Assembly (NCBI GenBank): GCA_026391795.1
Contig: JAPLDI010000004.1
Span: 214,068-278,067, forward strand
From: Bacteroidota bacterium
GTDB taxonomy: Bacteria; Bacteroidota; Bacteroidia; Bacteroidales; FEN-979
DNA: 64,000 nt
Reading direction: 5' to 3'
Shown here: positions 1 to 64,000 of the stretch, one piece after another
Position numbering within the stretch: position 1 is the stretch's first letter
How the letters are laid out: each line of letters starts with the position of its first letter
The notes under the pieces: generated by a model
What the model was told of the DNA's origin: nothing
The model's input: the letters and a program-made list of their open reading frames with translations, nothing else
Database searches by the model: none
Program-made: the position numbers and the translations under genes

Positions 1-281
1 AGATCATCGGGATCATCACAAAACCCTTCGTCCTCATGGTCCGGCTTTTTGCCAACATGACGGCAGGACACATCATCATCCTTGGCTTTATCAGTATCAT
101 CTTTATCTTCGGACAGATATCTGCAGCACTTGGTATCGGCGTGGGTATTCCCACACTGCTGTTCATGATCTTCATGGACCTGCTCGAGCTCCTGGTGGCA
201 TTTATCCAGGCGTACGTCTTTACCCTGTTATCAGCCCTTTATTTCGGACTGGCAACGGTTGAACCACATCACAGTTCATAA
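1..281 (+). CDS. atpB: F0F1 ATP synthase subunit a (AtpB), C-terminal part, truncated by window start
   Basis: Frame 3 is open from the window edge: IIGIITKPFVLMVRLFANMTAGH...; conserved subunit a C-terminal helices; followed by atpE. Confidence 0.95.
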   Translation, partial: IIGIITKPFVLMVRLFANMTAGHIIILGFISIIFIFGQISAALGIGVGIPTLLFMIFMDLLELLVAFIQAYVFTLLSALYFGLATVEPHHSS

Positions 282-311
282 AGTTTATAAAGTTATAAAG
301 TTCATAAAGTT
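275..311. repeat. Short tandem repeat, four copies of TTCATAAAG/TTTATAAAG-like units, beginning at the atpB stop codon
   Basis: ttcataaag tttataaag ttataaag ttcataaag. Confidence 0.85.
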
Positions 312-356
312 GCTTAATGCCTTGTTTAATATATAGTAATTAACCTTAAATCTTGA

Positions 357-620
<264 letters not shown>

Positions 621-676
621 GATCCGGGCGGGATTTTACGGGTTAACGGTTGGTTAAGGCGTAAAATCCAAATAAG

Positions 677-738
677 TTACTGCAGAGACGCAGAGACGCA
701 GAGGATATTATTTTGCGTCTTAGCGTCTAAGCGGTAAA
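677..738. repeat. Imperfect palindromic element built of AGACGCA-type units (dispersed intergenic repeat family)
   Basis: TTACTGCAGAGACGCAGAGACGCAGAGG...TTTTGCGTCTTAGCGTCTAAGCGGTAA; the two arms are imperfect reverse complements. Confidence 0.75.
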
Positions 739-772
739 CTGCAAAAAAGCCATTCAAATAAAACGTTAGAAT

Positions 773-1267
773 ATGGAACTTGTAAATCCCGGTATCGGCC
801 TGATCGTATGGATGACACTTGCATTCCTGGCCATCCTGTACATTCTCGGCAAGTATGCATGGAAACCGATCCTGAAGGCGTTGAAAGAAAGGGAATCAAC
901 CATTCATGAGGCATTGAATTCAGCTGAAAAGGCAAAAGAAGAGATGCTGAAATTGAAATTTTCCAATGAGGAGTTGTTGCAGGAAGCCAAGAATGAACGG
1001 GATGCCATTCTTGCAACAGCACGCAAGATAAAGGAATCGATCATCGAGGAATCAAAACAAAAAGCCTCGGAAGAAGCCAACCGGATCATCGTCGCCGCAA
1101 AGGAGAGTATTCAGAATGAGAAAATGAATGCCATGACCGACCTGAAGAACCAGCTTGCTGATCTTTCGCTGGATGTGGCGAAAAAAATCCTGAAAAGAGA
1201 ATTATCCGATCCCAAAAAACAGGAAGAATACGCAAAAGAATTGATCAAAGACGTGAAATTTAATTAG
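773..1267 (+). CDS. atpF: F0F1 ATP synthase subunit b
   Basis: N-terminal TM plus long charged coiled coil; between atpE and atpH. Confidence 0.95.
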   Translation: MELVNPGIGLIVWMTLAFLAILYILGKYAWKPILKALKERESTIHEALNSAEKAKEEMLKLKFSNEELLQEAKNERDAILATARKIKESIIEESKQKASEEANRIIVAAKESIQNEKMNAMTDLKNQLADLSLDVAKKILKRELSDPKKQEEYAKELIKDVKFN

Positions 1268-1275
1268 TCATTCCG

Positions 1276-1845
1276 TTGGAAAATATTTCACATATCGCGG
1301 TTCCTTATGCCAAAGCGCTCTTTGACCTTTCCATGGAGAAGAATGCCATTGACGATGTTTACAAAGATATGCTGGCGCTGGCTTCACTCTGTAAATCAAA
1401 CCGTGATTTTTACCTGATGCTGAAAAGCCCGATCCTGAAAACTGAAAAAAAGCAGAAAGTACTGACAGCGGTATTCAAGGACTCCCTTTCAGAGATCACG
1501 CGAGGGTTTTTAAAAATCATCACCGCAAAAAGAAGGGAAGCATTGTTGCCCGATATGGCCGTGGCATTTGTTGAACTTTATAAGGACTACAAAGGAATCC
1601 TTACCACTTACGTTAAGAGCGCAGTCCCGCTGACAGATGAGCTGCGTAAAGAGATCCTTAACCTGATGAGCGCACAAACGAAAGCGAACATAGAGCTTGT
1701 TGAAGAAATAAAGGCGGATCTGATCGGGGGGTTTGTTCTCCAGTGGAAAGACATGCAATATGATGCGAGTATCCTTAACCAGATCAACAGGATAAAGAAA
1801 GGATCCGCCAACATCAACCTGTACAAAACGAAATTGACCAAGTGA
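1276..1845 (+). CDS. atpH: F0F1 ATP synthase subunit delta (apparent TTG start)
   Basis: [25 protein letters not shown]; AtpH family N-terminus; operon context. Confidence 0.93.
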
Positions 1846-1894
1846 TTCAGAAGTTCAGAAGAAGGAAAAAGAAACCACAAATAAAGCGATAATC

Positions 1895-3484
1895 ATGGCA
1901 GAAATCAAGCCGGCGGAAGTTTCCGCAATATTAAGGCAGGAATTGGCCGGGTACAAGAATGAAGCCAGCCTGGAAGAGATCGGTACTGTTCTCACGATCG
2001 GTGACGGTATTGCCCGGATCTATGGCCTGACAAATGCCGAATCAGGTGAATTGATCGAATTTGAAAAGAACGGGATGAAGGCCATTGTGCTGAACCTCGA
2101 AGAAGATAATGTTGGTGCCGTGTTGCTCAGCGAAGCTCGTGACCTGACAGAAGGAGATACCGTAAAAAGGACGCGCAAAATTGCCTCGATCGATGTTGGC
2201 GAAGGGTTACTTGGAAGGGTTGTCAATACCCTCGGCGAACCGATCGACGGGAAAGGAAAAATCACCGGTGAGCGTTTTGAAATGCCGCTGGAGAGAAAAG
2301 CTCCTGGTGTAATTTACCGTCAGCCGGTGAACCAGCCGCTTCAAACAGGAATCAAGGCGATCGATGCCATGATCCCGATCGGTAGGGGCCAGCGTGAGCT
2401 GATCATTGGTGACCGCCAGACGGGAAAAACGGCCATCGCCATCGATGCCATCATCAACCAGAAGATGTTTTACGACAAGGGCGACCCTGTTATCTGTATC
2501 TATGTTGCAATTGGACAGAAGGGATCAACAGTTGCCAACATCGTGAAAACGCTCGAGGAAAAAGGAGCGATGCCCTATACAGTTGTAATTTCAGCTACCG
2601 CATCCGACCCGGCTGCCATGCAGTTCTACGCTCCGTTTGCAGGCGCGGCCATCGGGGAATTTTTCCGTGATACGGGACGCTCCGCTCTATGTATTTTCGA
2701 CGACCTTTCGAAACAGGCAGTGGCTTACCGTGAAGTTTCTTTGCTCCTCCGTCGTCCTCCGGGACGCGAAGCCTATCCCGGCGATGTTTTTTACCTCCAT
2801 TCCCGCCTGCTTGAAAGGGCTGCAAGGATCATTTCATCCGATGTCATTGCGAAACAGATGAACGACCTTCCGGCTTCTATCCGTGACATGGTGAAAGGAG
2901 GTGGCTCGCTGACCGCTCTTCCAATTATCGAAACACAAGCCGGCGACGTTTCTGCCTATATTCCAACCAATGTTATTTCAATTACCGACGGACAGATCTT
3001 CCTGGAGACAAACCTTTTCAACAGCGGGATCCGGCCTGCCATTAACGTAGGCATATCGGTATCGAGGGTCGGCGGAAACGCACAGATCAAATCCATGAAA
3101 AAGATTGCCGGCACCCTGAAGCTTGACCAGGCTGAGTACCGCGAGCTGGAAGCATTCTCGAAATTCGGTTCCGACCTTGATGCTTCGACAAAGGCAGTAC
3201 TCGATAAAGGCGCCCGGAATGTTGAAATTCTCAAACAGCTGCAATATACCCCCATGCCGGTTGAAAAACAGATCGCAATCATCTTTTGCGGAACCCGTAA
3301 CCTGCTGAAAAATATTCCTGCAGCAAATGTCGCAAACTTTGAGGTCGAATTCCTGAATCACATGGAATCGAGCCATAAGGAGGTGCTGAAAAATTTACAG
3401 GAAGGGAAATTGCTTGACGAAGATGTGAAAATCCTCGAGCAGGCAGCAAGTGAAATTTCAAAAAAATACGAAGCAAAGAAATAA
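1895..3484 (+). CDS. atpA: F0F1 ATP synthase subunit alpha
   Basis: [20 protein letters not shown]-loop; [17 protein letters not shown]. Confidence 0.98.
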
Positions 3485-3493
3485 CACACAAGG

Positions 3494-4387
3494 ATGCCGG
3501 GTTTAAAGGAAGTTCGTATACGTATTGCATCGGTTAAATCAACCCAGCAGATCACCAATGCTATGAAGATGGTGGCAGCCTCCAAGCTCCGGAAGGCGCA
3601 AACTGCCATTATCAAGCTAAGACCTTATGCGGCAAAACTGACAGAGATCATGCAAAACCTGAGTTCCAGTCTTGGCGACACAGGAGACAGCCCTTACACA
3701 CGCGAACGGATTCCGGAAAACGTCCTGCTGGTTGTGATCACGTCCAACCGCGGACTGTGCGGCGGTTTTAATTCGAACATCATCAAAGCCACCCTGAACC
3801 TTCTTTCCGGAACATACAATGCCCAGCTCAGGAAGGGCAATGTCAGCCTGATCACCATCGGAAGAAAAGCCTCGGAATTTTTCAGGAAAAGAGGATACAA
3901 CGTGGTGGAAAGTCATGACGACCTGTTTGACCACCTTACATTTGACAATGTTTCCCCCCTGGCCGAACAACTAATGAAGGCCTTCGCTGATAAAAAGTAC
4001 GACCGCATCCAGTTAATTTACAACCAGTTCAAGAATGCTGCAGTTCAGCGCCTGATAGTCGAGCAGTATCTTCCAGTCCTTCCGGTTACCCCGGTTGCAC
4101 CTGCTTCAGTGATGCATACGAAACATGCCGATTACATTTTTGAACCCGACCAGGAAACCATCGTTCAGCTGCTGATCCCGAAATCCCTCCGGATCCAGCT
4201 TTACAAATCGCTCCTCGACTCTTTTGCTTCCGAACAGGGCGCCAGGATGACAGCCATGCATCAGGCTACGGAAAACGCCAAGGAATTGCTCAGGGCACTT
4301 CAGATCTCATACAACAAGGCCCGCCAGCAGTCCATCACAAAAGAACTACTCGAAATTGTCGCCGGAGCGGAAGCCCTCAAAGGTTAA
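3494..4387 (+). CDS. atpG: F0F1 ATP synthase subunit gamma
   Basis: RIASVKSTQQITNAMKMVAASKLRKAQ; C-terminal ARMTAMHQATENAKELL. Confidence 0.97.
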   Translation: MPGLKEVRIRIASVKSTQQITNAMKMVAASKLRKAQTAIIKLRPYAAKLTEIMQNLSSSLGDTGDSPYTRERIPENVLLVVITSNRGLCGGFNSNIIKATLNLLSGTYNAQLRKGNVSLITIGRKASEFFRKRGYNVVESHDDLFDHLTFDNVSPLAEQLMKAFADKKYDRIQLIYNQFKNAAVQRLIVEQYLPVLPVTPVAPASVMHTKHADYIFEPDQETIVQLLIPKSLRIQLYKSLLDSFASEQGARMTAMHQATENAKELLRALQISYNKARQQSITKELLEIVAGAEALKG

Positions 4388-4399
4388 TTGCGAATTATG

Positions 4400-4432
4400 T
4401 TGCTTCGTCACTTCGTTCCTCGCAGTGACAGA
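4400..4432. repeat. Dispersed hairpin element of the GTCAYTGCGAGGAACGAAGTGACGAAGCAA type (minus orientation)
   Basis: ttgcttcGTCACTtcgttcctcgcAGTGACaga; 6-bp stem at 4407-4412/4424-4429. Confidence 0.65.
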
Positions 4433-4479
4433 TCTTCTTTGCATGCTTAGCGGGTAAAAATGTTTCGCCACTACGCATT

Positions 4480-4514
4480 TTTGCTCCTTTTTCTTCCATT
4501 CCTGCTTACCTTTG
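4480..4514 (+). promoter_or_regulatory. Putative Bacteroidota sigma-ABfr-type promoter upstream of ferritin
   Basis: TTTG (4480-4483), N23, TAccTTTG (4507-4514). Confidence 0.5.
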
Positions 4515-4538
4515 TATTCTACCTTTAATAATTGGATT

Positions 4539-5078
4539 ATGGTAACGAAATCTGTAGAAAAAGAAATTAATGAGCAGATACTCAGGGAAGAACATTCCTC
4601 AAGGATCTACATTGCGATGGCATCCTGGTGCCAGGTGAACGGCTACCAGGGCGCAGCAGCCTGGCTTTATGCCCAGGCGGATGAAGAACGCATTCACCAG
4701 TTGAAACTTATCCACTACCTTGACGACCGTGGAGGAAACGCCCAGTTATCGGACCTGGAAAAACCGGCACATAAATTTAAATCGCTGCTCGATGTTTTCC
4801 AGCAGGTGCTGAAACACGAAGAATATATATCTGCATCCATCAACGAAGTTTATTCGGTCAGTATAAAACAAAGCGACTTTGCCACCAGCAATTTCCTGCA
4901 ATGGTACATCACCGAGCAGACGGAGGAGGAAAGTACAGTGCGGGGAATACTCGATCAGATCCGGCTGGCAGGGGAGGATAAAGGCGGGCTGTTCATGATG
5001 GACAAGGAGCTGGCTGCACTTGCCGCTAAAAAACGGGCTTCGCTGCTGGCAATGGCCGGTATGAATGCTGGCGTTTAG
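4539..5078 (+). CDS. ftnA: Ferritin-like iron storage protein (start moved to the ATG at 4539, downstream of the promoter)
   Basis: INEQILREEHSSRIYIAMASWCQVNGYQGAAAWLYAQADEERIHQLKLI diiron helices. Confidence 0.93.
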   Translation: MVTKSVEKEINEQILREEHSSRIYIAMASWCQVNGYQGAAAWLYAQADEERIHQLKLIHYLDDRGGNAQLSDLEKPAHKFKSLLDVFQQVLKHEEYISASINEVYSVSIKQSDFATSNFLQWYITEQTEEESTVRGILDQIRLAGEDKGGLFMMDKELAALAAKKRASLLAMAGMNAGV

Positions 5079-5080
5079 AA

Positions 5081-5117
5081 AATTCCCGCATCCATCATTT
5101 CCGCATTCCCGCATTAC
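5081..5117. repeat. Degenerate CCCGCATT octamer repeat in the ferritin/DUF3109 gap
   Basis: aattcccgcatccatcatttccgcattcccgcatt. Confidence 0.55.
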
Positions 5118-5126
5118 TGGATCAAG

Positions 5127-5134
5127 TATCTTTG
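5127..5134 (+). promoter_or_regulatory. Putative -7 box TAtcTTTG, 5 nt upstream of ATG (possible leaderless transcript)
   Basis: aagTATCTTTGcaacATG. Confidence 0.35.
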
Positions 5135-5138
5135 CAAC

Positions 5139-5693
5139 ATGATCCAACTTGACAGCATTCTTATCTCAGATGACCTCCGCGATGTGCACTTTTGTTGCGA
5201 TCTTCAGCAATGCAAAGGTGCCTGTTGTGTTGAAGGAGATGGCGGCGCCCCCCTGGAAGAAGAGGAGATCTCTCTCCTGGAGGATTATATTGATGAGATA
5301 AAACTATTCATGGTTGAAAAGGGAATCGAAGAAGTAAAGAAGACCGGGATTTTCGATTATGATGCAGACGGGAAGTTTGTCACGCCACTGGTGAACGGGA
5401 ACGAATGCTGCTATGTTTTCTACGAGGATGGAATTGCGCGCTGTGCCATTGAAAAAGCCTTCCAGGAAAAAAAAATCCCATTCCCGAAACCCTTGTCATG
5501 TCACTTGTATCCTGTAAGGATAGAACAATTGCGCCATGGCGAAGCGGTGAATTATCACAAATGGAGCATCTGTCATAAAGCGCTTGAAAACGGGCGTAAA
5601 CTTGATCTACCCCTTTACCGGTTCCTGGAAGATTCTCTCATCCGGAAATACGGACGTTCGTGGTACAATAAATTGTTAAAACTGATTTATTAG
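5139..5693 (+). CDS. DUF3109-family cysteine-rich (putative Fe-S) protein
   Basis: CCDLQQCKGACCVEGDGGAPLEEEEISLLEDY; conserved cysteines throughout. Confidence 0.8.
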   Translation: MIQLDSILISDDLRDVHFCCDLQQCKGACCVEGDGGAPLEEEEISLLEDYIDEIKLFMVEKGIEEVKKTGIFDYDADGKFVTPLVNGNECCYVFYEDGIARCAIEKAFQEKKIPFPKPLSCHLYPVRIEQLRHGEAVNYHKWSICHKALENGRKLDLPLYRFLEDSLIRKYGRSWYNKLLKLIY

Positions 5694-5774
5694 CAGTTAA
5701 TTGGGTTATTAACATCTTCATCCCCGCATTTTAGTAATTACTCATTACTCATTTCCCCGGTTTATCACCTTCTT

Positions 5775-6028
5775 TTACCGCCAAGACGCAAAGGTGCACG
5801 AAGTACACACAAAGGATCACAAAGAGAATCTGCGTAAATCCGCGTAATTCAGCGAGAAATTTTTGTACGAATGCTTTTTAAACTGTAGAGGTCGCAAAGG
5901 TTCTACGCAAATTCCGCAAAGAATTTTCGCGAAGAAAACGCGAAGTCCCTCTGTGTATCTCCGTAAATTCTCAGTGCTTCTCTGTGTAAATCTAAAGTGA
6001 GTCGGACCTGGTAACGCACAAAAAAGAT
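5775..6028. repeat. Cluster of degenerate intergenic repeats (TTACCGCCAAGACGCAAAGG..., CTGCGTAAATCCGCGTAAT, CTCTGTGTATCTCCGTAAATTCTC)
   Basis: First unit matches the arm of the 677-738 palindrome; similar short units recur through the gap. Confidence 0.6.
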
Positions 6029-6090
6029 TCACAAATCATTAGGTTTATCCTTAAATTAGCCTTATATTTGATATGTCAAAAACATAACAG

Positions 6091-6696
6091 TTGCCAGAGA
6101 CAAACAAAAATAGTATCTCCTGGGGTTTGAGCGGGGGCATGGGCAAGCAAGTGGTGTTTGTTCAGGAAACAAAGGGCAAGCGCAAATACATGCGAAGCTG
6201 GCCTAAGAAGATCGATAAGAAAAAGCGGACAGAATCCCAGAAAATGCACCTGAACAGGTTTTACACACTTGGAACAGGTTACTGGAAATATGTAAAAAGC
6301 AACCCCGATCTTCTTGCGGCTTACAAAGCGAAAGCCGTTTCACCTGTGAATGCCTATAACCTTGTCATGAAGGATTTCATGAGCGACCCGGAAATAATTG
6401 AGATCGTGCCCGATCCCACTTCTTCTGCAATGCAGCCGGTAATCCGGATTCGTGCCACGGATGTGATCGGGGTGAAAAAAGTAGATGTTACCCTAATGCA
6501 AACGGACGGTGCCATCGTCCTCTCCGGCTCTGCCAAGCGCTCCGGCCATACCGACAACTGGCTCTTTGCCTGTTCCCTGCCGGATCCTTCCATCCGGGAA
6601 CTCAGGGTAAAGGTGAAGGCCTATGACTTCCCGGAAAATTCCACAACCACCGAATGTCTTTTTCCCTTTCCTTTTATCGATACCCTGATCCGTTGA
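6091..6696 (+). CDS. Conserved hypothetical protein (TTG start inferred)
   Basis: 201-aa ORF with basic N-terminal half and beta-rich C-terminal half; no family recognised. Confidence 0.6.
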   Translation: MPETNKNSISWGLSGGMGKQVVFVQETKGKRKYMRSWPKKIDKKKRTESQKMHLNRFYTLGTGYWKYVKSNPDLLAAYKAKAVSPVNAYNLVMKDFMSDPEIIEIVPDPTSSAMQPVIRIRATDVIGVKKVDVTLMQTDGAIVLSGSAKRSGHTDNWLFACSLPDPSIRELRVKVKAYDFPENSTTTECLFPFPFIDTLIR

Positions 6697-6900
6697 CAGA
6701 CTATCCAAAGGATAGACTACTGATAGATGAGTGTTAAAGAAGTGATAGACGAGTGATAGGGAAATATCAAGCGCCGACTATATCTTCATTGAATATTCAC
6801 TGATGAAAGATGCATAAAAGATGAATGAAAGATCCATATTTCCCGTCCTGAGATTTATTGTATAATATTAAAATCAGTTAACAGAGGTGGTGTGGTGAGT

Positions 6901-6941
6901 ATTCTGCATTCCTGCATACCTGCATTCCAAATTCCTGCATT
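6901..6941. repeat. Octamer-type repeat (CCTGCATT) upstream of the first nuo operon
   Basis: attctgcattcctgcatacctgcattccaaattcctgcatt. Confidence 0.65.
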
Positions 6942-7034
6942 GATATATCTCAACCCATCAACTGATTTATTGCGTGCATAAATTGACATTTAGCTTTCTT
7001 CATATCTCCCTATTTTCTAATTGGATAAAATTTT

Positions 7035-7042
7035 TACCTTTG
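7035..7042 (+). promoter_or_regulatory. Putative -7 box TAccTTTG upstream of nuoA
   Basis: ttttTACCTTTGcggcc, 30 nt before ATG; no well-spaced -33 TTTG seen. Confidence 0.4.
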
Positions 7043-7071
7043 CGGCCAACTATCTGTTAACTGAATAACAT

Positions 7072-7422
7072 ATGAGTGCTGAAAGCCTGATTTTATTCTT
7101 TATTGTCGGGGCATTTCTGGTAGGTGGCGCCCTCGTCTTCTCCAGTTTTATTCCTCCCACTTCAACCAATCCACAGAAATCTGAAACCTACGAATGCGGC
7201 ATCCCCACCGAGGGATTGTCATGGCTTCAGTTCAATGTCGGGTACTACCTCTTTGCAATTATTTTCCTGGTATTCGATGTTGAAACGGTATTTATTTTTC
7301 CATGGGCGAAGGTTATGAAGGAAACAGGGATGATCGGTTTCGTTGAAATCGTCATTTTCTTTTTTGTCCTGGGTATTGGTTTGCTTTATGCCTGGAAGAA
7401 AGGAGCATTAAAATGGGAATAA
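7072..7422 (+). CDS. nuoA: NADH-quinone oxidoreductase subunit A (locus 1)
   Basis: [44 protein letters not shown]. Confidence 0.96.
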
Positions 7423-7964
7423 AGAACATGAAAGAAAAGGATTTCCGGGATAACGAAACCCTTGAATCCTTCAAAAAAACCGGCCAGGGGATCCTTCTTA
7501 CGACCATCGATGACATCATCGACTGGGGCCGCTCAAATTCTGTCTGGCCATTGACCTTCGCAACCAGCTGTTGCGGTATCGAAATGATGGCCACAGGCGC
7601 TTCACGTCACGACTTTGCCCGGTTCGGGATTGAGGTGTACCGTGCAAGTCCCCGCCAGGCCGATGTAATCGTAGTGGCAGGAACCATCGTAAACAAGATG
7701 GCCCCGGTCCTCAAGAGGCTTTACGACCAGATGTCGGAGCCAAAATATGTGATTGCAATGGGTGCCTGCGCCGTTTCCGGCGGACCTTTCTACTATAATT
7801 GTTACCATGTCGTCAGGGGTGTTGACCATGTCATCCCGGTGGATGTCTATATCCCCGGCTGCCCTCCGCGTCCCGAAGCTCTTCTTTATGGCGTCATGCA
7901 GTTGCAACGCAAGATCAAACTTGCACACATCACTGATGCAGTTAAAATCCAAAAAGTTAAATGA
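7413..7964 (+). CDS. nuoB: NADH-quinone oxidoreductase subunit B (locus 1)
   Basis: [42 protein letters not shown]. Confidence 0.97.
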
Positions 7965-7976
7965 TTTAGCTCTACC

Positions 7977-8435
7977 ATGGATCTCGAAAAATTAAAGGAA
8001 AGAGTACTTACCCTTGTTCCCGAAGCAGAATTTGAAGAAAACAAACAGTTCCTCACGTTCTTTCTACCCGCCGGGAAGCTTCATGCAACGGCACTGCGGC
8101 TGAAAGAAGATACGGATACCGCTTTTGATTATCTCTTCTGCCAGAGCGGCACCGATATGGTCAAGTACCTCATGGTGGTTTACCACCTTGAATCCACAAG
8201 CCTTGGACATTCGCTTGTTATGAAAGTAAAGACCGAAGACCGCGAAACCCCTGCATTCGACACGGTTTGTGATATCTGGCGAACAGCCGAATTTCATGAG
8301 AGGGAGATCTATGACCTTCTCGGAATCCGGTTTACCAACCACCCCGACCTCCGCCGGATTTTCCTGGATGAGAACTGGGCCGGTCATCCCCTTAGAAAAG
8401 ATTATCAGGACGAAGTAAACATCGTTGAATTTTAA
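7977..8435 (+). CDS. nuoC: NADH-quinone oxidoreductase subunit C (locus 1)
   Basis: FHEREIYDLLGIRFTNHPDLRRIFLDENWAGHPLRKDY. Confidence 0.96.
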   Translation: MDLEKLKERVLTLVPEAEFEENKQFLTFFLPAGKLHATALRLKEDTDTAFDYLFCQSGTDMVKYLMVVYHLESTSLGHSLVMKVKTEDRETPAFDTVCDIWRTAEFHEREIYDLLGIRFTNHPDLRRIFLDENWAGHPLRKDYQDEVNIVEF

Positions 8436-8437
8436 GT

Positions 8438-9565
8438 ATGAAAGAAGTCATCCATACCCCTGTTCCCTCCGTTGAAGAAGAGGAATATCACATCAATATG
8501 GGGCCACAGCATCCGTCAACGCACGGAGTGCTCCGGTTGGTAGTTTCCCTCCAGGGAGAGATCGTAAAGAACCTGAAACCGCATTGCGGTTACATCCACC
8601 GCGGGATGGAAAAGATGTGCGAAAAAGACACCTATCCCCAGATCATTCACCTGACCGACCGGATGGACTATCTTTCGGCGCACATCAACAACCATGCAGT
8701 CTGCCTGCTGGTGGAAAATGCCCTGCAGATCGAAGTTCCTGAAAGGGTTAAATACATCCGCACCATCATGGACGAACTCTGCCGGATCCAGTCTCACCAG
8801 CTCTGGTGGGCAAGCTTCGGGATGGACCTCGGCGGACTGACCTGCTTCTTCTACGGACTGAGAGACCGGGAAAAGATCCTCGACATATGGGAAGAAACAA
8901 CCGGCGCACGGTTCCTTCAGAGTTATTATACACCGGGCGGGCTGATGTGGGACATTCATCCCGATTTCCAGAAAAACGTTAAGGCATTCATCAAGTATTT
9001 CAGGAAAAAGATCAGGGATTATGAAAAGATCCTTTCCGGTAATGTGATTTTTACAGAACGTTCAAGGAACATCGGCCTCATGACCAAAGAGGAGGCAATC
9101 TCCTATGGCGTGACAGGTCCTTCCGGAAGAGGCTCCGGCTGGTCATGTGATATCCGGAAACACCATCCGTATGCTCTTTATGATAAGGTTGAATTTAAAG
9201 AAATACTTTACCACGAAGGCGATACCCTTGCCCGGTACATGGTGAGAATGGACGAAATGTACGAATCGATGCACATTATTGAACAACTCATCGATAACAT
9301 TCCCGAAGGAGATTTTTCGGCTAAAATGAAAGCCGTAATCAAACTGCCGGCCGGTGAATATTATCAGCGGGTGGAAAGTGCCCGGGGCGACCTCGGCATA
9401 TACTGTATCAGCGATGGTAATAAAACGCCTTACCGTATGAAGTTCCGTACACCGAGCTTCAGCAACCTTTCAGTTCTTGATCATATCAGCAGGGATCTGA
9501 AAATTGCCGACCTGGTTGCCATCGGCGGCTCCCTCGATCTAGTTATTCCGGATATTGACAGATAA
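8438..9565 (+). CDS. nuoD: NADH-quinone oxidoreductase subunit D (locus 1)
   Basis: [35 protein letters not shown]. Confidence 0.97.
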
Positions 9566-9575
9566 TACATTCAAT

Positions 9576-10673
9576 ATGGCTTCTACTAATATCTATGACA
9601 ATTTTGTAACCTCATTAACGCAGTCGATCCACAATGGGCTTTACAGTTCAATGTCTCCCACCTGGGCGCTCATTACGGAACTGGCCATCATCGGGTTTGT
9701 GTTCCTGATGTTTTATGCGCTGGTCGGCCTCTTCCTGGTTTATGCCGAACGGAAGGTCTGCGCATTCATGCAAAACCGGGTAGGCCCAAACCGGGTAGGA
9801 AAGTACGGCATCTTTCAAACCATTGCCGATTTCATTAAATTGCTGATGAAGGAATTGGTGGTTATTAAAAATTCCGATAAACTGCTCTTTACCCTTGCGC
9901 CTTTCATCATCATCATCGCTTCTTTTATGGCGGTAGCTGCTATTCCTTTTGCAAAAGGGCTTCATGCCATCGACTTTGACATCGGCATCCTTTATGTGAT
10001 TGCTGTTTCATCATTGGGCGTTGTAGGTGTGCTGTTGGCAGGATGGTCGAGCAACAACAAATATTCACTTATCGGTGCAATGCGAAGCGGTGCACAGATC
10101 ATCTCCTATGAATTGTCGGTCGGGATGTCGCTGCTCACGATTGTTATCCTGGCAGGAACCATGCAGTTTTCTGAAATTGTTCAGGGTCAGGAATTCGGAT
10201 GGTTTATTTTCAAGGGACATATTCCAGCCGTTATCGCCTTCCTGATTTTCCTGATAGCATCCACCGCTGAAACAAACCGCGGACCTTTTGACCTTGCCGA
10301 AGCCGAATCTGAATTGACAGCCGGTTTCCATACCGAATATTCCGGCATCAAATTCGCCTTCTTCTTCCTGGCCGAATACATGAATATGTTCCTTGTCGCC
10401 TCCATCGGTGCAACGATCTTCCTCGGAGGCTGGATGCCTTTTCATGTTTCCGGCTGGATCGGGTTTAACCAGGTAATGGACTACATTCCACCTACTTTCT
10501 GGTATCTTGGCAAAACGGGATTTATCATCTTCCTGATGATGTGGTTCAAATGGACGTTCCCGCGACTGAGGATCGACCAGCTTCTGACCCTCGAATGGAA
10601 ATACCTCTTACCCATCAACCTTTTCAACATTCTCCTGATGGCATTTATAGTATTAATGGGTTGGCATTTTTAA
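9576..10673 (+). CDS. nuoH: NADH-quinone oxidoreductase subunit H (locus 1)
   Basis: [63 protein letters not shown]. Confidence 0.97.
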
Positions 10674-10676
10674 ACT

Positions 10677-11159
10677 ATGAACAGCTTCTTCAACTATTTC
10701 GCAGATATTTTTTCCGGTGTGAAATCCCTTCTGATAGGGATGAGCGTAACCGGTAAATATTTTTTCAGCCCCGGGCAGATCGTGACACAACAATATCCCG
10801 AAAACCGGAAGACCCTCAAGATGTATGAGCGGTTCAAGGGCGAAGTAATCATGCCGCACGATGCGAACAATCATCACCGGTGTACCGGTTGCGCCATCTG
10901 CGAGCTGAATTGCCCCAACGGATCCATCGAAATCGTTTCGGCACGGATCGACGGCCCCGACGGGAAAAAAGTACGGGTCATCGACAAACACATCTACCAC
11001 CTCGGGATGTGCACTTTCTGCAGCCTTTGCGTGAAGACCTGTCCCGAAAATGCATTGGCGTTCGGACAGGAATTCGAGCACGCGGTTTTTGACCGTTCCG
11101 TACTGACAAAGATTTTAAATCAACCGGGTTCATCCATTATAAAAGGTACTGAAGAATGA
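10677..11159 (+). CDS. nuoI: NADH-quinone oxidoreductase subunit I (locus 1)
   Basis: CTGCAICELNCPNGSI and CTFCSLCVKTCPENAL, two 4Fe-4S motifs. Confidence 0.96.
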   Translation: MNSFFNYFADIFSGVKSLLIGMSVTGKYFFSPGQIVTQQYPENRKTLKMYERFKGEVIMPHDANNHHRCTGCAICELNCPNGSIEIVSARIDGPDGKKVRVIDKHIYHLGMCTFCSLCVKTCPENALAFGQEFEHAVFDRSVLTKILNQPGSSIIKGTEE

Positions 11160-11665
11160 CGAACAATCAGATCATGTTTTTTATCTTTTCGGCGGTCATA
11201 GTGATCTTCTCCATACTGACCGTGACCAGCCGACGGATTTTACGGGCCGCTACCTTCCTGCTGTTCGTGCTCGTTTCCACTGCCGGGCTCTATTTTATGC
11301 TCCGTTTCAACTTCCTGGCCGCCATTCAGCTTACGCTCTATGCCGGCGGTATCGTCGTGCTGATCATCTTCTCGATCCTTCTGACGAGTCAGGTTGGAGC
11401 CAAACTGGAGTTGCCGGGGCTCTCAAAGAAGATCTACGCCCTAATAGCTGCTGCGGCGGGAGCAGCGTTGTGCATCTGGACCATCCTGCAATACAATTTT
11501 CCCCGCACTTCCATCGAAAGCGGACGGACAAGTATTGACGACATCGGAAAGGCACTGACCAGTACCGGGAAATACGGATACGCACTCCCTTTTGAGGTGA
11601 TCAGTATCCTGCTGCTGGCCGCCATGATCGGGTCCATTGTTATTGCCAAGAAAAGAAAAGATTAA
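11156..11665 (+). CDS. nuoJ: NADH-quinone oxidoreductase subunit J (locus 1)
   Basis: Membrane protein with FNFLAAIQLTLYAGGIVVLIIFSILLT. Confidence 0.95.
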   Translation: MTNNQIMFFIFSAVIVIFSILTVTSRRILRAATFLLFVLVSTAGLYFMLRFNFLAAIQLTLYAGGIVVLIIFSILLTSQVGAKLELPGLSKKIYALIAAAAGAALCIWTILQYNFPRTSIESGRTSIDDIGKALTSTGKYGYALPFEVISILLLAAMIGSIVIAKKRKD

Positions 11666-11685
11666 CGAATTTAACATTCATTCCC

Positions 11686-12003
11686 ATGTTTGAAGGAGTT
11701 CCATTAAACTGGTTTCTGATCACAGCCACCCTGATGTTCTTTATCGGCATTTATGGCTTCCTGGTCCGCAAAAACCTGATCACAATGCTGATGTCACTCG
11801 AACTGATCCTGAATTCCGTGAACATCAATTTTGTGGCATTTAACAAGCTGCTTTACCCGCAACACCTCGAAGGCATGTTCTTCACGGTTTTTATCATTGC
11901 GGTTGCCGCTGCCGAAGCATCTGTAGCCATCGCTATCATCATCAACATTTACAGGCGACTGGTCAACATTGATGTTGAGAATATGAACGAAATGAAAAAT
12001 TAA
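11686..12003 (+). CDS. nuoK: NADH-quinone oxidoreductase subunit K (locus 1)
   Basis: GIYGFLVRKNLITMLMSLELILNSVNINFVAF. Confidence 0.96.
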   Translation: MFEGVPLNWFLITATLMFFIGIYGFLVRKNLITMLMSLELILNSVNINFVAFNKLLYPQHLEGMFFTVFIIAVAAAEASVAIAIIINIYRRLVNIDVENMNEMKN

Positions 12004-12030
12004 CGATCCCGTCAGCGGGAGACTAACAAT

Positions 12031-12055
12031 AATTCGTAATTCGTAATTCGTAATT
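12031..12055. repeat. AATTCGT heptamer tandem repeat, about 3.5 copies, in the nuoK-nuoL gap
   Basis: aattcgtaattcgtaattcgtaatt. Confidence 0.9.
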
Positions 12056-12063
12056 TTTAAGAT

Positions 12064-13986
12064 ATGATCAATTTCGGTTATACAGTCTGGATCGTTCTGA
12101 TACCGCTTTTCTTATTCATCCTGATCGGCTTTTTCGGGCACAAGTTCAAACCCATTGTCTCCGGCATCATTGGCACATCAGGCCTTTTTGCTTCCATGGC
12201 GATATCCTATTTTACTGCCTATCAATACTTTTTTGTTTTGCCGAAAGTCGGCGAAACCTTTGTGAAGGTCATCGGATTCGAAACCACATGGCTAAGGTTC
12301 ACGGAAAAACTCGTAATCCACCTCGGCGTGCTGCTCGACCCCATCTCCGTGATGATGCTGATCGTGATCACCACCGTATCATTCATGGTTCATCTCTACA
12401 GTATAGGTTACATGGAAGGGGAAAAGGGCTATATGCGGTTTTTCTCTTTCCTTTCCCTGTTCAGCTTTTCGATGCTCGGGCTCGTGGTGGCAACCAACAT
12501 CTTCCAGATGTACATCTTCTGGGAACTCGTGGGGGTTTCGTCGTACCTGCTGATCGGATTCTATTATACAAAAGACACTGCGGTCGCTGCCTCCAAAAAG
12601 GCTTTCATCGTTACCCGTTTCGCCGATCTTGGTTTCCTCATCGGGATCCTGCTCCTGTCGTTTAACACCGGGACTTTTGATTTTATCACCCTTACAGATC
12701 CCAAAGGTGCCGCTATTGCTCAGGGAAGCGGGATCATGTTCCTCGGACTCTCAACCATGACCTGGTCCATGATCTTTATCTTTATGGGAGGCGCCGGAAA
12801 GTCGGCGATGTTCCCGCTGCACATCTGGTTGCCCGATGCCATGGAAGGCCCCACACCGGTGTCCGCCCTGATCCACGCCGCCACGATGGTTGTTGCCGGC
12901 GTTTACCTTGTGGCACGCCTTTTCCCGATCTTCCATTTTTCTGCTCCCGTCGCCCTCGATGTGGTCATGTATGTCGGGGCATTCAGTTCGATCTTCGCGG
13001 CCGTTATTGCCTGTACCCAATTCGACATCAAACGGGTATTGGCCTATTCCACGATGTCGCAGATCGGGATGATGATGTTTGCACTCGGAGTGTCGGGATA
13101 CGGTGAAGAAGCCGGACTTGGATTCATGGCTTCCATGTTCCACCTGTTCACCCATGCTTTCTTCAAAGCACTCCTCTTCCTCGGTGCCGGTGCGATCATC
13201 CATGCGGTGCACAGCAATTACATGAACGAAATGGGCGGATTGAGGAAACACCTTCCCATTACCCACATCACCTTCCTGATCGCCTGCCTTGCCATTGCAG
13301 GGATTCCTCCGCTGGCAGGATTCTTCAGCAAGGATGAGATCCTGGCGGCCAGCCACCAGAAAGCCATGTGGATATTTATTCTCGGACTTATCATCTCAGG
13401 CCTCACCGCCTTCTACATGTTCAGGCTTTACTTTTCGATCTTCTGGGGGAAAGACCAGCATTATCACCATACGCCTCATGAAGCCCCGAAGGTAATGACC
13501 ATTCCCCTGATGCTTCTTTCACTGGGTGCCATCTTCGCAGGACTCCTTCCCTTTTCATCCTTTGTTACTTCCGACGGGAAACCGTTTGCATCGCACATCG
13601 ACATGGCAATAGCCATACCCGCAGTCCTGGTGGGGGTTATCGGAGCCCTGACAGCAATGGTTTTTTATCGGAAAGAAACCAACATTCCCGAAAAAATATC
13701 AGGCTTTCTGGGAGGATTTTACCGTGCCGCTTTCCGGAAATTCTATATCGATGAAATTTATCTGTTTATCACACGGAAGATTATCTTCAATTACGTTTCC
13801 CGCCCGATTGCCTGGTTCGACCGCCATATCGTGGATGGCTCGATGAACGGAATTTCCTATGTAACGAATGAAGTTTCCGGCCGGATCAAGGGTCTTCAGT
13901 CCGGACAGTTGCAGACGTACGCATGGGTTTTTGTTACCGGAGCTGTAGCCCTGGCGCTGACATTCATTTATTTATGGACCAATTAA
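12064..13986 (+). CDS. nuoL: NADH-quinone oxidoreductase subunit L (locus 1)
   Basis: GAGKSAMFPLHIWLPDAMEGPTPVSALIHAATMVVAGVYLVAR. Confidence 0.97.
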   Translation: MINFGYTVWIVLIPLFLFILIGFFGHKFKPIVSGIIGTSGLFASMAISYFTAYQYFFVLPKVGETFVKVIGFETTWLRFTEKLVIHLGVLLDPISVMMLIVITTVSFMVHLYSIGYMEGEKGYMRFFSFLSLFSFSMLGLVVATNIFQMYIFWELVGVSSYLLIGFYYTKDTAVAASKKAFIVTRFADLGFLIGILLLSFNTGTFDFITLTDPKGAAIAQGSGIMFLGLSTMTWSMIFIFMGGAGKSAMFPLHIWLPDAMEGPTPVSALIHAATMVVAGVYLVARLFPIFHFSAPVALDVVMYVGAFSSIFAAVIACTQFDIKRVLAYSTMSQIGMMMFALGVSGYGEEAGLGFMASMFHLFTHAFFKALLFLGAGAIIHAVHSNYMNEMGGLRKHLPITHITFLIACLAIAGIPPLAGFFSKDEILAASHQKAMWIFILGLIISGLTAFYMFRLYFSIFWGKDQHYHHTPHEAPKVMTIPLMLLSLGAIFAGLLPFSSFVTSDGKPFASHIDMAIAIPAVLVGVIGALTAMVFYRKETNIPEKISGFLGGFYRAAFRKFYIDEIYLFITRKIIFNYVSRPIAWFDRHIVDGSMNGISYVTNEVSGRIKGLQSGQLQTYAWVFVTGAVALALTFIYLWTN

Positions 13987-13998
13987 ATTGTTGAACGA

Positions 13999-15507
13999 AT
14001 GGATATCCTGACCTCATTTATTGTAATTCCGTTTCTTACCATTGCCGGGCTCGTGTTCTGCAAGGATCATAAGCAGGTCAAGCTGACCGCAGCCATTGGC
14101 ATGGGCATCCAGCTGATCCTGGCTGCGGTCCTTATCATCCTCTTCCTGAGGGAGCGAGCAGCAGGAAACATGGCCGAGATGCTCTTTGTAAAAGACCTGG
14201 TTTGGTTTCCGAGCCTGAATATTCATTATCTCATCGGGGTTGACGGTATTTCGGTTGCCATGATCGGACTTACCTCCATTGTCATCTTTGCGGGGATCTT
14301 TGCCTCCTGGGAAGTGGTGGAGCTGCCTAAGGAATTCTTTATCTTTCTGATCCTCCTCTCTTCCGGGGTATTTGGTTTTTTTATCTCTCTCGATCTCTTT
14401 ACCCTGTTCCTCTTTTATGAAATTGCCGTGATCCCGATGTACCTGCTGATCGGCATCTGGGGTACCGGTCCGCGTGAATATTCAGCGATGAAACTTACGC
14501 TCATGCTGATGGGGGGATCTGCCCTGATCCTGGTGGGGTTGCTGGGTTTATATTTTAATTCCAACCCGTCGGGTGGACAGCTTACATTCAGCCTTCTGGC
14601 TATTTCCAAGGTGCATATTCCGGTTGAGATCCAGAAGTTTTTCTTCCCCTTTCTCTTCATCGGTTTCGGAGTGCTCGGCGCCCTTTTCCCTTTCCATACA
14701 TGGTCGCCCGATGGTCATGCCTCTGCACCTACTGCTGTTTCGATGCTTCATGCAGGGGTACTGATGAAGCTCGGGGGTTACGGCTGTTTCCGCGTTGCCG
14801 TGTTTTTATTACCCGAAGCAGCGCACGAATTGGGATGGATCTTCATCATCCTCACTACGATCAGCGTCATTTATGGCGCCTTCGGCGCCATCTGGCAGAA
14901 AGACCTTAAATACATCAATGCTTATTCCTCAGTGAGCCATTGCGGGATGGTGTTGTTTGCCATTCTGATGTTCAACAAAACCGCAATGACCGGTGCTGTA
15001 CTGCAGATGATCTCCCACGGTATCATGACAGCCCTTTTCTTTGCCCTTATCGGGATGATCTACGGACGGACCCATACCCGTTACATCAACGAAATGGGCG
15101 GACTCATGAAGGTAATGCCTTTCCTTGGCGTTGCATACGTAATCGGCGGTCTTGCATCCCTCGGTCTTCCCGGATTCAGCGGATTTGTGGCCGAGATGAC
15201 CATCTTCGTTGGTGCATTCCAGAATGTAGATGCTTTCCACAGGGTAGCCACTATTATTGCCGTCTCCTCCATCGTGGTGACAGCGGTTTATATTCTGCGT
15301 GTCGTGGGAATCCTTTTACTGGGCAAGATCAACAATGAACATTATGAACACCTTGGCGATGCAAAATGGTATGAACGGCTGAGTACCGGTGTGCTGATCT
15401 TCGGGATAACCGCGATCGGAATGGCACCCTTGTGGTTGTCGGAAATGATCAATGGCGGACTGGGCCCCATCATCCAGCGGTTGCTGATGGCATCCCCGAT
15501 TCATTAA
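13999..15507 (+). CDS. nuoM: NADH-quinone oxidoreductase subunit M (locus 1)
   Basis: FPFHTWSPDGHASAPTAVSMLHAGVLMKLGGYG. Confidence 0.97.
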   Translation: MDILTSFIVIPFLTIAGLVFCKDHKQVKLTAAIGMGIQLILAAVLIILFLRERAAGNMAEMLFVKDLVWFPSLNIHYLIGVDGISVAMIGLTSIVIFAGIFASWEVVELPKEFFIFLILLSSGVFGFFISLDLFTLFLFYEIAVIPMYLLIGIWGTGPREYSAMKLTLMLMGGSALILVGLLGLYFNSNPSGGQLTFSLLAISKVHIPVEIQKFFFPFLFIGFGVLGALFPFHTWSPDGHASAPTAVSMLHAGVLMKLGGYGCFRVAVFLLPEAAHELGWIFIILTTISVIYGAFGAIWQKDLKYINAYSSVSHCGMVLFAILMFNKTAMTGAVLQMISHGIMTALFFALIGMIYGRTHTRYINEMGGLMKVMPFLGVAYVIGGLASLGLPGFSGFVAEMTIFVGAFQNVDAFHRVATIIAVSSIVVTAVYILRVVGILLLGKINNEHYEHLGDAKWYERLSTGVLIFGITAIGMAPLWLSEMINGGLGPIIQRLLMASPIH

Positions 15508-15563
15508 CACAAGTTACCCAGAGGTAAAAAAGATAAAAGATAGTAACAATAAAATAGAGACCG

Positions 15564-16973
15564 ATGCTTATAATGAGACATGAATTGCTGCTGGTTACCA
15601 TCACGGTAATTCTTTTGCTTGTCGAGATCTTTCTGCCCCATGACAAGAAGCATAAGATCATCCTTCCGGCCATTTTATTAATGGGACTGGTAACGATTGC
15701 CGGTTTCATTCCCGGCCCTACCGGAATTCTTTTCGGCGGAATGTACGGAACATCTTCCCTGATCCTCCTGATGAAAAACATATTGAACATCGGGGTCTTC
15801 ATCATTTTCGTACAGTCTGTTTCCTGGCTGAAGCTGGAAGAACAGAAGGAAAAAATCAGCGAGTTCTTCATTCTTCTGCTATCCACCCTGATCGGGATGG
15901 ACTATATGATTTCATCCGGTGATTTCCTGATGTTCTACCTGGGCCTCGAACTGGCTACGATTCCTTTAGCTACGCTGGCTGCATTTGAACGTTACAAGGA
16001 AAAATCAGCAGAAGCCGGGGTGAAGTTGATCTTTACCTCTGCCTTGTCGTCCGGAATTCTTTTGTACGGACTTTCCATGATTTACGGAACCACCGGTACG
16101 GTTTATTTCCCTGAAGTTTCTGCAGCTTATACCGCTGCACCGCTTCAGATCCTGGCTTTCATCTTTTTCTTTGCCGGAATGGCCTTCAAGATCTCCCTCG
16201 TTCCGTTCCACCTCTGGGCTGCTGACGTGTATGAAGGAGCCCCCATCAATGTCACTTCCTATTTGTCGGTTATTTCAAAAGGAGCTGCTGCCTTCATCTT
16301 CATGATCATCTTATACACGGTTTTCAATAAAATAGCCCTGATGTGGAGGGATGTGATCTATGTCATCGCCATTCTGACCATGACCCTGGGTAACCTTTTT
16401 GCGATGCGTCAGCGAAACATCAAGCGATTCCTGGCATTTTCATCCATCGCACAGGCTGGGTTTATCCTTCTTGGTATCATCGGGCAGAGCCAATTGGGAA
16501 TGACCACCGTGGTTTATTTCGTGCTGATCTATATTTTTTCCAACCTGGGGGCATTCGGCGTTGCTGCCATCATTTCCAACAAAACAGGTAAGGAGAGCAT
16601 TGATGATTATGATGGATTTTACCGTACCAACCCCTTGCTGAGCCTCACCATGATGCTGGCACTATTCTCGCTGGCGGGCATTCCCCCTGTGGCCGGTTTC
16701 TTCGGGAAATTTTTCCTCTTTGCTTCCGCTGCAAAACAGGGAATGTACATCCTGGTTTTTATTGCTGTACTGAATACGATCATTTCCCTGTATTATTACC
16801 TGCTGGTGATCAAAGCCATGTTCCTGAACCGCAGCGATCAGCCGATCGGCTATTTTAAAAGCGACGGGTACACTAAATTCGGACTGGCCATGTGTGTTGC
16901 AGGTATCATCATCATCGGATTGGCCAGCCCTGTATATGAGTTTATCCTGAAACTGAGCTACGGCCTCTATTAA
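15564..16973 (+). CDS. nuoN: NADH-quinone oxidoreductase subunit N (locus 1)
   Basis: MAFKISLVPFHLWAADVYEGAPINVTSYLSVISKGAA. Confidence 0.96.
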   Translation: MLIMRHELLLVTITVILLLVEIFLPHDKKHKIILPAILLMGLVTIAGFIPGPTGILFGGMYGTSSLILLMKNILNIGVFIIFVQSVSWLKLEEQKEKISEFFILLLSTLIGMDYMISSGDFLMFYLGLELATIPLATLAAFERYKEKSAEAGVKLIFTSALSSGILLYGLSMIYGTTGTVYFPEVSAAYTAAPLQILAFIFFFAGMAFKISLVPFHLWAADVYEGAPINVTSYLSVISKGAAAFIFMIILYTVFNKIALMWRDVIYVIAILTMTLGNLFAMRQRNIKRFLAFSSIAQAGFILLGIIGQSQLGMTTVVYFVLIYIFSNLGAFGVAAIISNKTGKESIDDYDGFYRTNPLLSLTMMLALFSLAGIPPVAGFFGKFFLFASAAKQGMYILVFIAVLNTIISLYYYLLVIKAMFLNRSDQPIGYFKSDGYTKFGLAMCVAGIIIIGLASPVYEFILKLSYGLY

Positions 16974-16992
16974 TGCACCGATAAAAAGCGAT

Positions 16993-17021
16993 AAAAGCTG
17001 TCATCTGACGACAGCTTTTTT
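16993..17021 (+). terminator. Intrinsic terminator after the nuo locus 1 operon
   Basis: AAAAGCTGTC-atctgac-GACAGCTTTTTT: 6-bp GC stem extended by A/T pairs, then T run. Confidence 0.9.
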
Positions 17022-17038
17022 AGTTTCCGGGTTATTTG

Positions 17039-17046
17039 TAAGTTTG
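17039..17046 (+). promoter_or_regulatory. Putative -7 box TAagTTTG upstream of the 17070 gene
   Basis: gTAAGTTTGtaca. Confidence 0.3.
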
Positions 17047-17069
17047 TACATAAGAAAAAAGATAAAAAT

Positions 17070-17399
17070 ATGGCGCTGAAGAATGGCAAACATATCGTTG
17101 CAGAGATTGAAGGCGTTCGTGCCACCGTGGTCGAATCGGGATTAAGTGAAAGCCGCGCTCTTTTTTTAAAGGAACTTCTCCGGAACAACGGATTTGAAGT
17201 TAAGATGGAAAAGGATAAGGCCAAGGATGGAACGTTGCTTGAAACCTGGATCCTGGGTGTAACGGATCTTGAATTCAACCCGATGATCCGGGTCTATGAA
17301 CAGAAAATACGCCGGCCCGACGGACACCCGGTGACTCCTGCATACTGGAATCAGTGGGCCGTTGATCCAGACCTTCCTTACTGGATGGTAGTGAAATAA
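17070..17399 (+). CDS. Conserved hypothetical protein
   Basis: 109-aa ORF with its own -7-like box; no family named. Confidence 0.7.
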   Translation: MALKNGKHIVAEIEGVRATVVESGLSESRALFLKELLRNNGFEVKMEKDKAKDGTLLETWILGVTDLEFNPMIRVYEQKIRRPDGHPVTPAYWNQWAVDPDLPYWMVVK

Positions 17400-17406
17400 T
17401 GCCTGT

Positions 17407-17607
17407 ATGTCAAAATACTGGAAAATATTTTCCGTCGCAGTTGTACTGATGTACTTCTTCCTCGGATTTTTCGTGCTTCTCAGTCCCCGGTTTCAGGTTC
17501 TCACCCAGGAGATCAAAGTGATCTTTGCCGTCTTTCTTTTTCTTTACGGAGGCTGGCGCCTGGCAAGGATTTTCACAAAGGACAGGGAAAGAAAAGAGGA
17601 AGAATAG
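17407..17607 (+). CDS. Small membrane protein, two predicted TM segments
   Basis: 66-aa hydrophobic ORF directly downstream of 17070..17399. Confidence 0.65.
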   Translation: MSKYWKIFSVAVVLMYFFLGFFVLLSPRFQVLTQEIKVIFAVFLFLYGGWRLARIFTKDRERKEEE

Positions 17608-17657
17608 CGAAATTCAGATACCTGTCGTCACCTACCCTGCGATTTTCCACGGAATAA

Positions 17658-17690
17658 TTTGATGCAGAGAAAATAAATTTTATATTTTTG
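17658..17690 (+). promoter_or_regulatory. Putative Bacteroidota promoter for the PstS-TPR-ExbBDD-TonB operon
   Basis: TTTG (17658-17661), N21, TAttTTTG (17683-17690). Confidence 0.55.
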
Positions 17691-17738
17691 TGTTCTATCA
17701 TTAGTGAAACCACTAGCTTTGGCAGTTCAAACCTCAGG

Positions 17739-18698
17739 ATGATGAAAACAACGATAATTTCCCGTTTAACGGGTTTTTTTATCATTTGCGGACTCCTCCT
17801 TTTTTCAGGCTGTGGCGGGGGGCCTTCGAATTCAAAAAGCATGGACACGCCAACTACCGGAACCATAAAAATCGGGATCGACGATTCTTACAGCCTGCTT
17901 CTTGATGCCGAACTTTTTACCTTCCATTCACTTTATCCCAATTCCCAGATTGACACCCTGTGCAGGAACGAGGTTGATATTATAAATTCCTTCCTCAGGG
18001 ATTCCATTCCGCTTATGGTCATCAGCAGAAAGCTTACCCGGGATGAAGAATCACAGTTGAATTCCGCACAGATCTTTCCCAAGACCACGAAGATAGCGTA
18101 CGATGCCATTGCCTTCATCATGAACCGCGAGAACCCTGACACTGCATTATTCTTCGACCAGGTGAAAAGTATTTTTGAGGGAAGGATAAAAAGCTGGAAA
18201 GAGATCGCCCCGAAATCCAAACTCGGCGACCTCAAGATCGTCTTCGACAATTATAAATCATGCAATACGCGATATTTACGTGAAAAGTTCAACCTTCAGA
18301 AATTACCGGATGTCTGTTTTGCAGTCCAGAACAATGCCGAAGTGATCAATTTTGTTGAAAAGAACAAAGGTGCCATTGGCATTGTCAGTGTAAACTGGGT
18401 AAGCGATAAAAGTGATACGGTTTCCCACTCCTTTCTTAAAAGGGTTGTGGTTGCCGGTATCAGCGCACCTGGCAGCAAAGATCCCAATGGAGCGTTCTTC
18501 ACCCCGCACCCGGGATACATCGCAGAAGGTGTTTATCCCTTTACCCGGGAAGTGTATTGCATTAACCGGCAAGCCTACATGGGTCTTGCCTACGGTTTCT
18601 CATCCTTCATAGCAGGAGAAAAAGGACAACTTATTGTACTGCATACCGGCATGGTCCCTGCTGCAATGCCCGTAAGACTCGTTGAAATAAAACACTAA
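17739..18698 (+). CDS. PstS-like phosphate/oxyanion-binding lipoprotein (start corrected to 17739 or 17742)
   Basis: Signal peptide with lipobox LLLFSGC; periplasmic binding fold IKSWKEIAPKSKLGDLKIVFDN, GAIGIVSVNW. Confidence 0.8.
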   Translation: MMKTTIISRLTGFFIICGLLLFSGCGGGPSNSKSMDTPTTGTIKIGIDDSYSLLLDAELFTFHSLYPNSQIDTLCRNEVDIINSFLRDSIPLMVISRKLTRDEESQLNSAQIFPKTTKIAYDAIAFIMNRENPDTALFFDQVKSIFEGRIKSWKEIAPKSKLGDLKIVFDNYKSCNTRYLREKFNLQKLPDVCFAVQNNAEVINFVEKNKGAIGIVSVNWVSDKSDTVSHSFLKRVVVAGISAPGSKDPNGAFFTPHPGYIAEGVYPFTREVYCINRQAYMGLAYGFSSFIAGEKGQLIVLHTGMVPAAMPVRLVEIKH

Positions 18699-18716
18699 TT
18701 TGTAGGAGGATTCGTT

Positions 18717-20426
18717 ATGACAAGGATTTTTAAACTGGGATCAGGGATAGCATTGTTGCTCATTATTCTTTCAGGAGGCATCCGTGTTCATGCACAGGAC
18801 CTCCAGGTCGCCCAGAAACTAACCAGGGCAGAGCGGTTTGACGATGCAAATGCAGCGTTTCAAACGCTTTTAAAACAGAACCCGAACGACGGTGATGTTT
18901 ATTATTACTATGGTGAGAATTACCTCCAGGAATACTATTCGGACACTACGAATAATTCATTCAAGGAATTGTCTGATCTGGCAGGAAATCTTTTCGTAAA
19001 AGGAACCACCGCCGATCCTGCTGATCCCTTAAACTATGTTGGCATCGGACAAATTGCACTGATGTTGAGGGATATGACAAAGTCACAGCAGAATTTCGGC
19101 AAAGCATTATCCCTCCTTCCTTCCAAGGCAAACAAAGGGCTGGTGATGTCGCCGGAAAAACATGCCACGGTCTACATTAAAATTGCAAATGCTTTTATCA
19201 AAGCCGGGGTGAATGACACTGCCACGGTTTTCAATTTCCTTCGGACAGCTGAAAAACTCGATCCTAAGAACTATGACCTGTACATCGTCAAGGGTGACGC
19301 TTATATCTTTCTCCTGAATGACGGTTCAAAAGCCATCCAGAATTACAATATCGCACAAAGCCTCAATCCTAAATCCCCATTTGCCAAACTGCGTGTCGGG
19401 CAACTCTGGATGCGGGCCCGGAATTACAAGGATGCCCTGATCTATTATCAGGAGGTGGTAAAGATTGATTCAACTTTTGCACCGGCATACCGGGAGTTGG
19501 GGTACCTGCTTTCGCGTGCTAACCGGAACGATGAAGCACAGCAGAACTATAAAAAGTTCCTCCGCTTGTCCGGAGGAAATACAACGGCCCGGATACAGTA
19601 TGTCAATACACTGATCGAACTTAAAAATTACAATGAAGCCATCGTCCAGCTCAACGAAATATTGAAGAACGATACATCAAACAATGACCTGAACCGTGCA
19701 CTGGCATATTCTTACTTTGAAACAGGACAGTACGATAAAGGGTTGCTCTATAGTAAAAAATTCTTCCGGCGGGCTGACCTTTCAAAGGTGCGTGCTACCG
19801 ACTTTGCCTACCTTGGAAGATTGCTTGCAAAAACGAAACAGGATTCCCTTGCCCATGAAATGCTGCTGAAAGCTTTTAAAATGGACACATCGCATTCCGA
19901 ACTACTCTCGGAAGCCGCCATGTCGATGATCAAACTTAAAAAATACGATAAGGCCATCGATATTTATAACATGAAGATCACCGTAAAGAAAATTGTACCG
20001 AATGATTATTATAACCTCGGGAAAGTTTATTACAATGTAAAGAGCTGGGGTAAGGTCGACACTACACTGGCCTATTACAGCACCCTGATGCCGGATCATG
20101 TCCAGGGTTACCTCTGGCGGGCCCGGGCACTGGTTAACATCGATACCACAAGCAAACTCGGACTGGCAAAACCGGTTTATGAGATCATGATTGAAAAGGC
20201 CAGGGTGGATTCCTTGAAAAATGCCAAAGAGCTGATGGAGGCATACTCCTATCTTGCTTACTATTACCTGGTGCAATTCAAGGAAACTAAAGATCAGCAG
20301 TATGGACTGAAATCGATTGACTACTGCAACAAGGTTCTTGCGATCATACCTCCGGATCCCGGGTATACGGATAAGGCAAAAGCCATACTCAAGGACCTGG
20401 AACCAAAGATCAAAAAGCAGAACTGA
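18717..20426 (+). CDS. Secreted TPR-repeat protein
   Basis: Signal peptide ending VHA; repeated TPR helices (NYKDALIYYQEVVKIDSTFAPAYRELGYLLSRANRNDEAQQNYKKFL). Confidence 0.88.
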   Translation: MTRIFKLGSGIALLLIILSGGIRVHAQDLQVAQKLTRAERFDDANAAFQTLLKQNPNDGDVYYYYGENYLQEYYSDTTNNSFKELSDLAGNLFVKGTTADPADPLNYVGIGQIALMLRDMTKSQQNFGKALSLLPSKANKGLVMSPEKHATVYIKIANAFIKAGVNDTATVFNFLRTAEKLDPKNYDLYIVKGDAYIFLLNDGSKAIQNYNIAQSLNPKSPFAKLRVGQLWMRARNYKDALIYYQEVVKIDSTFAPAYRELGYLLSRANRNDEAQQNYKKFLRLSGGNTTARIQYVNTLIELKNYNEAIVQLNEILKNDTSNNDLNRALAYSYFETGQYDKGLLYSKKFFRRADLSKVRATDFAYLGRLLAKTKQDSLAHEMLLKAFKMDTSHSELLSEAAMSMIKLKKYDKAIDIYNMKITVKKIVPNDYYNLGKVYYNVKSWGKVDTTLAYYSTLMPDHVQGYLWRARALVNIDTTSKLGLAKPVYEIMIEKARVDSLKNAKELMEAYSYLAYYYLVQFKETKDQQYGLKSIDYCNKVLAIIPPDPGYTDKAKAILKDLEPKIKKQN

Positions 20427-20513
20427 GATGTTTTTTGAGATTCGATTACAGAAATCCTTTAAGCACAAAGCAATTAATTAAATGAGATAGTGAAAATTTT
20501 CCATTTATTTTAA

Positions 20514-20521
20514 TAATTTTG
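20514..20521 (+). promoter_or_regulatory. Putative -7 box TAatTTTG upstream of exbB
   Basis: taaTAATTTTGcttc. Confidence 0.3.
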
Positions 20522-20576
20522 CTTCTGTTAAAGAAACTATCAATTCACACATTAATAATTAAAAAACAAAATCAAA

Positions 20577-21428
20577 ATGAGCAAGACAAATAAACAAGGC
20601 GGACAATCCATTGGTGACGCTTTAAAGTCGTGGTTTACAGTGGCTGTTATACTGATTTCATTTGTGATTGCCTACCTGGTGTTCAAGTACATCATGGGAG
20701 CTCCGATCAACTTTGAAGGCGGATATGATCTGATAAAGAACCATGTTCCTGCCGACAAATGGAATCCGGTACCCGGCAACTATCTTGCAATGGTATATAA
20801 AGGCGGTTTGATCGTTCCTCTTTTGATGACGGTATTACTCGTCCTGATCACCTTCTCCATTGAGAGAGGTATTACTCTTGCACGTGCCGGCGGTAAGGGA
20901 AGGATCAATGTTTTTGTAAAAAACCTTCAGAATTTCCTGGCCAATGACCAGATCGAAGAAGCAATCGCTGCCTGCGACAAACAAAAAGGATCACTTGCCA
21001 ACGTAATGAAAGCCGGACTTCAACGGTACCGTTCATTGCAGAAAGATTCAACCCTTTCAAAAGACCAGAAGATCCTGGCTTTACAGAAAGAATTCGAGGA
21101 AGCAACTGCACTTGAATTGCCGATGCTTTCGAGAAACCTCGTCATTCTGTCCACCATTGCTTCCATCTCCGTGTTGATCGGTCTTTTGGGAACGGTTCTC
21201 GGGATGATCCGTGCTTTTGGAGCTCTTGCTCAGGCCGGCGCCCCCGATGCCCTCGCTCTCGCAACCGGTATTTCGGAAGCTCTTATCAATACCGCTTTTG
21301 GTATCACTGGTTCTTTGCTCGGTATCTTGATGTACAACTTCTATTCAACACAGATCGACAGCTTTACATATAAAATTGATGAAGCAGGATTCAGTCTTGT
21401 ACAGTCATTTGCAGCCCAGGCAAAATAA
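20577..21428 (+). CDS. exbB: MotA/TolQ/ExbB proton channel family protein
   Basis: Three TM; LLGTVLGMIRAFGALAQAGAPDALALATGISEALINTAFGI. Confidence 0.94.
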   Translation: MSKTNKQGGQSIGDALKSWFTVAVILISFVIAYLVFKYIMGAPINFEGGYDLIKNHVPADKWNPVPGNYLAMVYKGGLIVPLLMTVLLVLITFSIERGITLARAGGKGRINVFVKNLQNFLANDQIEEAIAACDKQKGSLANVMKAGLQRYRSLQKDSTLSKDQKILALQKEFEEATALELPMLSRNLVILSTIASISVLIGLLGTVLGMIRAFGALAQAGAPDALALATGISEALINTAFGITGSLLGILMYNFYSTQIDSFTYKIDEAGFSLVQSFAAQAK

Positions 21429-21490
21429 TTCCCGGGTTGACATTGCAGCGTACATTCATTCTGTCAGTCATCAATTTAAAATAGAATACC

Positions 21491-22135
21491 ATGCCTAAAC
21501 TTAAACCACCCGTACGAACTCCGCACATAGACATGACGCCTATGGTGGACTTGTTTTCTGTACTGTTGATTTTTTTATTGCTTACAGCTTCGTTCCGACC
21601 GCAGGAAGCCACAGTCATCAAAAGCCCCAATTCGGTATCTGAAAAACAAGCGCCGGATAAGGACATCATGACGATCATCGTCAACAAGGATGGAAAGATC
21701 TTTTTCAACCTGGATAACGGAAAAGATTCTGCCAAGCATACCCGTGTTGACGTCCTGACGGAAATGGGCAAACAGTACAACGTCAAATTCACGCCGAAAG
21801 AGTTGAATGATTTCGGTCACTGGGCTTCTTTTGGTATGCCCATGGCAGATTTTAAGAAATGGCTGAACTCGAAGGATTCAAAAGAAAAAGAGGGTTTGCA
21901 GACCGGGATTCCAACTGATTCAGTGGGAACCCAGCCGTCGGAGCTGTTTTTCTGGGTCCGTTTTAGCCGTCTTGCAAATCCGAATGCCGAAGTCGCCATC
22001 AAGGGTGATGGAGAGACCAACTACAAAAAGGTAAAAGTGGTTATGGACCTGCTGCAGGAAAACAAAGTCAACAAATTCAACCTTGTTACGAACCTGGAAA
22101 AACAGGAAGTGACCCTGAAGGATCTTCCAAAATAG
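21491..22135 (+). CDS. exbD: ExbD/TolR family protein (first copy)
   Basis: RTPHIDMTPMVDLFSVLLIFLLLTASF. Confidence 0.92.
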   Translation: MPKLKPPVRTPHIDMTPMVDLFSVLLIFLLLTASFRPQEATVIKSPNSVSEKQAPDKDIMTIIVNKDGKIFFNLDNGKDSAKHTRVDVLTEMGKQYNVKFTPKELNDFGHWASFGMPMADFKKWLNSKDSKEKEGLQTGIPTDSVGTQPSELFFWVRFSRLANPNAEVAIKGDGETNYKKVKVVMDLLQENKVNKFNLVTNLEKQEVTLKDLPK

Positions 22136-22172
22136 TCGTAAAAAGTGTTTTACATGTATAAAGAAAAAATAT

Positions 22173-22796
22173 ATGGCTGAAATAATAGTACAAGAAAAAG
22201 GCAAAAAAGGTGGCAAACGCAGACCCAAAAAGCAATCGACCAGGATCGATATGACCCCGATGGTTGACCTTATGTGTCTTCTGATCACCTTTTTCATGCT
22301 TACCACAGCCTTCAGCAAACCCAAGGTCATGGTCATCACCATGCCTGAAAAGAAAACCGAGAAGGAACCCGAAGTAAAAATTGCCGGCTGGAGAACCCTC
22401 AACATTCTTCTTACCGGCGATGACCTCGTTTATTATTATGTTGGCGAGGCAAAACCGCCATTGCCTGCTTTGGTTAAGAGCGATTTCAGCAAAGACGGGA
22501 TCCGCAAAGTCCTCCTTGAGAAGAACAAGGACCTTTTCAGGCAAATCACCGAATACCGTGATAAACGAGTATCAGGCAAATTGATCGTAGCGGATACTAC
22601 CGCGGAATCGGCAATAAAGAAGATGAAAAAGAATGATATGAAAGGGCCGATCGTTCTGATCAAAGCGGATGACAAAGCAAAGTACAAAGACATCGTCAAC
22701 ATTATTGATGAAATGTCAATCTGTAACATTGCAAGCTATGCGGTCGTCGATATATTACCGGTCGAGCTGGGAATGCTGAAAACTGCCCCTAAATAA
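22173..22796 (+). CDS. exbD: ExbD/TolR family protein (second copy)
   Basis: STRIDMTPMVDLMCLLITFFMLTTAF. Confidence 0.92.
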   Translation: MAEIIVQEKGKKGGKRRPKKQSTRIDMTPMVDLMCLLITFFMLTTAFSKPKVMVITMPEKKTEKEPEVKIAGWRTLNILLTGDDLVYYYVGEAKPPLPALVKSDFSKDGIRKVLLEKNKDLFRQITEYRDKRVSGKLIVADTTAESAIKKMKKNDMKGPIVLIKADDKAKYKDIVNIIDEMSICNIASYAVVDILPVELGMLKTAPK

Positions 22797-22832
22797 TTGT
22801 AAGGATTTCTTAACCTCTTAAACAGAAAGAAA

Positions 22833-23606
22833 ATGGCAACCGAAAATAAGCGTATAGAATCGCTGGAGGAGATGGTTTTTAAGTCCAGGAACAAGGACTA
22901 CGGCGCATATGTTCTCAGGAAAAAATACCAGAAGTACACGTTGATCTCCCTGATCATTGGTGTTTTCGCGATCGGTGCCGGCGTTGCTTACCCGGTGATC
23001 GCTGCCTATATCAACAAGAACAGGATCATCAAGGAAAACGTTAACGTTGGGGTTGAGATGCTGAACATTCCTAAGGAAGAACTTCCGCCGCCACCGCCGC
23101 CGCCACCACCTCCCCCTGACGTTGTGCAGCAACAGCGGTTCGTGGCTCCCGTTGTGACCAGTGATAGTGTTGAAACAACCATGGTCACCCAGGATGACCT
23201 GAGCAACAAACCCAACACGGAAGCTCCGACCGAAGAGAACATTGAGGTCGTTGAAACCAAGACCCAGGTTATCGAACAGGAAGCACCCAAGGAAATTTTT
23301 ACCGTGGTCGAAGAACAACCCACCTATCCAGGTGGCGACGAAGCCCGAATAAAGTTCCTGCAGGCAAATATGAAATATCCTGAAGAAGCAAAAGAACTGG
23401 GCGTACAGGGAAAGGTTTTCGTGACTTTCGTTGTGGAAGCCGATGGCTCCATCACCGATGTTAAGGTCCTCAGGGGAATTGGTTCCGGGTGTGATGATGA
23501 AGCTGTCCGCGTCGTCAAATCCATGCCGAAATGGGTTCCCGGGAAACAGAGAGGGGTGCCTGTTCGTGTACAGTTTAACCTGCCCATTAATTTTAAACTT
23601 CAATAG
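22833..23606 (+). CDS. tonB: TonB energy transducer
   Basis: N-terminal TM; PPPPPPPPPPPD periplasmic linker; C-terminal YPEEAKELGVQGKVFVTFVVEADGSITDVKVLRGIGSGCDDEAVRVV. Confidence 0.95.
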   Translation: MATENKRIESLEEMVFKSRNKDYGAYVLRKKYQKYTLISLIIGVFAIGAGVAYPVIAAYINKNRIIKENVNVGVEMLNIPKEELPPPPPPPPPPPDVVQQQRFVAPVVTSDSVETTMVTQDDLSNKPNTEAPTEENIEVVETKTQVIEQEAPKEIFTVVEEQPTYPGGDEARIKFLQANMKYPEEAKELGVQGKVFVTFVVEADGSITDVKVLRGIGSGCDDEAVRVVKSMPKWVPGKQRGVPVRVQFNLPINFKLQ

Positions 23607-23640
23607 TGAATTGATACAGGAGGAGGAATCCTCAAAGTTC

Positions 23641-23676
23641 AAAACGAGCTGTCATGATTTTATGACAGCTCGTTTT
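23641..23676. terminator. Intrinsic (bidirectional) terminator after tonB
   Basis: AAAACGAGCTGTCAT-gatttt-ATGACAGCTCGTTTT: perfect 15-bp stem, 6-nt loop. Confidence 0.92.
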
Positions 23677-23800
23677 GTGTTCACAGACTAACAGAAAAAT
23701 GCATTTTTTGAAATCGAAGTACTGACAAGGGAAATGGGGTTATCAGTTGAAATAATTCCCACTTTCATTAATTTAGAATATTTCCAAAAGAAACTTTTTA

Positions 23801-23808
23801 TAATTTTG
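23801..23808 (+). promoter_or_regulatory. Putative -7 box TAatTTTG upstream of hdrC
   Basis: ttTAATTTTGtattg about 100 nt before ATG. Confidence 0.35.
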
Positions 23809-23907
23809 TATTGTAGAAATTTTTAATGAGGCTCTTTTTTTTTACATGTATACTGTTAACAAATTAACAACTGATAAAAAGTTCTTTAAAAACTTCAATC
23901 ATACGAA

Positions 23908-24480
23908 ATGATAACACTTGGATTGCTGGAGAAAAATACTTTTCTGGAAGCTGTCAACAAAAAAAGCGGCGCCAATGTGCTTGAATGTTACCAGTGCGGG
24001 AAGTGCGTTTCCACCTGCCCGGTATCTTCTTACATGGATTTTCCCCCGAGAGAGATTATGCAAATGATCAAACTTGGATTGAAGGAAGAGAGCTACATGG
24101 CCAATTCGATGTGGTTCTGCCTTACCTGTTCTGCCTGCAGCGGCCGGTGTCCGCGGGAAATTGACATTCCTGCTGTTATGGAAGCCATCCGCCATCTTGC
24201 CATCGAGGAAAATTACAGATCTGAAAACAAAAAAGTTAAAGATATCCGCAAGTTTCATGATATTTTCCTTGACATGATCAAACGTTACGGGCGGAATTAT
24301 GAACTGCGTATGATGGCAGAATTTAATATCCGTACCCGGAACCTCTTTAAAGATATGCACCTTGCACCAAAGGCCCTGCTCAAAGGCAAGATCCCGATTG
24401 GCCATGAATCCACGAAGAGCGCCAAGGCCATCCAGAGAATGTTCAAGCTTGCAGGAAAGCTTGAAAAAGAAAAGAGATAA
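23908..24480 (+). CDS. hdrC: Heterodisulfide reductase subunit C-like 4Fe-4S protein
   Basis: CYQCGKCVSTCPVSSYMDFPPREIMQMIKLG; CLTCSACSGRCPREIDIPAVMEAIR. Confidence 0.9.
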   Translation: MITLGLLEKNTFLEAVNKKSGANVLECYQCGKCVSTCPVSSYMDFPPREIMQMIKLGLKEESYMANSMWFCLTCSACSGRCPREIDIPAVMEAIRHLAIEENYRSENKKVKDIRKFHDIFLDMIKRYGRNYELRMMAEFNIRTRNLFKDMHLAPKALLKGKIPIGHESTKSAKAIQRMFKLAGKLEKEKR

Positions 24481-24516
24481 AGATCTTTCACTCCTATTCT
24501 ACTCAATTGAATTGAC

Positions 24517-25461
24517 ATGAACAAACTAACCTATTTCCCGGGTTGTTCTGCACACGGTACCAGCGAGGAATTCGACCACACGCTCAAGCTTGTGATGAAG
24601 ACCCTGGATGTGCAGATGGAAGAGATCCCCGACTGGAACTGCTGCGGGGCCACATCCGCCCACGTCATGACCGAGAACCTGGCGCTTGCATTGCCCATGC
24701 GCAACCTTGTGCTCGCCGAAAAGCTTGAAAACAAAACCATGGGTATCGCATGTGCTTCCTGTTATTCGAGAATGAAAGGCACGAAGAAGCACCTGGATGA
24801 AAATCCAGAACAGGCTAAGCGGATCAACAGCACCGTAATCGACGAAGGAGAATACCAGGGCACCGTGGAGATCAAATCGATGCTTCAGTATTGCTTTGAG
24901 GAGATTGGGCTGGAAACCATCAAAAGCAAGGTAACCAAATCACTCTCAGGTCTCAAGGTGGCTTGTTACTATGGCTGCCTGCTTACCCGCCCTAAAGATG
25001 TTACCCAGTTTGATTCGCCCGAATATCCGATGTCGATGGACCTTCTGATGGAAGCCCTGGGTGCAAAGGCGATGGAGTTCGATTTCAAAACGGAATGTTG
25101 TGGTGCCTCCTTCTCCATTTCAAATACAGAGGTCGTGGAATCCCTGACAGGAAAGATCCTGGAAGTGGCAAAAGAAAGCGGAGCCCACCTGATCGTGGTC
25201 GCCTGCCCATTGTGCCAGTCGAACCTCGACATGCGACAGCCGGATATCGAAAAGCATTCAGGGAAGAAACTGGATATCCCGGTGATGTACTTCACGCAGT
25301 TGATGGCCCTGGCCTTCGGATATCCCGAGAAGGAACTACGCCTTCCAAAACACATTGTCCCGGTTGAGGCCGCCTTGAAACACATTGGCGACCCTGTACC
25401 GGAACCTGAAAAAGTGAAAAAAACCAAAAAAGCTGTCGAAGCAGAAAGCGAGGTAGAATAA
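24517..25461 (+). CDS. hdrB: Heterodisulfide reductase subunit B-like protein with two CCG domains
   Basis: PGCSAHGTSEEF...DWNCCGATSAH...CASCYSRM; ACYYGCLLTRP...TECCGASFSI...ACPLCQSNLDMRQ. Confidence 0.93.
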   Translation: MNKLTYFPGCSAHGTSEEFDHTLKLVMKTLDVQMEEIPDWNCCGATSAHVMTENLALALPMRNLVLAEKLENKTMGIACASCYSRMKGTKKHLDENPEQAKRINSTVIDEGEYQGTVEIKSMLQYCFEEIGLETIKSKVTKSLSGLKVACYYGCLLTRPKDVTQFDSPEYPMSMDLLMEALGAKAMEFDFKTECCGASFSISNTEVVESLTGKILEVAKESGAHLIVVACPLCQSNLDMRQPDIEKHSGKKLDIPVMYFTQLMALAFGYPEKELRLPKHIVPVEAALKHIGDPVPEPEKVKKTKKAVEAESEVE

Positions 25462-27434
25462 TGGCCAGAGTAGGTGTTTTCGTTTGTTATTGCGGAGCTA
25501 ACATTGCCGACTTCATTGACGTTCCGGCAGTGGTGGAAGAAGCAAAGAAAATAAAGGAGGTCAAGATCTCCGTTCTTTACAAGTATATGTGTTCCGATCC
25601 CGGGCAGGGAATGATCCGGGATGCCATCGTGCAAAACCGGCTTACATCGGTGGTTGTTGCCGCCTGTTCTCCCCGGATGCACGAAAAAACATTCCGCAAG
25701 GCATTGTCGGATGCCGGGATGAACCCGTACATGCTGGAAGTTGCCAATATCCGGGAACACTCCTCCTGGGTGCACCAGAAAGATAAAAAAGCGGCAACGG
25801 AAAAAGCCAACGACCTCATCCGGATGGCAATCGCCAAATCCATCGCCAATGAACAGTTGCACGAGATTTCTGTTCCTGTAACAAAACGGGCACTCGTAAT
25901 CGGGGGGGGTATTGCAGGGATCCAGGCAGCGCTCGACATTGCAGATGCACGCATACCGGTCACATTGGTAGAAAAAAGTCCCTCCATTGGCGGCCGGATG
26001 GCCCAGCTTGACGAGACTTTTCCAACCCTCGACTGCTCACAGTGCATTCTCACTCCAAAGATGGTGGATGTTGCATCGCACCCTTATATTGAACTGATTC
26101 CCTATTCAGAGGTAATCGAACTTGATGGCTATGTAGGGAATTACAAAGCCAAAATCAAAAAAAAGGCATCCTACGTTGATTTCAGTTCCTGCACAGGCTG
26201 CGGGGCATGTACACAGAAATGTCCGGTAAAGGTTCCCAACGAATTCAACATGAACATCGATAAGCGGAAGGCCATTTATACACCCTTTCCGCAAGCGGTT
26301 CCCAACAAACCGGTCATTGATGCCACACATTGCACTATGCTCCTGAAGGGAAAATGCGGTATTTGTGCAAAAGTCTGTGAAAAAGGATCCATCAACTTTA
26401 AAATGGTAGATGAGGTCATTGAAAGGGAAGTCGGTGCCGTGGTCATCGCTACCGGCTATGATCTCTGGGATCCAAAGCCCTATGAAGAATATGGTGTTGG
26501 CCGCTACAAGGATATCATCACGTCACTTGAATTTGAACGGATGGTCTCTGCAAGCGGTCCGACCAATGGCGTTCCCATCCGCCCGTCGGACGGGAAAGTT
26601 CCGAAGAATGTTGTTTTCATCAAATGCATCGGATCTCGTGACGAGGCCAAGGGCATTGAATACTGTTCCAAGATCTGCTGCATGTATACAGCCAAGCATG
26701 CGATCCTGCTGCACCACAAGGTACACGACAGCCATGCCTATATATTCTATATGGACATCCGCGCTGCCGGCAAGGGATATGAAGAATTTGTGAAGCGCGC
26801 CCAGGTTGAAACAGCAGCTACCTACCTGCGCGGAAGGGTGTCGAAGATCTACAAAAAGGGTGATAAACTGATGGTCAGGGGAGAAGATGCCCAGATCGGG
26901 CAGGTGGTGGAAGTCGAAGCCGACCTTGTGGTATTGGCAACCGCCGTGATCGCTCCGAAAGACAATCCCTCCCTGGCAAGGTTACTCGGTGTCTCTTACG
27001 ACAAATACGGGTATATGTCGGAAGCACATCCCAAGCTTCGTCCTGTTGAAACCGCCAAAGCCGGGATCTTCCTGGCCGGATGCACACAGGCTCCCAAAGA
27101 TATTCCCGATACTGTCGCCCAGGCTTCTGCCTGTGCTGCCAAAGTTTGTGGTTTATTCGCCGGGGACACGCTGAAAAAAGATCCGATGGTCTCAACGATC
27201 AACAACGAATTTTGCAGCGGATGCCAGAACTGCGTAAAGGTTTGTCCTTACCAGGCCATCGTTACCGAAGAAATCCCGCTGGGGCATGGTTCGAAAGAGT
27301 TGCGCACCGTTGCCAAGATCAATGAAGGCGTATGCCAGGGATGCGGTTCCTGTGTCGCCATCTGCCGCAGTATGGCCATCAACCTGGCTGGTTTTACCGA
27401 TCCTCAAATCATTAACGAGATAGTCGCAATCTAA
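25461..27434 (+). CDS. hdrA: Heterodisulfide reductase subunit A-like flavoprotein
   Basis: GVFVCYCGANIADFIDVPAV; FAD motif GGGIAGIQAALDIADARIPVTLVEKSPSIGGRMAQLDETFPTLDC; multiple 4Fe-4S motifs. Confidence 0.95.
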   Translation: MARVGVFVCYCGANIADFIDVPAVVEEAKKIKEVKISVLYKYMCSDPGQGMIRDAIVQNRLTSVVVAACSPRMHEKTFRKALSDAGMNPYMLEVANIREHSSWVHQKDKKAATEKANDLIRMAIAKSIANEQLHEISVPVTKRALVIGGGIAGIQAALDIADARIPVTLVEKSPSIGGRMAQLDETFPTLDCSQCILTPKMVDVASHPYIELIPYSEVIELDGYVGNYKAKIKKKASYVDFSSCTGCGACTQKCPVKVPNEFNMNIDKRKAIYTPFPQAVPNKPVIDATHCTMLLKGKCGICAKVCEKGSINFKMVDEVIEREVGAVVIATGYDLWDPKPYEEYGVGRYKDIITSLEFERMVSASGPTNGVPIRPSDGKVPKNVVFIKCIGSRDEAKGIEYCSKICCMYTAKHAILLHHKVHDSHAYIFYMDIRAAGKGYEEFVKRAQVETAATYLRGRVSKIYKKGDKLMVRGEDAQIGQVVEVEADLVVLATAVIAPKDNPSLARLLGVSYDKYGYMSEAHPKLRPVETAKAGIFLAGCTQAPKDIPDTVAQASACAAKVCGLFAGDTLKKDPMVSTINNEFCSGCQNCVKVCPYQAIVTEEIPLGHGSKELRTVAKINEGVCQGCGSCVAICRSMAINLAGFTDPQIINEIVAI

Positions 27435-27922
27435 TGGAAACTGAAGTAAAAGAAGCTCAAGGGAAAATTATCAGTGCAGAGAACCCGGATATCGTTGCCC
27501 CCGCCGATTGGCAGCCGGTGATCATGGGGATTCTGTGCAACTGGTGTTCCTATGCCGGTTCCGACCTTACAGGGACCTCGCGTATACAATATCCGCCCAA
27601 CATCCGGATCATACGCGTGCCCTGCTCCTCAAGGGTTGATCCATGGTTTATCATCAAGTCGTTGCAGACCACGGCCGACGGGGTGCTGATTTCGGGGTGT
27701 CATCCCGGTGACTGCCATTACATTTCGGGTAATTATTTTGCCCGCAGGAGGTTTCTGGTGACAAAGAAGCTGCTGAATTTTGTCGGGTACCACGAAAACC
27801 GTGTTCAATTCTCATGGGTTTCGGCTGCCGAAGGACCAAAATTTGCGAAAGTGGTGGCCAAGGTAACCGAAGACATCAAGAAGTTAGGACCTCTTCACAG
27901 ATATAAAAAGGAAAATTTCTGA
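27434..27922 (+). CDS. MvhD/FlxD-like [2Fe-2S] subunit
   Basis: ILCNWCSYAGSDLTGTSRIQYPPNIRIIRVPCSSRVDPWFIIKSLQTTADGVLISGCHPGDCHYISGNYFARRR. Confidence 0.92.
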   Translation: METEVKEAQGKIISAENPDIVAPADWQPVIMGILCNWCSYAGSDLTGTSRIQYPPNIRIIRVPCSSRVDPWFIIKSLQTTADGVLISGCHPGDCHYISGNYFARRRFLVTKKLLNFVGYHENRVQFSWVSAAEGPKFAKVVAKVTEDIKKLGPLHRYKKENF

Positions 27923-27924
27923 TA

Positions 27925-28776
27925 ATGGACCATTCAAAACAAATCCAGGACATCGCGTCGAAGCTCTTTGCCGAGAACAAGATCGATTATTTTGTCGGGT
28001 ACAGGCAGAACGCTATCGACGACAGCCAGGTTCCTTACCTGATCTCGGATCCGGCAGAGATCCCAAGGCTTGTATTTACAGACCGGTCGGTTTTCAACCT
28101 GGCCAACTACCTGAAGCCGGAACATACCAGGAGGAAACGGGTAGGATTGGTTGTAAAGGGTTGCGACAGCCGTGCCCTGAACCTGATGCTGACGGAAAGC
28201 CAGGTTAAACGTGAAAATGTATACATCATCGGGATCTGCTGCGAAGGTGTATTGAACGAAAAAGGGGAGAAAGCCCAGAATTGCATCGAATGTGTGATGC
28301 CCGACGCGGTTGTGTATGACGAGATGATCGGAACACCGACCGGAAAAAGGGAGTACATTGTCAATGCCGATATCAAAGAACTTGCAACAATAGCACTGGA
28401 AAAAAGGGCTGATTATTTTGAGGACATCTTCTCGAACTGCATCCGGTGCAATGCCTGCCGCCATTCCTGCCCGCTGTGTTATTGTGCCAAATGTTGTATC
28501 GACCAGGAAACATCCACGCTTTATCATGGTGCCAATACTTCCTCAGGCGCGATGCATGCCCTGATGACATGGTCGCTTCACCTGGCCGGGCGATGTGTGG
28601 ACTGCCGCAATTGCGAAAAAGCCTGCCCCAGCCATCTGCCGTTGCACCTGCTGCATAAGCAGAATGAGAGTGTTATCTATGAAAACTTCCAGCAGCATCT
28701 TGCAGGAATGGAAAAAGATGACCGAGGCGCTTTCTACAAATACAGCCTGAGTGACCCTGATGATTTTATCTTATAA
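27925..28776 (+). CDS. 4Fe-4S protein of the FlxB/FlxC (FrhB/FdhB-like) type
   Basis: CIRCNACRHSCPLCYCAKCC; CVDCRNCEKACPSHLPLHLL; VKGCDSRALNLML. Confidence 0.8.
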   Translation: MDHSKQIQDIASKLFAENKIDYFVGYRQNAIDDSQVPYLISDPAEIPRLVFTDRSVFNLANYLKPEHTRRKRVGLVVKGCDSRALNLMLTESQVKRENVYIIGICCEGVLNEKGEKAQNCIECVMPDAVVYDEMIGTPTGKREYIVNADIKELATIALEKRADYFEDIFSNCIRCNACRHSCPLCYCAKCCIDQETSTLYHGANTSSGAMHALMTWSLHLAGRCVDCRNCEKACPSHLPLHLLHKQNESVIYENFQQHLAGMEKDDRGAFYKYSLSDPDDFIL

Positions 28777-28787
28777 CACAAAAGACG

Positions 28788-29831
28788 ATGAGCGTTTTCA
28801 TAGTTGAAACAGATAAAGCCGGACTTCAGAAGTTCTATGAGGAGATCATAGGAAAGTTTGAAACCTATGCCCCGGTGGAAAAATTCGACAAGTACGATTA
28901 CAAAAAGGTTTCGAACCTCAGCGAATGCAATCCGGATTCCCCGATTGAAACGACCATGAGCCTAAAGCCACTGTTCTTTCCGAAAACCGCAAAGATCATG
29001 AAGTTTCAGGAGGACAGCAGCGGAACTACGTTGTCGGAAACCGATGAGGATCCCCTTGCCGGCAGCCGTGTGATTCTGGGTGTGAAACATTGCGATGCAA
29101 GGGGGTTGCAGGTGCTTGACCAGGTTTATAACTGGGATTACATCGATACCGATTACCAGAAAAGAAGAATCAACACCGTGATCGTTTCCACACGCTGCGA
29201 CAAAGCCGGTAATCAGTGCTTCTGTACATCGCTGGATTATGATGTGGAAAACTCCGATGCCCACGATGTACGAATTGTAAATGGCCTTGACGGGAAGATC
29301 TACATTCAGGGTGTAACAGAAAAAGGTGAGAAACTCATCAAGTCATCCAGCATCCAGCAGCCGGCATCTGATGGTGCAAAGGATGAACTATCAAAACATT
29401 ACAAAGCCTTTGATGCCTCTTTCCGTCTAAAGATGAATTATACTGAAGTCAACGCGAAACTTCAGAAGCTGTTTGATTCCCCTGAATTTGAGACTGTTTC
29501 CTCGAACTGCATCAGTTGCAACACGTGTGCTTTTATTTGTCCGACGTGCCATTGTTTCAAGATCTCGGATGAAAAAATCAAAGACACCGGGGTCCGTTAT
29601 AAGAGCTATGATTCCTGCAACAACGGTTATTTTACCCTGATGGCAGGAGGGCATAATCCCCGCCCGGTAAAATACCGCAGGTGGAGGCAGCGGTCGCTTC
29701 ATAAATTCGTGTATTATAAGGAACGGTTTGGTATGAACCTGTGTGTGGGGTGTGGGCATTGCGCCATCTCCTGTCCGGTGAATATCAGCATTTTTGATGT
29801 AGTCAACCAGGTTTCAAAAATAATGCAGTAA
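28788..29831 (+). CDS. 4Fe-4S dicluster protein of the FlxB/FlxC / sulfhydrogenase-beta (HydB/AsrA-like) type
   Basis: GVKHCDARGLQVLDQVY; CISCNTCAFICPTCHCFKI; CVGCGHCAISCPVNISIFDVV. Confidence 0.82.
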   Translation: MSVFIVETDKAGLQKFYEEIIGKFETYAPVEKFDKYDYKKVSNLSECNPDSPIETTMSLKPLFFPKTAKIMKFQEDSSGTTLSETDEDPLAGSRVILGVKHCDARGLQVLDQVYNWDYIDTDYQKRRINTVIVSTRCDKAGNQCFCTSLDYDVENSDAHDVRIVNGLDGKIYIQGVTEKGEKLIKSSSIQQPASDGAKDELSKHYKAFDASFRLKMNYTEVNAKLQKLFDSPEFETVSSNCISCNTCAFICPTCHCFKISDEKIKDTGVRYKSYDSCNNGYFTLMAGGHNPRPVKYRRWRQRSLHKFVYYKERFGMNLCVGCGHCAISCPVNISIFDVVNQVSKIMQ

Positions 29832-29835
29832 TTCA

Positions 29836-29857
29836 GAATGCAGGAATGCAGGAATTA
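29836..29857. repeat. GAATGCAG octamer repeat in the gap before the FlxA-like gene
   Basis: gaatgcaggaatgcaggaatta; same family as 6901..6941 in reverse. Confidence 0.65.
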
Positions 29858-29917
29858 GTAAAGTAACAAATTTGTTTTTAATCCGCTGTGGCGGATTTAC
29901 TCCTTTACAAAAATAGT

Positions 29918-30751
29918 ATGGAACAATTACTGGTCCCCTTGATGTGTAAGGTCGATAAGATCATCGATGAAACACCCGATGTCAGAACCTACCGGTTAAT
30001 AATGAACGATCCGGCCAGGATGGAAACCTTTAAATGGATGCCCGGGCAGTTTGTAGAATTCTCGCTGCTGGGTCACGGAGAGTGCACTTTCTGCATTTCA
30101 TCTTCTTCCACCCGCCCCGGTTACTTTGATTGCTCGATCAAACGGGCAGGGGTGGTGACGGCCGATATTCACAGCCAGCTGGAAGAAGGCATGGATGTGG
30201 GAATCCGCGGCCCTTACGGAAACTGGTTCCCGACCGAAGAGATCAAAGGCAAAAACCTTCTCTTTGTTGGCGGAGGTATCGGATTGGCACCCCTGCGTTC
30301 ACTGATCCAGTATTGTATCGATAATCGCAAAGATTACAAGGACTTTACGATCCTTTATGGTGCACGGACCTCTGCCGACATGTGCTACAAGGAAGAAATT
30401 GAAGAATGGAAGAAAAACCCTTCTCTGAAAGTCATCCTGACCATCGACAAACCCGAAGAAACCTGGAAGGAAAATGTGGGTGTGGTTCCGAAGATCCTGG
30501 AAGAGGTGGTAAAGCCTGCTGTCGAAAACACAAAAGTCATTACCTGCGGTCCTCCCATCATGATCAAATACACCCTGGTATCGCTTGATAAGCTCGGATT
30601 CGCCCCGAAGGATGTGATCACCACCCTGGAGATGAAAATGCAGTGCGGACTCGGAAAATGCGGCCGGTGCAACATCGGTTCAACCTATGTCTGCAAAGAT
30701 GGTCCCGTCTTCACCTATGAGCAGCTGAAAAGCCTTCCGGACGAGTTTTAG
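29918..30751 (+). CDS. FAD/NAD(P)-binding [2Fe-2S] oxidoreductase, FlxA / sulfhydrogenase-gamma (HydG/AsrB/PyrK) like
   Basis: GQFVEFSLLGHGECTFCISSS; FVGGGIGLAPLRSLIQYCIDN; CGLGKCGRCNIGSTYVCKDGPVF. Confidence 0.88.
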   Translation: MEQLLVPLMCKVDKIIDETPDVRTYRLIMNDPARMETFKWMPGQFVEFSLLGHGECTFCISSSSTRPGYFDCSIKRAGVVTADIHSQLEEGMDVGIRGPYGNWFPTEEIKGKNLLFVGGGIGLAPLRSLIQYCIDNRKDYKDFTILYGARTSADMCYKEEIEEWKKNPSLKVILTIDKPEETWKENVGVVPKILEEVVKPAVENTKVITCGPPIMIKYTLVSLDKLGFAPKDVITTLEMKMQCGLGKCGRCNIGSTYVCKDGPVFTYEQLKSLPDEF

Positions 30752-30884
30752 AACAGAGAACAATTAACAGTTGACAGATAACAGTTAAGGGCGAACGGTC
30801 TTTTTATTGTCATCCGTTAACTTGCGTTTGGATCCGGATATTCCACTATTTTTACATAGGTATATTAGAAGGGAATACTCAGTC

Positions 30885-32417
30885 ATGAGAAAGAACATTT
30901 TTTTATTCATCGTGCCGCTTATCCTGCTATCGGTTGCCTGTAAAAAAACAGAAAATACCGGCATCGGCCCGACCTATTATTTCTTTAAGATCACCTCCCC
31001 GGCAGATTCATTGCTGGTCTATGACACCATCCAGGTGAAGTGGTCAATGAACATACCCCCGAAACTGATCCGCTTCGAATACTATATTGACTTTAGCCTG
31101 TCTGAGGCCTTTGATACCGTGCCCGAAAAGTTGTTTTTTTACCCGCGGGATTACACCTCCGGGACGAGGCACCAGATACAGTTGAAGGCCTATATAAAAG
31201 ACGGCAGGGAATACAGCTCAAATATTGTGACCGTTCAGATCAGCAACCTGATCAAGCCTCAGATTTTTGCATTTACCGGCATCAGCAAGTCCTCGCTATC
31301 TTTCAGCTGGAGTGATGCAGGCCAGTTTGAAAGCGGTTACCGGGTCGAACGGAAGATTAATAACAGTTCCTTCAGTGTATTGACCACATTGCCACCAAAT
31401 ACGGGCCAGTATACCGATACCGGACTTGACAGCCTCAACAGCTATGGATACAGGATTATGGCCTTTAACAAGGATGAAGATGTCTTATCAGATGAAATGA
31501 AAACAGGGTATAATACTTCCAACTTTCTTCAGACCCGTTTGTTTCAGCTTCCCCCCATTGTTTCCGGCTGGATTGCCGTAGATCCCACCGCCTCCCGATG
31601 TGTTGCAACCCGGTACAATGAAACCCCCGTGCCGATGATTGATATGAATACCGGCAATATCACCTATCTGGCTGGCCATACCAACGGATCCGGCGGGGTC
31701 GACTTTAATTCTGATGGAACACTCGTTGCTACCGGTGGATATGATGATATAACCATGAAGGTCTGGAAGACCTCCGACGGAGGTCTTTATAATGAATTCA
31801 GTCTTCCCGGCTCCGGGATATTTGTGGTCAGGTTTAATGACAATGGCCAGTATTTAGCAGCTGGCGGGGCCATAGAGGCAACGGTATACAATATCTGGGA
31901 CGGAACCAAAACCAGGACCTTTAACACTTCAGGCTTCACAAGGGGTATGGCGTTCACAAAGGACAGTAAACGATTACTGACGGGGGGAAATGCCGATGTC
32001 ATGGAATTGTGGAGCATGGAATCCGGAGCCTTGATCAGGACATATGCCGGTCATACCGGGCACATTGGTAAAGTGGTATTCAGTAATGATGAAAGCAGGA
32101 TCTACAGCGCAAGTTACCAGGACAACACGATAAAACAGTGGCAGACCGAAACAGGACAGATGTCGGAGTTCTATGCCGGAACTGCAGGTTTTTCAGGGCT
32201 GATCTGCTTAAGGGATGATAAAATTGCTTCCTGTGAATATACCGGGAAGGTCCTCGTTTTTGAAAATACCGGCCAGCTGATTCAAGTTGTAAACCTGCCC
32301 AATAAGATTCTCGATATGGACTACTGCCAAAACCAGGATATGCTTGTCTGTTACGACAACAACGGCGGCATCCGTTGCCTTCAGCGGACAGGACATTGGG
32401 AACAACTGTATCAGTGA
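30885..32417 (+). CDS. WD40-repeat beta-propeller lipoprotein with N-terminal Fn3-like region
   Basis: Lipobox LLSVACKK; repeated HTNGSGGVDFNSDGTLVATGGYDDITMKVWKTSDG units. Confidence 0.8.
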   Translation: MRKNIFLFIVPLILLSVACKKTENTGIGPTYYFFKITSPADSLLVYDTIQVKWSMNIPPKLIRFEYYIDFSLSEAFDTVPEKLFFYPRDYTSGTRHQIQLKAYIKDGREYSSNIVTVQISNLIKPQIFAFTGISKSSLSFSWSDAGQFESGYRVERKINNSSFSVLTTLPPNTGQYTDTGLDSLNSYGYRIMAFNKDEDVLSDEMKTGYNTSNFLQTRLFQLPPIVSGWIAVDPTASRCVATRYNETPVPMIDMNTGNITYLAGHTNGSGGVDFNSDGTLVATGGYDDITMKVWKTSDGGLYNEFSLPGSGIFVVRFNDNGQYLAAGGAIEATVYNIWDGTKTRTFNTSGFTRGMAFTKDSKRLLTGGNADVMELWSMESGALIRTYAGHTGHIGKVVFSNDESRIYSASYQDNTIKQWQTETGQMSEFYAGTAGFSGLICLRDDKIASCEYTGKVLVFENTGQLIQVVNLPNKILDMDYCQNQDMLVCYDNNGGIRCLQRTGHWEQLYQ

Positions 32418-32424
32418 ACAGATA

Positions 32425-32468
32425 ACAATTAACAACGAACAGTTTTGCCTGATATTTGTTAATTGTTC
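32425..32468. terminator. Possible bidirectional terminator / inverted repeat between convergent genes
   Basis: ACAATTAACA...TGTTAATTGT arms between convergent stops at 32417 and 32476. Confidence 0.4.
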
Positions 32469-32475
32469 ATTGATC

Positions 32476-32889
32476 TTACAGATTGATGGTATACCCGTAA
32501 GATTCTGATCCTCCGCTTTTCTTCTCAGGTGATTTTTTTTCGGGTGTGGAATAGTTGATACTGACCCGTGGAAGTGTGAATGTAATTTTTGTTTTGGTCG
32601 TCACCTTGACCCTTACGCCCCTGTTCCTTGCCTTTTCATAGGATAACATGCTTACAAGGCGCACAGCTTCCTCATCGCAGCCATAACCCAATCCCTTCAG
32701 AACATGCGGGGAAACCACCTCCCCGTTATCGTTAATATTGTACTCAACAACCACACTTCCTTCAATTCCCGCCGCCAGTGCCTCTTTCGGATATTGAATG
32801 TTTTTAGCGATAAATTCTTTAAATGCCATACTGCCGCCAGTATACCCGGGAAGTTTCAGAAATTTTTTCTTTGAAGAATGATTGGGCAT
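32476..32889 (-). CDS. Stand-alone TonB C-terminal-domain protein without recognisable TM or signal peptide
   Basis: IQYPKEALAAGIEGSVVVEYNINDNGEVVSPHVLKGLGYGCDEEAVRLVSML matches the C-terminus of TonB at 22833..23606. Confidence 0.82.
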   Translation of the reverse strand: MPNHSSKKKFLKLPGYTGGSMAFKEFIAKNIQYPKEALAAGIEGSVVVEYNINDNGEVVSPHVLKGLGYGCDEEAVRLVSMLSYEKARNRGVRVKVTTKTKITFTLPRVSINYSTPEKKSPEKKSGGSESYGYTINL

Positions 32890-33030
32890 GGCAGGTTGTT
32901 AACAGCCCCCGAATGTACATAATATTTTGATTGGGGGTAACAGGTTATCCTGTACAAATAGCTCTCTTCATTTTCGCGAATCATGGGCTTAAGTGTCAAG
33001 TCATAGCATTATTTTCACCATTTTTGTAGT

Positions 33031-34344
33031 ATGAATCCAAGGATTGTTTACACGATCATTCTTATGTTCTTTCTTTCGTCCATCACCCTGGTGGCGCAGA
33101 CATCGACCGTGGAAGTTGCGATAAAACCCGCGGCTGGCAAAAGGGTAAGCGTTACCGGTTATGACGGATTCCGCGCAGACACCCTTGCATCCATCACCCT
33201 GGATTCATCCGGGCAGGGAAGAATAACAATTCCTTACCGCGGTTTCATTCTCCTGGTTATGGAAAATGGAAGGATATTTCCCCTGATCCTGGATAAAAAA
33301 AAGACCCGGCTTGTTGTGGAGGATTATGCTAAAACCCCTGAATTCAGGAAGGACGAGGAGAATACATTCTTTTATCAGATGCTGATATCAAGCCAGAAGA
33401 TACTTGGAAAGAAGCAGGCAATAAACGAAGGATTCAGATTCTTTCAGAAAGATGACCCCTATCGCCCGGCACTCGATGAACAGATGGATACACTGACGAA
33501 AAGAAAAGCCCGGTATGAAAAAATCGCAGGGGAAAGAAAGGAGGGACTGGCAGGCGTTCTGTTACAAAGCAAACTGCTGATAGAATCGACTTCCGGAATC
33601 ACAACCCGGGAACAACTGGACGACCGGAAAATGGCCATCCTGCGGTTTATCCGGAGTCATTCAGACAAGCTGAAACACACCGATATGCTTCGTCAACTGG
33701 CATTTCAGTATGAAATGATGAATGAATACATCGCCTGGGGGCAATATCCGTATGAACAGGTTATGGTAGATGATGTGGGAACCTGGATCGATAGCCTTGG
33801 CCTGCAACTGGGTAAGCGTGAGATCGTCCGGTATTTCCTGGAATTTTACCTGGGCAGGTCGATGGTAAGTATGGCCATCAAGGTGGCCGACCAGCATCTC
33901 CCCTGGTCACTTTGCCCTGTCGTGAAGGAGGGGGGAACAGATACGATTGCCGATGTGGAAGTAAAGATTTCTGATTCAAGACTCGTTGCTGGAAGTCTGA
34001 AAAAAATCTCGGCTTTTAAGATCCTGTTTTTATATGATTCCGGATGCCCCGCCTGCATCGCCGAACAGGTCTCGCTGATGCGCATCCTGAAGCAGGAAAG
34101 GTTGCCGGTTCCCATGATCACATTATTTTCGGCCGCGGATGAGGAGAAGGGGCTTTCCATCCTTACCCGGTTGCAGCGTGAGACTTTTCTATATGCAGTT
34201 TCCGACCGGGTAATCAAATCCACGGGTGTTGATTATTTCCCTGCTTTCCTTGTTGTTTCAGGAGATCAGAAAATAATGAACAGGTTCTATACGATGGAAG
34301 ATCTCAGGAAATGGATCGCCACCGTGACAAAAACTTCAAGATGA
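33031..34344 (+). CDS. Secreted thioredoxin-fold protein with CPAC motif
   Basis: Signal peptide; FKILFLYDSGCPACIAEQVSLMRIL. Confidence 0.7.
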   Translation: MNPRIVYTIILMFFLSSITLVAQTSTVEVAIKPAAGKRVSVTGYDGFRADTLASITLDSSGQGRITIPYRGFILLVMENGRIFPLILDKKKTRLVVEDYAKTPEFRKDEENTFFYQMLISSQKILGKKQAINEGFRFFQKDDPYRPALDEQMDTLTKRKARYEKIAGERKEGLAGVLLQSKLLIESTSGITTREQLDDRKMAILRFIRSHSDKLKHTDMLRQLAFQYEMMNEYIAWGQYPYEQVMVDDVGTWIDSLGLQLGKREIVRYFLEFYLGRSMVSMAIKVADQHLPWSLCPVVKEGGTDTIADVEVKISDSRLVAGSLKKISAFKILFLYDSGCPACIAEQVSLMRILKQERLPVPMITLFSAADEEKGLSILTRLQRETFLYAVSDRVIKSTGVDYFPAFLVVSGDQKIMNRFYTMEDLRKWIATVTKTSR

Positions 34345-35684
34345 AGAGAATCCTTATACTGATTTTATTTTTCCTTTCGGTGATGGTGGTGACCGGCCAG
34401 CACAGGATAGATATCAACATGACCGTCTTCGACACATCAGATGGTGGAATCCGGTTGATGGTTTGGAAAAACGGACGGGATTTTGAAGTTGTGAAGGGCA
34501 TGATGACGAAAGGCAGGGGAACTATTGATATTGATGATTCCGTCGGCCCTGGCAGGTACAGCCTGTTTTTCGATAAGGGATCCTTACGGGAATTGAAATT
34601 CATTTACACAAAGGAATCAATATCACTTGAGCCGAAAATTACACCGGGCGGAAATAACCTGATGGTGAAAGGTAACGGTGAGACTCCCGTGTATTATTCG
34701 TTCCGCACCCGGCTGGATTCGCTCTACTCCAGGATCTCTCAATACAGAAGAATGCTGAATGCCTTTTCAGATGAGAAAAGGTTTTATGACATCACAATGA
34801 ACTTTATGAAAAGGGATCTTGAGAAGGTTGACAGCCTCTATTCCCTGCTCGATTTAGAATATAAATCCAGTCTTTTCATCCATTTCCTTAAGGCATCACG
34901 TTTTTGGCTTCCGGATTTCACGCTCGGCCCGGTCAGTCAGCGTCAGGAGTTGCTGGATCATTTCTTCACCTGGTTCAACCCCCTGGATTCATTACTGCTG
35001 CAAAGTTCGGAATACCGTTCGAAAGTGGAAGAGTATTTTGTGATCAGTGAAAATGCAGACTCAAAGAGCCCGGTTGAGAACCTGAAAATTGCCATTGACC
35101 GCTTCATGGAGAAAGTACAGTCATCGGAGCCTGTCACAGAAGCGACAGGCTCCCTGATGCGGTCATGGCTGAACCGCCAGGGATATGACGATGTGGCCGA
35201 ATATCTTGATGTGAAATATCTTTCTCAACAATGTCGTGCGGGATCCGATATCAACCTAAATATTCGCCTGGAGGCTTACAAGCGACTGGCAATCGGCCAT
35301 GTTGCCCCTGATATTTCCTGGAGCAATGGAGGGAAGGATACGCTCAGGCTTTCAATGATAGAGGCTGAGCATACCCTGGTGATCTTCTGGGCAACCTGGT
35401 GCCCGCACTGCCGTGAAATTCTGCCCCAGATCTTCGGGTTTTTAAGTACACGTCCTGATGTAAAAGTCGTGGCTATCGGGCTGGATGAAGAGACGAAATC
35501 GTGGGAAGCTGCCATTGAGCGATTTCCCGGATGGTATTCCATCCAGGCACCTGAGAAATGGGAAAACCGGTGGGCAAAACTCTATGGTGTTTCGGGAACA
35601 CCGACGTTTTTCCTTCTTGACAAAGAGCATAAAATCATAGGAAAACCGAGGAACCCGGAGGAGTTGAAAAAGATGTTTCCATGA
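34341..35684 (+). CDS. Secreted TlpA-like thioredoxin-fold protein with CPHC motif
   Basis: VIFWATWCPHCREILPQIFGFL; GVSGTPTFFLLDKEHKIIGKP; ATGA overlap with upstream gene. Confidence 0.85.
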   Translation: MKRILILILFFLSVMVVTGQHRIDINMTVFDTSDGGIRLMVWKNGRDFEVVKGMMTKGRGTIDIDDSVGPGRYSLFFDKGSLRELKFIYTKESISLEPKITPGGNNLMVKGNGETPVYYSFRTRLDSLYSRISQYRRMLNAFSDEKRFYDITMNFMKRDLEKVDSLYSLLDLEYKSSLFIHFLKASRFWLPDFTLGPVSQRQELLDHFFTWFNPLDSLLLQSSEYRSKVEEYFVISENADSKSPVENLKIAIDRFMEKVQSSEPVTEATGSLMRSWLNRQGYDDVAEYLDVKYLSQQCRAGSDINLNIRLEAYKRLAIGHVAPDISWSNGGKDTLRLSMIEAEHTLVIFWATWCPHCREILPQIFGFLSTRPDVKVVAIGLDEETKSWEAAIERFPGWYSIQAPEKWENRWAKLYGVSGTPTFFLLDKEHKIIGKPRNPEELKKMFP

Positions 35685-36217
35685 ATTCCGGCAAACAACT
35701 TCCTGCTTTGTCACCTTGCGCCTTTGTCACACTAATTCCTAATACACCTCACTGAATAGCTGCATGCCCTTGGATATTCGCTTATTGAGGCTGAACTTCC
35801 ATCAAACGAAAGTGTATATTATTTCTTTTTTTCTCTCTTCATTTTGGCTGAACAGGATTTACTATCGAAAAACAGGATTATTCACGGGGGTTTTTACAGA
35901 TTACAGTGGCACATAACCGCACACCTGTGCGCTTTTATGGTTTTCCTTCTGGCAGAACATAACATTTTTCCGGTATAAGAAAACATTTTCAGCCGGATTA
36001 ATACATAATAGTTTGAATATCAGAAGTCTGGTTAGGAATTTGCGGAATGGCCCCTCATTCAATATTTCTGGCATATCCTTTGCTTTACTACAGTCGCTGC
36101 ATATTGTCCTTGAAGACTGTACAAAGGTTCTCAGGCCCCGGAACACTCCGGAGGAAAAATAGTTGCATTCAGGCATCAAACAAAAGAAGCGTTATTAATA
36201 ATCTTCGGAGCATCACT

Positions 36218-38911
36218 ATGAAAAAACAAATTACCCTTTTCTTCGCACTTCTGATTGTAACCCTGCTCAGCGCCAATAATATTTCAATAACTAACCCTTC
36301 TATTACAGGGAAAAACACCACCGATCATTATTCACTTGTACAATTCGATCTGAACTGGGAAAATTCCTGGCGCACATCTGCATCTCCGAACAACTGGGAT
36401 GCTGCCTGGGTGTTTGTGAAGTTCAGGTTCAGCGAGAACTATGTTTCAGCAGTAGGCGCAACTTCTGTCAATACCCCGGATTATGTTTCAGGTGCAGGTG
36501 CTACGTCTTCATTGATTGAAGAATATGATGCCTGGGATGCTTTCTCAGCAGGCTCTACCATTACAATCGGCAGTTCAGCTGGCATCGATCTTAAGGTTGG
36601 AATGGTCATAACGGATTATGCCGGCAATTTTGATCCGGGGACCCTGGTTACAGCAATTATTGATGCGACGCATTTTACGGTATCTCCTCCACCCAATACG
36701 ACTTTAACCGGGCAATTCATCATGGGTTCGAGTACAGTCATCATCGTTGGCACTACGGCAGGGCTCAAAATCGGCATGCCTGTGACTGTCACAAGCGGTA
36801 CCGGCGTCTTCGCTGCGGGAACAGTAGTTACACAGATCATTGATGCAACAACATTTAAAATTTCAACAAGCCCAACTATTGATTTATCCGGTGGAGCGGT
36901 GGTTACCGGCTATGGCGCCACCATTACAGTAACCAGCACTGCGGGGCTTGGCCTTGGAATGCCTGTGAGCGTAACGGCTGGTACCGGTGTCTTTGCAGCG
37001 GGTTCAATAGTTATCACAATAATTGATGCAACACATTTTACAGTATCTGGCGCGCCTACCACCCCTTTGTCTGGAGGTGCCAGTGTTATTACCGGTACCC
37101 CGATCTGGCAACACGCTACACTTAACTTAACAGGAAACACGGCCCCTTCAGGCTGCAGCATTTCTCCGGCATCCGATGGCATCGGCGCATTTATTTACCG
37201 TAACTCTGACGGCACCGGAATATTGTCCCTTACCGGGATACAGCTCCGCTGGAATTATGGCACCAATGGGGTAAGCGATGATGCGGCATTGGACATACGG
37301 GTTTATGCTATCGAAATGGTGTATGTGCCGCAAGGCGTGTTTGCATTGGGAAGTGGCAGTGAAGACGGCGGTCCTGATGGAGGAGGTGGTATTATTGAGC
37401 CTGAAAAAGGACACTTTTTCAGATATCCAACTCCATCAAATACATTTTCTGTAACTTCTGAAGATGTTATAACAGTTGATGCTGTAAACGATGATCTCTA
37501 TTATGATAACCTTTTTGATGGATGGTATGGTTATGGGGATGCGACAGGACCCATCCCTGCCGCTTTCCCAAAGGGTTACAATGCTTTTTATTGCATGAAA
37601 TACGAAATAAGCCAGCAGGCATATGTAGATTTCCTGAACACCCTTACAACGGCACAAGCCTATAACCGATATTTTAATAATACCGGATATAACAGAAATG
37701 AAATTTTAGTAACAGGTAATGTTTATAGTACAACAAACCCTTATGTAGCCTGCAACTATTTAAGCTGGACGGATCTGGCTGCCTATCTTGATTGGAGCGG
37801 ATTGCGCCCGATGACCGAGCTTGAGTTTGAAAAAGCTTGCAGGGGCACTGCATCCCCGGTACCCTGCGAATATGCTTGGGGCACTGCAGGTATTGCCAGC
37901 AGTCCCTATACATTGAGCAATAGCGGAGCCAGCAATGAAGCCATAGAAACCAACTACGACACGTATTCCACAAACTACGTTTCAGATCCGGGGGCTTCTG
38001 ACGGTTATATCTCGGATGCGGGAGCCACTGGTAACACTTCTTCCACCACCATTACAGTTACGAGCACTGCAGGTCTCACCGTAGGAATGATTGTCAGCGT
38101 AACAGCAGGTACAGGGGGGTTTTATCCGAATACAAATGTGTCAACCGTTAACGATGCCACGACTTTTGATGTGAACACGCCCCCATCAACTGACTTATCG
38201 AACGGAGCGATTGTTTCTGCATATAGCCCTGATAAGATTATCACTGTTGCCAGTACCTCCGGACTCAGAATTCAAATGCCAGTAAGCGTAACAGCCGGTA
38301 CCGGTGTTTTTGCCGCAGGTACGGTAGTAACTGATATTATTGATGGAACTACATTTTCAGTTTCTGCTTTACCGGCAACTCATTTAACCGGCGGGGCAAC
38401 GGTTGTTACCGGATATGCAAACTGTGGCAATGCAGCAGGTTTTTTCACAACATCATCCCTTGTGGGCGGGATAAACGCTCCCTTGCGGGTAGGAATCTTT
38501 GCAGGTACTGGCGGTAACACCGGGAGGGTAACAGCCGGTGCAACTTTCTATGGTATTATGGAAATGAGCGGTAACCTGGCAGAGCGACCGGTAACTGCAG
38601 GCAATGTTGCCGGACGCAGTTTTACAGGGCTGCATGGTGATGGCAACCTGAATACGAACGGAGATGCAACAGTGGATTATTGGCCGGGAATAAATGGAAA
38701 TTATGATGGAGGCATCTCAAATACTGCTTACAACGGTAATATTGGGGTAACCGATATGGCAGGTGCCGATTTCCGCGGCGGCGCTTATGACAACTCAATT
38801 GACATTCTAAGGGTTTCATACCGGGGTCAATCCTACTATCTTACATATAATCCTGGTCAGGATGGCCGGTTGTCGAATAGTGGTGGTCGCGGGGTTCGTA
38901 TGGCGCCTTAA
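36218..38911 (+). CDS. Secreted SUMF/FGE-fold protein carrying two insertions of GLxxGMPVSVTAGTGVFAAG-type repeats
   Basis: MKKQITLFFALLIVTLLSA signal; MVYVPQGVFALGSG...NAFYCMKYEISQQAYVDFLN...RPMTELEFEKACRGT...GVRMAP; five repeat units. Confidence 0.85.
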   Translation: MKKQITLFFALLIVTLLSANNISITNPSITGKNTTDHYSLVQFDLNWENSWRTSASPNNWDAAWVFVKFRFSENYVSAVGATSVNTPDYVSGAGATSSLIEEYDAWDAFSAGSTITIGSSAGIDLKVGMVITDYAGNFDPGTLVTAIIDATHFTVSPPPNTTLTGQFIMGSSTVIIVGTTAGLKIGMPVTVTSGTGVFAAGTVVTQIIDATTFKISTSPTIDLSGGAVVTGYGATITVTSTAGLGLGMPVSVTAGTGVFAAGSIVITIIDATHFTVSGAPTTPLSGGASVITGTPIWQHATLNLTGNTAPSGCSISPASDGIGAFIYRNSDGTGILSLTGIQLRWNYGTNGVSDDAALDIRVYAIEMVYVPQGVFALGSGSEDGGPDGGGGIIEPEKGHFFRYPTPSNTFSVTSEDVITVDAVNDDLYYDNLFDGWYGYGDATGPIPAAFPKGYNAFYCMKYEISQQAYVDFLNTLTTAQAYNRYFNNTGYNRNEILVTGNVYSTTNPYVACNYLSWTDLAAYLDWSGLRPMTELEFEKACRGTASPVPCEYAWGTAGIASSPYTLSNSGASNEAIETNYDTYSTNYVSDPGASDGYISDAGATGNTSSTTITVTSTAGLTVGMIVSVTAGTGGFYPNTNVSTVNDATTFDVNTPPSTDLSNGAIVSAYSPDKIITVASTSGLRIQMPVSVTAGTGVFAAGTVVTDIIDGTTFSVSALPATHLTGGATVVTGYANCGNAAGFFTTSSLVGGINAPLRVGIFAGTGGNTGRVTAGATFYGIMEMSGNLAERPVTAGNVAGRSFTGLHGDGNLNTNGDATVDYWPGINGNYDGGISNTAYNGNIGVTDMAGADFRGGAYDNSIDILRVSYRGQSYYLTYNPGQDGRLSNSGGRGVRMAP
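36552..37098 (+). repeat. N-terminal cassette: three about 60-aa repeats in the SUMF protein
   Basis: TITIGSSAGIDLKVGM..., TVIIVGTTAGLKIGMPVTV..., ATITVTSTAGLGLGMPVSV... Confidence 0.85.
38046..38418 (+). repeat. Internal cassette: two more repeats of the same family inside the SUMF domain
   Basis: TTITVTSTAGLTVGMIVSVTAGTGG..., KIITVASTSGLRIQMPVSVTAGTGVFAAGTVVTDIIDGTTFSV... Confidence 0.88.
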
Positions 38912-38944
38912 TCTGAACAAGGAATAAAAACTAAATTAATAAGC

Positions 38945-39604
38945 ATGAAAAAAATTATTCTGAGTTTCGTCTTATTGCTATTATTTTCAACATGCACGCT
39001 GGCACAATTCGATGGAGGCATTGGCCGTGGAGACTTTTCCATTGCCTTCAGCGACCCGTCTTCGAATGCGAATATCATCCTGGTTGCCGGTTCGAACGGT
39101 GCAAATGGATACTATTCTTCCTTATCCAACGCTTCAGGTGCTTTCAGTGCAGTTAACGGAAAGGATCAGAGCGGAGAAATAATAACTGTCATTATTCTGG
39201 GTAATTCAACTTCGGAAGCAGGTACCATCGGCTTAACCGAAGGTGCCTGGACAACGCTTACGATCTACCCGACGAGTACAAATCTTATCATCAGCGGCAC
39301 TGCCGGCGGGCCACATATTACGGTAGATGGCGCCGACAGGGTGACCATTGACGGACGCGTAAACGCATCTGGGGCGATAAAAAGTCTGACAATCAGTAAT
39401 ATCCGGTTCATCAACACTTCTATCGGCAACAAGATAAAATATTGTTCTATAACAGGTGATTTATCCATGTCGGGTAGTTCCTATTCCACAATGGAAGGCG
39501 AAATGACAGTAGGCGGAAATCTCACACTGGAAGGGGAAAGCATGTTGTCAACTTCTTCAACAAGTACTTTGACGGTATCAGGTATCTTTACGTTGCTGCC
39601 TTAG
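38945..39604 (+). CDS. Secreted hypothetical protein, beta-helix-like
   Basis: Signal peptide MKKIILSFVLLLLFSTCTLAQ; VDGADRVTIDGRV...; short beta-strand repeats. Confidence 0.65.
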   Translation: MKKIILSFVLLLLFSTCTLAQFDGGIGRGDFSIAFSDPSSNANIILVAGSNGANGYYSSLSNASGAFSAVNGKDQSGEIITVIILGNSTSEAGTIGLTEGAWTTLTIYPTSTNLIISGTAGGPHITVDGADRVTIDGRVNASGAIKSLTISNIRFINTSIGNKIKYCSITGDLSMSGSSYSTMEGEMTVGGNLTLEGESMLSTSSTSTLTVSGIFTLLP

Positions 39605-39639
39605 GGATTACCTGTTATGATCCGGAGGATGCATGCAAG

Positions 39640-39971
39640 AAAAAGTGAAATCCGTTTGATTTTCATGGGATTTTTTTCAGAAGCTGAATAGCTGATGCTG
39701 ACCGTGGGGAGTGTAAAAGTTATTTTTGTTTTGGTTGACCTCTTAACCCTGACACACCTGTTTCTCGCCTCTTATAGGAAAACATGCTTACCGGACAGAA
39801 GGCTTCCTCCTCGCAGCCAAATCCCAATCCTTTTTAAATATGCGGGGAAACCACATCCCGTTTTTGTTAACAGTATATTCAACAACAACACTTCCTTCAA
39901 TTCCGGCGGCCCATTCCTCTTTCGGATCTAGGAAGATTCAGGAATTTCTTCCTATGTTGATGGTCTGGCAT
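39640..39971 (-). pseudogene. Decayed copy of the stand-alone TonB-C gene at 32476..32889
   Basis: Extended nucleotide similarity (catgcttac..ggc..cagcttcctc.tcgcagcca; atgcggggaaaccac.tcccgtt; caacaacacttccttcaattcc) with indels, frame disruption and a central deletion. Confidence 0.85.
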
Positions 39972-40369
39972 TCTCAATATTCAGATTTGCTTCCGGAGAA
40001 AGGCAAAAAATTTTTTACGAAAATGTTAAACCATGTTTTTTTGTATCTTTGTTTTTGAAAAGCCGTTTATCGCTTGTTCACCGTATAGCTACAGATTAAG
40101 TTTAAATTGAAAATCTTTTTTTTAATGATGGGGTGGTGATGCATACTCGTGAATGTATCTTTCGCACCATGCCCATATGAAGAGAATGAGTTTTCGTGCT
40201 CTCCTCAGGTTTCTCATATTCGCGGCATGGGACCGGTCGTTTTGATGGGAATTGAATGGGTTACTGATTGAGGATAAACGCGCAAAAGTATATTCATTGA
40301 CCGTGAATAGATTTCCTTTCAGGAAAGAATGTGAGTTAAGATTTTGTGATCTCAACAAAAATCATTCTG

Positions 40370-41836
40370 ATGAAAGCGAAAATCCTTTTTCTGATAAGTA
40401 TTGTCCTGGTGTTTTGGTCTTCCGAAACCATTGGCCAGGTTAGCATTAGTACCGATGGCAGCGCTCCGGACGGCAGCGCGATGCTGGATATAAAATCAAC
40501 TTCAAAAGGGTTTTTACTTCCACGCGTTGCATTAACATCTTCTGATGCACCGGATCCGGTATCTTCCCCTGCAACCGGGTTGATCTTATATAATACAGCC
40601 ACCTTCGGTACTCCTCCAAATAATGTTACTCCCGGATATTATTGCTGGAGCGGAACACGATGGATTCCCGTTGCGCCTCCGCAGGGTACCCATGTTGGAG
40701 ATCTGCTGTGCTGGGACGGAGTCCAATGGACATGTTTACCGCCGGGAAGTGATGGCAGTGCCCTTATTGTAACTTCCGGCATGCCCGGCTGGGGACAAAT
40801 TTCGGCTGAGATTCCCACACTGCAAACCTACCCCGCATCAAGTATAACGGCTCTTGCTGCTTTCGGTGGAGGCAACGTGGTTGATGGTCGTGCAATCGTG
40901 ACAGAAAGAGGTGTATGCTGGAGCACTTCTGCGAATCCGACAACTTCCGACAACAGAACAAGTGACGGCCTCGGATGCGGGACATTTACAAGCACACTTA
41001 CCGGATTAACTGCAAATACGATCTATTACATACGGGCTTATGCTACAAACAGTGTAGGAACAGGATATGGAAATGAGGTAAGTTTTACCACCGGCGCCAT
41101 TGCATTAACAACAACGTCCGCTTCATCGGTTACCTGCAACTCAGCAGTCAGCGGAGGCAACATCACAAACGACGGGGGCAATGCCATAACCGCCCGGGGT
41201 GTTTGCTGGAGTACTTCTTCAAATCCTACCACCACAGACAGCCATACTACCGACGGGAGCGGCACCGGCTTCTTTACGAGCAGTCTCACCGGCCTTACCC
41301 AAACAACAATGTATTATGTCAGGGCCTATGCCACAAATGGTATCGGTACCAGTTATGGAAACGAAATCAGTTTTACAACAAGCATGTTCTTTTACATTGG
41401 CCAGAGTTATGGGGGGGGAATCGTTTTTTATTTGGATGGCAGCGGGCAACACGGACTTATTTCTTCCACCATCGATCAAAGCCCGGCACCCTGGGGCTGT
41501 TACGGAACTTCAATTGCAGGAACATCCTTCGTCCTTGGGTCGGGACAAACCAACACGACGCTTATTATAAACGGATGTCCTACTCCAGGTATAGCAGCCC
41601 GCGTCTGTGATGATCTTGTACTGAACGGATACAGCGACTGGTTTTTGCCATCAAAAGACGAGCTGACCCAGATGTACCTGCAAAAAACAGTAATCGGCGG
41701 TTTTGCGAATGATTACTATTGGACTTCTTCTCAATCAACTTCTAACTGGGCGATCCTCCAATATTTTGGTGATGGCACCCGATATTTTGGGGTCAAATCC
41801 ACCCCCCGAGTTGTCCGTGCCATCCGGGCATTTTAA
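40370..41836 (+). CDS. Secreted Fn3-like repeat protein (2 repeats) with C-terminal DUF1566/Lcl-like domain, paralogue 1
   Basis: Signal peptide MKAKILFLISIVLVFW; ARGVCWSTSSNPTTTDSHTTDGSGTGFFTSSLTGL repeats; GGGIVFYLDGSGQHGLIS...DWFLPSKDELTQMY. Confidence 0.85.
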   Translation: MKAKILFLISIVLVFWSSETIGQVSISTDGSAPDGSAMLDIKSTSKGFLLPRVALTSSDAPDPVSSPATGLILYNTATFGTPPNNVTPGYYCWSGTRWIPVAPPQGTHVGDLLCWDGVQWTCLPPGSDGSALIVTSGMPGWGQISAEIPTLQTYPASSITALAAFGGGNVVDGRAIVTERGVCWSTSANPTTSDNRTSDGLGCGTFTSTLTGLTANTIYYIRAYATNSVGTGYGNEVSFTTGAIALTTTSASSVTCNSAVSGGNITNDGGNAITARGVCWSTSSNPTTTDSHTTDGSGTGFFTSSLTGLTQTTMYYVRAYATNGIGTSYGNEISFTTSMFFYIGQSYGGGIVFYLDGSGQHGLISSTIDQSPAPWGCYGTSIAGTSFVLGSGQTNTTLIINGCPTPGIAARVCDDLVLNGYSDWFLPSKDELTQMYLQKTVIGGFANDYYWTSSQSTSNWAILQYFGDGTRYFGVKSTPRVVRAIRAF

Positions 41837-41907
41837 TTCACAATATAACTTTTTGACAGTTCAGTCATCTTAAAAAGCGAGGTGAATTTGATCAAAAACA
41901 TTGAAGT

Positions 41908-43677
41908 ATGAAAAATGTATTCTTATTTATCGTTTTAAATCTGCTCATTACGAGCGCATTGTTTTCCCAGATAGCCATCAATGCCGATGGCAGCGCTCCC
42001 GATAATTCGGCTATGCTGGATGTGAAATCGACAAACAAAGGATTATTGCCTCCCCGGGTTGAACTTACCGCAATCAATTCTCCCGATCCTGTTATTTCTC
42101 CCGCGGTGGGTTTGTTTGTGTACAACACGGCTAATGCGGGTACCCCGCCAAACAATGTAACTACCGGTTATTATTATTGGAATGGAACTCATTGGATTCC
42201 CGTTTTCCTTTCTCCGGGGTTAAATGCCGGAGATCTGCTTCGCTGGGACGGGGTTCAGTGGTCGTGTTTATCCCCGGGAAGTAATGGCATGGCTCTTATT
42301 GTGACCTCAGGCGTACCCAACTGGGGATATTATCCGGTTCCGGTTCCGTTGCTGCTGACTTTTGCCGCATCAGGAATAACAGCTATTGATGCATCAGGCG
42401 GAGGCACTGTATGTGATGTTGGCACCCTCGTTACAGCAAGAGGTGTTTGCTGGAGCACTTCCTCAAATCCCACAATTTCCGGCAGCAAAACCAGTAACGG
42501 CGACGCCTGCGGGACCTTTACCAGCGGTTTGACCGGATTGGCAGCAAATACGAAGTATTACGTAAGGGCTTATGCAACAAACAGTGCAGGAACAGGATAC
42601 GGAAACGAAGTAAATTTCACCACACGGGATGGGATCATCACGCTGACAACAACGGCTGCATCAGCAATAACTGCCATTTCTGCCACCAGCGGCGGTACGA
42701 TTTCCGATGATGGTGGTGCGGCAGTGACGGCGCGGGGTGTATGCTGGCGAACAACATCGGGACCGACCATTACAGACAGTAAAACCAGCAATGGAACCGG
42801 GACAGGCACTTTCCCAAGCAATCTGACCGGCCTCACGCCAAATACAAAGTATTACATAAGAGCATATGCCATAAACAGTGTCGGTACCAGTTATGGAAAC
42901 GAGGTAAGTTTTACCACGAGGGATGGAATTATCACGTTAACCACGACGAATGTCACATGCATCGTCGTTCCCGGTGGTTCCAGTGGCGGTAATATAACGG
43001 ACGACGGGGGTGCAGCGGTAACCGCAAGAGGTGTATGCTGGAACACCTCACCCAATCCCACAACCGCCAGCAACCATACCACCGATGGCAGCGGCATTGG
43101 CAGTTTTACGAGCAATTTGTCACTCCTCGTCCCGAATACCCAGTATTATTTACGGGCATATGCCACAAACAGCGTCGGTACCGGTTATGGAAATGAAGTG
43201 AGTTTCACAACCTCCCAATTTTATATTGGCCTGAGTTACGGCGGTGGAATAATCTACTATCTTGATTGTACCGGGCAGCATGGATTAATAGCCCCCACCA
43301 CCGACCAAAGTTCCTGGGTGTTCTGGGGCTGTTCCGGGACCTTAATTGGTGGCACATCAACGGCCATTGGCACGGGACAGGTTAATACGACGGCGATCGT
43401 AAACGGCTGCAGCGAGACAGCCACGGCAGCCCGAATTTGTAATGATCTTGTGCTGAACGGATATGATGACTGGTTTTTGCCTTCGAGAGACGAGCTGAAC
43501 CAGCTGTATTTGCAAAGAACGGTGATTGGCGGTATAACTGGCTGGTACTATTGGAGTTCTTCTGAGACCAATTCCCTTGAAGCAATGGAACAATGGTTCA
43601 CGAGCGGCGCCATGATGTCCATCGGCAAATTCGGCAATGAAGGAGGGACCAGCATGCGCTGCACCCGGAGTTTTTAA
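41908..43677 (+). CDS. Secreted Fn3-like repeat protein (3 repeats) with DUF1566/Lcl-like domain, paralogue 2
   Basis: AMLDVKSTNKGLLPPRVELTAI; ARGVCWSTSSNPTISGSKTSNG repeats; DDWFLPSRDELNQLYLQRTVIGG. Confidence 0.86.
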   Translation: MKNVFLFIVLNLLITSALFSQIAINADGSAPDNSAMLDVKSTNKGLLPPRVELTAINSPDPVISPAVGLFVYNTANAGTPPNNVTTGYYYWNGTHWIPVFLSPGLNAGDLLRWDGVQWSCLSPGSNGMALIVTSGVPNWGYYPVPVPLLLTFAASGITAIDASGGGTVCDVGTLVTARGVCWSTSSNPTISGSKTSNGDACGTFTSGLTGLAANTKYYVRAYATNSAGTGYGNEVNFTTRDGIITLTTTAASAITAISATSGGTISDDGGAAVTARGVCWRTTSGPTITDSKTSNGTGTGTFPSNLTGLTPNTKYYIRAYAINSVGTSYGNEVSFTTRDGIITLTTTNVTCIVVPGGSSGGNITDDGGAAVTARGVCWNTSPNPTTASNHTTDGSGIGSFTSNLSLLVPNTQYYLRAYATNSVGTGYGNEVSFTTSQFYIGLSYGGGIIYYLDCTGQHGLIAPTTDQSSWVFWGCSGTLIGGTSTAIGTGQVNTTAIVNGCSETATAARICNDLVLNGYDDWFLPSRDELNQLYLQRTVIGGITGWYYWSSSETNSLEAMEQWFTSGAMMSIGKFGNEGGTSMRCTRSF

Positions 43678-43751
43678 AGGGTGAGCAGATTGAATTCATG
43701 GCAGTTAATTCTATGACGACACGATGGCGGTTTTATAAAAAGCATTGAAGC

Positions 43752-45512
43752 ATGAAAAAGATATTCTTTTTACTCAGTTTGATTCTTCTCGTTACCCGCT
43801 CATTGTTTTCGCAGGTAGCCATCAGTAACGATAACAGCTCAGCCGACAATTCGGCCATGCTGGATGTGAAATCAACCAGCAAGGGATTATTGCCCCCCCG
43901 GGTTGCACTTACAGCAATCAGCTCTGCCGTGCCTGTTACTTCCCCGGCTGCTGGTTTGTTTATCTACAATACAGCTTATGCCGGGACTTCGCCAAATAAT
44001 GTAATACCCGGATATTATTGCTGGAATGGAACACAGTGGATTCCCGTTTTGCCTCCGCAGGGCACAACCGCCGGAGATATGCTTCGCTGGGATGGAGGTG
44101 AATGGTTGTGCTTAGCTCCCGGAAACAATGGAAAAGCACTGGTTGTAAGTTCCGGCTTACCCACCTGGCGCAAATATTCGCTTGGGGTTCCGCTATTGCT
44201 GACCTATCCGGCTTCAGGTATAACGCCAGCCACGGCTTTAAGCGGAGGCAATGTATGTGATGGGGGTGCAGTCGTTACGGTAAGAGGTATGTGCTGGAGT
44301 ACTTCACCGAATCCCACAACCTCCGGAAGCAAAACGGTTGATGGCGCCGGAGGCGGGTCCTTCACAAGCAATCTGACCGGGTTAACTGCAAATACCCTGT
44401 ATTATACGCGGGCATACGCCACTAACAGCGAGGGAACCGGATATGGAAACGAGGTGATGTTTACTACAGGTGGAATTACATTGACAACCACTGCTGCATC
44501 CGCTGTAACTGCCATTTCGGCAACCTCCGGCGGTACTATCACAAGCAATGGCGGATCTGCAGTCACAGCCCGGGGTGTTTGCTGGAGTATTTTTCACGCC
44601 CCTACAACAGCAGACAGCAAAACAAGTGATGGGAGCGGTAATGGCACTTTTACAAGCAGCTTGACAGGACTCAATGCAAATACTACGTATTACATTCGCG
44701 CTTATGCCACAAACATCATCGGAACGAGCTATGGAAACGAGGTAAGTTTTACCACCCTTTCGGGGATTGTGACACTGACAACGACCAATCTTTCATGCAT
44801 CATTGTTCCGACTGCTTTCAGCGGCGGGAATATTACGTTTGACGGGGGTGCCGCTGTAACTGCAAGGGGTTTATGCTGGAGTACATCTCCCGGGCCGACA
44901 ACGGCAAATAATATAACATCCAATGGAAGCGGGATTGGAAGTTATACAAGCAATCTGACCGGCCTCACCGCATCCACCCAATATTATGTCAGGGCATATG
45001 CAACAAACAGCGTGGGGACCAGTTATGGCAATGAACTGAGTTTTTCAACACCCGCTACTCCTGTATTCTCAATTGGCTGCAGTTATGGAGGCGGGATTAT
45101 ATTTTATATTGATGGCACAGCACAGCACGGGTTGATTTCAGCCACCACAAACCAAAGTGCGAATATGCACTGGGGATGTGACTACACATCAATTCCAGGA
45201 ACTTTATTTGCAATTGGCACCGGACAGGCCAATACGACAGCGATTGTAAACGGATGTACCGAAACAGGTGCGGCCCGCACCTGTAAGGACCTTAACCTGA
45301 ATGGATACAATGATTGGTTTTTGCCATCAAAAGACGAACTAAACCAGATGTATCTGCAAAAAAACGTAATTGGTGGTTTTGGCAGTAACTACTTTTGGAC
45401 CTCCTCGCAGAACGATGCCAGCACCGGGTGGGACCAGTCCTTCAGCAACGGTACCCAGGGTCCCTACTCCAAATTTTTATCTGACTATGTGCGTTGTATC
45501 CGGGTTTTTTAA
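43752..45512 (+). CDS. Secreted Fn3-like repeat protein (3 repeats) with DUF1566/Lcl-like domain, paralogue 3
   Basis: Same architecture as 41908..43677; NDWFLPSKDELNQMYLQKNVIGG. Confidence 0.86.
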   Translation: MKKIFFLLSLILLVTRSLFSQVAISNDNSSADNSAMLDVKSTSKGLLPPRVALTAISSAVPVTSPAAGLFIYNTAYAGTSPNNVIPGYYCWNGTQWIPVLPPQGTTAGDMLRWDGGEWLCLAPGNNGKALVVSSGLPTWRKYSLGVPLLLTYPASGITPATALSGGNVCDGGAVVTVRGMCWSTSPNPTTSGSKTVDGAGGGSFTSNLTGLTANTLYYTRAYATNSEGTGYGNEVMFTTGGITLTTTAASAVTAISATSGGTITSNGGSAVTARGVCWSIFHAPTTADSKTSDGSGNGTFTSSLTGLNANTTYYIRAYATNIIGTSYGNEVSFTTLSGIVTLTTTNLSCIIVPTAFSGGNITFDGGAAVTARGLCWSTSPGPTTANNITSNGSGIGSYTSNLTGLTASTQYYVRAYATNSVGTSYGNELSFSTPATPVFSIGCSYGGGIIFYIDGTAQHGLISATTNQSANMHWGCDYTSIPGTLFAIGTGQANTTAIVNGCTETGAARTCKDLNLNGYNDWFLPSKDELNQMYLQKNVIGGFGSNYFWTSSQNDASTGWDQSFSNGTQGPYSKFLSDYVRCIRVF

Positions 45513-45753
45513 AATGTCGTGAACAACTCAACATTGAACCGAAAACCAGATGCATCGGGTCCAGGGTTCTATTTCCCCGAGCTTGCCCCGGAATTCGAAT
45601 CTCTTGGGTCCCCGGGATCCCAAAGTTCATATCCTTTGATTATTTCCAATTAAAATTTTATAAAGTAAGATGGGGTGATGGAACATTACAGGGAAAGCGG
45701 TACCGGTCGTAAAAATATTCAGTAACTTGCATCCAGTTTTCAAAAATACGACT

Positions 45754-46119
45754 ATGAAAAAATTTCTTATCTGGATGGTTGTGATCATCCTGCTTTTCCT
45801 GGGGCTGTTTGTTTACTGGAAATATTATTTCACCTACAGTGAAGGCAGCCGTGCAGGATTATTGCAGAAATTCTCTTACCGGGGTACTGTTTTCAAAACC
45901 TATGAGGGAGAGCTTGTCATGAGCAGTGTTGAGAGCAACAAAAATGTTGCACTGGCATCTGAAAAATTTTATTTCTCTGTTTCGGATAAAAGTTATGCCA
46001 CTACCTTAAGCGGGCTGGAGGGCCATTTCGTCGTTGTTCATTACAAACAAAAAAACGGGATCCTGCCCTGGCGTGGTGAAACAGAGTACATCGTCGATAA
46101 TGTCAGAGAGGGCCAATAA
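45754..46119 (+). CDS. Conserved hypothetical single-pass membrane protein
   Basis: MKKFLIWMVVIILLFLGLFVYWKYYFTYSEGSRAGLLQKFSYRGTVFKTYEGEL. Confidence 0.75.
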   Translation: MKKFLIWMVVIILLFLGLFVYWKYYFTYSEGSRAGLLQKFSYRGTVFKTYEGELVMSSVESNKNVALASEKFYFSVSDKSYATTLSGLEGHFVVVHYKQKNGILPWRGETEYIVDNVREGQ

Positions 46120-46202
46120 CAGCTGTCCTCCTTTCCGGCCCGACATTTCTTAAACCCCCTTGCAAAATCTCATTTTTCAATGATCACTGCAGGGAGAATG
46201 AT

Positions 46203-46210
46203 TACCTTTG
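46203..46210 (+). promoter_or_regulatory. Putative -7 box TAccTTTG upstream of the BNR protein gene
   Basis: atTACCTTTGtatag. Confidence 0.4.
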
Positions 46211-46298
46211 TATAGTTAGATACTGAACAATTTCCCGGATGATTGTGGTTTATATCCGAAAATCATCAGACAGGGTTCAACTAAACAACCTTCAGCAT

Positions 46299-48011
46299 AT
46301 GAAAAACAAAGCCCAGTTGATCCTCCTGGTTTCAGGGATCATCCTTTTTACCCCGTTTTTTTCTTTCGCACAGAAAAGACCTTTTTCCACAGAGGAAAAG
46401 ATGAAAATGCATAACGAACGACCCGGTGACCCTTATCTTCCTAATCCATACAACGGAACGAAGACCTCGCCTGCCGGAAACTATTACGGTTCCGGTATCA
46501 TTACCCGGCAGGTCAATGTAAATTCCAGCGGTCAGAATATCCTGGGTGATGCAGCGAACGAGCCCAGTATTGCGGTTGACCCGGCGGACCCCAATCATAT
46601 CACGATCGGCTGGAGGCAGTTCGACAACGTGGGCAGTAATTTCAGGCAGGCCGGCTGGTCCTATTCCAGTGATGCCGGAATGAACTGGACTTTCCCGGGA
46701 GTAATCGACCCGGGTGTTTTCCGCTCCGATCCTGTACTTGGCTTTGATACGACCGGGAATTTCTATTATAACAGCCTTACCTATGACGGTACCAATTATA
46801 TGTGCAAGGTGTTTAAAAGTACAAACGGAGGTGCTGCATGGAACGCCGGAGTGGATGCAAGAGGAGGGGATAAACAATGGATGACCCTCGACCGGACAAG
46901 TGGCACGGGTAGCGGAAATATCTATTCCTTCTGGACATCCTATTACAGCGTTTGTCTTCCCGGCTTTTTTACACGCTCTTCGAATGGCGGCAGCAGTTTT
47001 GAGGACTGTGTCCAGGTTGGCGGTAATCCCTATTGGGGAAATATGGCAGTTGGCCCTGATGGAGAATTATACTGTGCCGGAGGTGGTGCCGTTGATGGAT
47101 TGATGGTGTCAAAATCCATTAATGCCCAGGTTCCCGGTTCATCGATCATCTGGAACTTTTCAACCCAGATCTACATGGATGGATACGTCACAGGCAGTGC
47201 CCCCATAAACCCGGTAGGGATTTTAGGCCAGGCAAACGTCGCAGTGGACTGTTCCAGCGGACCTGGCCGGGGCAACGTTTATGTTCTGGCTGCACTTCAG
47301 CGGATTTCGAACGGCGACCCGGGAGATGTCATGTTTGCTAGAAGCACAGATGGCGGACACACATTCAGTACCCCCTTACAGATTAATGATGATGGATCAT
47401 TCATAAATACCCAGTGGCTTGCAGTCATGTCGGTTGCCCCGAATGGAAGGATCGATGTTGCCTGGCTTGATACACGTGATGATCTGACGTATACAGATCA
47501 GTCAGCGCTCTATTATTCCTATTCCAATGACCAGGGCGCAACCTGGTCTGTGAATGAAAAATTGTCTGAATCTTTTGATCCGCATGTGGGATATCCCCAG
47601 CAGGATAAAATGGGAGACTACTTCGATATGGTATCGGATAACACAGGCGCACACCTCGCATGGACCAACACCCTGAACGGGGAAGAGGATGTTTATTACA
47701 GCCACATCACACCCGGAACAACAGGTATCAATGACGGCAAGGGGAAAGATAATTACGTATCACTTTCCTGCTTCCCAAATCCCGTGAAAACAGAGGCGCA
47801 ATTCAGGTATCAGATCAAGGATGAATGCGCTGTGAATATGGTGATCTGCGACGTGTCAGGGAAAGAGATCTCCACCCTGGTGAACAAGATGCAAACAGCA
47901 GGAATTTATACAGTTGATTTCTCGGCAGGCAGACTTGCCCCGGGATATTACCTGTGCCGGTTGACTGCAGGGACCGCTATGATATATACCCGGCTGGTCG
48001 TCGTAAAGTAA
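46299..48011 (+). CDS. Sialidase-like BNR/Asp-box repeat protein with type IX secretion C-terminal sorting domain
   Basis: SSDAGMNWTF, SNGGSSFED, STDGGHTF, SNDQGATWS; C-terminal CFPNPVKTEAQFRYQI...GYYLCRLTAGTAMIYTRLVVVK. Confidence 0.85.
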   Translation: MKNKAQLILLVSGIILFTPFFSFAQKRPFSTEEKMKMHNERPGDPYLPNPYNGTKTSPAGNYYGSGIITRQVNVNSSGQNILGDAANEPSIAVDPADPNHITIGWRQFDNVGSNFRQAGWSYSSDAGMNWTFPGVIDPGVFRSDPVLGFDTTGNFYYNSLTYDGTNYMCKVFKSTNGGAAWNAGVDARGGDKQWMTLDRTSGTGSGNIYSFWTSYYSVCLPGFFTRSSNGGSSFEDCVQVGGNPYWGNMAVGPDGELYCAGGGAVDGLMVSKSINAQVPGSSIIWNFSTQIYMDGYVTGSAPINPVGILGQANVAVDCSSGPGRGNVYVLAALQRISNGDPGDVMFARSTDGGHTFSTPLQINDDGSFINTQWLAVMSVAPNGRIDVAWLDTRDDLTYTDQSALYYSYSNDQGATWSVNEKLSESFDPHVGYPQQDKMGDYFDMVSDNTGAHLAWTNTLNGEEDVYYSHITPGTTGINDGKGKDNYVSLSCFPNPVKTEAQFRYQIKDECAVNMVICDVSGKEISTLVNKMQTAGIYTVDFSAGRLAPGYYLCRLTAGTAMIYTRLVVVK

Positions 48012-48032
48012 TCCAAACCACTACCGCCTTCG

Positions 48033-48530
48033 TTATTTTACATGGACAGCTGTGTCAGGAGCCTCATAAAATCCCTTCCTGTCCATGTTCTTTTTGAAGT
48101 ATTCAAGCAGCTCCCCGCTTGAATTGAATGGCTTTTTTATAAACTTATCAGAAGGAGCCCAGGTTATCATCTTGTCATTCTTAACCTCGTATTTGAAAAA
48201 GTAATACCTGACGGGGCTGCCCAGTTCACAGAAATTCAGGATCCTTTGATTTTTGACCACGGTGATAAATCCCCGGCCCTGCGAAATGACATGGATTCCG
48301 TTTTGCTTATTTTCACGAAATTCAATGAAAAACTCATGTTCATTGAACTGAACGAATTCGACCGTGTCGGATTTCCCCGTTGCGGTTGGATAAACCCATT
48401 TGCCAAGAAGTTCAGGGGCAATGGAAGAAGTACACGAATTGCCTAAAGGTACCGGTGATTCATAGGGACAACCGGTCATTGCGAAGATCATCATGATTCC
48501 GGCAATGAAAATGCATGGATTCCTTTTCAT
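48033..48530 (-). CDS. Hypothetical lipoprotein
   Basis: MKRNPCIFIAGIMMIFAMTGCPYESPV lipobox; 165 aa. Confidence 0.65.
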   Translation of the reverse strand: MKRNPCIFIAGIMMIFAMTGCPYESPVPLGNSCTSSIAPELLGKWVYPTATGKSDTVEFVQFNEHEFFIEFRENKQNGIHVISQGRGFITVVKNQRILNFCELGSPVRYYFFKYEVKNDKMITWAPSDKFIKKPFNSSGELLEYFKKNMDRKGFYEAPDTAVHVK

Positions 48531-48542
48531 TATTCTTTCGTT

Positions 48543-48959
48543 TTAAAATTCAGAAGACACGGGTGCCTGTTCCTTCAGCATCCGTTCCTTTTTCTTCATA
48601 AAATAACTGAATACAAAAAGCGCCCCGGTGAGAATAAAAGGGAAATTGATCGCTAAAATGACAAACAGGCTCATCCAGACCGAATGGTTCATGGAGTAAT
48701 TCATAAAAAAAACCGGAGGGCTTAAGATAAGGGCAAACGCACCCAGGATAAGTCCGCCTGCCAGCTCCCACTTCCAGGCAATGACCAGGAACAGGATCAG
48801 GATGAAATTCGGAATGAGGTGCATGAAAAATGCACCCAGTTGCTGCCATATTGTGTATTTGGGATCAAATGAATCAAGAGCAAACATACCCACAAACAGG
48901 ATGGCCAGAATGCACAGAACCCGGGGAGCCCAGTGGATGATTTTGATGGATGTTTTCAT
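48543..48959 (-). CDS. Hypothetical multi-pass membrane protein
   Basis: Four hydrophobic segments, 138 aa. Confidence 0.65.
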   Translation of the reverse strand: MKTSIKIIHWAPRVLCILAILFVGMFALDSFDPKYTIWQQLGAFFMHLIPNFILILFLVIAWKWELAGGLILGAFALILSPPVFFMNYSMNHSVWMSLFVILAINFPFILTGALFVFSYFMKKKERMLKEQAPVSSEF

Positions 48960-48987
48960 GGTTTTCTTTTTCAGCTGTTGAACAGAC

Positions 48988-49392
48988 CTACCTCAGGATG
49001 AAGGGAACAATGGTGGCAATGATACCTGTGCATACCACCACCATGATGAAAAGGTTATACCTGACATTGTAGTTGCCCAACAAGGTTTCATCATAGTACT
49101 TGGCAACATCCTTGTCTTTATACATGGTGATCAGTCCCTTTACCAGTTTCATGCGGGTTTGCCTTCCCTTTAACAGTCCTATGATGACTACGAGGTTTAC
49201 CAGGACGATCAGAAATACAAAAACGAACATGACCGCCAGGGATGAGGATTCGGTCCTTGACTTTTCGACGAGACCCGAGTTAACGGCAAGGGTGACCAGG
49301 TTCAGGATGATGGCTGTAAGGATAAAAATAATATCCGTTTTGGTGTTTTGTTCCAGCTCCTTTGTGATGTGATTATGAACATGTTCAATCAT
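48988..49392 (-). CDS. Hypothetical membrane protein with Pycsar-like/DUF-type TM arrangement (family not assigned)
   Basis: IIFILTAIILNLVTLAVNSG...AVMFVFVFLIVLVNLVVIIGLLKG...MVVVCTGIIATIVPFIL. Confidence 0.6.
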   Translation of the reverse strand: MIEHVHNHITKELEQNTKTDIIFILTAIILNLVTLAVNSGLVEKSRTESSSLAVMFVFVFLIVLVNLVVIIGLLKGRQTRMKLVKGLITMYKDKDVAKYYDETLLGNYNVRYNLFIMVVVCTGIIATIVPFILR

Positions 49393-49426
49393 AATATACC
49401 TCCTTTTTACAGATGAAGAATTTTTT

Positions 49427-49434
49427 CAAAGATA
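49427..49434 (-). promoter_or_regulatory. Putative minus-strand -7 box TAtcTTTG upstream of the 49392 gene
   Basis: Plus strand reads CAAAGATA. Confidence 0.3.
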
Positions 49435-49437
49435 GAC

Positions 49438-50019
49438 TTATTTTTTTCCGAACCGGATACAGTATCCATCCAGCATATCTGTTTCAATCCCCATTTCATC
49501 AATCGGGATCGGTGGCTGGGCTGAAATGTCTTTGCTCATCTGGTCTATGTTTTCTTTTGGCTGGAAGAGTTGGGCAACCTGGCTTGTAAGGTCAACGATT
49601 TCAATGGAAGGGTCGCTGAAAGTAACCTCCCATTTGCTGAGAATGACACTGACCCCGGTTGTTTTTGCAAGCTCGGGTAACTTATCTTTTACAAGAGCTA
49701 TGACATATCCACAGGAACCGTTGCTGAACACAGTCTGGTGTAAAAGGTGCTGGAACGACATTGCCCGGATTGAAAGTTCTTTTACCCGCGCAGTATCATG
49801 GGCTTTTTCTGCTGAATCGTTCTGCTGTTTGAATTTCATCATGGGTTGCTTGAAAAAATCCGATCGTGACCATGCAAAGATGATGATCCTGGAATCGTAG
49901 GTGCCGATCTTAACAACCGATGATGGTTTCTGACCAAAGGTTGAACTGCCCGCAGGGAACAGAATAGTTAAGACGAATAATGTAAATACTGAAAGTGAAA
50001 TCTGAACTGTTTTTTTCAT
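49438..50019 (-). CDS. Hypothetical secreted protein
   Basis: MKKTVQISLSVFTLFVLTILFPAGSSTFGQ signal peptide; 193 aa. Confidence 0.7.
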   Translation of the reverse strand: MKKTVQISLSVFTLFVLTILFPAGSSTFGQKPSSVVKIGTYDSRIIIFAWSRSDFFKQPMMKFKQQNDSAEKAHDTARVKELSIRAMSFQHLLHQTVFSNGSCGYVIALVKDKLPELAKTTGVSVILSKWEVTFSDPSIEIVDLTSQVAQLFQPKENIDQMSKDISAQPPIPIDEMGIETDMLDGYCIRFGKK

Positions 50020-50050
50020 GGTTGGTCTCCTTCATATTTAATTATTGATA

Positions 50051-50083
50051 TTTGTTTGAGGCTTTGATTTTTCATTACTTTTG
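50051..50083 (+). promoter_or_regulatory. Putative Bacteroidota promoter for the 50224-53101 three-gene unit
   Basis: TTTG (50051-50054 or 50055-50058), N21/N17, TActTTTG (50076-50083). Confidence 0.55.
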
Positions 50084-50223
50084 TTTTTTCAGAAGGATTT
50101 GTTTCTGAATCCGGGATCAAAATTAACCGGTAAGGTTCCGGATGATTTGAAATTCATTTGTAAATCGTTTGTAAAAAGTTTTACAAGCGTTCTGCACACA
50201 AAATCCTAATAAACACATCAACT

Positions 50224-51177
50224 TTGTCAGGCAAGAAACATATTTACTTCGAACACCTGAAAACGAAGATTGTGGCTGTGATGCAGGAGACACACCCGGG
50301 GATCAACTCCTCCATTGCGGAATGGAAAGGACAGGATATCACCGATTTCCAGGAAGATCTGCGCATCCGGGCAAATGCGAACATCAGCGAGAAGTGGTTT
50401 TACACCCACATGAAATCCGGCCAGCCTTCTGTTCCCAGAATCGATATGCTGAACCTCTTGTGCAAGTATGCCGGATATTCAAACTGGGATGATTTTGTTT
50501 TTAAAAACAACAACCTCACTGGAATAAAAAACGATTCTCCTTCAGGTTCCTCACCGAAAAATCAAAACCGGTATTTCTATCTTGTTCCGCTTCTGGGACT
50601 TGTCGTTGTTGTTTTGTTTTATGGCCTTTTTAAAATGTTCAACACCCAGCAGTACCGGTTCTGTTTCTATGATGCCGACACCCACGAACCGATAACTGGT
50701 TGCCGGATTGAAGTGACCCTGCTTTCAGAAGGAGAGACTCCGGTGCAGAACATGTCAGGTACGGATGGTTGTTTTTCACTGAAGACAGACAAAAGCCTGG
50801 TAAACATGGTGGTGAAGGCACCCTACTACCGCACCGACACGATAAAGCGCATCATCCGGAAGCTGAACCGGAATGAAATGGTGATGCTCCATGCAGATGA
50901 TTACGCCCTGATGATCCATTATTTCTCGGTGATGCAAGTGGATGACTGGGAAAAAAGGAGAAGCCGGCTCGAGGCCATGATCGACGACGGCGCAATGATC
51001 TGCCAGGTGGTCAGCGACAAAACGGCAACCGGAATGGCATTGTACAACAAAGAAGAGTTCATCAACAGGATGACCATCCCTTCCGGTAACCTGAAAAACA
51101 TTGAGATCCTGAACACACAGATGCGGGATAACAAAATCGTTGTGCTCAGGTTCCGTATCAATGAGAAGAAAAAATGA
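50224..51177 (+). CDS. Membrane-anchored sensor/regulator-like protein: cytoplasmic helical domain, one TM, extracytoplasmic domain (apparent TTG start)
   Basis: YFEHLKTKIVAVMQE...YTHMKSGQPSVPRIDMLNLLCKYAGYSNWDDFVFKN; TM FYLVPLLGLVVVVLFYGLF; peptidase-regulatory-like region FYDADTHEPITGCRIEVTLL. Confidence 0.7.
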   Translation: MSGKKHIYFEHLKTKIVAVMQETHPGINSSIAEWKGQDITDFQEDLRIRANANISEKWFYTHMKSGQPSVPRIDMLNLLCKYAGYSNWDDFVFKNNNLTGIKNDSPSGSSPKNQNRYFYLVPLLGLVVVVLFYGLFKMFNTQQYRFCFYDADTHEPITGCRIEVTLLSEGETPVQNMSGTDGCFSLKTDKSLVNMVVKAPYYRTDTIKRIIRKLNRNEMVMLHADDYALMIHYFSVMQVDDWEKRRSRLEAMIDDGAMICQVVSDKTATGMALYNKEEFINRMTIPSGNLKNIEILNTQMRDNKIVVLRFRINEKKK

Positions 51178-51740
51178 GTAGAAGGTTAACACTATTCGGT
51201 CTGATCGTGATTTATTTTCTCGCATGCGGAAAGAGCTGTGACAATAATGAGCAGTTTAATGCCCGGCAGGAACAGGAAAAGATCGATACAGAGACCAAAA
51301 AACTGATAACAGAATTCAGGGCCGATAGTTTGTCGGTCACGATGATACAAGCTTTTGAGGCGACGGCGGTGCAGAAATTTTACGATTACAATGACTACCT
51401 TGACATCCTTTCAGACACAACCCTGGCCACTTCCTTCAGGGATAAAACGCGGAAGATGATCAACAGCCTTTTCATCCCCGGTGCTGAACCCGTAAAGCCC
51501 GGCAGGCCGCTCAGTCTTTTCAGGGTTAAGATCAAAGAAGGGTTTCACCCTGACAATGATTCAGTTTATACGGGCCGGCTGGGATTCACATTTGTTTCTC
51601 CGCGGATGCCTGTATATTCAGACCTTCTCATCCGTGATTCCGCCGTTATTGATGTTTTCCTTGTAAAACATTTTAAGGAATTCGGAAAGGAAAAACTGCG
51701 CGTTTGGGACGTGTTTCTTGGAAAGATGAATAACAGATGA
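51174..51740 (+). CDS. Hypothetical lipoprotein
   Basis: LTLFGLIVIYFLACGKSCDNN; ATGA overlaps on both sides. Confidence 0.65.
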   Translation: MSRRLTLFGLIVIYFLACGKSCDNNEQFNARQEQEKIDTETKKLITEFRADSLSVTMIQAFEATAVQKFYDYNDYLDILSDTTLATSFRDKTRKMINSLFIPGAEPVKPGRPLSLFRVKIKEGFHPDNDSVYTGRLGFTFVSPRMPVYSDLLIRDSAVIDVFLVKHFKEFGKEKLRVWDVFLGKMNNR

Positions 51741-53101
51741 AAAAAAAACCTTCGTACCTCCTTTATCTCTTTTTTATAATTCTTACGGTTTCGGTTTGCC
51801 TTCATGTTTACAGTTTCTGGTTCGGGAATGCAATTCCTTTACCCGTGATGGCTGGTTCGCGCTGGTTTGTGATTGCGTTTGTGTTTCTGTATGCTGTCCG
51901 GAAAAAGTCGCTCACTACCTGGATTATGTTCAGCATGCTGGCAGGGGCGGAATTTGGCCATGATTTTCAGTCGGTGGCCATCCACCTGAACCTGATCAGC
52001 AAGATCTTCCTCAATCTGATCAAGACCATCATTGCACCGCTCCTTTTTGGCACACTGGTAGTCGGGATAGCCGGTCATTCCAACATCCGGCAGGTTGGCC
52101 GCATGGGATGGAAATCGATCCTCTATTTTGAGATCGTTTCCACCGTTGCCCTATTTATAGGCCTCCTGGCTATTAATGTCAGCAAAGCCGGGGTTGGTGT
52201 GATTCTTCCGGAAGCGATGGCAAAGGGAACGCTTCCCGAAGTTCCCAAACAAACCTGGGATCAGATCATTTTGCATGTATTTCCTGAAAACATTGCCAAA
52301 TCCATCGCCGAAGGCCAGGTGCTGCAGATCGTTATCTTCAGTATCCTTTTCGGGATTGCGGTTGCCCTTGTAAAAGAAAAATACCGCTTACCCATGGTAC
52401 GTTTTGCAGAATCGCTTTCGGAGGTGATGTTCAAGTTCACAAACATCATCATGTATTTTGCACCGTTTGCCGTGTTTGCCGCACTTGCTTACCGTGTCGG
52501 GCACATGGGCATCGGGATCCTGGTAAACCTCGGGCAGCTGCTGGGTACACTGTATATTGCGCTGATTCTTCTGATCCTGCTGGTATTCCTTCCCATCATG
52601 ATTCTGCTGAAAATCCCGATACGAAAGTTTATCAAGGCAGTCACAGAACCTGCCACACTGGCGTTCGCAACAACCAGCTCCGAGGCTGCGCTTCCCATCG
52701 CGATGGAGAACATGGAGCAATTCGGCGTTCCGCGCAAGATCGTTGCCTTTGTGATCCCGACAGGTTATAGTTTCAACCTCGACGGAACCACGCTATACCT
52801 TGCACTGGCCTCCATCTTTGTCGCCCAGATCGCCGGGATCCATCTCTCCTTCGAAACACAGCTGGTGATGATGGTTACATTAATGCTGACCAGCAAAGGC
52901 GTTGCCGGGGTTCCACGGGCCTCGCTTGTGATCCTCCTGGGTACGGCTACAAATTTTGGGCTTCCGGTATGGCCCATCTTCATCATCCTCGGTATCGACG
53001 AACTGATGGACATGGCCCGCACTGCGGTTAACGTGATCGGGAACTGCCTGGCCACGGTGGTTATTGCAAAATGGGAAGGGGAATTTAATCACTCCGCTTG
53101 A
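51737..53101 (+). CDS. Dicarboxylate/amino acid:cation symporter (DAACS family) with extra N-terminal TM segments
   Basis: ISKIFLNLIKTIIAPLLFGTLVVGIAGH; AFATTSSEAALPIAMENMEQFGVPRKIVAFVIPTGYSFNLDGTTLYLALASIFVAQ. Confidence 0.9.
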   Translation: MKKKPSYLLYLFFIILTVSVCLHVYSFWFGNAIPLPVMAGSRWFVIAFVFLYAVRKKSLTTWIMFSMLAGAEFGHDFQSVAIHLNLISKIFLNLIKTIIAPLLFGTLVVGIAGHSNIRQVGRMGWKSILYFEIVSTVALFIGLLAINVSKAGVGVILPEAMAKGTLPEVPKQTWDQIILHVFPENIAKSIAEGQVLQIVIFSILFGIAVALVKEKYRLPMVRFAESLSEVMFKFTNIIMYFAPFAVFAALAYRVGHMGIGILVNLGQLLGTLYIALILLILLVFLPIMILLKIPIRKFIKAVTEPATLAFATTSSEAALPIAMENMEQFGVPRKIVAFVIPTGYSFNLDGTTLYLALASIFVAQIAGIHLSFETQLVMMVTLMLTSKGVAGVPRASLVILLGTATNFGLPVWPIFIILGIDELMDMARTAVNVIGNCLATVVIAKWEGEFNHSA

Positions 53102-54195
53102 AAGATATCCACACTTGAAGTTATCTGTGTCCAGTTCATATCGATGACACCCCCCGCAAACAAAACGATATTCCCTGCTGAAGCAGCTGTCAGAGCCACT
53201 CTCGGGAAACTCAGCTTGGCAACGCTCCAATTGCCGGTATTCACATTGTAGATGTCAATCACATCATAAATCATGAATCCGTCGCCTCCTCCGGCGAACA
53301 GGATCAGATTCCCGACGCTAACCCCGGCCATAAAAAGCCGTGTCTTGCTGATGCGGGAAGTGGACCAGAGGCTGGTATTCATATCATAAATGTCAACAAC
53401 CCCGACAATGGAATCCTTATCATCACCGCCGGCAAACAGCACCTTGCCTCCTGCTGCCTCCGCCGTTATTCTCCCGCGTTTGGTACTCAGATGCTGAATC
53501 GTCCATTGTTCCGTCGAAGTATTGAAAATGTCCACTGCATCGGAATAGAGACCGGCACCATTTTCTCCGCCTGCGAAAAAGATCTTGTCCCGGCACCCTG
53601 TGCCGCAAGGGTAATCCCTCTTGGAGCTAAGGGGGCAGGTGGTCCATTGTCCTTTTGCGGAATTGTAAAGATCAACAATATCGCTATATCCGCTATTGCT
53701 CCACCCGCCTGCAAATGCCACAAAACCCCCGGCCGATCCCGCTGCAAAGTCAGTCCTCCCATCGCTGAGGTCCCCGGAGGACCATCCCCCGGTTGTCCCA
53801 TCATAGATGTCAACCCGTTTTGACTTCTGATTGTTCCCTAATGATCCACCCCCAATAAATAATTTGTTGCCTTCGGAAGCGGAAACAGCGCTGGCCCTTG
53901 CTTCGCCCAGCTGGGATACAGACCAGGTTCTCGTGGTGATATCGTAAATATCCACTGTTGAGAAATAAGTATGGGTATTGTCCACACCCCCGGCAAAGAG
54001 GATCCTGGTGCCGGCGGAACCACCGGCAGTGTACAACCTGGCCTGCGACAGGTTCGTACTTCCGAGGTAAACAATCTTTGAATAATTTGTTCCGGAAGAG
54101 GTCTGTTCATCCTTGTTTTTTTTACAGTTAGTAAAACAGGTCAGGAGAGCCGCTGAAACCATAATATTCATAAAAAGAACGGAGAATCGTTTCAT
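53089..54195 (-). CDS. Kelch-repeat beta-propeller lipoprotein, paralogue 1
   Basis: Repeated VDIYD..T..WS...LS.AR......GN..FAGG; N-terminal signal with FTNCKKNKDE. Confidence 0.85.
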   Translation of the reverse strand: MKRFSVLFMNIMVSAALLTCFTNCKKNKDEQTSSGTNYSKIVYLGSTNLSQARLYTAGGSAGTRILFAGGVDNTHTYFSTVDIYDITTRTWSVSQLGEARASAVSASEGNKLFIGGGSLGNNQKSKRVDIYDGTTGGWSSGDLSDGRTDFAAGSAGGFVAFAGGWSNSGYSDIVDLYNSAKGQWTTCPLSSKRDYPCGTGCRDKIFFAGGENGAGLYSDAVDIFNTSTEQWTIQHLSTKRGRITAEAAGGKVLFAGGDDKDSIVGVVDIYDMNTSLWSTSRISKTRLFMAGVSVGNLILFAGGGDGFMIYDVIDIYNVNTGNWSVAKLSFPRVALTAASAGNIVLFAGGVIDMNWTQITSSVDIFQAE

Positions 54196-54247
54196 GGAAT
54201 GTTTTTAGAGATCAGGTGAGGGAATCAAAGATTAATTGTTGCAGAGA

Positions 54248-55354
54248 TTATTGTGCCTTAAATATATCCACGGTAGAAGTAACATCAGAAGAGTTCAGGG
54301 TCGTCAACCCTCCGCCGAAAAGGATCATATTCCCGGCAGCAACCGCAGACATGTATTTTCTCGGAGAACTTAATTTTGCAGTACTCCATTTTCCTGTTGT
54401 TACGTTATAAATATCGATTATGTCGGAAATAATAGAACCGTGCTCTCCCCCGGCAAACAGCACAAGGTTGCCTACCGAAACGGCAGACATTTCATCCCTC
54501 GGGGCACTTACCATGTCAGTAGTCCAGTGATTCGTATTCAGATCATAGATTTCTACCCGGCCAATGAGTGAAGCATCCTGAGGATCCCCGGTAAAAAACA
54601 CTTTACTGCCGGATGAGCAACCAACAACCATGCCTGTTTCAGTGCTTAACTGGGAAGATGACCATTGTGAATTTGTTGCATCAAAAACATCTACATCTTT
54701 CGAATAAATGGCATTTCCGATCATCCCGCCAGCAAAAAAAATCTTGTTCATGCAGGCGGTACCTCCCAGGTAAGACCGGGCACCGCTAAGATGGCTTGTT
54801 GTCTGTTCTCCCGTACCGGCGTTATAAATATCAACCACATCACTGTATCCCCCGGCATATCCGCCTGCAAACACCACTAAATTACCGGCAGCTGCAGCTG
54901 CAAGTACTCCCCTGGCCTGGCTGAGCACAGCGGAGGTCCATCCTCCGGTAGTTACATCGTAAATATCAACAGTGCCCGAATTTTGAGCTGAGCCCGCCAC
55001 CATTCCCCCTCCGAAAAAAACTTTATTCCCGGCAGCTGCAGCTGCAAGTCCAAACCTGCTTTCGCTCAGGTAGGAAACAGTCCAGTTTCCGGATACAATA
55101 TCATAGATATCAACCGTATTATAATCTGTATTTGGACCTTTAAAGCCACCGGCAAACAAGATCTTGTTACCTGCCGAAGAACCTGCAATGGAATACCTTG
55201 CCTGCGATAAATGGGTAGTTCCCAGGTATACTATCTTCGAATATTCAGTTGTGGGTGAAGTTGTTTCTTCCTTGCTTTTTTTGCAGGAAGCAGAACCTAA
55301 AAGCAATGCGATGGCAGGAATCAGGACTACTGAAACGGATGCGAATCGGTTCAT
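54248..55354 (-). CDS. Kelch-repeat beta-propeller lipoprotein, paralogue 2
   Basis: As above; lipobox GSASCKKSKEE. Confidence 0.87.
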   Translation of the reverse strand: MNRFASVSVVLIPAIALLLGSASCKKSKEETTSPTTEYSKIVYLGTTHLSQARYSIAGSSAGNKILFAGGFKGPNTDYNTVDIYDIVSGNWTVSYLSESRFGLAAAAAGNKVFFGGGMVAGSAQNSGTVDIYDVTTGGWTSAVLSQARGVLAAAAAGNLVVFAGGYAGGYSDVVDIYNAGTGEQTTSHLSGARSYLGGTACMNKIFFAGGMIGNAIYSKDVDVFDATNSQWSSSQLSTETGMVVGCSSGSKVFFTGDPQDASLIGRVEIYDLNTNHWTTDMVSAPRDEMSAVSVGNLVLFAGGEHGSIISDIIDIYNVTTGKWSTAKLSSPRKYMSAVAAGNMILFGGGLTTLNSSDVTSTVDIFKAQ

Positions 55355-55362
55355 GGCGTTTG

Positions 55363-56466
55363 TTATTTTAAGGTGAACAAATCGGCAGTAGTGGTAACAT
55401 CAAGCGGGGTGACACCGTTTTTTCCGCCTGCAAAAAGAATCTTTGTATTGCTGGCCCCGGCAGCCAGGAACGCCCTTGACTCGCTCAGCAGATCAGTCGT
55501 CCAGGTGCCGTTAGCACTGTTATAGATGTCGACCACTTTTGACAGGGAGATGCCATTTCCGCCACCGGCAAATAAGATAAAATTTCCGGCTGATATCCCA
55601 CATAACCCCCCGGATGTAAATGTCAGCGAGGAAACTGACCACTGTCCCGTGGTGATATCATAAATATCAACTTTGCCCGAAAAAGTATTTATTGTTTTGT
55701 AACCACCGGCGAACAGCACTTTATTTCCGGATGCCGCGGAAGCAAGGTTAAAACGTGCTTCGCTTAATTGAGTCGCTGACCATATCCCGGTGCTCAGATC
55801 GTAAATGTCGACCACATCGGATGCGCCATTTGCATTATATCCTCCGGCAAAAAACACCTTATTACCAAGAGCGGTGGCCGTGAGAAAAGCCCTTGGTACA
55901 CTCAGGTGCCCTGGACTCCGCGTTAAAGTAGTGGCATCGAAAATATCCACCTGATCAACGTAAGCATTCACATCGGGAGCACCCCCGGCGAAAAACACTT
56001 TATTACCTGCTGCAACCGCTGCCAGGTAATAACGGGGTGACGACAATGCCTGGTATTTCCACAAACCGGTTCCGATGTTGTAGATGTCAACCATGCCGGA
56101 AGGACCGTTAGCATCATTGCCGCCGCCGACCCAGATCGTATTACCGGTACCTGCCGCCGCCAGGTTTCCCCTTGGGCTACTCAGGGATGAAGTGCTCCAT
56201 TGACCGGTTAGTACATCGTAGATATCCACTTTAGCAGACAGGCTCCCTGCCGGTCCGTTTCCGCCGGCAAAGAGGATTTTGGTCCCTGCGGAGGCAGCGG
56301 CCAGGTTCCATCTTGCTTCGGAAAGGTTTGTATTGCCCGAATATTCCACTTTAGAATAAACGGTTGATGGTTGTATATCGGAAGTATGCTTTTTACACCC
56401 GGTGAAAATCAGGAGAAGCATGGGAAAAAATAAAATTCCGGTGAAAATCAGGGTTCTTGCTTTCAT
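55363..56466 (-). CDS. Kelch-repeat beta-propeller lipoprotein, paralogue 3
   Basis: As above; lipobox LIFTGCKKHTSD. Confidence 0.86.
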   Translation of the reverse strand: MKARTLIFTGILFFPMLLLIFTGCKKHTSDIQPSTVYSKVEYSGNTNLSEARWNLAAASAGTKILFAGGNGPAGSLSAKVDIYDVLTGQWSTSSLSSPRGNLAAAGTGNTIWVGGGNDANGPSGMVDIYNIGTGLWKYQALSSPRYYLAAVAAGNKVFFAGGAPDVNAYVDQVDIFDATTLTRSPGHLSVPRAFLTATALGNKVFFAGGYNANGASDVVDIYDLSTGIWSATQLSEARFNLASAASGNKVLFAGGYKTINTFSGKVDIYDITTGQWSVSSLTFTSGGLCGISAGNFILFAGGGNGISLSKVVDIYNSANGTWTTDLLSESRAFLAAGASNTKILFAGGKNGVTPLDVTTTADLFTLK

Positions 56467-56562
56467 AAGCCTTACTTATTAAAAAGACATCTGAAAAACG
56501 GAAAGTGCAGTAAGGAAAGAAATGGTTTCTTTCCCTTTCATGGTGCAATATAGTAAATTTTC

Positions 56563-58395
56563 TTAACCATTGCCAGACAGCAGAGCCTGGCGATGTTTTT
56601 TCCATGCCGATAACCACCCTGGCACTGCGTCCCTGAGGATGATCACAACCGATGCCATGATCACCAGCGTGAGCGTGAGGTTGAGAATCCCGTTGACCCT
56701 CGTGGCAGCGTTGGCCAGCTGCGGGAGATAGATACCTTTCATGTTAAGGATTCCGGCTATGAAGGTGGTGATCCCGACAAATACAAGGGGAATAATGGTG
56801 ACCCAGGCATACCGTACCTTTCCCCGGTTGATGATGTAAGAAGTTCCGATGGTGAGCGCTATCGTCGCAAGCAACTGGTTTGCCGTCCCGAACATCGGCC
56901 AGATCGTGGCAACACTTCCGGTGTAGATAAAATAACCCCAGAATATTACCACGATGGCACTGGCAAAGAGATTTCCCGGGAGCCAGTTTGCGCGGGTGAA
57001 GGGTTTGAAGATTTTTCCCAGGCTTTCCTGCAGGATGAAACGGGCAATACGGGTTCCGGCATCAATGGTGGTGAGGATGAACAGTGCCTCAAACATGATC
57101 GCAAAATGATACCAGTACGACATCAGGTTTTTCAGTCCGGGAATGGAGGAAAAGATCTGTGCCATCCCAACAGCCAGGGAAACCGCACCCCCTGTCCTGC
57201 CTGCCACTTTTTCCCCTACTTCTGCCGAAAGCCTTGGAAGGTCGGAGTCAGTAAATCCCATGGCATGCAGTTGCGGCAGGATCTGGTTGAATTTTTCAGG
57301 CGAGACATTGATCTGGAAATAATCGAGCGGGAACAAACTGGAAGCCGCGATAAGGGCAAGCACACTGACGACTCCTTCCGCCAGCATGGACCCAACCGCG
57401 ATGACTTTAATGTGTGATTCCTGCATGATCATCTTTGGGGTCGTTCCGGAGCTGACCAGCGAATGAAATCCCGAGATGGCCCCGCAGGCAATGGTGATGA
57501 ACAGGTAGGGAAATAACGTTCCCGGAATCACCGGTCCGCCGCCCCAGACATACGCAGTAAAGGCCGGCATTTTCAGGGTAGGGGCGACAATGATAATGCC
57601 AACGGCCAGCATGGCGATGACCCCGAGTTTCATGATCGAACTTAGATAGTCTCGCGGAGAGAGCAGCAGCCACACAGGAAGCACCGATGCAAAGAACCCA
57701 TAACCTGCCAGCAGGATGGTCAGGGTCTTACGGTCGAAATTAAACCAGGAAGCAAATGGTGAGGACGGGATATATTTTCCGAAGATGACCGCTCCCGTGA
57801 GCAGGATAACCCCCATCACGGTGGCCTCCACGGTTTTCCCTTTCCGGAACCTGAACATCCAGATTCCCATGAACAGGGCAATCGGGATCGTGGAGGCAAT
57901 GGTGAAGGTTCCCCAGGAACTCTCCGACAGGGAATTTACTACTACCATCCCCAATCCGGCAAGAGCCACGATGATGATCAGAAATGTTGCTACCGATGTG
58001 GTGATGGTGCTGGTTACTTTTCCGATCTCTGCACGGGCAATCTCTGCCAGTGATTTTCCGTCGTGGCGGATCGAAGCGGTGAGAATGACGAAATCATGCA
58101 CCGAACCAGCCATTACCGCACCGATCACCATCCACAGAAAACCGGGAAAATATCCGAACTGACAGGCAAGCACGGGTCCTACAAGGGGCCCGGCACCGGC
58201 AATGGCAGCAAAGTGGTGACCGAAAAGCACCCACTTGCTCATCGGGTAATAATTCTGCCCGTCAAACAACCGCCCCGCAGGTGTGGGCAGCGAATCGTTC
58301 AGTGTCAGTACTTTGGCGGCGATAAAAGAAAAGTAAAAACGGTAGGCAAGGACAAAAATGGCGATCGCCGTGATCACCAGCGGCATTGCATTCAT
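56563..58395 (-). CDS. cstA: Carbon starvation protein A (CstA-type peptide/pyruvate transporter); start could also be 58416
   Basis: [76 protein letters not shown]. Confidence 0.94.
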
Positions 58396-58461
58396 CGAGG
58401 TGTGTTGGGAGCCCAAATTTATTTATTTTTGGTCAACCCCGGGGCCTTTTCAAAAAAAAGA

Positions 58462-58469
58462 TATCTTTG
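58462..58469 (+). promoter_or_regulatory. Putative -7 box TAtcTTTG upstream of second nuo operon
   Basis: gaTATCTTTGtaaag 20 nt before ATG. Confidence 0.4.
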
Positions 58470-58488
58470 TAAAGAATAATTCTAAATT

Positions 58489-58869
58489 ATGGATCGCTCT
58501 TTTTTCTCGTCGGATTATCTCCCGATCCTCATACAGTCAGTGGTGGCATTCGGATTCGTTGCCATTACCATGACAGTCACCCATTTTATCGGTGGAAAAC
58601 GTAAAAAAATTCATACGCTGAGAAAAGAGGAAAACTTTGAGTGCGGAATCGAAATCAAAGGAAATGCAAGGTTCCCGTTCTCCGTTCAGTATTTCCTGAT
58701 CGCGATCCTGTTTGTGTTGTTCGATGTGGAAATCATTTTTTTCTATCCGTGGGCGATCAACTTCAAGGAATTCGGCTGGGAAGGTTTTTTTGAGATGTTG
58801 CTGTTCCTTGGATTCCTGCTGTTCGGATTTTATTACATCATAAAGAAAAAAGCCCTCGATTGGGACTGA
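58489..58869 (+). CDS. nuoA: NADH-quinone oxidoreductase subunit A (locus 2)
   Basis: LRKEENFECGIEIKGNARFPFSVQYFLIAILFVLFDVEIIFFYPWAI. Confidence 0.95.
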   Translation: MDRSFFSSDYLPILIQSVVAFGFVAITMTVTHFIGGKRKKIHTLRKEENFECGIEIKGNARFPFSVQYFLIAILFVLFDVEIIFFYPWAINFKEFGWEGFFEMLLFLGFLLFGFYYIIKKKALDWD

Positions 58870-58873
58870 TAAG

Positions 58874-58928
58874 CTGATGAGTTGATGAGTTGATGAGTTG
58901 ATGAGTTGATGAGTTAGTGAGTTATTGA
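58874..58928. repeat. GATGAGTT octamer tandem repeat, five exact copies plus degenerate copies, in the nuoA-nuoB gap
   Basis: gatgagttgatgagttgatgagttgatgagttgatgagttagtgagttattgag. Confidence 0.92.
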
Positions 58929-58934
58929 GATGAA

Positions 58935-59483
58935 ATGGAAGCAGCGAAATACATAAAAGTTGATCCTCCTGAAGGTTATTCTTCACCGGGACTTTTCGCC
59001 ACAACGTTCGACAGGGTTGTAGGGCTGGCACGGAAGAACTCCATCTGGCCATTGCCGTTTGCCACTTCCTGTTGCGGGATCGAGTTTATGGCGACGATGG
59101 GAGCGCATTATGACCTGGGAAGGTTTGGTGCGGAGCGGCTCAGTTTCAGTCCCCGGCAGGCCGATCTGCTGATGGTGATGGGAACCATCGCGAAAAAGAT
59201 GGCACCTGTCGTCCAGCAGGTATATGTACAGATGGCCGAGCCCCGCTGGGTGATCGCTGTAGGCGCATGTGCGGCAAGCGGCGGGATCTTTGATACCTAC
59301 AGCGTTTTGCAGGGGATCGACCGGATTGTCCCGGTTGATGTGTATGTGCCCGGATGCCCTCCGCGTCCCGAACAGATCATCGACGGATTTATGAAAGTGC
59401 AGGAACTGGTCGGGCAGGAATCGCTCCGAAGAAGATATTCAAAAGAATACAAAGACTTACTGGAAAGTTACGGAATCCGTTAA
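58935..59483 (+). CDS. nuoB: NADH-quinone oxidoreductase subunit B (locus 2)
   Basis: [55 protein letters not shown]. Confidence 0.97.
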
Positions 59484-59499
59484 CAGGTTCGCTATTTCA

Positions 59500-59994
59500 A
59501 TGGATAATGCATTCATCACCGGCAAACTGAAAACACGCTTCACAGAGGATATCCTTTCTGTTGATGAAAAGGGCGACATGCTTACGGTAACGGTTAACCG
59601 GAAAGTGATCCATGAGGTGATACGGTTCCTGAAAGAAAATGAATCGCTTGGATTTACCTTTCTCACGACCCTTTGCGGCATTCATTACCCGGAACAGGAA
59701 TTACAGCTCGGGGTGGTTTATCACCTGCACCGGTTTTCGGAAAACACGCGGATACTGGTAAAAACATTTATCCCCCTGGATAATCCGGTGGTTCCGACGG
59801 TTACGGACGTGTTCTCTGCTGCCAACTGGATGGAACGGGAAACGTTTGATTTTTACGGGATCATTTTCGAGGGTCACCCCAACCTCAAAAGGATCCTGAA
59901 TGTTGAATACCTTGATTATTTTCCTTTGCGGAAGGAATACCCGCTCGAAGACCCGACACGGGAAGACAAGGATAACCGGTTTTTCGGAAGATGA
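59500..59994 (+). CDS. nuoC: NADH-quinone oxidoreductase subunit C (locus 2)
   Basis: WMERETFDFYGIIFEGHPNLKRILNVEYLDYFPLRKEYP. Confidence 0.95.
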   Translation: MDNAFITGKLKTRFTEDILSVDEKGDMLTVTVNRKVIHEVIRFLKENESLGFTFLTTLCGIHYPEQELQLGVVYHLHRFSENTRILVKTFIPLDNPVVPTVTDVFSAANWMERETFDFYGIIFEGHPNLKRILNVEYLDYFPLRKEYPLEDPTREDKDNRFFGR

Positions 59995-61163
59995 ACGACA
60001 ACCTTTATACAACGCTGAACCTTGGTCCCACGCACCCGGCCACGCATGGGATATTTCAGAATGTGCTTACGCTCGACGGGGAGAAGATCATCGATACCGA
60101 ACAGACCATCGGATACATTCACCGTGCTTTTGAAAAGATTGCCGAACATCGGCCCTTCTACCAGGTCACGACTCTGACCGACCGGATGAATTACTGCTCT
60201 TCTCCGATAAACAACATCGGGTGGCACATGGCAGTGGAAAAACTTTTGGGTATCAAAACAACGAAAAGGGTCGACTACATGCGGATCATCCTCATGGAAC
60301 TCGCCAGGATTACTGATCACCTTGTCTGCAACAGCATCATCGGGGTCGACAGCGGGGCCCTTACCGGCTTTATATACGTGTTCCAGGAACGGGAAAAAGT
60401 GTATGAGATCTATGAGCTTCTCTGCGGGGCACGGCTTACCACCAATGTGGGCCGGATCGGAGGTTTTGAGCGTGATTTTTCGCCCGAGGTAATAAAAAGA
60501 ATCTACGAATTCCTCAATCATCTTCCGAAAGTCTTGCGGCAATTTGAGAAGCTCCTCCTGAGGAACCGGATCTTCATGGACCGGACCATAAAAGTAGGTC
60601 CCATTTCAGCTGAAAGAGCACAGAACTACGGGTTTTCCGGTCCAAACCTCCGCGCAGCCGGGGTTGATTACGACGTGAGGGTTACCAGTCCTTACAGTTC
60701 TTACGATGACTTCGATTTTACCATTCCGGTGGGGACCCAGGGCGATACGTACGACCGATTCTGTGTAAGGCAGGAAGAAGTGTGGCAGAGTCTGAAACTG
60801 ATCCGAAATGCCCTGGATAATCTCCCGGAAGGGAAGTATTTTGTAGATGTTCCCGGGTTCTACCTTCCGCCGAAAGAAGATGTTTACAATAAAATGGAAG
60901 CACTGATCTGGCATTTCAAGATCGTAATGGGAGAGATTGGCGCCCCGGTGGGGGAGATCTATCATTCGGTTGAAGCTGCAAACGGGGAGCTTGGATTTTA
61001 CCTGGTCAGCGATGGCGGAAGAACCCCTTACCGGCTCCATTTCCGGCGGCCCTGTTTTATCTATTACCAGGCATTGCCGGAGATGGTCAAAGGCGGGGTA
61101 TTGTCGGATGCAATCCTGACCATGAGCAGCATGAATGTGATTGCAGGGGAGTTGGATGGCTAA
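59991..61163 (+). CDS. nuoD: NADH-quinone oxidoreductase subunit D (locus 2)
   Basis: LNLGPTHPATHGIFQNVLTLDGEKI; FSGPNLRAAGVDYDVR. Confidence 0.96.
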   Translation: MNDNLYTTLNLGPTHPATHGIFQNVLTLDGEKIIDTEQTIGYIHRAFEKIAEHRPFYQVTTLTDRMNYCSSPINNIGWHMAVEKLLGIKTTKRVDYMRIILMELARITDHLVCNSIIGVDSGALTGFIYVFQEREKVYEIYELLCGARLTTNVGRIGGFERDFSPEVIKRIYEFLNHLPKVLRQFEKLLLRNRIFMDRTIKVGPISAERAQNYGFSGPNLRAAGVDYDVRVTSPYSSYDDFDFTIPVGTQGDTYDRFCVRQEEVWQSLKLIRNALDNLPEGKYFVDVPGFYLPPKEDVYNKMEALIWHFKIVMGEIGAPVGEIYHSVEAANGELGFYLVSDGGRTPYRLHFRRPCFIYYQALPEMVKGGVLSDAILTMSSMNVIAGELDG

Positions 61164-61195
61164 AAGAATTACGAATCAGGAATTAGGAATTACGA

Positions 61196-61768
61196 ATGGA
61201 TGGATTGATAAATCATCGGTTGTATAAGAAAGAGAACAAGATTGTCAGGTTCTCTGAAGAGACACTGAAGCGTATCGCTGGGATCATTCTTCATTATCCC
61301 GCGGACCGGAAAAAATCAGCCTTATTGCCGGTCCTGCACATTGCGCAACAGGAACTGGGAGGATATCTGAGTGTGGATGTGATGGATTATGTTGCATCAC
61401 TGCTGGAAATTCAGCCGGTTGAGGTGTATGAAGTTGCCACTTTCTACAGCATGTTCCATCCCGAACCGGTAGGAAAATACCTGATCGAGGTATGCCAGAC
61501 TGGTCCCTGTGCACTTTGTGGTGGCGAACACATCCTTGATCATCTTGAAAATGTGCTCGGTATTACGAATGGCGGGACTACCTCCGACGGCATGTTTACG
61601 CTGAAAACCGTTGAATGCCTGGGGTCCTGCGGTACAGCGCCGGTCATGCAGATCAATACAGAATTTTATGAGTCGATGACAAAAGAAAAGGTTGAAAGTG
61701 TCATCCGTGAATTAAAAGAAAAAGATAATCAACAATTTCAGGAAACCCGATGGGCAGAGCTCTTTTAA
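61196..61768 (+). CDS. nuoE: NADH-quinone oxidoreductase subunit E (locus 2)
   Basis: VYEVATFYSMFHPEPVGKYLIEVCQTGPCALCGGEHIL...TVECLGSCGTAPVMQIN. Confidence 0.96.
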   Translation: MDGLINHRLYKKENKIVRFSEETLKRIAGIILHYPADRKKSALLPVLHIAQQELGGYLSVDVMDYVASLLEIQPVEVYEVATFYSMFHPEPVGKYLIEVCQTGPCALCGGEHILDHLENVLGITNGGTTSDGMFTLKTVECLGSCGTAPVMQINTEFYESMTKEKVESVIRELKEKDNQQFQETRWAELF

Positions 61769-63117
61769 CGGAAAATATTCTCATTCCCGGTATCCGTGAC
61801 TTTGATGTTTACAGGGCTCACGGCGGGTATGTCAGCGCAGAGAAAGCGCTGAAGGAGATGACTGCTGCCGACGTGTGCCGTGAAGTTACAAAGTCGGGGC
61901 TCAGAGGCCGCGGGGGAGCCGGTTTCCCCACGGGGCTGAAATGGAGTTTCCTCGACCGGAAAACAGAGCGGCCCAGGTATCTCGTGTGCAATGCCGATGA
62001 AAGCGAACCGGGCACGTTCAAGGACCGGTACCTGATGGAACATTTGCCCCACCTGCTGATTGAAGGACTGATCATCTCCAGTTTCGCGCTGGGTGTCAGG
62101 AGCTGTTACATTTACGTGAGGGGAGAATTCAAATACATTATCGGGATCCTCAAAAGAGCAATTGATGAGGCCTATCAGCATAATTTTCTTGGAAACAATA
62201 TTCTCGGAACCGGGTTGTCGCTTGATATTTTCCTGCATCCTGGCGCAGGGGCCTATATCTGCGGAGAAGAGACAGCTTTGCTGGAATCCCTCGAGGGAAA
62301 AAGAGGAAACCCGAGAATTAAGCCGCCTTTCCCTGCATTCAAAGGACTTTATGATTGTCCCACCGTAGTCAACAATGTGGAAACACTTGCGGCTGTTGTT
62401 CCCATCATCGGAATGGGCGGTGATGCCTATGCCGCCATCGGCGTTGGAAAAAGCACAGGGACAAAGCTTATCTCTGCCTGCGGAAATATTAACAAGCCGG
62501 GGGTTTATGAAATTGACTTTGGGTTGCCCGTGGAGGATTTTATCTATTCGGAACAATACTGCGGAGGGATCAGGGATGGAAAAATGTTGAAAGCGGTTGT
62601 TCCCGGTGGCTCTTCGGTACCTGTTCTGCCTGCAGGGCTGATGCTGAATACGGTGAAGGGAGAACAACGGCTGATGACCTACGAATCGATGGCCGAAGGC
62701 GGCTTTGAAACGGGTACAATGCTCGGGTCGGGCGGGTTCATCGTGTTTGATGAGGACGCCTGTATGGTCAGGAATACCTGGAACTTCACCTGTTTTTACC
62801 GTCACGAATCCTGCGGCCAGTGTTCGCCCTGCCGGGAAGGAACCGCATGGATGGAACCGATCTTAAAACGGATTGAACTGGGGGAAGGAAAGTCCAAAGA
62901 GATTGATCTGCTTGTCAGCATTGCAGCGAAAATTGAAGGAAACACCATCTGCCCGTTCGGCGATGCTGCCGCATGGCCGGTTGCCAGTGCAATCCGCCAC
63001 TTCCGCGATGAATTTGAATTTCATATAGATCATCCTGAGATTGTTAAGAATATTGAACATGGCTCTATTTATAAATATCCAGTATCCAGCATCCAGCATC
63101 CAGCATCGCTAAGATGA
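61750..63117 (+). CDS. nuoF: NADH-quinone oxidoreductase subunit F (locus 2)
   Basis: GLRGRGGAGFPTGLKWSF; CNADESEPGTFKDR; ESCGQCSPCREGTAWM. Confidence 0.97.
   Translation: MGRALLTENILIPGIRDFDVYRAHGGYVSAEKALKEMTAADVCREVTKSGLRGRGGAGFPTGLKWSFLDRKTERPRYLVCNADESEPGTFKDRYLMEHLPHLLIEGLIISSFALGVRSCYIYVRGEFKYIIGILKRAIDEAYQHNFLGNNILGTGLSLDIFLHPGAGAYICGEETALLESLEGKRGNPRIKPPFPAFKGLYDCPTVVNNVETLAAVVPIIGMGGDAYAAIGVGKSTGTKLISACGNINKPGVYEIDFGLPVEDFIYSEQYCGGIRDGKMLKAVVPGGSSVPVLPAGLMLNTVKGEQRLMTYESMAEGGFETGTMLGSGGFIVFDEDACMVRNTWNFTCFYRHESCGQCSPCREGTAWMEPILKRIELGEGKSKEIDLLVSIAAKIEGNTICPFGDAAAWPVASAIRHFRDEFEFHIDHPEIVKNIEHGSIYKYPVSSIQHPASLR
63077..63104. repeat. ATCCAG(C/T) heptamer tandem repeat, four copies, overlapping the nuoF 3' end
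   Basis: atccagtatccagcatccagcatccagc; translated as the nuoF tail PVSSIQHPASLR. Confidence 0.9.
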
Positions 63118-64000
63118 GAGTAACAATTGATGACATAACCGTCGACGTTGAGGAAGGAACCACCATTCTCACAGCAGCCCGGAAGATCGGGGGAAAGATC
63201 GTTCCTCCGGCCATGTGCTGGTACTCAAAGCTGAAAGGCAGCGGCGGGAAATGCCGTACCTGCCTGGTGAAGGTGGCGCAGTCATCGGCAAAGGATCCGC
63301 GACCCATGCCGAAACTCGTGGCCTCCTGCAGCACACCTGTCCAGGACGGGATGGTGGTGCAGAACATCACCTCCCCGGAAGTGCTGGAAGCCCGTAAGGC
63401 CATCGTGGAATTCCTGCTGATCAACCATCCCCTGGATTGCCCTGTATGCGACCAGGCCGGGGAATGTGATTTGCAGGACCTGAGCTTCCTGCATGGGATG
63501 GTGGAGACACGCAGCGAAGAACCCCGGAGAGAATTCCCGGCAATTGACATCGGCGACAAGATCAAGCTTAACATGAACCGCTGCATTCTCTGCTACCGCT
63601 GTGTTTTCACTGCCGACCAGATCACCGGAAAACGCGTACACGGTGTCCTTTACCGGGGAGATGCACCAGAGATCAGCACCTATATTCAGAATGTGATTGA
63701 CAATGATTTTTCGGGAAATGTGATTGATGTTTGTCCTGTCGGTGCGCTCACCGATCGTACCTTTCGCTTTAAAAGCCGGGTCTGGTTCCTGAACGCGATG
63801 GATGCGCACAGGGATTGTACGCACTGCGGCGGAAAGGTTACAGCCTGGATGTACGGGAATGAAATATACCGCATCACCGGAAGGAAGGATAAATACGGGG
63901 AGGTCGAAGAATTTATCTGCAACGAATGCAGGTTTGAGAAAAAGAATTTTTCCGACTGGATCATCGAGGGCCCAAGGAAGATCAGCCGGGAATCGGTGAT
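63114..64000 (+). CDS. nuoG: NADH-quinone oxidoreductase subunit G (locus 2), truncated by window end and absent from the supplied ORF track
   Basis: ATG overlapping nuoF stop (ATGA); MRVTIDDITVDVEEGTTILTAARKIG...GKCRTCLVKV...CPVCDQAGECDLQDL...CILCYRCV; open to position 64000. Confidence 0.95.
   Translation, partial: MRVTIDDITVDVEEGTTILTAARKIGGKIVPPAMCWYSKLKGSGGKCRTCLVKVAQSSAKDPRPMPKLVASCSTPVQDGMVVQNITSPEVLEARKAIVEFLLINHPLDCPVCDQAGECDLQDLSFLHGMVETRSEEPRREFPAIDIGDKIKLNMNRCILCYRCVFTADQITGKRVHGVLYRGDAPEISTYIQNVIDNDFSGNVIDVCPVGALTDRTFRFKSRVWFLNAMDAHRDCTHCGGKVTAWMYGNEIYRITGRKDKYGEVEEFICNECRFEKKNFSDWIIEGPRKISRESV

Follow-up and report, generated by a model that had tools for sequence, protein, structure and literature searches.

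Positions 23908 to 30751 of the 64,000-nucleotide stretch of Bacteroidales DNA analyzed here (the window), which comes from a distant and uncultured relative of Bacteroides, hold seven genes that the initial annotation read as a FlxABCD-HdrABC cluster, with an inverted gene order and an electron acceptor that may be new.

The window encodes a complete set of FlxABCD-HdrABC subunits

Seven intact open reading frames lie on the + strand, with short gaps or 1-base overlaps between neighbors, in the order hdrC-hdrB-hdrA-flxD-flxC-flxB-flxA; flxC and flxD are unfused. The genes and the candidate signals upstream of them are as follows.

23640..23677, strand not assigned: terminator-like strong stem-loop between tonB and the hdr-flx operon; 17-bp stem, -25.9 kcal/mol, z -7.2
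23801..23808, + strand: candidate promoter TAATTTTG, weak
23908..24480, + strand: hdrC, 190 aa; two [4Fe-4S] motifs
24517..25461, + strand: hdrB, 314 aa; two complete CCG (noncubane [4Fe-4S]) motifs
25461..27434, + strand: hdrA, 657 aa; FAD and [4Fe-4S] clusters; match to 5odc_A, E 1e-217
27434..27922, + strand: flxD, 162 aa; MvhD/FlpD family; PF02662, E 4e-50; 7bkb_F, E 2e-47
27925..28776, + strand: flxC, 283 aa; FdhB/FrhB-like; eleven invariant Cys; fold matches 7bkb_E and 8rvu_E
28788..29831, + strand: flxB, 347 aa; sulfhydrogenase-beta/AsrA-like; 9nez_B, E 3e-38
29918..30751, + strand: flxA, 277 aa; FAD/NAD/[2Fe-2S] reductase of the PyrK/AsrB/SH-gamma type; 9nez_C, E 7e-56

The start of flxA is most likely the ATG at 29918, since the resulting 277 aa is the length of flxA in relatives; a GTG at 29888 is an alternative start. 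The candidate promoter fits the Bacteroidota -7 consensus, TAnnTTTG, and is rated weak because no -33 TTTG was seen; a scan for sigma-70 promoters and terminators gave a yield not above chance.

All seven proteins carry the complete set of expected cysteine ligands. HdrC has two CX2CX2CX3C motifs, HdrB has two full CCG motifs (C10/42/43/79/82 and C154/194/195/230/233), and HdrA combines the FAD motif GGGIAG with ferredoxin clusters. The ligands of FlxD, an MvhD-like protein, are C35/38/64/89/94, motif reading assigns two clusters apiece to FlxC and FlxB, and FlxA, with its FAD, NAD, and [2Fe-2S] domains, has a CX4CX2CX7C motif.

Profile searches with each protein returned two CCG matches, HdrA2/HdrA models (E 1e-244 to 1e-171), FlpD (E 4e-50), and SH-beta/AsrA-like and SH-gamma/AsrB-like matches for FlxB and FlxA. 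When the PDB was searched by sequence, HdrA aligned end to end with its methanogen counterpart in 5odc (E 1e-217), FlxB was matched to the beta subunit and FlxA to the gamma subunit of sulfhydrogenase 1 (9nez), and FlxC matched the cluster-bearing portion of the FdhB-like subunit in archaeal Hdr complexes (7bkb_E); the PDB relatives belong to archaeal Hdr complexes and to sulfhydrogenase 1. An AlphaFold model of the FdhB-like FlxC also matched 7bkb_E and 8rvu_E, which we take as support only, the model being moderate (pLDDT 64). Because profiles, PDB sequence matches, and synteny agree for every subunit, we conclude that the window encodes a FlxABCD-HdrABC NADH dehydrogenase/heterodisulfide reductase of predicted activity. 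The identification made in the initial annotation is thus borne out by reading frames, profiles, PDB matches, synteny, and motifs alike.

HdrA, HdrB, HdrC, and MvhD families and their clusters are shared with methanogen HdrABC-MvhAGD and HdrA2B2C2, but the window has an NADH module where methanogens have a hydrogenase or F420 module. A CoB-CoM heterodisulfide reductase was rejected, as scores fell under the NCBIfam cut-offs (HdrA2, 813 versus 1100 bits; HdrB, 190 versus 345; HdrC, 76 versus 160).

Gene order is standard and the operon is conserved

The order of the genes is not inverted, as had been stated, but is the standard arrangement; the name FlxABCD-HdrABC does not give gene order. In Desulfovibrio (Nitratidesulfovibrio) vulgaris the locus tags run from HdrC (DVU_2404) through HdrB (2403), HdrA (2402), FlxCD (2401), and FlxB (2400) to FlxA (DVU_2399) (PMC10920352), and the operon of Bilophila wadsworthia is written hdrCBA-flxDCBA (PMC12125255). 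Furthermore, among 80 named loci, 40 from Bacillota, Armatimonadota, Desulfobacterota including Desulfovibrionaceae, and others have all seven genes in exactly the order of the window, as do loci of 17 genomes of its own family, contig ends aside. Co-occurrence of the seven genes in relatives, whose lack would have refuted the initial annotation, is therefore conserved, which argues that the operon is not a chance grouping. The window differs from D. vulgaris in having separate flxC and flxD genes, which are fused as FlxCD in that organism (PMC10920352), and from both D. vulgaris and B. wadsworthia, with which it shares subunits and order, in lacking an adh neighbor and, in its genome, DsrC.

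Another 33 family genomes encode an HdrB that aligns along its length with that of the window at 72-93% identity; with the window's own genome counted, 34 of 37 family genomes have Flx-Hdr by this measure, the gene being split into two pieces in G001. HdrB of G042, from another family of Bacteroidales, is 70% identical. Counterparts with a name are bins of uncultured Bacteroidales or Bacteroidetes, and several isolate names point to lakes or fen. No conserved partner gene adjoining the operon was found among the loci of relatives compared; tonB/exbBD and a TPR gene lie upstream in many of them, not all. The families and motifs of the window subunits are those of the relatives tested.

Bacteroidota contain a second type of Flx-Hdr (L051, L088, L089, L100, L112, and L114), with the same seven genes and order where loci are long enough; f43 genomes have FlxC. 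In the FlxC tree a branch 2.07 changes per column long sets the window clade apart from this type, a separation that the long branch could inflate in what is a quick tree with a midpoint root, and the window FlxC is only 26-31% identical to FlxC of other lineages. The window family again forms its own clade in the HdrB tree. The second type is a separate clade in both trees, a sign that its inheritance differs from that of the window family. Given the long FlxC branch, the electron donor or the contacts of the complex could differ.

Flx-Hdr is retained independently of DsrC

A PF04358 profile search of the window's genome, which is 95.6% complete, gave no match to DsrC. Among relatives, 34 of 43 family genomes have a DsrC-family protein. 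Locus reading and a Pfam check separated these into proteins with just one Cys at the C terminus and proteins that have the CX10C pair of true DsrC; the CX10C kind occurs in 19 genomes, its assignment in genomes without locus reading being made from two score groups of the profile search. CX10C DsrC is present in 15 of the 34 family genomes with Flx-Hdr and absent from 19, six of which lack any DsrC match, and Flx-Hdr is missing from two genomes that do have CX10C DsrC. This split, together with the latter two genomes, indicates that the flx-hdr operon is retained independently of DsrC.

In the relatives read, the CX10C DsrC gene lies beside genes for a DsrK-like CCG protein and a cysteine desulfurase in a separate sulfur locus, which in several of them also has DsrE, TusA, MvhD, HdrA-like, and Qmo-like genes. 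A matching locus on contig C33 of the window's genome (72-95% identity) lacks the DsrC-DsrK-desulfurase block. Since this block is missing while Flx-Hdr is kept, and since 19 of the 34 genomes lack CX10C DsrC, Flx-Hdr here probably does not depend on DsrC as its acceptor. The suggestion that the acceptor may be new is reasonable and gains ground from these absences, but Flx-Hdr without DsrC is already known from Syntrophomonas BUT1 (PMC6687939), which differs from the window's organism in phylum and physiology; the FlxC clade of the window is a divergent one. DsrC is thus a partner typical of sulfate reducers and does not define the complex.

Instead of DsrC, the acceptor might be a DsrE-like or TusA-like sulfur carrier encoded in the sulfur locus, or a small thiol, with the complex serving persulfide or thiol metabolism. 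DsrE-like, TusA-like, MvhD-like, and Qmo-like genes are kept together in the genome's own sulfur locus, but that locus is unlinked to the flx-hdr operon, and we consider this assignment unlikely, if worth keeping in view. Bacillithiol is an unlikely acceptor because BshC was not found in the window's genome.

The full sulfur-transfer locus was seen in L139 (8538-19995), L141, L143, and L146, and its counterpart on C33 spans 6913-15827 of L053. The full locus encodes CX10C DsrC, a DsrK-like CCG protein, cysteine desulfurase, DsrE, TusA, an MvhD-like protein, an HdrA/GltD fusion, and Qmo-like subunits. The second DsrC paralogue, with the single C-terminal Cys (L140, 9358-9666; L141, 8888-9196), adjoins DsrE-like and sulfide:quinone reductase-like genes.

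Flx-Hdr and Rnf are almost mutually exclusive among the Bacteroidales compared

RnfC is found in most other families of Bacteroidales, and a profile search found none in the window's genome. Across 61 Bacteroidales scored for Flx-Hdr and strong RnfC matches, 35 had Flx-Hdr only, 20 had Rnf only, 1 had both, and 5 had neither (Fisher P = 1.6e-10, a value that ignores kinship). When Flx-without-Rnf lineages are counted by family there are only about three (f1, f7, and f18); the signal comes mostly from one family, so that independent events are few, and absences in draft genomes can stem from gaps. G010, of the same family as the window, has RnfC and lacks Flx-Hdr, and G022 and G440 carry both systems. 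Across 393 Bacteroidota there is no phylum-wide exclusion (13 with both, 69 Flx-Hdr only, 35 Rnf only, and 276 neither; P = 0.26). The near exclusion in the 61 genomes suggests that, in this part of Bacteroidales, Flx-Hdr has taken over from Rnf the linking of NADH and ferredoxin; we do not read it as holding generally. That syntrophs without Rnf obtain ferredoxin through Flx-Hdr has already been proposed in print (cited in PMC6687939); the literature searched contained no such report for Bacteroidales.

From established Hdr chemistry we infer the mechanism, that is, everything beyond the cofactor inventory. NADH would pass a hydride to FlxA (FAD and [2Fe-2S]), and electrons would reach the HdrA FAD by way of the FlxB and FlxC clusters and then the FlxD [2Fe-2S] cluster. 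At this FAD the electron pair would be split, one electron going through the ferredoxin domains of HdrA to ferredoxin and the other through HdrC and the two noncubane clusters of HdrB to reduce a disulfide; run in reverse, by confurcation, the complex would make NADH. Flx-Hdr would in this way feed or drain a ferredoxin pool common to HydABC-type hydrogenases and perhaps the nearby 11-subunit complex I. On the evidence of gene content and motifs, we think it probable that the complex serves as an NADH-ferredoxin link in place of Rnf, bifurcating or confurcating, with a disulfide that is not obligatorily DsrC. The stricter proposal, that the family's divergent Flx-Hdr has taken over NADH-ferredoxin coupling from Rnf and also uses a disulfide or acceptor other than DsrC, is tentative, and we put it somewhat short of an even chance. 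If true, ferredoxin chemistry would no longer be tied directly via Rnf to the membrane ion gradient.

The locus is thus a complete, standard complex of a known kind in a little-studied family and not a new type of system; the absence of DsrC and Rnf makes it a useful test case for two questions, the substrate of Flx-Hdr where DsrC is missing and the substitution of soluble bifurcation for ion-pumping Rnf. Close relatives vary in DsrC and Rnf while Flx-Hdr is kept (it is absent in G010), so both questions can be addressed by comparing neighbors.

Less probable readings of the locus

Rather than reducing ferredoxin by bifurcation, the complex could act simply as an NADH:disulfide reductase or produce NADH by confurcation. 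Sequence does not encode reaction direction, and the D. vulgaris complex is regarded as working in both directions (PMC10920352); however, HdrA still has the motifs of its FAD and ferredoxin domains and is a close match to the bifurcating HdrA of 5odc, and the exclusion with Rnf points to ferredoxin, which together make this reading decidedly unlikely.

We give little credence to an assembly gap, in which Flx-Hdr would partner DsrC as in D. vulgaris and dsrC would simply be missing from the sequence. DsrC-family proteins are common in the family, as described above, and DsrC of D. vulgaris binds Flx-Hdr (Ferreira 2023, as cited in PMC10504309), but the completeness of the genome argues against a gap and the sulfur locus on C33 is contiguous, a SufS-like gene (ending at 8409) being followed directly by dsrE (8563) where relatives have the DsrC-DsrK-desulfurase block. 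Five other genomes (G001, G002, G009, G022, and G027) likewise have Flx-Hdr and no DsrC match.

A relative of the anaerobic sulfite reductase AsrABC is scarcely credible, as FlxB and FlxA do score on the AsrA and AsrB models but under the curated cut-offs (138 versus 323 and 214 versus 289 bits), no siroheme (NIR_SIR) protein was found in the window's genome by profile search, and flxB and flxA share an operon with hdrCBA-flxD.

Genomic setting

The hydrogenase search proposed earlier found five FeFe-hydrogenase matches in the window's genome, in loci with NuoE/NuoF-like partners, and no NiFe hydrogenase by profile. HydABC-type FeFe hydrogenases occupy three loci (L187 and L188; contigs C42 and C9). 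A complex I cluster of the 11-subunit type without NuoEFG lies upstream of the operon (window ~7000-16973), and a second one, with NuoEFG, begins near 58.5 kb (window 58935-64000, continued in L055), so that the two flank the flx-hdr operon, one on each side. Another Flx-Hdr, in L089, directly adjoins nuo genes.

Contig C9 also has a third Hdr-like locus (L054, 5164-10123), with hdrC, a 360-aa HdrB, a short HdrA, and a membrane CCG fusion; weak HdrB matches like those of L054 occur in many Bacteroidales genomes. In G042, an indolepyruvate:ferredoxin oxidoreductase-like gene, recognized by eye, is divergent from the flx-hdr operon (L050, 8818-9182). In one relative, G006, genes for HdrA/FlxD-like proteins with NuoE, NuoF, and HoxU-like genes lie just upstream of flx-hdr (L042, 616-6374), and this set possibly encodes another bifurcating complex.
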